From Deltaproteobacteria bacterium (GTDB lineage Bacteria > Desulfobacterota > Syntrophia > Syntrophales > Smithellaceae), in NCBI GenBank assembly GCA_012729055.1, contig JAAYDW010000093.1:1-36721 (forward strand): a stretch of DNA of 36,721 bases, in the 5' to 3' direction. A model generated the notes under the pieces. The model ran no database searches, had not been told where the DNA came from, and worked only from the letters and a program-made list of their open reading frames with translations. The translations under genes and the position numbers were made by a program. This document shows, one piece after another, positions 1-36,721 of the stretch; positions within the stretch are counted from its first letter, which is position 1; every line of letters starts with the position of its first letter.

Positions 1-112
1 AGCCGAATCCCAGGCAGCCTACGATCGCCATGACAAAACCCACGGGAAGCCGCAGAAACATCAGAATTATCAAAACGGCAAAACCGATTAAACCGGTCGT
101 GGTCGGGGTCAT
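1..112 (-). CDS. dctM: TRAP transporter large permease DctM (N-terminal fragment)
   Basis: Only the first 37 codons are in the window; the gene runs off the left edge. The start ATG lies at 112-110 on the minus strand and overlaps the dctQ stop in an ATGA arrangement, showing translational coupling. The visible residues form a hydrophobic helix followed by the LRLPVGF...G stretch typical of the N-terminus of DctM-type large permeases. DctM is the 12-13-helix channel subunit of tripartite ATP-independent transporters; it moves a solute (usually a carboxylate) with Na+ using substrate delivered by the periplasmic DctP. Identification rests on this short match plus its position after dctP and dctQ. 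Confidence 0.85.
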   Translation of the reverse strand, partial: MTPTTTGLIGFAVLIILMFLRLPVGFVMAIVGCLGFG

Positions 113-594
113 CCTTGAATCGTCCTTAACAGGGATTTGATAAAATCCGCGATCAGTAACAGGCACAGCAGGGCGCAGCCGGCCGCAATGCCGAAAATAA
201 ACGGGTAAGGCGGCAGTTGGAGCGTCAGGGACACTTCGCCGCTTTTCCGAATGTCCAGCGCATAGATTAAAGCCTGATGTGCAATCAGGCCGAACAGCAG
301 CGCTCCCAGCAGGTTGCCGAACGCGTCAATCGCCAGCTGCGTGCGTTGCGGCAGCCTTTCCACCAGGAGCTCCACGGCGATGTGGCCTTTTTCCATGGAC
401 GTGAAAGCCAGCGCAAAGGCGACGACCACCGTCCCCAGAAACCCCACCAGTTCGTAAGTGCCGGGAATGGGCCTGCCGAACAGGCGCAAAACGACATCGG
501 CCGTGGACAGGAGCATCATGATGATCACGGCGACGCAGGCCAGGAGATTAAACCCCCGGCTTGCGCGCGCCAGATATTTTGACAGGAGAATCAT
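109..594 (-). CDS. dctQ: TRAP transporter small permease DctQ
   Basis: A 161-residue inner-membrane protein, normal length for DctQ. Four hydrophobic segments are visible (about residues 17-37, 50-68, 90-110 and 130-150), the usual four-helix layout. The loop after helix two has the family-like pattern FTSMEKGHIAVELLVERLP. DctQ pairs with the large permease DctM in the cytoplasmic membrane. The gene lies 16 bp downstream of dctP and overlaps dctM by 4 bp, so the three are one operon read right to left. The substrate cannot be read from this subunit. Confidence 0.9.
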   Translation of the reverse strand: MILLSKYLARASRGFNLLACVAVIIMMLLSTADVVLRLFGRPIPGTYELVGFLGTVVVAFALAFTSMEKGHIAVELLVERLPQRTQLAIDAFGNLLGALLFGLIAHQALIYALDIRKSGEVSLTLQLPPYPFIFGIAAGCALLCLLLIADFIKSLLRTIQG

Positions 595-610
595 GCTGGA
601 AGCCAGCCTC

Positions 611-1642
611 CTATTTCTTGGCCTTGGAATGCTTCTTGATCAAAGCCTTGACCTCGGCCACGGCCTGTTTGCCGGGCAGGCCCTTGCTTTCCATGTGTTT
701 GACATAACCGTCGGCCACCGGTTTTACGGCGGCTGCCCATTTGGCTTGTTCCGCTTCGGAGAGCTTAATCACCTTGTTTCCCAGTTCGGCGGAATATTTA
801 TAGCCTTCCACGTCCGCCTCGTCCCAGGCTTTGCCGGCCACCGCGATCCATTCCTCACTGACATCGTCGAACGCTTTCTGTACGTCTTTGGGCAGAGACT
901 CCCATTTCTTCTTGTTCATGACGACAAACATTGCGGTGGTGTAACCGATGTTGGTGCAGTCGGTGGTGTACTTGATGACCTGCGCCTGCTTCCAGCCCTT
1001 CAGGGTTTCCATGGGCGCCAGCGTGCCCTGGACAACGCCCTTCTGCAGCGCTTCATACGTTCCGCCCTGGGGCATGGCCACGGAAACGCCGCCCAGGTTT
1101 TCCACGATTTTCGCGGAGAGCCCCGTGGAGCGGATTTTCATCCCCTTGAGATCGGCCATGCTGCTGACGGGTTTCTGGGTATGCAGGAGGCCGGGACCGT
1201 GGGCATGCAAATAGAGTACCTTGACCTGGGACAATTCCCGGGGCTTCATCTTTTTGTAAAAGTCGTTGGCGACCAGCGTCGCCACCATGCCGCTGGGGTA
1301 TCCCATCGGCAGATCGAGCGCTTCCAGAAGCGGCAGACGGCCGCGGGTATAGGCGAAGCAGGACATGCCGATGTCGGAAATGCCCTTCTCCACGCCGTCG
1401 AAACACTGGTCGGCCGGCGTCAGCGAGCCGCCCGCAAAGATGTTGATGCGGACTTTTCCGGCGGTGCGCTTTTCGATTTCCTTGGCCCAGGCTTCGCCCG
1501 CTTTGGCCTGCGCATGCGTGGACGGGAAAAAGATGCTGTAGGTCAGCGTAGTCTGCGCCTGCGCGCCGGCGACGCCCCATGTCCAGAGAAGCGCGGACAA
1601 GATAAATATCTGTAATGTAACAGAAAATATTCTTCTTTTCAT
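611..1642 (-). CDS. dctP: TRAP transporter substrate-binding protein DctP
   Basis: A 343-residue protein with a clear Sec signal peptide (basic MKRR, hydrophobic core, cleavage near GAQAQ around residue 30) followed by the DctP-family fold. Family marks include the early TYSIFFPSTHAQAKAGEAWAKEI region, GKVRINIFAGGSL, and the LKGMKIRSTG stretch around the ligand arginine typical of these periplasmic binding proteins. It captures an organic anion in the periplasm and hands it to DctQM. It is the first gene of the operon; a strong ribosome site (GGGGGAGG, minus strand) sits just upstream of the ATG. Which carboxylate it binds cannot be told from sequence alone. Confidence 0.92.
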   Translation of the reverse strand: MKRRIFSVTLQIFILSALLWTWGVAGAQAQTTLTYSIFFPSTHAQAKAGEAWAKEIEKRTAGKVRINIFAGGSLTPADQCFDGVEKGISDIGMSCFAYTRGRLPLLEALDLPMGYPSGMVATLVANDFYKKMKPRELSQVKVLYLHAHGPGLLHTQKPVSSMADLKGMKIRSTGLSAKIVENLGGVSVAMPQGGTYEALQKGVVQGTLAPMETLKGWKQAQVIKYTTDCTNIGYTTAMFVVMNKKKWESLPKDVQKAFDDVSEEWIAVAGKAWDEADVEGYKYSAELGNKVIKLSEAEQAKWAAAVKPVADGYVKHMESKGLPGKQAVAEVKALIKKHSKAKK

Positions 1643-1730
1643 TTGGTCTATTCCTCCCCCTTTTTTGTTAAAAAAGAAACAAAACGTGTTGTTTTGGATT
1701 GTTCGGTCAGCTTTTACTGTTTTGGGATAA

Positions 1731-1764
1731 GCCTGCTTACCTGATCAAGCACGGGCAAGCAGGC
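1731..1764. repeat. Inverted repeat upstream of dctP
   Basis: GCCTGCTTACC (1731-1741) and its near-perfect inverse ending in AAGCAGGC (to 1764) flank a 12-base spacer. There is no T-run on either side, so it is not a standard terminator. It lies about 90 bp upstream of dctP and downstream of the 1915-2205 gene. It could be an operator for the TRAP operon or a mRNA end structure of the small gene. Confidence 0.4.
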
Positions 1765-1914
1765 ATCAATACATATAGATGCAGTCGGGCGAGAATATAT
1801 TTGTGGAAAAACAAAAATTATGCATGCCGTTATCCATAAAGGTCCGTGTGGCTCATATGTGATTTAAACGGCCCTGTCAAGATGTATTTGCAAGACGCGT
1901 TTGTTGGTGAAGCC

Positions 1915-2205
1915 TTATCTTTTTTCGTCTCTGAGTTTATCCAGTTCTTCCCGGTACCGCTCCGCTTCCGCTTTGGCCGATTCGATTTCTTCCTTGGCTT
2001 TTTCCAATTCTTCATCCTGGCGTCTGCGCTCTTCCCGGATTTTTTCCTGGACCTCGTCGAAGCCGACATAAACCGCAAGCGCGCCGCCCAGAAGCAGGAA
2101 AATCGGCAAAGCGCCCCGGATGATGGCCAGGAAATCAGACCACCAGAAGATCAGACTGATCAGTCCCAATACAGCGGCGATTCCCCCACCCGTGAGCAAC
2201 GACAT
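1915..2205 (-). CDS. Small membrane protein with coiled-coil tail, function unknown
   Basis: A 96-residue protein I do not recognise. Residues 6-24 and 29-48 are hydrophobic and likely form a membrane hairpin. Residues 50-96 are almost entirely E, K, R, A, D and Q with heptad-like spacing, so they likely form a cytoplasmic coiled coil. A good ribosome site (GGAGG, minus strand, near 2216-2220) precedes the ATG, which supports a real gene. It lies between the TRAP operon, with which it shares strand, and the divergent his run, with no close partner. No function is proposed. Confidence 0.65.
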   Translation of the reverse strand: MSLLTGGGIAAVLGLISLIFWWSDFLAIIRGALPIFLLLGGALAVYVGFDEVQEKIREERRRQDEELEKAKEEIESAKAEAERYREELDKLRDEKR

Positions 2206-2323
2206 TGTTCAAATCCTCCGGAGCGATAGCGTCAAAACCGGTTTAATTTATGATAGCGTTTTTTATCATGAATGGTATAGTTAGGCAAGATGGAAATAGA
2301 GGATTATTCAGATAAAATATTGC

Positions 2324-2351
2324 TTGATTTAATGGAATGCATCAATTAAAT
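2324..2351 (+). promoter_or_regulatory. Candidate sigma70 promoter of the his-dnaG-rpoD run
   Basis: TTGATT (2324-2329) and TTAAAT (2346-2351) are separated by 16 bp in an AT-rich stretch, about 50 bp before hisI. The match is moderate. A strong ribosome site AAGGTGGTGA (2381-2390) follows, 9 bp before the hisI ATG. Confidence 0.35.
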
Positions 2352-2399
2352 AACAAAGTTTCTAAGTGTTCTGTAAAAATAAGGTGGTGAAGAAAAAAG

Positions 2400-2774
2400 A
2401 TGATTGAACCGAATTTTAAGAAGACCGACGGTCTCGTTCCGGCCATTGTTCAGGATGCCGAAACGAAAGAAGTGCTGATGCTCGCCTACATGAACAAGGA
2501 GTCCTGGGAAGCGACGCTGCAATCCGGGAAGGCCACTTTCTGGAGTCGTTCAAGGCAAAAGCTGTGGCTGAAGGGCGAAAGCTCCGGCCACGTTCAGATG
2601 GTAAAGAATATTTTTATCGATTGCGATGAGGATACGGTGCTGCTGCAGGTTGAACAACTGGGCGGCGCCGCCTGCCATACGGGGTACCGGTCCTGTTTCT
2701 ACCGGAAACTGGAAGGCGGCGACGTTGTCATCGTGGGAGAAAAGGTTTTTGATCCGAAGGAAGTGTATAAATGA
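2400..2774 (+). CDS. hisI: Phosphoribosyl-AMP cyclohydrolase HisI
   Basis: A 124-residue single-domain HisI that opens the adenine ring of phosphoribosyl-AMP in the third step of histidine synthesis. Family signatures are all visible: [14 protein letters not shown] near residue 29, the [18 protein letters not shown] block, the DCDEDTVLL metal-binding aspartates near residues 75-79, and the zinc cysteine in the [14 protein letters not shown] motif near residue 93. There is no HisE (pyrophosphohydrolase) extension, so HisE must be encoded elsewhere. The start ATG at 2400 has a strong ribosome site. The stop overlaps the hisG start (ATGA), indicating coupled translation. It is the first gene of the run, whereas hisI is often last in his operons. 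Confidence 0.96.
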
Positions 2775-3643
2775 ATGTTTTGAAACTGGGGATTCCCAAG
2801 GGGAGTCTGGAAAATAATACGGTTGATTTGTTCAAGAAAGCCGGCTGGCGGATCACGTACGACAGCCGGAGCTACTTTCCCGATATTGACGATCCTGAGC
2901 TTAACTGCGCGCTGGTGCGGGCGCAGGAAATGTCCCGCTATATCGAAGACGGCCATCTGGACCTGGGATTGACCGGCATCGACTGGATTCTGGAAAACAA
3001 TTCCGACGTCGTGGCCGTGCAGGATCTGGTCTACTCCAAGGTGTCCACGCGGCAGGCGCGCTGGGTACTGGTGGTGCGGGACGATTCTCCGATCCGCTCG
3101 ATCGAGGACATGGAGGGCAAGCACATTTCAACGGAGCTCGTGCAGTTCACAAGACGATACTTCGCCGAAAAAAATATCAAGGTCAGCGTGGAGTTTTCCT
3201 GGGGCGCGACGGAGGCAAAGGTCGTCGACGGCCTGGTGGACGCAGTCGTGGAAGTCACGGAAACGGGTTCCACCATCCGGGCCAACAAGCTCCGGATCGT
3301 GCACGAACTGATGAAGACCAACACGCAGCTCATCGCCAACCGCGACGCGTGGAACGATCCGTGGAAACGCCGGAAAATCGAACAGATCCGGACGCTGCTG
3401 ACCGGATCGCTTTTGGCGATGGGCAAAGTCGGCTTGAAGCTTAACGTGTCCAAGGCAAACCTCGATAAGGTGATGGGTCTTTTGCCGTCGTTGAAGGCGC
3501 CGACCATTTCCACCCTTTATTACGATGAATGGTTTGCCATTGAATCCGTCATCGACACGGGCGTCGTCAGGGATATTATTCCCCGGCTGCTGGAGGCCGG
3601 AGCGGAGGGCATCATCGAATATCCGCTTAATAAAGTCATTTGA
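2771..3643 (+). CDS. hisG: ATP phosphoribosyltransferase HisG (long form)
   Basis: The 290-residue length marks this as the long HisG form, with a C-terminal ACT-like regulatory domain and no need for HisZ. It condenses ATP and PRPP, the first committed step of histidine synthesis, and is normally feedback-inhibited by histidine through that domain. Visible marks are the N-terminal [10 protein letters not shown], the [13 protein letters not shown] block near residue 62, the PRPP-binding region [22 protein letters not shown] around residues 152-173, and a C-terminal part from about residue 210 ending [14 protein letters not shown]. It overlaps hisI by 4 bp at the start. Confidence 0.96.
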
Positions 3644-3657
3644 ACCGGAGGTCGGAG

Positions 3658-4245
3658 ATGACCAGAAAAGCGAGGATCGTCCGTAAGACGACGGAGACGG
3701 ATGTTGCGCTGGAAATCGACTTGGACGAATCCGCCGGCAGCAGGATCGACACAACCATTCCCTTCCTGAATCACATGCTGGACCTGTTCGTCCGTCACGG
3801 GCAGTTCAAGCTCGTAGTGAAGAGCGCCGGTGATACGGACATCGACGACCATCACCTGGTGGAGGATCTGGGCATCTGCCTGGGACGCGCGGTGGGAGAG
3901 GCGCTCGGCAAAAAAACGGGCGTCAACCGCTACGGATCCGCGTCCGTGCCGATGGATGAGTCTCTCTGCCGCGTGGATATCGATGTTTCCGGCCGGCCCT
4001 ACCTCATTTACAACGTGCGCTACGAACGGCGGAAAATCGGCGGGTTCGATCCGTCGCTGGTGAAGGAATTTTTCAAGGCCTTCACTGATCACAGCGGCAT
4101 TACCCTGCACATCAATCTGGCCTACGGTAGCAACAGCCATCACATTATCGAAGCCGTTTTCAAGGCCTTTGCCCGGGCGCTGAGACAGGCGGTGACGGTG
4201 AACCCGGACATTACGGGCGTGTTGTCGACGAAGGGGACGCTTTAA
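3658..4245 (+). CDS. hisB: Imidazoleglycerol-phosphate dehydratase HisB
   Basis: A monofunctional dehydratase of 195 residues, the sixth pathway step, converting imidazoleglycerol phosphate to imidazole acetol phosphate. Metal-binding histidine motifs are present: FLNHMLDLFVRHG near residue 38, DIDDHHLVEDLGI near residue 60, and SNSHHIIEAVFKAFARAL near residue 156. I choose ATG 3658 because GGAGG (3647-3651) sits 6 bp before it. An in-frame TTG at 3640 would overlap the hisG stop and has no ribosome site of its own. There is no fused histidinol phosphatase domain, unlike E. coli HisB. It follows hisG by 14 bp. Confidence 0.95.
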   Translation: MTRKARIVRKTTETDVALEIDLDESAGSRIDTTIPFLNHMLDLFVRHGQFKLVVKSAGDTDIDDHHLVEDLGICLGRAVGEALGKKTGVNRYGSASVPMDESLCRVDIDVSGRPYLIYNVRYERRKIGGFDPSLVKEFFKAFTDHSGITLHINLAYGSNSHHIIEAVFKAFARALRQAVTVNPDITGVLSTKGTL

Positions 4246-4259
4246 AAGGCGGTGGATTC

Positions 4260-4940
4260 ATGTTCAAACATTTGCGGATCCAAAGCATAGCGGTTGCATT
4301 CCTCGTTCTGGTTGGCCTGGCCTGGTCGCCTGTCCGGTTGGCGGCCGCAGAGAAAACGACGCCGGCCGGGGCGCTCAAGCGCGTGGCGGTGATTCCTTTT
4401 CAGGTCGTGAGCCCTCAGGACGGATCGTCAACCGTGCGCTGCCCGGTTTGCAGCAGTGTCAATGCCGCCGGAAAAGTTGTTTCCGGAGCCGAACGGATTG
4501 TTCAGGAGCTTTTTACCGACAAGCTTGCGGGGCTGAAAAACGTCGAGGTGCTTCCTTACGAGGAAACCGCCGCGGTTTACAGGAGAGTATCGACGGACCG
4601 TTTCAAGCAGTCCCTGTCCCAGATAATCCGACAGGTCGGCCAGGAAATGCAGGCGGACATTCTCGCCGTCGGTTTCGTGTACCGGTATGTCGAACGGGTG
4701 GGCTACGACTATTCCGCCGAGCACCCTGCCTCAGTCGCCTTTGAAATTCACCTGATTTCGGTGCGGGATGGCAAGAGCCTCTGGCGCGGTATTTTCGATC
4801 AGACGCAAAAATCGCTGATGGAAGATGTCCTGCAGGCGTCGTCCTTTTTTCGGGGCGGCGCGAAATGGGTGAAAGCGCGAGAACTGACGCGACTGGGCAT
4901 TGACGATGCTTTCAAGACGTTTTCCGGATTCGAACCCTGA
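4260..4940 (+). CDS. Exported protein of unknown function inside the his run
   Basis: A 226-residue protein with a signal peptide (hydrophobic residues about 9-22, likely cleavage after LAAA near residue 30) and no lipobox cysteine. The mature start LKRVAVIPFQVV, then a nucleotide-like beta/alpha layout with ADILAVGFVYRY and SLWRGIFDQ, resembles the CsgG/LpoB/TolB-N kind of periplasmic fold; that is a loose resemblance only. A CPVC pair at residues 61-64 could be redox-active or bind metal after export. It starts 14 bp after hisB and lies before hisA, where hisH stands in many his operons. It is clearly not HisH: no glutamine amidotransferase motif is present. Confidence 0.8.
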   Translation: MFKHLRIQSIAVAFLVLVGLAWSPVRLAAAEKTTPAGALKRVAVIPFQVVSPQDGSSTVRCPVCSSVNAAGKVVSGAERIVQELFTDKLAGLKNVEVLPYEETAAVYRRVSTDRFKQSLSQIIRQVGQEMQADILAVGFVYRYVERVGYDYSAEHPASVAFEIHLISVRDGKSLWRGIFDQTQKSLMEDVLQASSFFRGGAKWVKARELTRLGIDDAFKTFSGFEP

Positions 4941-5014
4941 CTTTTTATACGGCAGGGCATTGTTCGACATCCGGGACTGGTATGTCCGGGCGGAATTCAT
5001 AAAGGAGTTTGACG

Positions 5015-5767
5015 GTGATCATCATTCCGGCGGTGGATATTAAAAACGGTCAATGCGTCCGTCTGGCGCAGGGCGACTTTACCCGGGTGACGGTTTACGC
5101 CGAAAATCCGGCGGACATGGCCCGCCTCTGGGCGCAAAAAGGCGCCCAGAGGATTCACCTTGTCGATCTGGACGGATCGGTGGCGGGGAAACCGCAAAAC
5201 GGCCCGGCCATTCTCGAGATCGCCAGGTCCGTGACCGTGCCGGTCGAAGTCGGCGGCGGCATCCGGACGATGGAGACCATTGATTATTACTTGGAAAACG
5301 GCGTGGCGAGCGTTATCCTGGGCACCGCGGCCATTCAGGATGAAGACTTCGTTAAAACGGCCGCGCGCAGACATGCCGGAAAAATTATTCTGGGAATCGA
5401 CGCGCTGGGAGGCCGGGTGGCCGTGCGGGGCTGGACGGAGCAGACCGCTCAACAGGCGGTCGCGCTGGCCCGACGCTACGAAAACTGCGGCATCCAGGCG
5501 ATCGTTTACACCGATATTCAGCGCGACGGCATGGAAACGGGCGTCAATGTCGAGCAGACGCGGGCGCTGGCGAAGTCCGTTTCCATTCCGGTCATCGCTT
5601 CCGGCGGCGTGGCGAGCCTGGCGGACATTGACGCGCTTGTGGCCGTCCGTGATTGTTCTTTTTTCGGCGTTATTGTCGGCCGTGCGCTGTACACCGGCGC
5701 GATCGCTCTTGAAGACGCCGTCGCCAAAACCCGGCAAATTCCATCTCAGCAGGAGGAAAAACGATGA
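5015..5767 (+). CDS. hisA: ProFAR isomerase HisA
   Basis: A 250-residue TIM-barrel enzyme that isomerises the aminoaldose ProFAR to the aminoketose PRFAR. Visible marks: the N-terminal IIPAVDIKNGQCVRL with the catalytic aspartate, VDLDGS near residue 50, the GGGIRT phosphate-binding loop near residue 78, and the second-half TDIQRDGMETG and IASGGV motifs. I take GTG 5015 as the start because AAAGGAG (5001-5007) lies 7 bp before it; the TTG at 5009 is only 1 bp from that site. hisF, the usual neighbour, is absent. The stop overlaps the HIT gene start by 4 bp. Confidence 0.94.
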   Translation: MIIIPAVDIKNGQCVRLAQGDFTRVTVYAENPADMARLWAQKGAQRIHLVDLDGSVAGKPQNGPAILEIARSVTVPVEVGGGIRTMETIDYYLENGVASVILGTAAIQDEDFVKTAARRHAGKIILGIDALGGRVAVRGWTEQTAQQAVALARRYENCGIQAIVYTDIQRDGMETGVNVEQTRALAKSVSIPVIASGGVASLADIDALVAVRDCSFFGVIVGRALYTGAIALEDAVAKTRQIPSQQEEKR

Positions 5768-6105
5768 CCGATTGCATTTTTTGTAAAATTATCCGCGGTG
5801 AAATTCCGTGCACAAAGGTATACGAAGACGACGCCGTGCTGGCTTTTGACGACATCCATCCGATGGCGCCCGTACATGTCGTGATCATTCCCAAAACGCA
5901 TGTGGCGACGCTGATGGATGTGGATGCGAAGGAAGGGACGATTGGACGCCTTATTGCGGCCGCTCAGGAAGTTGCCGGAATAAAAAATGTCGCCGCCAGC
6001 GGATTCCGGACGGTTGTGAACTGCAACGCCGACGGAGGGCAGGTGGTGTTTCACCTGCACATGCATCTCCTGGGCGGCAGGAAACTGGAAGATCAGATGG
6101 GATAA
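5764..6105 (+). CDS. HIT family nucleotide hydrolase (HINT/PKCI type)
   Basis: A 113-residue protein with the full HIT fold. The catalytic triad motif HLHMHLLGG has histidines at 97, 99 and 101. The N-terminus CIFCKIIRGEIPC carries the C4/C7 pair found in the zinc-binding HINT branch, and IIPKTHVATL supplies the usual fourth ligand region. HINT enzymes hydrolyse AMP-linked phosphoramidates such as adenylyl-lysine; the in vivo role is usually unclear. It overlaps hisA by 4 bp, so is translated with it. HIT genes at the end of his operons are a known arrangement. Confidence 0.93.
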   Translation: MTDCIFCKIIRGEIPCTKVYEDDAVLAFDDIHPMAPVHVVIIPKTHVATLMDVDAKEGTIGRLIAAAQEVAGIKNVAASGFRTVVNCNADGGQVVFHLHMHLLGGRKLEDQMG

Positions 6106-6120
6106 ACAGAGGTAGAAAAA

Positions 6121-6567
6121 ATGGACGTAAACGCAAAATTGAACGAACAGATGGTGACGGCGGCCAAGGCCAAAGACAAAATCCGCCTGTCCACCGTCCG
6201 GATGCTGAAGACTGCGCTGCACAACAAGGAAATCGACCTGCTGCGGCCGCTCAACGAGACGGAAACCATGCAGATTCTGTCGGGGCTGGTGAAGCAGAGG
6301 AAAGACTCCATTGAGCAGTTCGCCAAAGGCGGCCGCCAGGATCTGGTGGAAAAAGAGGAAGCGGAACTGAAGATTCTGCAGGAATTTATGCCGGCGCAGA
6401 TGTCCGACGACGACGTGGAAGCGCTCATCAGAAAAATCATTGCCGATCTCGGCGCGACATCCGCAAAAGATATGGGCAAGGTCATGAAAGTTCTGATGCC
6501 TCAGATCACCGGCAAGGCGGATGGAAAAGCGGCCGGGGAAAAAGTGAAAGCGCTTCTTTCTCAGTAG
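6121..6567 (+). CDS. yqeY: GatB/YqeY domain protein
   Basis: A 148-residue stand-alone YqeY protein. The helical N-terminal half (residues 1-90) has the LSTVRMLKTALHNKEID and GLVKQRKDSIEQFAKGGRQDLVEKEEAEL blocks. The C-terminal half has LQEFMPAQMSDDDVEALI and AKDMGKVMKVLMPQITGKADGK, as in the C-terminal tail of the amidotransferase GatB. The family is thought to help tRNA-dependent amidation or bind tRNA, but its role is not firmly known. It sits 15 bp after the HIT gene and just before dnaG, a conserved position in many bacteria. Confidence 0.93.
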   Translation: MDVNAKLNEQMVTAAKAKDKIRLSTVRMLKTALHNKEIDLLRPLNETETMQILSGLVKQRKDSIEQFAKGGRQDLVEKEEAELKILQEFMPAQMSDDDVEALIRKIIADLGATSAKDMGKVMKVLMPQITGKADGKAAGEKVKALLSQ

Positions 6568-6624
6568 ACCGGTTCGAAAAAAACCGTCGGACCGGCAGCA
6601 GAAAAGCGGGCAAGGCGATCATTC

Positions 6625-8385
6625 GTGCGTTTTGACGACAGCAAGATTGAAGAGATTAAAAGCAGGGTGGACATTGTCGAGCTTGCCTCCGAATACCTGA
6701 CTTTGAGGAAGGCGGGCCGGAATTACGTGGGGCTCTGCCCTTTTCATCAGGAAAAAACACCGTCCTTCACCGTCAATCGCGAAAAGCAGATGTTTTACTG
6801 TTTCGGCTGCGGCGAAGGCGGAAACGCCATCACGCTTCTGATGAAGATCGCCGACAAGAGCTTTCCCGAAGCCATCAAGCTTCTGGCGGAGAAAACGGGG
6901 GTTCTGCTGCCGGCGCGGACATTCGGCAGCGACGGGGCCGGGAAGGATTCGCTGCACGACGACATCGTACATCTCAATCTAAGAGCCGCGCAGCACTTTG
7001 CGCGCCAGTTGTCTTCCCCCGCCGGAAAAATTGCCCGGGACTATCTTCAAAAAAGAGCGGTGACCGAGGAAACGGTCCGGGAGTTCCGCCTCGGGTATGT
7101 GCCGGACGACTGGCGTTCATTGACGGATCTGATTGAAGCGAGCGGGCTGTCCCTCAAACTGGCGGAGCAGGCCGGACTGGTGATTGCCGGCAAGGAGGGA
7201 AGCTACTACGACCGTTTCCGCGGCCGGCTGATTTTTCCGATTGAAAATATATTCGGCGAGGTAATCGCCTTCGGCGGCAGGATTTTGGGTGAAGGCGAGC
7301 CGAAGTATCTCAACTCTCCGGAATCGCCCGTCTATGTCAAGGGCAGACATTTATACGGACTGGGCAAGGCCAGACAGGCCATCCGCGAAAGCGGTTATTG
7401 CCTGCTCGTCGAGGGATATTTTGACGCGATCTCCCTGTGGAATGCGGGCGTCCGCAATGTCGTCGCCACGCTGGGCACGGCGCTCACAAGGGAACACCTG
7501 GACCTTTTGCGCCGCTACACGCAGAATGCCGTGGCGTTGTTCGACCCGGACACGGCCGGCCGCAAGGCGCTCGACCGCTCCCTGGAGCTTTTTCTGGGAG
7601 CCAACATGCACGCCCGGGCGCTGGTGCTTCCGGACGGGTACGATCCGGACGATTTTATAAAAAAATTCGGCCGGGAAAAACTCGAGGAACGGATTGCCGT
7701 TGCGCCGTCCATCAGCGATTATTATATTGATTGTGTGCTCGGCGAGGGTAAAACATTTGAAGAAAACCGCGACCTCGCGAAAACAGCCATGGAATTCGTG
7801 GGGAAAATCGGCGATGAAATAGAAAAGAACCTCTTTCTCAAGCGCATCGCCGAAAAGCTGGGCATCGACCAAACCGTGCTCAAAAGAGAGATCCACCGGA
7901 AAGGGGGAACTCCGCAGCCGAAAAACGCCGGACCCGGACGGCCGGCCGGGGTCGCCTTCCACCCCCTGGAAATGAACCTCATCCGGCTGATGCTGGATTT
8001 TCCGCGCAAGACGCTTCTGGTGGAAAGCGAAAAGGCGTTGGACTTTTTCCTGGAACCGGCGCTCAGGGAAGCAGGCGAAAAAATTGTGAAGGCTTACCGG
8101 CTGCTGGAGTATGTGGATATCAACGTCATTCTGCCTTCGGACGGAGATCGGCCGCTTCGGGAAGCGCTTAATAAATTGCGTATCGAAACGACGACCGACG
8201 AGGACAGGGTGGACCGGAATTTTTCCGATAATATCCGGAGAATCCGGGAAAGATGGTACAAGGAACAAAAGCGGCTGTTGCAGCTGCAATTGAGACAGGC
8301 GCAGGAACAGGGCGACGGAGAGCGGATCGCGGAACTGACCTGCCGGAAACAGAACTTGATCAAAGAAGAACAGGCGTTACGCTAA
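6625..8385 (+). CDS. dnaG: DNA primase DnaG
   Basis: A 586-residue bacterial primase making RNA primers at the replication fork. In order: a CHC2 zinc finger with C38, H41, C59 and C62; the primase catalytic core with a TOPRIM fold from about residue 250 (LVEGYFDA supplying the glutamate, then ALFDPDTAG supplying the DxD-like acidic pair); and a helical C-terminal domain from about residue 440 expected to bind the DnaB helicase. The start is GTG at 6625, since RFDDSKIEEIKSRVDIVEL is the normal primase N-terminus. It follows yqeY by 57 bp and precedes rpoD by 27 bp, the classic macromolecular-synthesis pairing; rpsU is not in this run. Confidence 0.97.
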   Translation: MRFDDSKIEEIKSRVDIVELASEYLTLRKAGRNYVGLCPFHQEKTPSFTVNREKQMFYCFGCGEGGNAITLLMKIADKSFPEAIKLLAEKTGVLLPARTFGSDGAGKDSLHDDIVHLNLRAAQHFARQLSSPAGKIARDYLQKRAVTEETVREFRLGYVPDDWRSLTDLIEASGLSLKLAEQAGLVIAGKEGSYYDRFRGRLIFPIENIFGEVIAFGGRILGEGEPKYLNSPESPVYVKGRHLYGLGKARQAIRESGYCLLVEGYFDAISLWNAGVRNVVATLGTALTREHLDLLRRYTQNAVALFDPDTAGRKALDRSLELFLGANMHARALVLPDGYDPDDFIKKFGREKLEERIAVAPSISDYYIDCVLGEGKTFEENRDLAKTAMEFVGKIGDEIEKNLFLKRIAEKLGIDQTVLKREIHRKGGTPQPKNAGPGRPAGVAFHPLEMNLIRLMLDFPRKTLLVESEKALDFFLEPALREAGEKIVKAYRLLEYVDINVILPSDGDRPLREALNKLRIETTTDEDRVDRNFSDNIRRIRERWYKEQKRLLQLQLRQAQEQGDGERIAELTCRKQNLIKEEQALR

Positions 8386-8412
8386 TCAATAACGAAATGT
8401 GGGGGATGCCAG

Positions 8413-10161
8413 ATGGCCAAGGAAATACAATCCGATGAATTCAAGAAACTGCTGTCGCTGGGGGAGGAAAAAGGTTTTTTAACCTACGATGACGTCAATG
8501 ACATGCTGCCGCCCGACGTCAATTCATCCGATCAGATCGACGATATTATCATGCTGTTCGGAGAAAAAAACATCGACATCATCGATACCGAACAGGGCGA
8601 AAAACTGGTGGTGAAAAAGCCGGTGGAGGACGTTTTGCCGTCCAAGTTTCCCGATGCCCTGTCCCTGGCGCCCGGCGTCGGCAAGACAGGCGATCCAGTG
8701 AAAATGTATCTGCGTGAAATGGGTCTGGTGTCGCTTTTAAGCCGCGAAGGCGAGGTTGAAATCGCCAAGAAGATCGAGGAAGGCGCCCGGGAAACGATGT
8801 GGGCGATTTTCAGTCTGACCGTATCCGTCGCCGAGGTGCTCCGCATCGGCGAGCGGCTGACGTCCGGCGAACTCCGCGTCAAGAACGTGGTGGACAACAT
8901 CGAAGACGAAGAAGGATTCATGGAGGAGGATGAACACAAAGAACGCGTGCTGCGGCTGATCGCGCGCATCCGCCTGTTCCATGAACGCAATGATGTGCTG
9001 CGGGACAAACTCAAATCAAAGACGATGAAGCCCAAACAGCGGGAAACGCTGACGGCGGAGCTGGAAAAAAACACAAAGAATATCATCACGCTGTGCCGGA
9101 AGATCCGTTTCAGTAAAAAGCAGATGCACCGCTTTATCGACCGCCTGCGGTTCTTCAAGGAGGAAATCGAAAAATCCGAACGGGTGATCAATCATTTCAA
9201 GAAGGAATCGGGACTGACGCTGACCCAGATGGAAAAAGCCTGGTCGAAAATGCGCAAGTCCAAGCAGGACGAGAAGCAGGCGGCCAAGGAATCCAAGGTT
9301 TCCGTCGAATGGCTCCACCGCAGTCACGACGCGGTGACGGAGGCGCAAAAACGAACCAAAGGAATCGCCAAGGAAGTGGGCATTCCGACGGCGACGCTCA
9401 AGCATGTTGTCGAAACCATCGAAGACGGCGAAGCCAAGGCGGAGGTCGCCAAACGGAAACTGGTCGAAGCCAACCTGCGGCTGGTCGTCAGCATCGCCAA
9501 GAAGTACACCAACCGCGGTCTTCAGTTTCTGGATCTGATTCAGGAAGGCAATATCGGGCTGATGAAAGCCGTCGATAAATTCGAATATCAGCGGGGCTAC
9601 AAGTTTTCCACGTATGCCACCTGGTGGATCCGCCAGGCCATCACGCGCGCCATTGCCGATCAGGCCCGGACCATCCGCATTCCCGTGCACATGATTGAGA
9701 CGATCAACAAGCTGATTCGGACGTCGCGCTACCTCGTGCAGGAACTGGGACGCGAACCGACTCCCGAAGAAATCGCCAACAAGATGGAATATCCCCTGGA
9801 GAAGGTCCGCAAGGTTCTGAAGATCGCCAAGGAGCCGATTTCCCTCGAAACGCCGATCGGGGAGGAAGAGGACAGCCACCTGGGGGATTTCATCGAAGAC
9901 AAGAAGATCATGTCTCCTTCGGAAGCCACCATCAGTATGGACCTGGCGGATCAGACGAGAAAAATTCTCGCCACCCTGACGCCCCGGGAGGAAAAAGTAT
10001 TGCGCATGCGCTTCGGCATCAGCGACCGCATGGGAGTCCTCGGATTGGAGGAGGGAGTTCCCCTGGAGGTCTCCGCAACCGATGCCGAAGAACCGGAAGA
10101 CGTCGAGGAAGAACCGCTGAAAAAGGCAAAAAATTCCGTGCGGAAGCGCGCGGCAAAATAG
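8413..10161 (+). CDS. rpoD: RNA polymerase sigma factor RpoD with aberrant region 4.2
   Basis: A 582-residue group 1 sigma factor. Region 1.1 fills residues 1-80; region 1.2 starts at [12 protein letters not shown] near residue 94; a non-conserved region follows to about residue 330; regions 2.1-2.4 contain [32 protein letters not shown] and TIRIPVHM; regions 3 and 4.1 run to [15 protein letters not shown] (ending at residue 536). The last 46 residues should hold the helix-turn-helix that reads the -35 box. Instead LEE and EVS stubs are followed by [14 protein letters not shown] (about 555-568) and a basic tail, so the VTRERIRQIEAKAL recognition helix is missing. Neither other reading frame restores it. 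Ribosome site GGGGG precedes ATG 8413. Confidence 0.93.
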
Positions 10162-10163
10162 TG

Positions 10164-10190
10164 TTGACAAGCGCCGGAATTGGGTATATT
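10164..10190 (+). promoter_or_regulatory. Candidate promoter for the tRNA
   Basis: A perfect TTGACA (10164-10169) begins 2 bp after the rpoD stop codon. TATATT (10185-10190) follows after 15 bp, slightly short of the usual 17. It would start a transcript near 10197, about 108 bases before the tRNA, requiring 5' trimming as is normal for tRNA precursors. Confidence 0.5.
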
Positions 10191-10305
10191 TCATCGAACC
10201 TTGATGCCGGTTCGATCCGCACAGATTCACGGTTCTGAGGCGGCCATACATTCTGACCGCCGTTGCGGTAAGGGTAAAAAACCGCATGGAGAATGGAAGA
10301 GGGGC

Positions 10306-10381
10306 GGGCCTATAGCTCAATTGGTAGAGCCACCGGCTCATAACCGGTAGGTCCCTGGTTCGATCCCAGGTGGGCCCACCA
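10306..10381 (+). tRNA. tRNA with CAU anticodon (Ile2 or elongator Met)
   Basis: A complete 76-base tRNA with an encoded CCA end. The acceptor stem is GGGCCTA pairing with TGGGCCC; the D-arm is AGCTCAATTGGTAGAGC; the anticodon stem CACCGG/CCGGTA closes a CTCATAA loop with anticodon CAT; the T-arm contains GGTTCGATCC. CAT can mean elongator methionine, or isoleucine-2 whose C34 is changed to lysidine by TilS. The acceptor pairs C4-G69 and C5-G68 are the determinants reported for TilS recognition of E. coli tRNA-Ile2, so I lean towards Ile2. It is not initiator tRNA: position 1 pairs normally with 72 and the three G-C pairs of the initiator anticodon stem are not present. Confidence 0.95.
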
Positions 10382-10535
10382 AATTTTTATATACAAGGAA
10401 ATCCCGGCTATGAAAAAAATGCTGTTTTTCCCAGCGAGGAGTTGTAGCGACGCCGTCATGGATGTTGCGGCCGTGAGCAGGCGGATTTCCCCGTCATGTC
10501 ACGGCGCAGAATCAAAAAAATAAACAGGCTTACGA

Positions 10536-10565
10536 AAAATGCACCCAAGCGGTGCATTTTTTTTA
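10536..10565 (+). terminator. Rho-independent terminator after the tRNA
   Basis: AAAATGCACC (10536-10545) pairs perfectly with GGTGCATTTT (10551-10560) around a CAAGC loop, followed by more T residues. It ends the tRNA transcript and lies just upstream of the zinc-ribbon gene, which argues against any start codon for that gene upstream of it. Confidence 0.85.
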
Positions 10566-10588
10566 TTACGGAAACAAAGGAGAATTGG

Positions 10589-11308
10589 TTGAAAGAGAAA
10601 TTAGCGCTGTTAATTCGTTTGCAGGAGTGTGATTCGGAACTGGTCAAATTATCCGCCAAGAAAATCAAGCTTCCCGAAGCGATCGCCAAAATGGAGGAGG
10701 ACTTCCGCCTCTACCGGGAAAAGGTCGAAAGCAACAAAGGAAAGCACGAAGAACTCAAGGCGAAACGGGCCGACGCGGAAAGCAGGATCAAGAAGCTTCA
10801 GGACACGATGAGCAAAACCAGGGAAAGGCTCTTGGAAGTCAAGAACAACAAAGAATACCAGGCAATGCTCAAGGAAATCGAAACGGCGGAAAAGGCAAGC
10901 GGCGAAATCGAAACACAGATCATCGCGCTTATGGAAGAGATGGATCAACTGGCCGTGCTCGTCAAACAGGATGAAGAAACGCTCCGGCAGGCCGTAAGCG
11001 AGCACGAACGGGAAAAGAAAAACCTTGAAGACGAGCTCGATGCCGTGGACGCGGATACGCAAGCCTGGACGGAGAAGCGCGCCGACCTGCAAAAGATGCT
11101 CCCCGGCGATCTGCTGGACCGGTATGAGAAAGTTCGCAAGCGCAACAACGGCATCGGGGTCATTTCCGTCTGGAAATCCGTCTGCAACGGCTGCCACATG
11201 AATATTCCGCCGCAGATGTACAATGAAGTGCAGCGGTCCGAAGCCCTGCTGAGCTGTCCCAACTGCAACCGGATCATGTATTTCGAGGATCAGGAAAAGT
11301 CCGCCTAG
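10589..11308 (+). CDS. Coiled-coil protein with C4 zinc ribbon (COG1579 type)
   Basis: A 239-residue protein. Residues from the start to about 180 are a long, charged coiled coil (repeated KMEEDF, KLQDTMSKTRERLLEVK and similar). The C-terminus has a zinc ribbon with CNGC and CPNC pairs about 20 residues apart. Proteins of this kind are widespread in bacteria and often lie beside rnhA and rnpB genes, as here; the function is unknown, with nucleic acid or chaperone roles suggested. I choose TTG 10589 because AAAGGAG (10576-10582) is 6 bp upstream and the reading frame further upstream crosses the tRNA terminator. It lies 6 bp before the RNase H gene. Confidence 0.9.
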   Translation: MKEKLALLIRLQECDSELVKLSAKKIKLPEAIAKMEEDFRLYREKVESNKGKHEELKAKRADAESRIKKLQDTMSKTRERLLEVKNNKEYQAMLKEIETAEKASGEIETQIIALMEEMDQLAVLVKQDEETLRQAVSEHEREKKNLEDELDAVDADTQAWTEKRADLQKMLPGDLLDRYEKVRKRNNGIGVISVWKSVCNGCHMNIPPQMYNEVQRSEALLSCPNCNRIMYFEDQEKSA

Positions 11309-11314
11309 GGGAAT

Positions 11315-11728
11315 ATGGAAAACGAAAGAGCAAAGTTGTTTACCGACGGCGCCTGCCGCGGGAATCCCGGCATCGGGGGCGCGGGGGCGGTCATCACCGA
11401 TGAATCGGACCGTGTGCTCTGGGAGGGACGGGCCTACCTCGGCCGGTGCACCAACAACATCGCCGAATATCAGGCTCTGATTCTGGGGCTGAAGGGCGCG
11501 ATGGCGCGGGGCATCTGTCATCTGGACGTTTATCTGGATTCGGAATTGCTGGCCAATCAGGTGAACGGAACCTACAAGGTGAAAAACGAAAATCTCAAGG
11601 TTCTGATGCAGGAGGTACGCGGGCTTTTATCTTCTTTTGCGTCCGTCCGAGTGAAGCATGTTCTGCGCTGCCACAACGCTCTGGCGGACCGACAGGCCAA
11701 TCTGGCCATCGACGAACATTCCGGCTGA
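11315..11728 (+). CDS. RNase H type 1 family protein
   Basis: A 137-residue RNase H fold protein of the short reverse-transcriptase-like/RnhA group. Active-site carboxylates are visible: D11 in LFTDGACRGNPG, E51 in NNIAEYQALI and D75 in VYLDSELL, with H120 and D125 in the closing RCHNALADRQAN motif. It would cut the RNA strand of RNA-DNA hybrids. It lacks the basic handle region of E. coli RNase HI and so matches the YpeP-like branch. It follows the zinc-ribbon gene by 6 bp and is followed by the RNase P RNA gene. Confidence 0.9.
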   Translation: MENERAKLFTDGACRGNPGIGGAGAVITDESDRVLWEGRAYLGRCTNNIAEYQALILGLKGAMARGICHLDVYLDSELLANQVNGTYKVKNENLKVLMQEVRGLLSSFASVRVKHVLRCHNALADRQANLAIDEHSG

Positions 11729-11785
11729 ATCCCTTGAGGGCTGTCCGGCCGGCGCGTCGCTTGCGAAGGTTGGCGCGAAGACTCC

Positions 11786-11814
11786 TTGAAAGAAATCGTA
11801 AATCAGGATAAACT
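11786..11814 (+). promoter_or_regulatory. Candidate rnpB promoter
   Basis: TTGAAA (11786-11791) and TAAACT (11809-11814) are separated by exactly 17 bp. Transcription would begin near 11821, a few bases before the first helix of RNase P RNA, which fits. Confidence 0.6.
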
Positions 11815-11828
11815 CTTTTTTAAAGGCC

Positions 11829-12197
11829 GGAGAAGATCAGATGATCGCGGGCGGATTTTTATCCGCCGGAGGAAAGTCCGAGCTCCACAGGGCAGGATGG
11901 TCGCTAACGGCGACTGGGGGCAACCCTAAGGAAAGTGCCACAGAAAATATACCGCCCCGCATTTGCGAGGTAAGGGTGAAATGGCGAGGTAAGAGCTCAC
12001 CGCTTTTCCGGCGACGGAAAAGGCATGGTAAACCCCATCCGGAGCAAGACCAAATAGGAGAACGTTTAAGGGCGGCCCGCCTGATGTTCTCGGGTAGCGT
12101 CGCTTGAGGCGGCAGGCAACTGCCGTCCCAGATGAATGATCATCGTTGCGCCGAGGGTAACCGAAGCGCAAAACAGAACTCGGCTTACGATCTTCTC
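11829..12197 (+). ncRNA. rnpB: RNase P RNA (bacterial type A)
   Basis: The catalytic RNA that removes 5' leaders from tRNA precursors. The universal core GAGGAAAGTCCGAGCTCCAC (about 11869-11888) is intact, as are the later blocks AGGGTGAAATGGCGAGGTAAGAGCTCACCG, GGTAAACCCCATCCGGAGCAAGACC and the 3' conserved AACAGAACTCGGCTTAC. The P1 helix can be drawn: AGAAGATC (11831-11838) pairs with GATCTTCT (12189-12196), fixing both ends within a few bases. GGTAA late in the molecule is the P15-type loop region expected to contact the tRNA CCA end. A terminator follows directly. Confidence 0.97.
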
Positions 12198-12210
12198 TCG
12201 CGCCTGTAAA

Positions 12211-12243
12211 AAAAGGCCGAAGTTTTCACTTCGGCCTTTTTTG
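12211..12243. terminator. Bidirectional terminator between rnpB and the dCache gene
   Basis: AAAAGGCCGAAG (12211-12222) pairs with CTTCGGCCTTTT (12229-12240) around a TTTTCA loop, with T residues following and A residues preceding. It can stop rnpB on the plus strand and the convergent sensor gene on the minus strand. Confidence 0.9.
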
Positions 12244-12269
12244 TTGAAGAGGTGGCATGGTGACTTTAT

Positions 12270-13580
12270 TTATTTGTCATCATCGTCGTCATCGTTGAGC
12301 GCTGCCAGATCGCCTTCCGAACCTTCCGGAACTTCAGACTGAATGGAGCGGCTGATGCCGCGCATCAGAAGAACCATGATGAAGAAGAGGATGACCATCG
12401 AAATGATGATGATGAGGACAACCGTCGCTGTCCAGGCTTTCGCCTCTTTTTCAATCTTCTGTGTCGCCTGAGTGGCGGCTTCGTTGTACTTCTCCACGTC
12501 CACGCCCAGTCCGACCCAGCCGAATCCGGCGGGGGCGCTCAGGTTTGCGCTGTAGAACTTGATCGGCGCATAGGCGACGAACTTCGTGTTGTTGGCAAAC
12601 TTATACGTGGCAATGCCCGCTTTCCCGGAAGCCGCTTCTTTGGCGACGGCCTGCAGATTCGGATCCAGGAAACCCAACTGATTGAGGTTCAGCACCTCGA
12701 CGCCTTTTTTCGTCATCTCCGCAGAGTTTTGCTGCGAAAGCGCCGGCATCACTTCGCCGTTGGCATCCAGACCGGCGATGTGGTAGTCGTTGGGGTGGGA
12801 AATCACATAGCCGCGGTTGTCCACCAGAAAAGCGTAGTTGCCCGTGGCGGCATCCGTTTCAAACACCCGTTCCCCCTGAGTCGGGATGATCTGATCGGTG
12901 AATCTCGCCAGCTGGCGGTAGTCCAGCGCCAGACTGATCACACCGGCAAATCCATCCTTGGAAAAGACGGGCGTCGAAAGACGGAGAATACCCGAAAATC
13001 TCTGTCCCTTCTCAAATGCCGCTTTATCGACATAACTGCCGGCTAACGGGGAAACGTAAACTTCGCCTTTGTTCAGCGCCTTGGCCTTGGCGAAGTAATC
13101 TTCAGTTTTGTATGTTGTATTGGACGGGTTGCTGACGTTGGTCAGCTTGTCCTTGGCCGCCGCTTCGCCGTCAACGATCTTGATCTGTTCGTTGCCGTTT
13201 TTGTCGGTGAGGACGATTTCCTTGTAGAGCGGGCTTAAGACCTTCTGTACTTTCCCCCCCTCTTTGACCCAGAGCGGTTTTTTGTTTTCAACACTAAACT
13301 GTTTGTACGCAGCTTCGGTTGTCGGGATAATGGTAGCGACAAGCAAATCCTTTTTGCATTCCATTAAGAAGTTGGCAACTTCATCTGCAGTATTGATGGC
13401 ACGCATTTTGATTTCGTCCTGAGACTCAAGAACGCTTACTGTTCTTTCTTTGATTGTATCCCCCAGCTTGAACATGCCATTGGTGATCAAGAATGCCATC
13501 AGTGATAAGGGGATGACGATAAGCAGGAAGAACAAACCTCCTACAGTAAGATACTGCTTCTTTTTCTTAGATTCTGCCAT
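12270..13580 (-). CDS. Stand-alone dCache-type membrane sensor with poly-Asp tail
   Basis: A 436-residue protein. A membrane helix at about residues 12-34 is followed by a large extracytoplasmic domain (about 40-375) of the double-Cache kind: YKTEDYFAKAKALNKGEVYVSPL, FSGILRLSTPVFSKDGFAGVISLALDY and NYAFLVDNRGYVISHPN are typical ligand-pocket segments. A second helix lies at about 381-406. The cytoplasmic part is only 30 residues, has no HAMP, kinase, cyclase or methyl-accepting domain, and ends in six aspartates and a lysine. It may bind a small molecule such as an organic acid and signal through a partner. It is 50 bp downstream of atpE on the same strand, and a dCache histidine kinase lies across the divergent region. 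Confidence 0.85.
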   Translation of the reverse strand: MAESKKKKQYLTVGGLFFLLIVIPLSLMAFLITNGMFKLGDTIKERTVSVLESQDEIKMRAINTADEVANFLMECKKDLLVATIIPTTEAAYKQFSVENKKPLWVKEGGKVQKVLSPLYKEIVLTDKNGNEQIKIVDGEAAAKDKLTNVSNPSNTTYKTEDYFAKAKALNKGEVYVSPLAGSYVDKAAFEKGQRFSGILRLSTPVFSKDGFAGVISLALDYRQLARFTDQIIPTQGERVFETDAATGNYAFLVDNRGYVISHPNDYHIAGLDANGEVMPALSQQNSAEMTKKGVEVLNLNQLGFLDPNLQAVAKEAASGKAGIATYKFANNTKFVAYAPIKFYSANLSAPAGFGWVGLGVDVEKYNEAATQATQKIEKEAKAWTATVVLIIIISMVILFFIMVLLMRGISRSIQSEVPEGSEGDLAALNDDDDDDK

Positions 13581-13593
13581 TACTATTTCCCCC

Positions 13594-13605
13594 TAACCTA
13601 GGTTA
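13594..13605. repeat. Perfect palindrome before the dCache gene
   Basis: TAACCTAGGTTA is a perfect 12-bp palindrome in the 50-bp gap between atpE and the sensor gene, adjoining the sensor's ribosome site (AGGGGG, minus strand). It could be an operator or chance. Confidence 0.3.
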
Positions 13606-13630
13606 ATTTTGTAGTTAATATTTTTCAGCA

Positions 13631-14008
13631 TTAACCCAAAAAGAAAGACTGGAAGGGGTTGGCGTATAATAAGATCAGAGCAATAACCAAAGCGTAAATG
13701 GCGATCGATTCGGCCATGGCCATACCGACGAGCATGACCATCATGATCTTGCCCTGAACACCGGGATTTCTTCCGACAGCCTGGCAGGCGCCGTTTGCCG
13801 CATTACCGATGCCTGCGCCTGCGCCGATCGCGCCCAGCCCAATGGCCAGACCCGCGCCGATCATCGCGCCAACGGCAAAAATGACTTTAATGTAAGACTC
13901 TCCGCCTACCGGGATCGCATCCGCGGCAAAAGCGAACTGGCTGGTCAGCACGACTGCTGCGACCGATGCTAAAACTGTTAAAAACGCTTTTCCGAATTTC
14001 TGTGACAT
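13631..14008 (-). CDS. atpE: ATP synthase F0 subunit c
   Basis: A 125-residue subunit c, longer than the usual 70-90 because of an N-terminal signal-like extension (hydrophobic residues about 9-28, possible cleavage after FAFA). Two membrane helices follow: one glycine-rich (GLGAIGAGAGIGNAANG) and one carrying the ion-binding carboxylate E100 in MAMAESIAIYALVIALILLYANPF. E100-S101 and the nearby tyrosine recall Na+-type c subunits, but the helix-1 glutamine of the Na+ motif is replaced by I67, so H+ coupling is more likely. The ring of c subunits drives rotation of the ATP synthase. No other atp gene is in the window. A strong ribosome site AAAGGAGA precedes the ATG. Confidence 0.93.
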   Translation of the reverse strand: MSQKFGKAFLTVLASVAAVVLTSQFAFAADAIPVGGESYIKVIFAVGAMIGAGLAIGLGAIGAGAGIGNAANGACQAVGRNPGVQGKIMMVMLVGMAMAESIAIYALVIALILLYANPFQSFFLG

Positions 14009-14117
14009 TATCTGTCTCCTTTCCTGACAAGTTATTTATTATTATCCCTCAAATGCTTAGCACATTTTATCAGCCCGGCAAAGAGGAATTAACCGTCGGT
14101 CATTCGCCGGACGTCAC

Positions 14118-14133
14118 TGCATGAGACATGCCA
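14118..14133 (-). promoter_or_regulatory. Candidate sigma54 promoter facing atpE
   Basis: On the minus strand this reads TGGCATGTCTCATGCA: GG and GC exactly 10 bp apart, and close to the consensus TGGCAC-N5-TTGCA. Transcription would start near 14107, about 100 bp before the atpE start. Upstream lie two palindromes and an IHF-like stretch near 14203-14215, a typical sigma54 layout. Confidence 0.45.
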
Positions 14134-14290
14134 TTGTCGCGATCGGGAAGGCTAATTTCCCGAAAACCAACCGGTTGCCGGAGCGTCGTGAATGAATACC
14201 CTTATTTACTTGATGTTGCGCCCGCTGTCTTTTCCCGTCTTCCATCTCCCGATAGGCCTGCGCCGGGTCTTCCGGACGTCGCTCCTGACG

Positions 14291-14344
14291 GAATGTTTAA
14301 ACGACCGTTGAATGTTTTGTTCAATGGTCTGTCATAAAACATTC
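14291..14344. repeat. Nested inverted repeat containing palindrome 1
   Basis: GAATGTTT (14291-14298) and AAACATTC (14337-14344) enclose GACCGTTGAA (14303-14312) and TTCAATGGTC (14320-14329) around the loop TGTTTTG. The core TTGAA-N7-TTCAA (14308-14324) is repeated in the same format at 14413-14429. The rest of the 14009-14507 gap holds no convincing gene. Confidence 0.6.
14308..14324. promoter_or_regulatory. Candidate activator site 1 (TTGAA-N7-TTCAA)
   Basis: A 17-bp palindrome about 210 bp upstream of the predicted sigma54 start of atpE. Dyad sites of this size and distance suit an NtrC-family activator; one is encoded nearby at 17339-18724. Confidence 0.4.
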
Positions 14345-14412
14345 AATTCCATCCGGCGGCGTCATGCCGGCGGTCTGTTTCGTTGGAGCCGGCTGCGCCG
14401 TTTATATTTCTG

Positions 14413-14429
14413 TTGAAATTTTGTTTCAA
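14413..14429. promoter_or_regulatory. Candidate activator site 2 (TTGAA-N7-TTCAA)
   Basis: TTGAAATTTTGTTTCAA has the same half-sites and spacing as site 1. The centres are 105 bp apart, about ten helical turns, so both would lie on the same DNA face. It is about 80 bp upstream of the small membrane protein gene, so may also serve autoregulation of the two-component operon. Confidence 0.4.
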
Positions 14430-14507
14430 TGCCGTTACGATCAAAAAAGCCACAGTGTTAAAGTTGAAAAAATCAAGCAGTCACAACATACACGATAAAG
14501 GACCGTC

Positions 14508-14687
14508 ATGCAGGAACTTCTAACCGCCGTTACCTATCCGATCGTCTGGATTATCTGCGCCTACCTTTTAAAAATCGAGAGCGGGTTGGCAAAACTGCTG
14601 ATTTCGCTGACTGCCGCCATTCTGGTGTATGTTTTAATCGGCATCCGCAATTCCAAAAAAGAAAACAGCAAGGGAAATGAAGACTAA
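14508..14687 (+). CDS. Small two-helix membrane protein before the histidine kinase
   Basis: A 59-residue protein starting at ATG 14508, with AAAGGA (14497-14502) as ribosome site. Residues about 4-21 and 29-47 are hydrophobic and separated by LKIESGLAK; the tail (48-59) is charged (RNSKKENSKGNED). The TAA stop is immediately followed, with no gap, by the GTG start of the histidine kinase, so the two are almost certainly translated together. I do not recognise the family. Candidate roles are a membrane partner or modulator of the kinase, but nothing in the sequence proves this. Confidence 0.7.
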   Translation: MQELLTAVTYPIVWIICAYLLKIESGLAKLLISLTAAILVYVLIGIRNSKKENSKGNED

Positions 14688-17279
14688 GTGACGTTGCTCA
14701 GAAAGGCATACAAATACCTGCACCAGGCATTCAGCGTCCGCATCTGGTTGGCCAGTATCGTCGTCATTTTCCTGATCCTTCTGCTGGCGTTGACGGTCAA
14801 CAACGCCCGGGAAAAAGAGGTGGCCGATCTGTTCAGCCGCCAGCAACTTTCCTCCGCCCAGAATGCGGCCGCCCGGATGACGGCCATTCTTTCGCAGATT
14901 GAAAGCAACATCGTTTTATTCTCCCAGTTCGATCCGAACGGGAACCTGCTTTCGCCGCAGGCGTACCGGGATCTCCATCTTCTTTATCCGGTCTGGGGAA
15001 ACACCGTCGACGCCGTGTCGGTGTTCGATGCGGAGGGGGGAGCGAAATCCGTGCTTGTCCGCAGCGGCGGTCCGGGCGTCGATCTGACGCGGCACTTCAA
15101 CACGCTGAAGCGCCAGCAGCGCCAGTATCTGAACGTCGCTTTGGCGGACGCAACGGCGGGAGATTCCTCCGCTCCCAAACGCGAATGGTACCTGATCTGG
15201 GGATATCCCGTCTGGCGGCAGAATAACCGGTTTGCCGGCGCCTGGATGGTGTCTTTTTCCCTCCGAGACTTCATCGGAGCGGGTGAGCAACAAATCAAGG
15301 ACAACCGGCTGGGAGATTTATGGCTCGTAAATGAGCGGGGGCAGATCCTGATGCATCCGTACTCGCCCTTCATCGGGAAGAACGCAGGCGATCTGGTCTA
15401 CGACCGCAAGGACAATGTCATTAATTTTCTGTCGGAGGGCGGAAGGTACCACGATGCGCGCGTTCTCCAGCGCAACAACAAAATCCAGAGAAGCGTTGTC
15501 GCTTACTATCCGTTGCAGATCGCTGGCGCCACGTGGTTTGTGGTGGTGGAGGCGCCTTACCGGAGCGTCATTGCCCCCGTGCGCACCACCTTTTTGTATA
15601 CGTTGTTCAGCGCGCTGGTGCTGATCATGGTCCTGGTTGTCGTCGGGATCTATTTCGCCTTTCGTGAAGGCAAGCGGCTGCGGATTCGCGAAGAACAGGA
15701 ACGGTTGAAAGAGCGCGAAGCCTGGCAGGAAAAACTGCTGCGCGAAAAGAAGACGATCGACGGCATCATCGAAGGCTCGCCCATTCCCAGCTTTGTGATC
15801 AACAAGGACCACCGGGTGATCTTGTGGAACCGGGCCTGCGAGGATCTGACCGGCCATTCCGCCCTGGACATGGTCGGCACGGACCGGCACTACATTCCGT
15901 TTTATTCCGTCACCCGTCCGATGATCGCCGATTTGATTGTGGACAACGACATTGATGCCCTGGGACGGTTCTACGGCACCAAAAATGTCAAGAAATCGGA
16001 AAAGGTGCCGGGCGCCTACGAGGCGATGGACTATTACGAAAACCTGGGCGGACAGAGCCGCTACATGTATTTCCTGGCGGCGCCCATCCGCGATGAAGAC
16101 GGGAACATTCTCGCGGCCATTGAAACACTCCAGGATGTTTCGCGCGAGCAGGAACTCACCCACAGCCTGCGGGAATACGCCGAGACGCTGCAAAACGAGC
16201 TGGCCGAGAACATCGAACTTCGCCGCGAGATTGAGGGCCTGTACAATTACATGCAGTCCATCGTCAAAAGCCTGCCGGACCGGCTCTATGAGCTCGACAA
16301 GGACGGCATCGTCAATTTTGTCAGCGCGGGAATGAAAAAATCGCAAAGCGAATTCAAGGGGAAACATTTTCTGGACTTCGTCGCGCCGGAGAATCAGGCG
16401 TTTTTGACGGCCAGATGGGAAGACGCGAAAAAGGGCATTTACAGGCCTTACGAAATCGAGGCCGTGGCCCGGGATGGACGGAAAGTCAATCTGCTCATCA
16501 CGACCACGCCGGTGGTCGGAACGGATCATTATATTCTGGTGCAGCGGGACATCACTGAGTTCAAGAATCTGGAAAAGAAGCTCTACGACAGCCAGAAGCT
16601 GGCGGCGCTGGGGCAGCTTTCCGCCGGCATCGCCCACGAAGTGCGCAATCCGCTTTCTTCCATCAAGATGAGCCTGCAAATCCTGGAGAAGCGCATGAAT
16701 CCGCAGGGCAACGATCAGAAAAGATTCAAGATCGCGCAAAAAGAAGTTGAACACCTCGAAGAACTGGTCAATAATGTTCTGGTCTTCGCCAAACCGGTCG
16801 AACCCAAAGCCGCTCCCGCCGATCTGCACAAACTGCTCGACCAGGCGCTTTCGCTGGCTGAAAAGGTTCTTCAGGACAAGCACATCGACGTGAAGCTGGA
16901 AGTCGGCGATATTCCGCCTGTCCTTGTGGATGCGGCCATGATCACGGATGCGTTTCTCAACATCATCCGCAACGCGGTGGACGCCGTCAATGATCATGGA
17001 TCGATCCGGATTTACGCCCGCAGCATCGGCAGCCAACCGCCCGCTGTGCTGGTGGTGGTGGAGGACAACGGCTGCGGCATCGACGAGGCGGATATGCCCC
17101 ACCTGTTCAACCCCTTCTTTACGAAGAAAAAATATGGTACAGGTCTCGGGCTTTCACAGGTCATGAAAATCGTGGAAGTGCATCAGGGAAAAATCGAGAT
17201 CATCAGCGAGAAGGAAAAGGGAACCAAGGTCTGCGTTACGCTGCCCTGCGCCGAATGGTATTCCGGGCAGGGAAGTTAG
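14688..17279 (+). CDS. dCache/PAS sensor histidine kinase (NtrB/ZraS-like)
   Basis: An 863-residue membrane kinase. Order: helix about 18-38; dCache extracytoplasmic domain about 40-295 (SVFDAEGGAKSVLVRSGG, LWLVNERGQILMHPY); helix about 301-325; a short coiled coil; PAS 1 about 355-485 (FVINKDHRVILWNRACEDLTG); PAS 2 about 520-630; a HisKA dimerisation domain with phospho-acceptor H650 in AGIAHEVRNPLSSI; and a HATPase domain with N762, the VEDNGCGID box (791-799) and the GTGLGLS box (817-823). It would phosphorylate the NtrC-type regulator encoded 59 bp downstream. The signal is unknown; the pocket class suggests a small organic ligand. The start is GTG, touching the preceding small gene's stop. 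Confidence 0.95.
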   Translation: MTLLRKAYKYLHQAFSVRIWLASIVVIFLILLLALTVNNAREKEVADLFSRQQLSSAQNAAARMTAILSQIESNIVLFSQFDPNGNLLSPQAYRDLHLLYPVWGNTVDAVSVFDAEGGAKSVLVRSGGPGVDLTRHFNTLKRQQRQYLNVALADATAGDSSAPKREWYLIWGYPVWRQNNRFAGAWMVSFSLRDFIGAGEQQIKDNRLGDLWLVNERGQILMHPYSPFIGKNAGDLVYDRKDNVINFLSEGGRYHDARVLQRNNKIQRSVVAYYPLQIAGATWFVVVEAPYRSVIAPVRTTFLYTLFSALVLIMVLVVVGIYFAFREGKRLRIREEQERLKEREAWQEKLLREKKTIDGIIEGSPIPSFVINKDHRVILWNRACEDLTGHSALDMVGTDRHYIPFYSVTRPMIADLIVDNDIDALGRFYGTKNVKKSEKVPGAYEAMDYYENLGGQSRYMYFLAAPIRDEDGNILAAIETLQDVSREQELTHSLREYAETLQNELAENIELRREIEGLYNYMQSIVKSLPDRLYELDKDGIVNFVSAGMKKSQSEFKGKHFLDFVAPENQAFLTARWEDAKKGIYRPYEIEAVARDGRKVNLLITTTPVVGTDHYILVQRDITEFKNLEKKLYDSQKLAALGQLSAGIAHEVRNPLSSIKMSLQILEKRMNPQGNDQKRFKIAQKEVEHLEELVNNVLVFAKPVEPKAAPADLHKLLDQALSLAEKVLQDKHIDVKLEVGDIPPVLVDAAMITDAFLNIIRNAVDAVNDHGSIRIYARSIGSQPPAVLVVVEDNGCGIDEADMPHLFNPFFTKKKYGTGLGLSQVMKIVEVHQGKIEIISEKEKGTKVCVTLPCAEWYSGQGS

Positions 17280-17338
17280 GCATTTCGAAACGGAGGCGAC
17301 ATTTCGAGCCGTCCGTTAGATTATAAAAGGTTGCGATT

Positions 17339-18724
17339 ATGGCGAGCATTCTTGTAATTGATGACGATGCTTCAATTGTGGAAACCCTGGATTTGTATCT
17401 GACCGAGGAAGGGTATACCGTCCGGACCGCGCTGACCGGAACCGACGGGCTGAACAAGTATGTGCAGGAACCGGCCGATGTCGTCATTCTCGACATCCGG
17501 CTTCCGGACGTGGACGGATTTTCCGTGCTGGAGGACCTCAAGGAGGAGAACGAAAACGTCAAGGTCATCATGATCACCGCTTTTCACGACATGGAGACGA
17601 CGATCAACGCCATGAAGGGCGGCGCGTTCGATTACATCCACAAACCTGTCAACGTCGACGAACTGGATCTGGCGATTAAGAAGGCGCTCAAGTCCCTGGA
17701 GATGGAAAAACGAATCGACGGCCTGTTGATGGAGCCCTCCCGCAGTTTTCGGGTCGGGGACATCATCGGCACCGGCAATGAGATGCGCGAAATCTTCAAA
17801 ACCGTCGGCATCGTTTCCAAGAGCCGCACCACCGTACTGATCCAGGGGGAAAGTGGAACGGGCAAGGAACTCATCGCCAAGGTCATCCATAACAATACAT
17901 CACCCGATGAGCCGTTTATCGCCGTGAACTGCTCGGCCATTGTCGAAACGCTTCTGGAATCGGAGCTCTTCGGCCACGAAAAGGGATCCTTTACCGGCGC
18001 CGTCGCCCGAAAACTGGGCAAATTTGAACTGGCCCGGTTCGGCTCGGTGTTCCTCGACGAAATCAGCGAAATGTCCGTCAATCTGCAGGCCAAGCTGTTG
18101 CGCGTTCTGCAGGAAATGGAATTCGAACGCGTCGGCGGAAAGGACCGGGTGAAAGTGCACGCCCGCATCATGGCCGCGACAAACAAAGACCTGAAGGTCA
18201 TGGTCAAGGAAGGCAGGTTTCGGGATGACCTTTACTACCGCTTGAATATCGTCGCCATCAACCTGCCGCCGCTGCGCAACCGCCGGCAGGATATTCCGCC
18301 GCTCATCGATTACCTGCTGTCAAAGATCAACCTGGACCTGCACAAAAAGATCGTCGGGGTTTCAGCCGAGATAATGGAAAAGTTCATGAACTACCCCTGG
18401 CCGGGCAATGTGCGGGAGCTCGAGAATCTGCTGGTGCGGGCCTGCGTTGTCGCCAAGGGGCAGGTGCTGGGCGTCGGCGATTTTCCCGAACTGGGGAAGG
18501 ACGATACCGTCGTCGACCGCCCCGCGGAAGAACTGTCCGGCGTTTTCACGCCCGACGAGCCGGGAAAATTCCTGACGCTTGACCAGGTCGAGGAGCGCTA
18601 CATCCGGAAGATCATCAAGGAAACGACATTCAACAAAGGCGAAGTCTGTGAAACGCTCGGCATTTCCCGTCCGACGTTTGAACGCAAGCTGGAGAAGTAC
18701 GGCATCAGCTTCGAGCGGGAGTAG
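17339..18724 (+). CDS. NtrC-family sigma54-dependent response regulator
   Basis: A 461-residue regulator. The receiver domain (1-120) has acidic residues D8-D10, phospho-acceptor D52 in LDIRLP, T80 and K102. The central AAA+ domain (about 140-375) has Walker A GESGTGKE (170-177), the sigma54-contacting loop GSFTGA (216-221, with S for the common A) and Walker B FLDEI near 240. The C-terminal Fis-type helix-turn-helix (about 418-461) ends VCETLGISRPTFERKLEKYGI. When phosphorylated it should assemble at upstream sites and use ATP to open sigma54-polymerase promoters. It pairs with the kinase just upstream. Likely target sites lie at 14308 and 14413. Confidence 0.96.
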   Translation: MASILVIDDDASIVETLDLYLTEEGYTVRTALTGTDGLNKYVQEPADVVILDIRLPDVDGFSVLEDLKEENENVKVIMITAFHDMETTINAMKGGAFDYIHKPVNVDELDLAIKKALKSLEMEKRIDGLLMEPSRSFRVGDIIGTGNEMREIFKTVGIVSKSRTTVLIQGESGTGKELIAKVIHNNTSPDEPFIAVNCSAIVETLLESELFGHEKGSFTGAVARKLGKFELARFGSVFLDEISEMSVNLQAKLLRVLQEMEFERVGGKDRVKVHARIMAATNKDLKVMVKEGRFRDDLYYRLNIVAINLPPLRNRRQDIPPLIDYLLSKINLDLHKKIVGVSAEIMEKFMNYPWPGNVRELENLLVRACVVAKGQVLGVGDFPELGKDDTVVDRPAEELSGVFTPDEPGKFLTLDQVEERYIRKIIKETTFNKGEVCETLGISRPTFERKLEKYGISFERE

Positions 18725-18875
18725 GGGGAGCTGAAAAATCCACATGGCATCCAAAACCGGAAAGGCAGGGCAGAAGTTTGAACTCCGCGGAAGAAAATGT
18801 CATCCGGGCCTTCGGGTCGGAGAAGAAACGCGGGGCTGAGGCGCAGCGCTGCGTTGTAAAAGGAAGCTGTCTCCA

Positions 18876-19481
18876 ATGAAAATTACCCGTGCCGAATTTG
18901 TTAAAAGCGCCGTCCAGCCGCGTCAGTATCCGCCCGCGACGCTGCCGGAGATCGCCTTTGTGGGGCGGTCCAACGTGGGCAAATCGTCACTCATGAACAC
19001 GCTGGTCGGCCGGAAGAACCTGGCCAAAACCAGCAACACGCCGGGGCGGACGCAGCTTATCAATTTCTTTACCGTGAACGACAGGATCTCCTTTGTCGAT
19101 TTGCCCGGCTACGGCTTTGCGAAAGTTTCCCGGTCCGTCCGGAAAGACTGGGGAGACATGATGGAGGCCTATCTGCGCGAGCGGCGGAACCTGGCTTTGG
19201 TGATTTTGATCCTGGACGTCCGGCGCGATCCCAGTGACGACGACCTCGCGTTATGCGACTGGCTGGAGCACTACCAAATTCCCTACCTGCCTGTTTTGAC
19301 CAAAACGGACAAGCTGTCGAATAATCAGATCGTTGTCCGGAAAAGGAGCATCGAGAAGATCCTTGGGGCGTCCTCCGGTTTTCCCGCTCTTCTTTTTTCC
19401 GCGAAAACGCAAAAGGGAAAGGAAGGCCTCTGGCAAGTGATCGAGGGGCACCTGTCGTCCCTTGTTGGGCAGCCGTCGTAA
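18876..19481 (+). CDS. engB: Ribosome biogenesis GTPase EngB/YsxC
   Basis: A 201-residue small GTPase needed for assembling the large ribosomal subunit. All G motifs are present: G1 GRSNVGKS (30-37), G2 threonine in NTPGRTQ (about 59), G3 DLPGYG (75-80), G4 TKTD (142-145) and G5 FSAKTQKG near 183. Length and N-terminus are normal for the family. It is 151 bp after the response regulator and is probably transcribed separately or by readthrough; that 151-bp gap shows nothing else I can support. Confidence 0.96.
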   Translation: MKITRAEFVKSAVQPRQYPPATLPEIAFVGRSNVGKSSLMNTLVGRKNLAKTSNTPGRTQLINFFTVNDRISFVDLPGYGFAKVSRSVRKDWGDMMEAYLRERRNLALVILILDVRRDPSDDDLALCDWLEHYQIPYLPVLTKTDKLSNNQIVVRKRSIEKILGASSGFPALLFSAKTQKGKEGLWQVIEGHLSSLVGQPS

Positions 19482-19786
19482 GGCCCGTCGGCGGGGCCGC
19501 CCGAAACTTTTTTGTCCCGGACAGATAAGGCGTCGATTTCAGCGCATAAAAAAGTGACCGGCGGCCGGAAACGGCAATATTTTTTCAGAACCGGGAAGGA
19601 AGGTTTTTGTGAACGCTGGTCAAAATATATGTTTGTCATATCAAGGACTTAAACCATAAAATTCAATTAAATCAATCTTCTCAGCTTGACAGGGAATGCA
19701 AAGTATGTTAGCCGACGGACGCTAGTCGGACGCTGTGTCAGACGGTTTTTCCAGGCTTCTTTACATAATTTACGAGGTGTAATCAC
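19482..19786. other. 305-bp intergenic region before cluster 1
   Basis: No gene is seen. Two weak terminator-like hairpins lie near its start: GGCCC/GGGCC at 19482-19498 with a T-run at 19508, and GCCG-GAAA-CGGC at 19564-19575 followed by AATATTTTTT. A TTGACA box lies at 19686-19691 but no good -10 box at normal spacing follows. The octamer CGGACGCT occurs at 19716-19723 and again at 19727-19734, an 11-bp period. This is presumably the promoter and operator region for the Flx-Hdr cluster. Confidence 0.5.
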
Positions 19787-22700
19787 GTGGTAAAAGATAA
19801 TGAAAAAGTTGGTGCAGTAATGGTGGTCGGATCCGGCATTGCCGGCATTCAGGCCTCTCTTGATTTAGCCAATTCCGGAATGAAAGTCTATCTCGTGGAA
19901 AACGGGATCAGCATCGGCGGTGTCATGGCCCAGCTGGACAAAACCTTTCCCACGAATGACTGCTCCGCCTGTATCCTTTCACCGAAGCTGGTTGAAGTCG
20001 GCCGCCATCCGAATGTCACGATCAAAACGAGACGGACGGTCGAATCCGTCGAGGGCGAACCGGGAAAATTCAAAGTTAAAATGACCTCCGCCCCCCGGTA
20101 CGTGAATCTGGACAAATGTACGGGATGCGGCGATTGCGCCAAGGTTTGCCCCATCACGGTCAAAGCCGAATTCAACGGCAATTTAAGCGAACGAAAAGCG
20201 ATCTACCGGCATTTTCCCCAGGCCATTCCCAGCGGCTTCGCGATCGACAAGCTGGGAACCTCTCCCTGCAAGGCCAACTGTCCCACGCACATCAGTGTTC
20301 AGGGGTATGTGGCGCTGATCGCCGAAGGGAAATTCAAGGAAGCCCTCAAGCTCATCAAGCAGGACAATCCGTTTCCCATCGTCTGCGGACGCGTCTGCAA
20401 CCATCCCTGTGAAACGGCCTGTATGCGCGGCAAGGTGGACGAACCCATCGACATCATGCATTTGAAACGCTTTGTCGCCGATCTCGATTTGAACGGCGAC
20501 ACGCGTTATCTGCCGGAAAAGAAGGAAAGCAAAGGCAAGAAAGTAGCGGTCATCGGCGCCGGCCCCTCGGGACTCACCTGCGCCTACTATCTGGCCGTCG
20601 AAGGCTACGACGTGGACGTCTTTGAAGCCCTGCCCGTGGCGGGCGGCTGGATGGCGGTCGGCATTCCCGAGTACCGTCTTCCCAAGAACGTCCTGAACGC
20701 GGAAATCAAGGTCATTCAGGATCTGGGCGTTAACATCCGCCTCAACACGAAAATCGGCAAAGACATTTCCTTCGACAAACTGAAAAGCGACTACAGCGCG
20801 ATCTTCATCGGCTGCGGCACGATGAAGAGCAGCAAGCTCAATATTCCCGGCGAAGACATGCAGGGTGTGATCCACGGCGTGGATTACCTGATGCAGATCA
20901 ACCTGGGCAAGAAAGTCAGCCTCGGCGACCGCGTGGCCGTCATCGGCGGCGGCAACGTTGCGATGGACGCGGTCCGCACGGCGGTGCGCACCGGGTCCAA
21001 GAACGTTTTCATCCTCTATCGCCGGACCCGCGCCGAAATGCCCGCCTCTCCGGAGGAAATCGAAGAAGCGCTGGAAGAAGGCATTGAAATGAAATTCCTC
21101 GTTGCTCCCAAACGCGTGGTGGGCAAGGACGGAAAAGTGACGGGCATCGAATGCACGCGCATGGAACTGGGCGAACCGGACAAGAGCGGCCGCCGCCGTC
21201 CCATTGAAATCAAAGGATCCGAATTTATTGTCGAATGCGACGCCATCGTTCCGGCCATCGGCCAGGAAGCGGACCTCTCCTTCATCAGCCAGGAAAGCGG
21301 CGTTTCCATCAACAAGTGGAACAACCTCGATTACGACGCCGTGACTTACGCCACCAACGTGCCGGGCGTTTTCACCGGCGGCGACGTGGCCACCGGGCCG
21401 CAGACGGTCGTCAAAGCGGTTTTCGCCGGCAAGGAAGCGGCCAAATCGATCGACCGATATCTGCAGGGCGCGGACATCAAAGCCGGACGCGAAAAAGACT
21501 GGACCAAGGATCTGGCGGACAAGGCGGATGTTTCGAGCGTTCCCAAAGTTCCCCGCGAAAAATATCCCCACATGAAACCGGAAGAGCGCCGCGTCAACTT
21601 CCAGGAAGTCGGCATCGGATTTTCCGAAGCGCAGGCAATCGCCGAAGCGCACCGCTGCCTGGCCTGCGGCATCTGCTCCGAATGCTACCAATGCGTGGAT
21701 GCCTGTATTGCCAAAGCCATCGACCATGACATGAAAGTGGAAGAAGAAACCATCGAAGTCGGCGCCGTGATCGCGTCGGCCGGTTTCCAGGTGTTTGACG
21801 CCAGCCAGCGCGGCGAGTACGGCTACGGTATTTATAAAAACGTGGTCACCGCGCTGCAGTTCGAGCGCATCCTGTCGGCGTCCGGTCCTTTCTTCGGCCA
21901 TGTCCAGAGAATTTCGGACGGCAAGGAGCCCAAAAAGGTCGCCTTCATCCAGTGCGTCGGCTCCCGCGACGTGTCCTGCGGCAACAGCTGGTGCTCTTCG
22001 GTCTGCTGCATGTACGCCACGAAAGAGGCGATCATCGGCAAGGAACACGCCAAGGGGCTGGAGCCGACCATTTTCTACATGGACATCCGCGCCCACGGCA
22101 AGGATTTCGACCGGTTCGTGAACCGGGCCAAGGACGAGTACGGCATCCGCTACATCCGCTCGATGCCGTCGTCGATCAAGGAATTACAGCAGACCAACAA
22201 CCTGCTCATCAAATACGTCAATCCCGACGGCACCTTCACCGAGGAAGAATTTGACATGGTGGTGCTGTCGGTCGGTCTGATGCCGCCCAAGGATGCCCAA
22301 AAACTGGCGGCCAGCCTGGGCATTGAACTCGAGGAACACGGCTTCTGCAAAACAGCGCTGGACAATCCCGTTCAGACGTCGCGCCCCGGTGTGTTCGTCT
22401 GCGGCGCGTTCGGCGGACCGAAAGACATTCCGGAAACCGTCATGGAAGCGTCCGCCGCCGCGGCCTGCGCGGAGGGGCTTCTCGCCTCCCAGCGCGGCAC
22501 GATGATTACGCCGGTGGAAAATCCGGAAGAAAAAGATCTGCGCGGCCAGGGCGTGCGCACCGGCGTGTTCGTCTGCCACTGCGGCATCAACATCGGCGGC
22601 GTGGTGAACGTGCCGGAAGTCCGCGACTACGCGGCGACCCTGCCGACCGTCGTTTACACGGCCGACAACCTCTTTACCTGTTCGCAGGACACGGCCGTGA

Positions 22701-24217
22701 AGATGGCGGAAGTGATCAAGGAGCAGAACCTGACCCGCGTGGTCGTCGCCTCCTGCTCGCCGCGGACGCACGAAGGCCTGTTCCAGGAAAACTGCGAGAA
22801 GGCCGGCTTGAACCGCTACCTGTTTGAGATGGCCAACATCCGCGACCAGAACTCCTGGGTGCACATGCACGAACCGGAAAAAGCCACGCAGAAAGCCAAG
22901 GATCTGCTGCGCATGGCGGTCGCCAAGGCCCAGTATTTGAAACCCTTGAAACCGGGCCAATTGCCGGTCAATCATCAGGCCTTGATCATCGGCGGCGGCC
23001 TGGCCGGCATCACTGCTGCGCTGTCGCTGGCGGACCAGGGATTCGCTTCCATGATTGTGGAAAAGGAAGACCGGCTGGGCGGCAACTACAACCACCTGTA
23101 CAAAACCCTTGAAGGCCTCGACACGCGGGCGCATCTCAAGAGCCTGCTCGAGAAGGTCTACAACAATCCGCTGATCACGGTGGCCACATCCGCCGAAATC
23201 CAGAAGATCGAAGGCTACATCGGCAACTACAAAACGACCGTGCAGACGAAAAAGGAAGGCGAGAAGGTTTTCGAGCACGGCGTGGTCCTCGTAGCCATCG
23301 GCGCCTACGAAAACAGTCCCAAGGAATACCTCTACGGTCAGAACGACAAGGTCAAGACGCAGCGCGAGCTGGAGAAACTGGTCTACGAAAAGGATCCGAA
23401 GCTGGCCGCTGTGAAAAACGTGGTCATGATTCAGTGCGTGGGCAGCCGCGATAAGGAAAGACCCTACTGCAGCCGCTACTGCTGCGGTGAAGCGATCAAG
23501 AACGCCCTTGAGCTCAAGGCCGCCGATCCGTCGCGCGACATCACGATCATTTACCGCGATATCCGCACCTTCGCTTTCAAGGAAGACTATTACAAGAAGG
23601 CGCGCGAAGCGAATATCAAGTTCATCTCCTACGAAGAAAACCGCAAGCCCGAAGTGGTGGCGGCGGGCGACAAGGTGGAAGTCAGAGTTTTCGACCCGAT
23701 TCTCAATGAACCGGTCAGCCTGCCTGCGGACGCCGTGGTCTTGAGCGTCGGCGTGGTGCCGAATCCGGAAAACGCGGCCATCGGCAACATGCTGAAGGTC
23801 CCCACCAACCAGGACGGCTTCTTCCTGGAAGCGCACGTCAAGCTGCGCCCGGTCGATTTTGCAACCGACGGCGTCTTCATGTGCGGCATGTCGCATTCAC
23901 CGAAGTACAGCGACGAAACAGTCACCCAGGCCAACGCGGCCGTATCGCGCGCCTGCACGGTTCTGACGCTCGATTACATCGAGGCGGAAGGCAAGACGGC
24001 TTACGTCAACAAGGAACGCTGCTCGGCCTGCGGACTTTGCGAAATCAACTGCCCTTACAGCGCGATCCGGGTGAACCCCGCGGAAGGGTGCGCCGAAGTG
24101 AACGCGGTTCTCTGCAAGGGCTGCGGTGTATGCACGGCATCGTGCCGCATGAACGCGGTGGACCTCAACGGGTTCAACAACGAGGAAGTGCTGGCCCAGA
24201 TATTTAATTTAAACTAA
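19787..24217 (+). CDS. HdrA-GltD-HdrA fusion flavoprotein
   Basis: A 1476-residue protein in three parts. Part 1 (1-150) starts an HdrA/QmoA-like FAD fold (GSGIAGIQASLDLA, near 16) and a 4Fe-4S motif (C111, C114, C117, C121). Part 2 (about 155-570) is a GltD/NfnB-like module: cysteines 200, 204, 208 and 212, an FAD site at GAGPSG (257-262), and an NAD(P)H site at GGGN near 387. HdrA part 1 then resumes, with a ferredoxin at C624-C640. Part 3 (about 927-1476) is a complete second HdrA: VFVCHCG, FAD site GGGLAG (1069-1074) and two 4Fe-4S motifs (C1412-C1422, C1443-C1453). HdrA is the flavin bifurcation subunit of heterodisulfide reductase. Three flavins and an NAD(P)H site suggest electron splitting between NAD(P)H, ferredoxin and HdrB. 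Start GTG 19787 has GAGGTG 7 bp upstream. Confidence 0.93.
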   Translation: MVKDNEKVGAVMVVGSGIAGIQASLDLANSGMKVYLVENGISIGGVMAQLDKTFPTNDCSACILSPKLVEVGRHPNVTIKTRRTVESVEGEPGKFKVKMTSAPRYVNLDKCTGCGDCAKVCPITVKAEFNGNLSERKAIYRHFPQAIPSGFAIDKLGTSPCKANCPTHISVQGYVALIAEGKFKEALKLIKQDNPFPIVCGRVCNHPCETACMRGKVDEPIDIMHLKRFVADLDLNGDTRYLPEKKESKGKKVAVIGAGPSGLTCAYYLAVEGYDVDVFEALPVAGGWMAVGIPEYRLPKNVLNAEIKVIQDLGVNIRLNTKIGKDISFDKLKSDYSAIFIGCGTMKSSKLNIPGEDMQGVIHGVDYLMQINLGKKVSLGDRVAVIGGGNVAMDAVRTAVRTGSKNVFILYRRTRAEMPASPEEIEEALEEGIEMKFLVAPKRVVGKDGKVTGIECTRMELGEPDKSGRRRPIEIKGSEFIVECDAIVPAIGQEADLSFISQESGVSINKWNNLDYDAVTYATNVPGVFTGGDVATGPQTVVKAVFAGKEAAKSIDRYLQGADIKAGREKDWTKDLADKADVSSVPKVPREKYPHMKPEERRVNFQEVGIGFSEAQAIAEAHRCLACGICSECYQCVDACIAKAIDHDMKVEEETIEVGAVIASAGFQVFDASQRGEYGYGIYKNVVTALQFERILSASGPFFGHVQRISDGKEPKKVAFIQCVGSRDVSCGNSWCSSVCCMYATKEAIIGKEHAKGLEPTIFYMDIRAHGKDFDRFVNRAKDEYGIRYIRSMPSSIKELQQTNNLLIKYVNPDGTFTEEEFDMVVLSVGLMPPKDAQKLAASLGIELEEHGFCKTALDNPVQTSRPGVFVCGAFGGPKDIPETVMEASAAAACAEGLLASQRGTMITPVENPEEKDLRGQGVRTGVFVCHCGINIGGVVNVPEVRDYAATLPTVVYTADNLFTCSQDTAVKMAEVIKEQNLTRVVVASCSPRTHEGLFQENCEKAGLNRYLFEMANIRDQNSWVHMHEPEKATQKAKDLLRMAVAKAQYLKPLKPGQLPVNHQALIIGGGLAGITAALSLADQGFASMIVEKEDRLGGNYNHLYKTLEGLDTRAHLKSLLEKVYNNPLITVATSAEIQKIEGYIGNYKTTVQTKKEGEKVFEHGVVLVAIGAYENSPKEYLYGQNDKVKTQRELEKLVYEKDPKLAAVKNVVMIQCVGSRDKERPYCSRYCCGEAIKNALELKAADPSRDITIIYRDIRTFAFKEDYYKKAREANIKFISYEENRKPEVVAAGDKVEVRVFDPILNEPVSLPADAVVLSVGVVPNPENAAIGNMLKVPTNQDGFFLEAHVKLRPVDFATDGVFMCGMSHSPKYSDETVTQANAAVSRACTVLTLDYIEAEGKTAYVNKERCSACGLCEINCPYSAIRVNPAEGCAEVNAVLCKGCGVCTASCRMNAVDLNGFNNEEVLAQIFNLN

Positions 24218-24261
24218 GGTAAACGGCCGATAAAGCCGCATTGCCGCTGGAAGGAGAATAT

Positions 24262-24702
24262 ATGGCTGAAAACACAGCAAACGCAGAATGGACACCCAAG
24301 TTCGTTGCCATTGTCTGCAACTGGTGCACGTACGCGGGAGCCGATCTGGCGGGGATCAGCAGGATTCAGTACCCGACGAACGTGCGCATCATCCGCGTTC
24401 CCTGCACGGGAAGAATCAATCCTTTTTATATCGTGAAAGCCTTGCAGACCGGCGCCGACGGCGTTCTGGTCTCGGGGTGACACCCGGGAGAATGCCACTA
24501 TATCTCAGGAAATCTGGTGGCGCGGCGCAAGTTTGCGACGTTAAAAAGTTTCCTGAACTACATCGGCGTGGAAGGCGACCGGACCATCTTTACCTGGGTT
24601 TCCGCCTCCGAAGGGGACAGATGGGCCCAGGTCATCAAAGGCGCTACGGAGAAAATAAAGGCACTGGGACCGGCCAACAAGTTGGTCAAGAAGATTGGCT
24701 AG
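24262..24702 (+). CDS. flxD: FlxD/MvhD iron-sulfur protein with in-frame UGA (probable selenocysteine)
   Basis: One 146-residue gene read through an in-frame TGA at codon 73 (24478-24480). Before the TGA comes [13 protein letters not shown] with C19 and C22, PCTGRINP with C48, and GADGVLVSG. After it comes HPGECHY with C78, then the normal MvhD ending. The paralogue at 32758-33174 has cysteine (C66) exactly here, in GGCHPGDCHY. MvhD passes electrons to HdrA through a 2Fe-2S cluster. Sec at an MvhD cysteine is known in some methanogens and deltaproteobacteria. ATG 24262 has AAGGAG 5 bp upstream. Both halves are conserved with no frame change, so a nonsense mutation is unlikely. The gene lies between the HdrA fusion and flxC. 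Confidence 0.9.
24481..24525 (+). promoter_or_regulatory. Possible bacterial SECIS hairpin after the UGA
   Basis: GCCAC (24494-24498) can pair with GTGGC (24517-24521), and CAG (24506-24508) with CTG (24514-24516), leaving a GAAAT loop about 30 bases after the UGA, the right distance for a SelB-binding element. The 7-base bulge is larger than in the E. coli fdhF element, so this is tentative. Confidence 0.3.
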
Positions 24703-24744
24703 TCTGATTCAAGATTCTAAAACATAAACGGGGAAATCATCACT

Positions 24745-25755
24745 GTGGAAAACATCGAAACAAAATTGCGGGAAGAAGCAAAAAGACTGCTTTTGGAAAA
24801 GAAGGCTGATGTCATCATCGGTTATGAAAAAGGCACGCTTCCGTTGACGGCGACGCCTTGTTTCATCACCAAGCCTGAAGAAGCCGACAAGCTGGTCTGG
24901 AACAACCTCTGCACGCAGAATCTGGCCAAGTTTGTGCACGATCTGATCACCCAGCACAAAAATTCACAAAAGCGCGTCAAGCCCGAAGACCGGAAGAAGA
25001 AAGTCGTAGGCGTCGTCGCCCGGGGCTGCACCACGCGTTCTCTCATCATCCACCTGCAGGAAAGACAGTATGGCCGCGAAGACATCTGCATTCTCGGCGT
25101 TCCCTGTGACGGTTACGTGGACGGCAAAGGACTGAAGGGAAAAATCGGCGGCGCGGACATCATCGACGGCGTTATCGAAGGCGGCCAGATCAAAATGAAG
25201 ACCTCCGACGGCGATAAAACCGTCGCGCTCAAAGAGGTGCTGGCCGACTGCTGCGTCACTTGCCGCTTCAACAATCCCATCATTTCCGACGTTCTGATCG
25301 GATCGCCTGCGCCGCCCATGAATCCGGAGGCGGAATACGACGACGTTACGGCCTTCGAATCCAAGCCCATTGAGGAGCGCTGGGCGTATTTCATCAAGGA
25401 AATGGAAAAATGCATGCGCTGCAACGCGTGCCGCCAGGCCTGCCCCTCCTGTTACTGCCCGATCTGCTTTGTCGAACAAAGCCAGCCGCAGTGGGTGGGC
25501 ATCGGCGAGGACGCCACCGATACGCAGGTCTTCCAGTTGATGAGGCTGTACCACATGGTCGGCCGCTGCGTGGACTGCGGATCGTGCGTTTCCGTCTGCC
25601 CGATGGGCGTGGATCTGCGCAAGTTCCTCAAAAAGATCGACAAGGACTGTTTCGAATTTTTCGGCAACCGCGCCGGGTCCGGCATGGAAGACATGCCGCC
25701 CCTGGGAAAATTCGACGAGCATCACGATAAAGGAGACTTTGTCTACAACCCGTAA
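24745..25755 (+). CDS. flxC: FlxC-like iron-sulfur electron carrier (cluster 1)
   Basis: A 336-residue protein. The N-terminal half resembles FrhB/FdhB-type domains and has cysteines at 39, 56, 95 (ARGCTTRS), 115, 121 (GVPCDG) and 179, 180, 183 (ADCCVTC), probably holding an extra Fe-S site. The C-terminal half has two 4Fe-4S motifs: C223, C226, C229, C233 with more cysteines at 236, 238 and 241, and C275, C278, C281, C285. In the Flx-Hdr system (described in Desulfovibrio) this protein is thought to relay electrons between FlxA/B and HdrA. The gene symbol is by cluster position and domain content. The start is GTG with only a weak ribosome site. Confidence 0.8.
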   Translation: MENIETKLREEAKRLLLEKKADVIIGYEKGTLPLTATPCFITKPEEADKLVWNNLCTQNLAKFVHDLITQHKNSQKRVKPEDRKKKVVGVVARGCTTRSLIIHLQERQYGREDICILGVPCDGYVDGKGLKGKIGGADIIDGVIEGGQIKMKTSDGDKTVALKEVLADCCVTCRFNNPIISDVLIGSPAPPMNPEAEYDDVTAFESKPIEERWAYFIKEMEKCMRCNACRQACPSCYCPICFVEQSQPQWVGIGEDATDTQVFQLMRLYHMVGRCVDCGSCVSVCPMGVDLRKFLKKIDKDCFEFFGNRAGSGMEDMPPLGKFDEHHDKGDFVYNP

Positions 25756-25778
25756 TTGAATGAGATGATGGAGTTTAC

Positions 25779-26306
25779 ATGGAAACTTTTCTGGAAGAAG
25801 TAAACAAAAAGATACACGGCGTTCCGCTGCAGGCCTGCTACCACTGTCGCAAATGCACCGCCGGCTGCCCCGCCGCGCCCTACATGGAATATAATCCCAA
25901 CAAGGTGATCAAGATGATCCAGAACGGGCAGAAGGATAAGGTGCTCTCGAGCTCGACCATCTGGGTGTGCCTGTCCTGCGAAACCTGCATCACCCGCTGC
26001 CCGAACCAGGTAGATATCGCGCGGATGATGGATGTGCTCCGTCAGATGGCCATTGAAGAAGGTCGGGCCGCCAAAGAGGCGAATGTCCTCAAATTTCACG
26101 AGGCGTTCCTGTCCAGCATCAAGTTCGGCGGCCGCGTCCATGAAATGCTGATGACGATCCACTACAAGCTCAAGTCCGGCGACTTCATGTCGGATGTGGA
26201 CATTGCCCCGAGCATGTTTTTCAAAGGGAAACTGGCGCTCTTGCCGCCGCGGACGCGCGATCTGAAATCGGTCCGAAACATTTTTGAGAAGACGAAAAGC
26301 AAATGA
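25779..26306 (+). CDS. hdrC: HdrC heterodisulfide reductase subunit C
   Basis: A 175-residue protein with two complete CxxCxxCxxxC motifs: C20, C23, C26, C30 (ACYHCRKCTAGCP) and C64, C67, C70, C74 (CLSCETCITRCP). That is the HdrC signature; each binds a 4Fe-4S cluster. HdrC wires electrons from HdrA to the disulfide-reducing site in HdrB. The rest is helical with no membrane segment, so it is a soluble subunit rather than the HdrE-linked membrane type. It lies 23 bp after flxC and before hdrB. The bacterial disulfide substrate is unknown. Confidence 0.92.
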   Translation: METFLEEVNKKIHGVPLQACYHCRKCTAGCPAAPYMEYNPNKVIKMIQNGQKDKVLSSSTIWVCLSCETCITRCPNQVDIARMMDVLRQMAIEEGRAAKEANVLKFHEAFLSSIKFGGRVHEMLMTIHYKLKSGDFMSDVDIAPSMFFKGKLALLPPRTRDLKSVRNIFEKTKSK

Positions 26307-26316
26307 TGGAATGTTG

Positions 26317-26343
26317 CGCGCCGGGCCCCGATGGTCCCGCGCG
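26317..26343 (+). repeat. GC-rich hairpin between hdrC and hdrB
   Basis: CGCGC/GCGCG arms (26317-26321 and 26339-26343) continue with GGG/CCC after a one-base bulge. There is no T-run, so it is probably an mRNA stability or processing element within the operon rather than a terminator. Confidence 0.4.
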
Positions 26344-26375
26344 TTGAAGTAACAGTTTAAAAGGAGGCTACTCTC

Positions 26376-27224
26376 TTGAAAGTTTCTTATTATCCGGGCT
26401 GCTCGCTGCATGGGATGGCAAAAGAGTATGATCAGTCCATGAAGGCCGTCAGTCGAGCCCTCAACATCGAACTTAAAGAAATTGACGATTGGTCCTGCTG
26501 CGGAGCATCGGCCGCGCACAACACGAATTTTGATCTGTCCATCGCCCTGCCGGCGCGCAACCTGATTGCCGCGGAAAAGGACGCCATGGACGTCATGGTC
26601 CCCTGCGCCGCCTGTTTCAACCGTTTCAAAACGGCGGAGCATCACCTGAAGGCCGACAAAGACCTGAAAGCCCGCATCGAGGGCGTGGTGGGCGCCAGGT
26701 ATTCGGGCGGGATCAGCATCCGCAACCCGATCGACGTGATTTACAATGAAATCGGCGTCGATGCGCTCGCGGCGAAAACGGTAAAACCGCTGGCGGGACT
26801 GAAGCCGGTTTCGTATTACGGCTGTCTGCTGCTCCGTCCGCCGGAGGTCTGCCAGTTTGAAAACTACGAAAACCCCTTCATGCTCGACAAGATCATGGGG
26901 GCCGTCGGAGCGGACGTGAAGAACTGGTCCTACAAAACCGATTGCTGCGGCGGTTCGCTGTCGGTCAGTAAGACGCCCATCGTCGTGGCGATGTGCGACA
27001 AGCTGATGGGCGCGGCCCGGGAGGCGGGCGCCAATTGTGTGGTCACGGCGTGTCCGATGTGCCTGGCCAACCTGGAAATGCGGCCCAGTCCGCAGATGAA
27101 GATGCCGGTCTTTTATTTTACGGAACTGATCTCGCTTGCGCTGGGGCTTCCCGGATCGCAGGAGACTTTTAAGACGCATTTGACGGATCCTCAGCCGCTG
27201 TTGAGTCAGTTGCGGCTGGTTTAG
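26376..27224 (+). CDS. hdrB: HdrB heterodisulfide reductase subunit B
   Basis: A 282-residue protein with two CCG domains, each expected to hold a non-cubane 4Fe-4S cluster that reduces disulfides. Domain 1: C9, C41-C42, C77, C80 (WSCCGAS, PCAACF). Domain 2: C150, C190-C191, C226, C229 (TDCCGGSL, ACPMC). All canonical cysteines are present, so the site looks active. The start is TTG 26376, supported by AAGGAGG (26361-26367) 8 bp before it and by the typical N-terminus VSYYPGCSLHG. It forms the catalytic end of cluster 1 with HdrC and the HdrA fusion. Confidence 0.93.
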   Translation: MKVSYYPGCSLHGMAKEYDQSMKAVSRALNIELKEIDDWSCCGASAAHNTNFDLSIALPARNLIAAEKDAMDVMVPCAACFNRFKTAEHHLKADKDLKARIEGVVGARYSGGISIRNPIDVIYNEIGVDALAAKTVKPLAGLKPVSYYGCLLLRPPEVCQFENYENPFMLDKIMGAVGADVKNWSYKTDCCGGSLSVSKTPIVVAMCDKLMGAAREAGANCVVTACPMCLANLEMRPSPQMKMPVFYFTELISLALGLPGSQETFKTHLTDPQPLLSQLRLV

Positions 27225-27285
27225 CCGATAGGCTGACAACCCCGACGCTTTTGAAGTTGGATAAAAAAATACACTAGGGACAATT

Positions 27286-28308
27286 ATGGAAAAACGTTTG
27301 ATCAAAAAAGATGCACTGGCGGGCATTGCCAAGAAAATGGCCGGAGACTTGCTGGTTTGGGCGCCGGTAAAGAAAGAAGACAACGTTCTTTTTGCACCCC
27401 TCGGCGCGGGCGACGAGCCGTTTCTCGCCTACCTGAATACCAAGAATGCGCCGAAAAATGTTTTCTTCCCGCACACGGAGACCCTGATGAAATTTACCCG
27501 CACGCCGAAAGGCATGGAGTTTTCGTCGGAGGTCAATAAAGCCGACCAGTCGGTTTTATTCGGCGTGCGTCCCTGCGACGCGCACAGCTTTGTCCTTTTG
27601 GATAAGCTTTTCGACCAGGAAAAGTACAAGGACGGCTACTACATCGACAAACGGAAGAACACAACGGTGATCTCGTTGGCCTGCGTGAAACCGCCCTACA
27701 CGAGCTGCTTCTGCACGTCGGTGGACGGCGAGCCGGTGTCGGCCGACGGCGCGGATATTCTCCTCACCGACATCGGCGGCGATTACCTCGTGGAGTTTGT
27801 GACCGAAAAAGGGGAAAAGCTCGCCCAGTACTTCGGAGAGACGAAAGCCGACGCGGCGGCCGATGCGAAAAAAGCGGAAGCGGCCGCCAAGGTCAAAGAG
27901 GCGATAGCCTCGAAGATCCCCGCGCATGAAATCAAGCCGATTCTGGACGTCAATTTCGACAACCCGTTCTGGAATACGATTCACGGCAAATGCCTGGCCT
28001 GCGGCACGTGTACGTATCTGTGCCCCACCTGCCACTGCTTCGACATCAGCGACGAAGTCAAGGGATCGGATGGCGTGCGCCTCCGGTCGTGGGATTCCTG
28101 CATGTTCCCGCTTTTCACCAAAGAAACGTCGGGGCACAATCCCAGATCCTCCCAAAAGGAACGCTGGCGTCAGCGCGCGATGCACAAGTTCAAGTATTAT
28201 GTGGACATGTTCGACGCGATCGCCTGCGTCGGCTGCGGCCGATGCGTGATGTCCTGTCCGGTAAATATTGACATTCGTAAAATTGTTGCAGATATTTCAA
28301 AATTATAA
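27286..28308 (+). CDS. flxB: FlxB-like iron-sulfur protein (cluster 1, AsrA-related)
   Basis: A 340-residue protein related to anaerobic sulfite reductase subunit A and hydrogenase iron-sulfur subunits. The N-terminal domain has FGVRPCDAHSF with C97, then a second motif ACVKPPYTSCFC with C133, C141 and C143. An alanine/lysine-rich linker lies at about 187-215. The C-terminus has 4Fe-4S motifs C236, C239, C242, C246 (plus C249, C251) and C314, C317, C320, C324. It would pass electrons from FlxA's flavin towards HdrA. It stands 61 bp after hdrB and 14 bp before flxA, like asrAB pairs. Confidence 0.87.
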   Translation: MEKRLIKKDALAGIAKKMAGDLLVWAPVKKEDNVLFAPLGAGDEPFLAYLNTKNAPKNVFFPHTETLMKFTRTPKGMEFSSEVNKADQSVLFGVRPCDAHSFVLLDKLFDQEKYKDGYYIDKRKNTTVISLACVKPPYTSCFCTSVDGEPVSADGADILLTDIGGDYLVEFVTEKGEKLAQYFGETKADAAADAKKAEAAAKVKEAIASKIPAHEIKPILDVNFDNPFWNTIHGKCLACGTCTYLCPTCHCFDISDEVKGSDGVRLRSWDSCMFPLFTKETSGHNPRSSQKERWRQRAMHKFKYYVDMFDAIACVGCGRCVMSCPVNIDIRKIVADISKL

Positions 28309-28322
28309 TCAGGGAGTTCGTA

Positions 28323-29162
28323 ATGCAAAACCCGTATATACCGTATCCCGTTGTGGTGGATAAAATCATTACCGAGGTCGATACCAAGGACATCAAAACC
28401 TTCCGCTTCAAGTTTGTGAATCCGGAAGACGAACAGAAATACGCTTACATGCCGGGCCAGTTCGGCGAACTCTCCATTTTCGGCAAAGGCGAATCGCCGA
28501 TCGGTATCGCTTCCTCTCCGACGCAGAAAGGATACGTCGAATTCACCGTTCAGAAGGCCGGCGTCGTCACCTCGGCGCTGCACGAAATGGAAGAAGGCAC
28601 GGTGATGGGTATCCGCGGACCGCTCGGCAATTCCTGGCCGCTGCAGTTTCTGGAAGGAAAGAACATCGTCATCGTCGGCGGCGGATTTGCCTTCACGACG
28701 CTGCGGTCGATGATCAATTACGCGCTGCATGAGGACAACCGCAAGCGGTTCGGCAACATCACGGTCATCTACGGCGCGCGGAATCCCGGCCTGCTGCTGT
28801 ACAAAGACGAGCTCGAGGCCTGGGCGAAGCGGTCCGATATCAACCTCAACGTCACCGTGGACAAGGGCGACGCCACCTGGAAGGGGCGTGAAGGCTTTGT
28901 TCCGGCGGTCTGCAAGGACGTGGCCCCCAGCAAGGAAAACGCCGTCGCGCTGATCTGCGGCCCCCCTGTAATGATTCGTTTCACACTGCCGGTTTTCTTT
29001 GAACTCGGCTTTTCGAAGGAAAATATCATCACGTCTCTGGAAATGCGGATGAAATGCGGCATCGGCAAGTGCGGCCGCTGCAACGTCGGCAGCAAGTATG
29101 TCTGCAAGGACGGACCGGTCTTTTCCCTGGCGGAACTGGATAAACTGACGCCGGAATACTAA
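28323..29162 (+). CDS. flxA: FlxA-like FAD/NAD(P)-binding oxidoreductase (cluster 1)
   Basis: A 279-residue flavoprotein of the ferredoxin-NADP reductase/AsrB/dihydroorotate dehydrogenase electron-transfer group. The FAD domain includes MPGQFGELS and SPIGIASSP near residues 42-62. The NAD(P) domain includes GGGFAFTTLRSM near 119 and a LICGPPVMI segment near 216. The C-terminus carries a 2Fe-2S motif C245, C250, C253, C261 (CGIGKCGRC). It is expected to oxidise or reduce NADH for the complex. It is the last gene of cluster 1, followed by a strong terminator. Confidence 0.92.
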   Translation: MQNPYIPYPVVVDKIITEVDTKDIKTFRFKFVNPEDEQKYAYMPGQFGELSIFGKGESPIGIASSPTQKGYVEFTVQKAGVVTSALHEMEEGTVMGIRGPLGNSWPLQFLEGKNIVIVGGGFAFTTLRSMINYALHEDNRKRFGNITVIYGARNPGLLLYKDELEAWAKRSDINLNVTVDKGDATWKGREGFVPAVCKDVAPSKENAVALICGPPVMIRFTLPVFFELGFSKENIITSLEMRMKCGIGKCGRCNVGSKYVCKDGPVFSLAELDKLTPEY

Positions 29163-29194
29163 TCAATCCCGAATTCTTCAAAAAATGTTTTTTT

Positions 29195-29224
29195 AAGGGG
29201 GAGCCTTTCGGTTCCCCCTTTTTT
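29195..29224 (+). terminator. Rho-independent terminator ending cluster 1
   Basis: An 11-bp stem (AAGGGGGAGCC, 29195-29205, with GGTTCCCCCTT, 29210-29220, one G-T pair) closes a TTTC loop and runs into six T residues. It separates clusters 1 and 2 into different transcripts. Confidence 0.92.
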
Positions 29225-29342
29225 GAAGCGGAAGGACGGCTTGCGCAGGCGCGGAGGCCGGGAACGTGAAAAAAAATTGATGTTTGTTTTTTTCTATGCT
29301 AGCAGAAGCACAAATTGATCCATTAATCATGGGAGATAGTTA

Positions 29343-30518
29343 ATGTCACAAACGGTTACCCCTTATCTGGAAATGTCCCAGGCGATCATGGAAGCGGGAG
29401 GCGAGGCGCTGAAGAAATGCTACCAGTGCGGCACATGCAGCGGCACCTGTCCCTGGACGCCGATCACCCATTTCAATATCCGCAAACTCGTGCGCTACGG
29501 CCAGCTCGGTCTGGACGGCATCGAGGATTTCATGTGGGGCTGCTCGACCTGCCGGTTCTGCGTGGAACGCTGTCCGCGGGGCGTTGAAATCATCGATATC
29601 GTCACGGCCATCCGCAACGTTTACAGCGGCGGCGGCATGCTGCCGCAGAGCCTGCGGGCTTTTGTCGGATCCCTTTCGGCCCGCGGCAATCCCTGGTCCG
29701 GCGATCCGGACAGGCGCAACGACTGGGCCAAGGAAAAATACCCCGTTTACGCGCCGGGCATGGACTACCTGTTCTGGACCTGCTGCACGGTGTGTTACGA
29801 TCCGCGCAACACGAGGCTCGCGAAAGCGGCGGCGGAAATCCTGAATCTGGCCGGCGCAAGCTGGGGGATGCCGTCGCTTGACGTCAACTGCTGCGGCGAG
29901 AGTCTGCGCAAAGTGGGCGACGCGGAGCTTTTCGAGCGGCTCAAAGCGAAAAACCTGGACTATTTCAAAGCCCAGGGGGTCTCCAAAATCATCACGGTTT
30001 CCCCGCATTGCCTGGCGTCTTTCGACGAGGACTACGGCGCGGATTTCGAGGTCGTGCATTTGAGCGAACTTATGGCCAAATGGATACAGGAGGGAAAACT
30101 CGTTCCCAAAAAGGATTTCGGCGGACTGACCGTAACGTACCACGATCCCTGCTATCTGGGCCGGCACAGCAAGGTCTACGACGCGCCGCGCGACATTCTC
30201 AAGGCTCTGCCGGGCGTGACGTTTGTCGAGATGGAGCGCAACAGCGAGGAAAGCATGTGCTGCGGCGGCGGGGGCGGCGGACTGTGGACGGAGAAAGCCA
30301 AAGGCGAACGCCTGAGCGATCTGCGCATCGAGGAAGCGATGGGGACCGGCGCGACCGTGCTGGCGACGGCCTGCCCTTACTGCATTACCATGTTTGAAGA
30401 CAGCAAGCGGACGCTCAATGTCGACGAACAGATTCAGATCCGGGACGTGACGGAGCTCGTCCTCGAAAGCTTGGAAATCAGCATTGACGAACCGGTCGGA
30501 GACGCTTGCGCCGTTTGA
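29343..30518 (+). CDS. HdrD-like (HdrCB fusion) protein, first gene of cluster 2
   Basis: A 391-residue protein combining HdrC and HdrB functions. N-terminal 4Fe-4S motifs are C26, C29, C32, C36 and C67, C70, C73, C77. Two CCG domains follow. The first has C147-C148, C151 and C183-C184 but ends SPHC (S220, C223), so one cysteine of the usual CxxC is serine. The second is complete: C270, C306-C307, C344, C347. The closest general family is HdrD, also seen as BamD in benzoyl-CoA reductase complexes; no BamB gene is here. It would be the terminal disulfide-reducing subunit for the second HdrA. An unusual glycine run follows CCG (GGGGGG). Confidence 0.88.
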   Translation: MSQTVTPYLEMSQAIMEAGGEALKKCYQCGTCSGTCPWTPITHFNIRKLVRYGQLGLDGIEDFMWGCSTCRFCVERCPRGVEIIDIVTAIRNVYSGGGMLPQSLRAFVGSLSARGNPWSGDPDRRNDWAKEKYPVYAPGMDYLFWTCCTVCYDPRNTRLAKAAAEILNLAGASWGMPSLDVNCCGESLRKVGDAELFERLKAKNLDYFKAQGVSKIITVSPHCLASFDEDYGADFEVVHLSELMAKWIQEGKLVPKKDFGGLTVTYHDPCYLGRHSKVYDAPRDILKALPGVTFVEMERNSEESMCCGGGGGGLWTEKAKGERLSDLRIEEAMGTGATVLATACPYCITMFEDSKRTLNVDEQIQIRDVTELVLESLEISIDEPVGDACAV

Positions 30519-30593
30519 GGCAAGAGCGGCCGGACCATCGGCGCCGGGCCTCCGGAGAAACGGGGCGGCGGGGCCGATGTCGCATAAAAAAAC

Positions 30594-30619
30594 AGAAGCG
30601 GCCCCACGGGGCGGCTTCT
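30594..30619 (-). terminator. Hairpin before hdrA2, in terminator form on the minus strand
   Basis: AGAAGC and GCTTCT arms with inner GCCCC/GGGGC (one G-G mismatch) form a 12-position stem. A seven-A run precedes it on the plus strand, so as a minus-strand RNA it ends in a U-run. No minus-strand gene is nearby; it may limit antisense transcription or act as a plus-strand leader hairpin. Confidence 0.45.
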
Positions 30620-30644
30620 CAAGGAAATAACGCTAGGAGAAGGT

Positions 30645-32594
30645 ATGAGCAGAATAGGTGTTTTTGTTTGCCACTGCGGCTTGAATATCGCCAAAACGGT
30701 GCGGGTGAGCGAGCTCGCCGAGTTTGCGGCGACGCTGCCGGACGTCGTTGTGGCGAAAGACTACAAGTTCATGTGTTCCACGCCCGGTCAGGAAATGATA
30801 GCCAATGACATTAAAGAACACCGGCTGGACCGGGTCATTGTCACCGCCTGTTCGCCTCTGATGCACGAACAGACATTTCGCAAGGTCCTGGCGGCCTCCG
30901 GCCTCAACCAGTACCTGCTTTCGATCGTCAACATCCGCGAGCAGGTGTCCTGGGTGACGCATGATATCGACGAAGGCACGGCCAAGGCCAAGGCGCTGCT
31001 CAACGGCGCGGTGCGCCGGGCGCGGCTGCTGGCGCCGCTCACGTCGCGCGTGATCGACGTGAATTCCGACGTCCTGGTGGTGGGCGGCGGCATCGCCGGC
31101 ATCCAGGCCGCCCTGGAGCTGGCCAACACGGGCAAGAAAGTCTACCTCGTCGAAAAGAATTCCACTATCGGCGGCCACATGGCGCAGTTCGACAAGACGT
31201 TTCCGACGCTGGACTGCTCCGCCTGCATTCTGACGCCCAAAATGGACAGCGTGCTTCAGCACAAAAACATTCAACTGATGACCTCCTGCGAGGTGAGCGA
31301 GGTCAAGGGATTCGTCGGCAACTTTGACATCACGATCCGGCAGAAGGCGCGCTATGTCGACCACACCAAGTGCAACGCGTGTCTGGCCTGCACGGAAAAG
31401 TGCCCCGGCAAGGGCGTTTCCGAGTGGGACGAGGGCCTGGTCAAGCGCAAGGCCATCTACATTCCCTTTCCGCAGGCCGTGCCGCAGAAGCCGGTCATCG
31501 ACCGCGACGCCTGCACGTTTTTCAAGAAGGGCAAATGCCGCCTGTGCGAGAAGGTCTGTGAACAGAAGGCCATCGATTTCGAGCAGCAGGACACCTTCAC
31601 CACGGTGAAGGTCGGAGCGGTCATCGTGGCGACCGGCTACGATCTGATGGACACCCGGTCGCTCATCCAGTACGGCTACGGGAAGTATCCCGGCGTATAC
31701 AACGCTCTGGAAGTGGAGCGGCTTTTCAACTCCGCCGGCCCCACGGGCGGGAAAGTAACGCTGCGCGACGGGAAAGAGCCGCAGGCGATCGCCATTCTGC
31801 ACTGCATCGGCAGCCGGGACAAGAACAACTACGAACACTGCAGCCGGGTGTGCTGCATGTATTCGCTCAAGTTCGCGCACCTGTTCAAGGAGAAAACCTC
31901 CGCCGACGTTTATCAGTTCTACATCGACATGCGGGCCGCCGGCAAAGGCTATGAGGAATTCTACAACCGCATCATCGAGGAGGACGTGAAGTTCATCCGC
32001 GGGAAGGGCGCGCGCGTAGCGCAGAGCGCCGACGAGCCGGATCGCCTGGTGGTGGAGGCCGAAGACACGATTACCGGGAAATTCATCAAACTGCCCGTGG
32101 ACATGGTTGTGCTCTCGCCGGCCATCATTCCCCGCGGGGACGCCAAAGACGTCGCCCGGCTGTTCAATCTGAGTACGGACAAGTACGGCTTCTTCATGGA
32201 GCGGCATCCCAAGCTGGCGCCCCTGTCCACCATGTCGGAAGGCGTGTTTATCGCCGGCGTCTGCCAGAGCCCGAAGGATATTCCGGACACGGTGGCGCAG
32301 GCTTACGGCGCGGCGGCGGAAGCCCTGACGATTGTCGTGAAGGACAAGCTGGAGCTCGAGGCCACCACCGCCATGGTGAATCCCGCGTCCTGCTGCGCCT
32401 GCCAGAACTGCGTGCGGGTCTGCCCCTACGGCGCGCCGTTCTTCAACGAGACCAAAGGGGTTTCGGAGATCAACGAGGCGCTGTGCAAGGGCTGCGGCCT
32501 TTGCGCGTCCGTTTGTCCTCCGTCGGCGATTATCGCGCGGCATTTCACGAACGACCAGGTGCTGGCGGAGATGGAAGGCTTGCTGGAGTTCTAG
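30645..32594 (+). CDS. hdrA: HdrA heterodisulfide reductase subunit A (cluster 2)
   Basis: A 649-residue HdrA of normal length. It starts with VFVCHCGLN (C9, C11), then has the FAD site GGGIAG (147-152), the DCSACILTPK motif (C191, C194), a 4Fe-4S motif C243, C246, C249, C253, a second inner group (C290, C298, C301, C305), the CIGSRD...CSRVCC region, and two C-terminal ferredoxin motifs (CCACQNCVRVCP and CKGCGLCASVCP). This is the flavin site where electrons are split or joined between low- and high-potential partners. Unlike the cluster 1 version, it has no GltD insert and no second HdrA copy. A strong ribosome site AGGAGAAGG precedes ATG 30645. Confidence 0.95.
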   Translation: MSRIGVFVCHCGLNIAKTVRVSELAEFAATLPDVVVAKDYKFMCSTPGQEMIANDIKEHRLDRVIVTACSPLMHEQTFRKVLAASGLNQYLLSIVNIREQVSWVTHDIDEGTAKAKALLNGAVRRARLLAPLTSRVIDVNSDVLVVGGGIAGIQAALELANTGKKVYLVEKNSTIGGHMAQFDKTFPTLDCSACILTPKMDSVLQHKNIQLMTSCEVSEVKGFVGNFDITIRQKARYVDHTKCNACLACTEKCPGKGVSEWDEGLVKRKAIYIPFPQAVPQKPVIDRDACTFFKKGKCRLCEKVCEQKAIDFEQQDTFTTVKVGAVIVATGYDLMDTRSLIQYGYGKYPGVYNALEVERLFNSAGPTGGKVTLRDGKEPQAIAILHCIGSRDKNNYEHCSRVCCMYSLKFAHLFKEKTSADVYQFYIDMRAAGKGYEEFYNRIIEEDVKFIRGKGARVAQSADEPDRLVVEAEDTITGKFIKLPVDMVVLSPAIIPRGDAKDVARLFNLSTDKYGFFMERHPKLAPLSTMSEGVFIAGVCQSPKDIPDTVAQAYGAAAEALTIVVKDKLELEATTAMVNPASCCACQNCVRVCPYGAPFFNETKGVSEINEALCKGCGLCASVCPPSAIIARHFTNDQVLAEMEGLLEF

Positions 32595-32595
32595 T

Positions 32596-32721
32596 TATGC
32601 CGTTGAAAAGTGCCCATCTGCTTCGTTGCGCTTCAGCCTTCGTCGCTGCGGCGTATGAAAATATACGCCTCACTCCTCGGACTTCGCGCGCCGCGCATCT
32701 GGGACACTTTTGAACGGCATA
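32596..32721. repeat. 126-bp imperfect palindrome (MITE/REP-like) inside cluster 2
   Basis: TATGCCGTT at 32596-32604 is matched by AACGGCATA at 32713-32721. The arms continue with AAAAGTG and CACTTTT, CCCA and GGG, and GGCGTAT and ATACGCC near the centre. It starts one base after the hdrA2 stop and ends 36 bp before flxD2. No protein is encoded. It looks like a dispersed non-autonomous element. Confidence 0.65.
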
Positions 32722-32757
32722 TATTAATAGGTAGGATTTTGTTAGAAAGGAACGTTT

Positions 32758-33174
32758 ATGTCATTTGAACCGAAAATACTGGGCATCGCCTGCAACTGGT
32801 GCACCTATACGGGAGCGGATCTGGCGGGGACCACGCGGCTGCAGTACCCGCAGAATATCCGGGTGGTCCGCGTGATGTGTTCGAGCCGGATCAATCCTTC
32901 GTTTATCTTCCGCGCGTTTCAGCTGGGCGCCGACGGCGTGCTGATCGGCGGCTGCCATCCCGGCGACTGCCACTACAACACGGGCAACCTTTATGCCCGC
33001 CGGCGTCTGGCCGTCACCAAAAAGATCCTGGAGTTTTCCGGCATGGAGCCGGGACGGTTCCGCGTGGAATGGATATCCGCCTCGGAAGGCAACCGGTTTG
33101 CCGAAGTCGTGCGGGAGTTTACCGAGCAGATCCGGGATCTCGGTCCTCAGACCAAGTTTAAGATTTCACAATAG
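32758..33174 (+). CDS. flxD: FlxD/MvhD iron-sulfur protein, cysteine form (cluster 2)
   Basis: A 138-residue paralogue of the cluster 1 UGA-containing protein, with all-cysteine ligands: C12 and C15 (CNWCTY), C41, C66 and C71 (GGCHPGDCHY). Blocks GADLAG, QYPQNIRVVRV, RINPSFI, GADGVLIGG and WISASEGNRFAEV align along the whole length. It would pass electrons to or from HdrA2 through a 2Fe-2S cluster. The ribosome site AAAGGA precedes ATG 32758. It lies after the palindromic element and 14 bp before flxC2. Confidence 0.93.
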   Translation: MSFEPKILGIACNWCTYTGADLAGTTRLQYPQNIRVVRVMCSSRINPSFIFRAFQLGADGVLIGGCHPGDCHYNTGNLYARRRLAVTKKILEFSGMEPGRFRVEWISASEGNRFAEVVREFTEQIRDLGPQTKFKISQ

Positions 33175-33188
33175 CGTTGGGAGAAGAT

Positions 33189-34055
33189 ATGGCTATCAGC
33201 TTTGAACAAATTGAACAGCACCTGAAAACCGAAGCCCTCAAGCTTCTGGAAAGCGGCAAGGTCATCCTGGTTCTGGCCTACGGCAGGGGGTACGATGCAA
33301 ATCATCCCATGCCCTATGTGGCGAAGCACCCGTCCGATGTAGACAACATCGTATTCAACGAATACTGCACGGCCAACCTGGCCCGTTACCTGACCCGGTA
33401 CCCCCGCCGGACGAAGATCGCCATCGCCGTGAAGGCGGCGGACAGCCGGGCCGTCGTCCAGCTGATCCAGGAAGACAAGGTCTGCCGCGAGGATCTGGTG
33501 GTGCTGGGCATTCCCGTTTACGGCATGAAGAATTTCAAGACCGGGGAGGTCATCGACAGCAAAACGACCGGCGGCCTGTACAATCCGGTGCTCTACGATA
33601 TTCTCCTGGGTGAGGAAGTGCACGGGCAGCCTGTTTCGTCTCCCTACGATGTTCTGGCGGCGTATGAGGCCATGGACAAGGAAGAGCGCTGGGCGTTCTG
33701 GCAACGGGAACTCGGCCGGTGCATCCGCTGCTACGCCTGCCGCAAGGCCTGTCCGATGTGCTACTGCGATCCGTGCTTTATCGATCAGAACAAGCCCAAG
33801 TGGGGCGAGAAGTCGCCTGAATCCCCCGGCAACCTGATGTACCACCTGACCCGGTTCCACCATCTGGCCGGCCGGTGCATCGACTGCGGCGAATGTTCGC
33901 GGGCCTGCCCGGTGGACATTCCTCTGTACCTGTTCCACAAGAAAGTGGCCAAGGACTGCGAGGAGATGTTCGGCCAGGCGGCGGGCATGAGCATCGGCGA
34001 CAAGCCCGTTCTGGTGAATTTCCGCGTGGACGATTCCGATAAAATTCTGGAGTAA
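33189..34055 (+). CDS. flxC: FlxC-like iron-sulfur protein lacking the N-terminal cysteines (cluster 2)
   Basis: A 288-residue paralogue of the protein at 24745-25755. The C-terminal ferredoxin motifs are intact (RCIRCYACRKACPMCYCDPC and GRCIDCGECSRACP). The N-terminal half keeps C60 (EYCTANLARY) but not the counterparts of C39, C95, C121 or the C179/C180/C183 group; about 40 residues around that group are also missing. ATG 33189 is chosen over the upstream TTG 33177, which overlaps the only ribosome site (GGGAGA). It should still relay electrons through its two 4Fe-4S clusters. Confidence 0.83.
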   Translation: MAISFEQIEQHLKTEALKLLESGKVILVLAYGRGYDANHPMPYVAKHPSDVDNIVFNEYCTANLARYLTRYPRRTKIAIAVKAADSRAVVQLIQEDKVCREDLVVLGIPVYGMKNFKTGEVIDSKTTGGLYNPVLYDILLGEEVHGQPVSSPYDVLAAYEAMDKEERWAFWQRELGRCIRCYACRKACPMCYCDPCFIDQNKPKWGEKSPESPGNLMYHLTRFHHLAGRCIDCGECSRACPVDIPLYLFHKKVAKDCEEMFGQAAGMSIGDKPVLVNFRVDDSDKILE

Positions 34056-34067
34056 GGAGCTTTGCTT

Positions 34068-35123
34068 GTGTTGAAGAAAACAACTATCGATAAATTGCCT
34101 GAACTGGCGGCTTGCCTCATGGAAAAGGGGACGCTGGTCGCCCCGGTGAAAGAAGCCGGCGGCTTTAACTTCCGCGCCATCACCGACGCCGCTCAGGTGG
34201 ATTTGATTTTTCACAATACCATTTTGAGCCCGAAGACGGTCTTCTTTCCGCAGACGGAGGATTTTGTCCGGTATTCCGTGTATCAGCCGATTCTGGAGGC
34301 GAAACCGGTTGAGCCCGAGATCAGGCCGACCTTCCTGTTCGGCGTTCGTCCCTGCGACGTGAAAAGCTTCGAGATCATGGATATCCATTTTACCCGGACG
34401 GGCGTGCCCGATCCCTACTGGCGCAAGCGGCGGGACGCGACCATCATCTTCGGCTTTGCCTTCGATACCAGCGAAGAAGCGGATCCGGCGGAGTTTTACC
34501 ACACACTGGGCATCGGCGCCGCCGATCCCGACGGCAGCGATGTCTTCATGCTGCGCCGGGACGATGTTTTGTTTCTGAAGGCCGTGAGCCCGCGGGGAGA
34601 AAATCTGCTGGGCGGCCTGGCGGGGCTTACGGACGCCGCGCCGGACGAGCGGAAATATTTTGACGACTACATCGCGCAGGGGCACGACTACAAAACCCGT
34701 TACACCTGCGTCGACGCGGAGGCGATTGCGAAGGAGTTCGAGGCGATCTTCCACAACACGGACTTCTGGACCAAGGTGTCCAACGCCTGCCTGAGCTGCG
34801 GCATCTGCACCTTCGTCTGCCCGACCTGCTACTGCTTCGACATCTGCGACGAAACGCAATTCGGCCAGGGCGTGCGCCGGCGCGTCTGGGACGCCTGCAT
34901 GTTCACGGACTTCACGCTGGAGGCCAGCGGCCACAATCCGCGGACCCAGGTGTATCAGCGCCTGCGCCAGAAGATCTGCCACAAATACTCGTTCCACATC
35001 CGCAAGTACGGACCGATCTCCTGTGTCGGCTGCGGCCGCTGCACGCGCTACTGCCCGGTCAACATCGATATCTTTTCCATCGTCGAGCAGGCGGTGCAGG
35101 CGAAATGGTACAAGAGGATGTAA
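34068..35123 (+). CDS. flxB: FlxB-like iron-sulfur protein (cluster 2)
   Basis: A 351-residue AsrA-related paralogue of the 27286-28308 protein. It keeps FGVRPCDVKSF and both C-terminal 4Fe-4S motifs (ACLSCGICTFVCPTCYC, SCVGCGRCTRYCP). The CVKPPYTSCFC motif of cluster 1 is replaced by a stretch with no cysteine (FDTSEEADPAEFYHT). The alanine/lysine linker is replaced by different sequence. I choose GTG 34068, 8 bp after AAGGAG (34054-34059); TTG 34062 is too close and TTG 34071 is possible. It lies 12 bp after flxC2. Confidence 0.85.
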   Translation: MLKKTTIDKLPELAACLMEKGTLVAPVKEAGGFNFRAITDAAQVDLIFHNTILSPKTVFFPQTEDFVRYSVYQPILEAKPVEPEIRPTFLFGVRPCDVKSFEIMDIHFTRTGVPDPYWRKRRDATIIFGFAFDTSEEADPAEFYHTLGIGAADPDGSDVFMLRRDDVLFLKAVSPRGENLLGGLAGLTDAAPDERKYFDDYIAQGHDYKTRYTCVDAEAIAKEFEAIFHNTDFWTKVSNACLSCGICTFVCPTCYCFDICDETQFGQGVRRRVWDACMFTDFTLEASGHNPRTQVYQRLRQKICHKYSFHIRKYGPISCVGCGRCTRYCPVNIDIFSIVEQAVQAKWYKRM

Positions 35124-35126
35124 AGT

Positions 35127-35160
35127 AAGGCTCAAGGTTCAAGGCTCAAGGTTCAAGGTC
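35127..35160 (+). repeat. Heptanucleotide tandem repeat between flxB2 and flxA2
   Basis: AAGGCTC AAGGTTC AAGGCTC AAGGTTC AAGGTC: about 4.9 copies of a 7-bp unit AAGGYTC with C and T alternating. It starts 3 bp after the flxB2 stop and ends 32 bp before the flxA2 start, with the flxA2 ribosome site beyond it. Confidence 0.85.
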
Positions 35161-35192
35161 ATATTTGAAGATTCAAAAGAGGATTTAATCAT

Positions 35193-36053
35193 ATGTCAGA
35201 AAACAACCCCTACATTCCCATGCCGGTGGAGATCTCCAAAATCATCGACGAGGTGGATACGCACGACATCAAGACCTTCCGCTTCACCTTCGTCAACAAG
35301 GACGACGAGCAGAAATTCGTTTATCTGCCCGGCCAGTTCGCCGAATTGTCGATTTACGGCAAGGGGGAATCCCCGATCGGCATCGCCTCGGCGCCGACCG
35401 ACGCGGGCTATGTGGAATTCACGGTGCAGCGGGCCGGAGCGATTCTGCCGGGGCTCGTCACCTCCGCGCTGCACGACATGGACGAAGGCGGACGGATCGG
35501 TCTGCGCGGGCCGCTGGGGCATTCCTGGCCGATCGAATTTCTGGAAAAGAAAAACATCGTCGTGGTCGGCGGCGGATTCGCCTTTACCACGCTGCGGTCG
35601 CTGGTGAAGTACATGCTGCACAAGGACAACCGCTCCCGCTTCGGCGACATCACCGTCATTTACGGGGCGCGGACCCCCGGCCTGCTCTGCTACAAGGATG
35701 AACTGGCCGCCTGGGAAAAGCGCAGCGACATCAAAACCATCATCACCGTCGACAAGGGCAATGAAACCTGGACCGGACGGGAAGGCTTCGTTCCGGCGGT
35801 CTGCAAGGACGTTGCGCCGTCGCCTGAAAACGCCGTCGCCGTGATTTGCGGTCCGCCCGTCATGATCAAGTTCACGCTGCCGGTGTTTTTCGAACTGGGC
35901 TTCTCCAAGGAAAACATTCTGACGTCGCTGGAAATGCGCATGAAGTGCGGCATCGGCAAATGCGGCCGCTGCAACGTCGGCTACAAGTACGTCTGCTCCG
36001 ACGGACCGGTCTTTTCGCTGGCCGAACTCGAAGATCTGCCGAGGGACTTCTGA
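35193..36053 (+). CDS. flxA: FlxA-like FAD/NAD(P)-binding oxidoreductase (cluster 2)
   Basis: A 286-residue paralogue of the 28323-29162 protein and very similar to it. The FAD segment LPGQFAELS and SPIGIASAP, the NAD(P) segment GGGFAFTTLRSL and the 2Fe-2S motif CGIGKCGRC are conserved. It has a short insertion (AILPGL, about residues 84-89) between FTVQRAG and VTSALH. It is expected to be the NAD(H)-facing entry point of cluster 2. Its TGA stop overlaps the next gene's ATG by one base (TGATG). Confidence 0.92.
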   Translation: MSENNPYIPMPVEISKIIDEVDTHDIKTFRFTFVNKDDEQKFVYLPGQFAELSIYGKGESPIGIASAPTDAGYVEFTVQRAGAILPGLVTSALHDMDEGGRIGLRGPLGHSWPIEFLEKKNIVVVGGGFAFTTLRSLVKYMLHKDNRSRFGDITVIYGARTPGLLCYKDELAAWEKRSDIKTIITVDKGNETWTGREGFVPAVCKDVAPSPENAVAVICGPPVMIKFTLPVFFELGFSKENILTSLEMRMKCGIGKCGRCNVGYKYVCSDGPVFSLAELEDLPRDF

Positions 36054-36463
36054 TGATGGTCGCGAAAAAAATACTGCTCATCCTGGCGCTGCTGTTTGTG
36101 GCCGCCTGGTCGGCGGCGGCCGCGGAAAAGGCTTTGCCGAAGCTGGATCAAAACAACGACGGCAAAGTGGTCGAGGAAGAATATCTGGACGCCGTCGCGC
36201 GCGCATTTGACGGGTACGATAAAAATTCGGACGGCGTTTTGACCCGGAACGAACTTCCGGCCATGAAGAAAGCGGATGCCGACCGGCTGTTTCAGGAAGT
36301 GGACGCCGACCGCGACGGGGGGCTTCTCAAAAAGGAGTTTGCCAGGGCGGCGAAGAAGCGGTTTTCCACCCTGGATAAAAACAAAAACGGCTTTATCGAT
36401 CCGTCCGAATGGGCGTCTTCCCGCTCCGAGCTCTATTCGCCGTTCACGCTGTTTACGTTTTAA
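36053..36463 (+). CDS. Exported EF-hand calcium-binding protein
   Basis: A 136-residue protein with a signal peptide (MMVAKKILLILALLFVAAW, cleavage near AAAAEK around residue 24) and four EF-hand loops: DQNNDGKVVEEE, DKNSDGVLTRNE, DADRDGGLLKKE and DKNKNGFIDPSE. All four have the acidic residues at positions 1, 3 or 5 and a glutamate at 12, so Ca2+ binding is likely. It would act in the periplasm or outside the cell. ATG 36053 overlaps the flxA2 stop; ATG 36056 is also possible. Its link to the cytoplasmic Flx-Hdr cluster is unclear; it may simply be a passenger of the transcript. Confidence 0.85.
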   Translation: MMVAKKILLILALLFVAAWSAAAAEKALPKLDQNNDGKVVEEEYLDAVARAFDGYDKNSDGVLTRNELPAMKKADADRLFQEVDADRDGGLLKKEFARAAKKRFSTLDKNKNGFIDPSEWASSRSELYSPFTLFTF

Positions 36464-36582
36464 CGATCGCCGCCGGCGTTTTCGTCCTGTTAATTTTTTC
36501 GACGGACAAGACACCCGTAAAGAAAGACGGCGAGCGTTATGAAAATGGGTCATGGCTCCCTGATGATAAGGAAAAGACTTCC

Positions 36583-36721
36583 ATGGCAACTGTTCCGGTA
36601 GACGCCGCGACCGTCATCCTGCTCCGGCCCGGCGCGGGCGCGGCTGCGCCCGGCATCGAGGTCCTCCTGGTGCGGCGCAACCGCAAGAGCAGTTTTGTGC
36701 CCGGATATTACGTGTTTCCGG
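36583..36721 (+). CDS. NUDIX hydrolase (N-terminal fragment)
   Basis: The first 46 codons of a gene cut by the right edge. VDAATVILLRP, IEVLLVRRN and FVPGYYVFPG match the N-terminal strands and the start of the NUDIX fold just before the Nudix box, which is outside the window. These enzymes hydrolyse nucleoside diphosphate derivatives, and some bacterial ones of this kind act on CoA. ATG 36583 follows an AAGGAAAAG ribosome site. Confidence 0.75.
   Translation, partial: MATVPVDAATVILLRPGAGAAAPGIEVLLVRRNRKSSFVPGYYVFP

Follow-up and report, generated by a model that had tools for sequence, protein, structure and literature searches.

A selenocysteine-type FlxD gene in Smithellaceae and a solo cysteine copy that may be its selenium-regulated spare

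The stretch of DNA analysed here (hereafter the window, 36,721 nucleotides, from the Smithellaceae genome G000) carries two neighbouring Flx-Hdr gene clusters, the features of which are collected in Table 1. Cluster 1 constitutes one operon combining FlxD with HdrA in its long HdrL form, HdrB, HdrC and Flx-type genes for NAD(P)H/FAD and Fe-S subunits, and the selenocysteine (Sec) FlxD is its only selenoprotein. This HdrL-FlxD-HdrCB-Flx operon is widespread across Syntrophales. In the Flx lettering, we take the AsrA-type and AsrB-type subunits of cluster 1 to be FlxC-like and FlxA-like, respectively, while the name HdrL follows the accessible text of an earlier study (PMC2702500). Elsewhere in the window, a bacterial RNase P RNA of class A (11829-12202, 331 bits) and a tRNA (10306-10378) were detected.

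Table 1. Genes and sequence features of clusters 1 and 2 in the window.
Feature	Coordinates	Strand	Evidence
HdrL-type protein, 1476 aa, first gene of cluster 1	19787..24217	+	HdrA-type regions flank a GltD/NADPH-type FAD module; NF040770 HdrA2 (4 stretches), GltD-type NF009410 (585 bits), Pfam
FlxD/MvhD with selenocysteine, GUHPGECHY at codon 73	24262..24702	+	Pfam FlpD 1e-50 across the TGA
In-frame TGA (Sec codon)	24478..24480	+	
Predicted bSECIS hairpin, GCCAC (24494-24498) pairing with GUGGC (24517-24521)	24494..24521	+	
Fe-S subunit, cluster 1 (4Fe-4S dicluster domains)	24745..25755	+	Pfam, synteny
HdrC-like	25779..26306	+	TIGR03290 76.7 bits, below cut-off; synteny
HdrB-like (CCG domains)	26376..27224	+	PF02754; TIGR03288 156.7 bits, below cut-off; synteny
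AsrA/sulfhydrogenase-beta type Fe-S subunit	27286..28308	+	Pfam and NCBIfam, below curated cut-offs
AsrB/sulfhydrogenase-gamma type FAD-NAD(P) subunit	28323..29162	+	NCBIfam, below curated cut-offs
HdrCB (HdrD)-like subunit, cluster 2	29343..30518	+	PF02754, Fer4
HdrA, cluster 2	30645..32594	+	NF040770 795.5 bits, below cut-off; synteny
FlxD/MvhD of the second subfamily, Cys, GCHPGDCHY	32758..33174	+	Pfam FlpD 2.2e-54; 55% identical to the Sec form
Fe-S subunit, cluster 2; positional counterpart of 24745-25755	33177..34055	+	Position, synteny; no NCBIfam match at 1e-30
AsrA/sulfhydrogenase-beta type subunit, cluster 2	34062..35123	+	Below curated cut-offs
AsrB/sulfhydrogenase-gamma type subunit, cluster 2	35193..36053	+	Below curated cut-offs

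The FlxD frame of cluster 1 encodes a 146-aa FlxD/MvhD-type protein and contains one TGA at codon 73, in the context ...GVLVSG-TGA-HPGECHY.... Its read-through translation matches the full Pfam FlpD domain (PF02662, 1e-50, profile positions 2-123 of 123), so that an earlier sequence-only reading of this DNA was right to regard the gene as intact, with FlpD homology on either side of the TGA. The split calling predicted by the same reading was also borne out, translation table 11 giving a 79-aa ORF (24241-24480) and a 61-aa ORF (24517-24702). The alignment places the TGA, as had been claimed, opposite C66 of the Cys FlxD of cluster 2, and Sec replaces one of five Cys residues that are otherwise invariant in this alignment. 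The suggested search for selA, selB, selC and selD recovered all four in the G000 assembly (3.36 Mb, 113 contigs, completeness 100), with tRNA-Sec at 76.2 bits (cut-off 47), SelA at 599 bits, SelB at 355 bits and SelD at 379 bits, the last carrying an in-frame TGA of its own. An FlpD match with a single internal TGA was present in 36 of the 51 Smithellaceae genomes. Among 39 distinct Smithellaceae operon copies read at the DNA level, the position of codon 73 was TGA in 35 and Cys in four, a ratio that is not that of a survey, since most stretches were chosen because the FlpD search had shown a TGA.

The predicted bSECIS hairpin starts at the 14th base past the TGA. Its stem is whole in all 18 distinct Sec sequences, and it is also kept in six of eight solo Cys copies (described below) and two of four operon Cys copies; no covariation was found in the stem across the 18 Sec sequences. 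The folding energy of single sequences was no better than that of shuffles (z 0.72, -0.27 and -0.05), and silent-site conservation was therefore used instead. Among the 35 Sec copies, silent-site identity after the TGA was 0.89 for codons +1 to +13 and 0.90 for codons +14 to +25, compared with 0.68-0.73 elsewhere in the same genes. For the same stretch the values were 0.70 and 0.57 in eight solo Cys copies, and 0.52 and 0.49 in the second FlxD subfamily. The freeze of silent sites in Sec FlxD thus reaches to about codon +25.

The gene is of selenoprotein type, an in-frame UGA standing where Cys is otherwise conserved, and its reading as Sec is based on the combination of Sec machinery, silent-site freeze and codon alignment. 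A sequencing error, or a true stop in a decaying gene, is hardly credible as an explanation of the TGA, given that 35 of the 39 operon copies share it and the remaining four have Cys, that the amino acids downstream are conserved with their silent sites frozen, and that the Sec machinery is complete. No evidence of error or decay at this codon was found, and its frequency in the 36 Smithellaceae genomes and in the operon copies argues against chance.

The sequence-only reading had further paired the Sec FlxD with the Cys FlxD of the adjacent cluster, proposing that the two differ in rate, potential or selenium supply. The adjacency is real: the two genes lie 8.2-8.9 kb apart on the 17 contigs bearing both, and the clusters adjoin across Smithellaceae wherever contigs are long enough, except that cluster 2 is further off in G002 and no second cluster lies within the stretches L066 and L073. 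However, the neighbouring gene does not encode a Cys version of the Sec FlxD. Its product belongs to another subfamily (55% identity, GDCHY versus GECHY) and has Cys in all 34 distinct Smithellaceae copies read, and cluster 2 supplies a separate HdrA and separate partners. Because two different subfamilies are involved, adjacency in itself says nothing about rate, potential or selenium supply, and the 8-kb pair is best read as two distinct FlxD types in a long-standing arrangement. That the cluster 2 protein is nevertheless the counterpart of the Sec form, as the conserved spacing on 17 contigs might suggest, is very improbable in view of its divergence, its own partners and its invariant Cys; this candidate was dropped once a closer Cys form had been found in the same genome, on contig C74. 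A further FlpD subfamily (CCHYCAYAAADLAG) was observed in G016 (L092:17690-18139) beside a 1488-aa ORF that is HdrL-like in appearance.

This third FlxD of G000 (C74, 6447-6884, minus strand) lies outside any Hdr cluster, carries the motif GCHPGECHY and is 83% identical to the Sec FlxD, so that Sec and a close Cys form occur within one genome. On the FlxD strand it is followed by genes for a double-cubane-cluster protein (NF040772, 466 bits), YedF (TIGR03527, 210 bits) and a Se/S-carrier protein (PF11823, 62 bits), and then by a sulfonate-type ABC transporter (SsuA-like, below cut-off). Upstream of the solo gene on the same contig, a metallo-beta-lactamase-fold protein (L080:7160-7936, minus strand; PF00753, 5.6e-14) has one in-frame TGA (EILSAUHDLP) and could be a further selenoprotein or a broken gene.

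Such solo Cys copies, 83-90% identical to Sec FlxD, were initially seen in eight Smithellaceae genomes. Across Syntrophales, an extra Cys FlxD occurs, among the matches listed, in 11 of 41 genomes with the Sec form and in none of 49 Cys-only genomes, a count confined to genomes with a match and to rows of at least 74% identity. Fisher's test for this association gives p 7.6e-5, computed without correction for kinship. An earlier tally within Smithellaceae (8/36 genomes with Sec versus 0/11), which predates the solo copy of G035, was superseded as too small. Among the named loci (best 80 of 174), all nine solo copies share an assembly with a Sec operon, for example in Smithella sp. SCADC (JQDQ01000172 and JQDQ01000168); these are largely the same genomes as in the order-wide count and do not constitute independent evidence. 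The solo copy is missing from the assemblies of 30 of the 41 Sec genomes among the matches listed, and in G012 and G021 it is reduced to relics, indicating that it is not needed everywhere. In the relics (L100 of G012 and L108 of G021:C75) the upstream element described below is kept, with the FlxD gene missing or cut.

When the first eight solo genes were read, their neighbours were found to differ and their upstream element to be the same. It consists, in order, of the palindrome GAATA-N13-TATTC, three bases, TTAGTNATTTGAC with a -35-like TTGAC inside, and a -10-like CATATA; the palindrome is exact at six of the eight genes and has one mismatch at two. The element was found by pattern in 8 of 11 solo copies; it is altered in a ninth (G035) and absent from L137 and L149, which come from outside Smithellaceae. 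A search of the 51 Smithellaceae genomes with the pattern derived from the eight solo genes returned 11 sites, with none in the reversed control, namely the eight genes themselves, the relics of G012 and G021, and one site before a rhodanese gene in G021. Since the re-finding of the eight is circular, only the sites elsewhere, the palindrome where it lies outside the pattern, and the LysR adjacency reported below are independent of the derivation. The first pattern, run across Syntrophales, gave 16 sites versus 2 in the control and added to the 11 Smithellaceae sites those in G139 (desulfurase), G070 (DoxX-rhodanese) and G072 (HdrA), as well as G065 and G141, both of which fell under the listing threshold in a later scan.

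The core pattern returned 31 sites in 155 Syntrophales genomes, versus 5 in the reversed control; a search at class level covered the same set. Besides eight FlxD genes and the two relics, these comprise 21 other sites, eight of which directly precede genes for YedE (two), a TIGR01977 desulfurase (two) or a double-cubane protein (four), the last counted as a selenium gene solely through its neighbours. The two YedE selenium transporters scored 483 and 487 bits. YedF or a Se/S carrier follows at four of these eight sites: a Se/S carrier after YedE in G063 and after the desulfurase in G139, YedF after the desulfurase in G014, and a partial YedF (62 bits) after the double-cubane gene in G017, while the double-cubane gene of G048 is a fragment. 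At the remaining sites we found a sulfonate-type binding protein (2/21, with a double-cubane protein next in G074), a rhodanese (3/21), Cys HdrA with Cys FlpD at 0.6 and 1.1 kb from the element (2/21), an Fe-S protein (1/21), a ModA-like protein (1/21) and no selenium link (3/21); these assignments cover 20 of the 21 sites, the other one (G074:C34) having come without its locus. The core sites in G007, G103 and G127 look like chance matches.

The palindrome was no part of the core pattern. It recurs at the same spacing and without mismatch at five non-FlxD sites (HdrA in G072 and G073, the Fe-S protein in G074, the double-cubane protein in G081 and YedE in G082), with one mismatch at the rhodanese of G021, and with two at G077 and one site of G082; it is weak or absent (3-4 mismatches) at nine other non-FlxD sites with a plausible target. 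By sequence, then, the Cys FlxD promoter, as found by pattern in the 8 of 11 copies, is one that selenium genes have in common. The Sec/Cys pair informative on selenium supply would accordingly be that of the window gene and the C74 FlxD, whose promoter and neighbours do point to selenium, and not the neighbouring pair of the sequence-only reading. A different signal, sulfur supply or redox state, could in principle govern the element, with the Cys FlxD merely following it. The three rhodanese sites, two with proteins that resemble the TsoB model over its N-terminal part, and the two sulfonate-type binding proteins fit such a signal, which we nonetheless regard as quite unlikely because YedE, YedF, the Se/S carrier and an NF040786 LysR gene are found at other element sites.

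Several of these loci deserve separate mention. In L239 (G072), L240 (G073) and L241 (G074), which represent another family, a TGA-free HdrA gene and a gene for a Cys FlpD bearing ferredoxin domains lie downstream of the element or in the same region, and a second element-like stretch was noticed by eye in the long leader of L240. This arrangement may represent a Cys backup of a whole operon. DoxX-like and rhodanese genes follow the element in L196 (G071), L191 (G070) and L212 (G077); the rhodanese genes of L196 and L212 contain no stop, and their products show similarity, at scores far below cut-off, to the N-terminal region of TsoB (NF045694), a selenoprotein model.

As regards a regulator, the selenium-metabolism-associated LysR family NF040786 (LysR_Se) scores above cut-off in 91 of the 155 Syntrophales genomes, including G000 (C9:47783-48664, 271 bits). 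Its gene adjoins the element in three genomes, namely G063 (divergent, at about 84 bases), G077 (about 100) and G014 (about 320), and in G022 its distance to the solo FlxD is 3.3 kb. G021 and G024 carry the solo copy and gave no LysR_Se match at E 1e-60; in G024 a partial LysR_Se gene stands at a contig end (L090, 114 bits). The family was itself predicted from gene neighbourhood, and the main text of the respective paper uses neither 'binding site' nor 'promoter' as a term (PMC5322559). Its adjacency in G063, G077 and G014 makes LysR_Se the candidate regulator at the element.

Taken together, these observations suggest the following model. The HdrL-Flx complex is predicted, by analogy, to be electron-bifurcating and of the FlxABCD-HdrABC type, and the [2Fe-2S] cluster of FlxD would carry electrons between HdrL and the Flx subunits on the NAD(P)H side; for MvhD, one [2Fe-2S] cluster at electron-transfer distance to HdrA is described in the accessible text of PMC5861303. 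At low selenium, a LysR_Se-type regulator acting at the GAATA-N13-TATTC operator would raise the transcription of genes for selenium uptake and salvage together with that of the Cys FlxD, which would then substitute for the unfinished Sec FlxD in the same HdrL-Flx complex. With selenium present, the Cys FlxD gene would stay quiet. Only the FlxD subunit would need to be exchanged, as it is the sole selenoprotein of the operon, and the direction of the response is suggested by the uptake genes in the set and by the parallel with methanogens. We read the solo Cys FlxD as a spare D subunit belonging to a selenium regulon because it shares the element with the same kinds of genes as in Methanococcus. 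It seems to us probable that the Cys FlxD is a selenium-regulated spare of the HdrL-Flx complex, controlled through a LysR_Se-type regulator. With somewhat more reserve, we favour the broader proposal of a bacterial selenium regulon whose operator can be read, the solo Cys FlxD, under a LysR_Se-type switch of uptake and salvage, replacing the Sec FlxD and keeping HdrL-Flx running without selenium.

The gene order at some solo loci also allows for the Cys FlxD to be no spare of the HdrL complex at all, instead serving as an electron carrier of a selenium/sulfur pathway that feeds the adjacent double-cubane reductase or YedF. The ORFs for FlxD, the double-cubane protein and YedF are consecutive in G043 with 12-base gaps and follow the same order on one strand in G000, a double-cubane gene lies within a few kb of the solo FlxD in G022 and G034, and such a role would itself account for the membership of the solo FlxD in a selenium regulon. 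Still, we hold it to be unlikely. No double-cubane or YedF gene was seen near the solo copies of G008, G015, G021 and G024 (by eye, on partial contigs, most of them unscanned), and the solo copies are much closer to the Sec FlxD (83-90% identity) than is the other subfamily (55%). Moreover, a second copy is lacking in all 49 Cys-only genomes among the matches listed, though these genomes may have such reductases too.

Concerning the evolution of FlxD, 51 genomes outside Smithellaceae have a match of at least 74% identity, of which, among the matches listed, 45 have Cys only and six have TGA. In a tree of 84 rows, with at least two genes entered twice and the Sec codon omitted, the Sec forms make up two groups (31 and 6) nested in Cys forms, and the solo copies form three groups by DNA and two by protein, with mixed support. 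With that mixed tree support in mind, Cys appears to be the older state in FlxD, and the solo copies do not appear to be recent. Since the spares fall into two or three groups with such support, their association with the Sec form may reflect few events. Four Smithellaceae genomes, G002, G017, G025 and G029, have Cys in the operon FlxD (L081, L096, L083 and L095, respectively) despite the presence of SelB and are natural cases of Sec/Cys replacement among Smithellaceae. A Cys codon in the operon gene was consequently rejected as a mark of lost Sec machinery. The contig L178 (JAQUQK010000184.1), filed under a Candidatus Thermoplasmatota assembly, also carries a Sec FlxD like that of Smithella (97% identity across 123 aa), and its assignment is probably a binning error.

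When selenium runs short, a genome that depends on a Sec subunit requires an alternative. Sec/Cys isoform switching by selenium has been worked out in methanogens, while for bacteria a LysR-type regulator has been predicted, with no operator given in the accessible texts. The element described here makes the question of a selenium switch testable in Syntrophales and names candidate targets, namely YedE, YedF, the desulfurase, the double-cubane protein, the ABC binding protein, rhodaneses and the Cys HdrA-FlpD operon. In addition, a natural Sec/Cys pair that differs in one subunit of a predicted bifurcating complex offers a clean route to the role of Sec.

In the accessible parts of the literature, several elements of this picture are already known. 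That MvhD/FrhD-type proteins can contain Sec in methanogens and deltaproteobacteria, which the sequence-only reading had taken as established, is indeed published (PMC1794560; PMC2702500). In particular, a 2006 survey listed FrhD with 19 bacterial selenoproteins and Sec/Cys conversions in both directions (PMC1794560), and a 2009 study described HdrL beside mvhD as well as Sec-MvhD and Cys paralogues within one genome, raising the replacement of Sec by Cys forms under selenium limitation as a possibility only (PMC2702500). The FrhD/MvhD of Syntrophobacter, Syntrophus and Desulfobacterium autotrophicum belong to the same protein family and carry Sec, but neither a solo Cys copy nor a regulatory element is described in the accessible text of these accounts (PMC1794560; PMC2702500). 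Our literature search found no work pairing Smithella with selenocysteine, and for a bacterial selenium-LysR isoform regulon only papers on Methanococcus and MetJ turned up. As far as this search extends, the solo Cys spare of a single subunit and the promoter tying it to selenium genes are new.

The operon make-up of cluster 1 is the same as that of FlxABCD-HdrABC, with HdrL in place of HdrA and Sec in FlxD. That system, attributed to Ramos et al. in 2015, reportedly has a single operon for HdrABC, FlxD and the Flx subunits of the NAD(P)H side.

With regard to regulation, the closest comparison is with Methanococcus, where, according to the accessible texts, the LysR-type HrsM silences Cys operons while selenium is present (PMC11097638; PMC5322559), and selenium depletion raises YedE together with a binding protein of molybdate type (PMC11097638). 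As with the Vhu/Vhc and HdrA isoforms of Methanococcus, a Sec MvhD-type subunit and a Cys isoform are found in one genome, and the candidate regulator is likewise of LysR type, from the LysR_Se/HrsM subfamily (accessible text of PMC5322559), with a gene in G000 and a place beside the element in three genomes. Unlike in Methanococcus, where whole operons (vhc, frc) form the Cys set, the Smithellaceae set consists of one solo subunit gene, the host is a bacterium and the promoter is another one; switching has been demonstrated in Methanococcus and is predicted in Smithellaceae. If the prediction is true, the Vhu/Vhc switch of methanogens has a bacterial equivalent in Syntrophales, pared down to a single gene.
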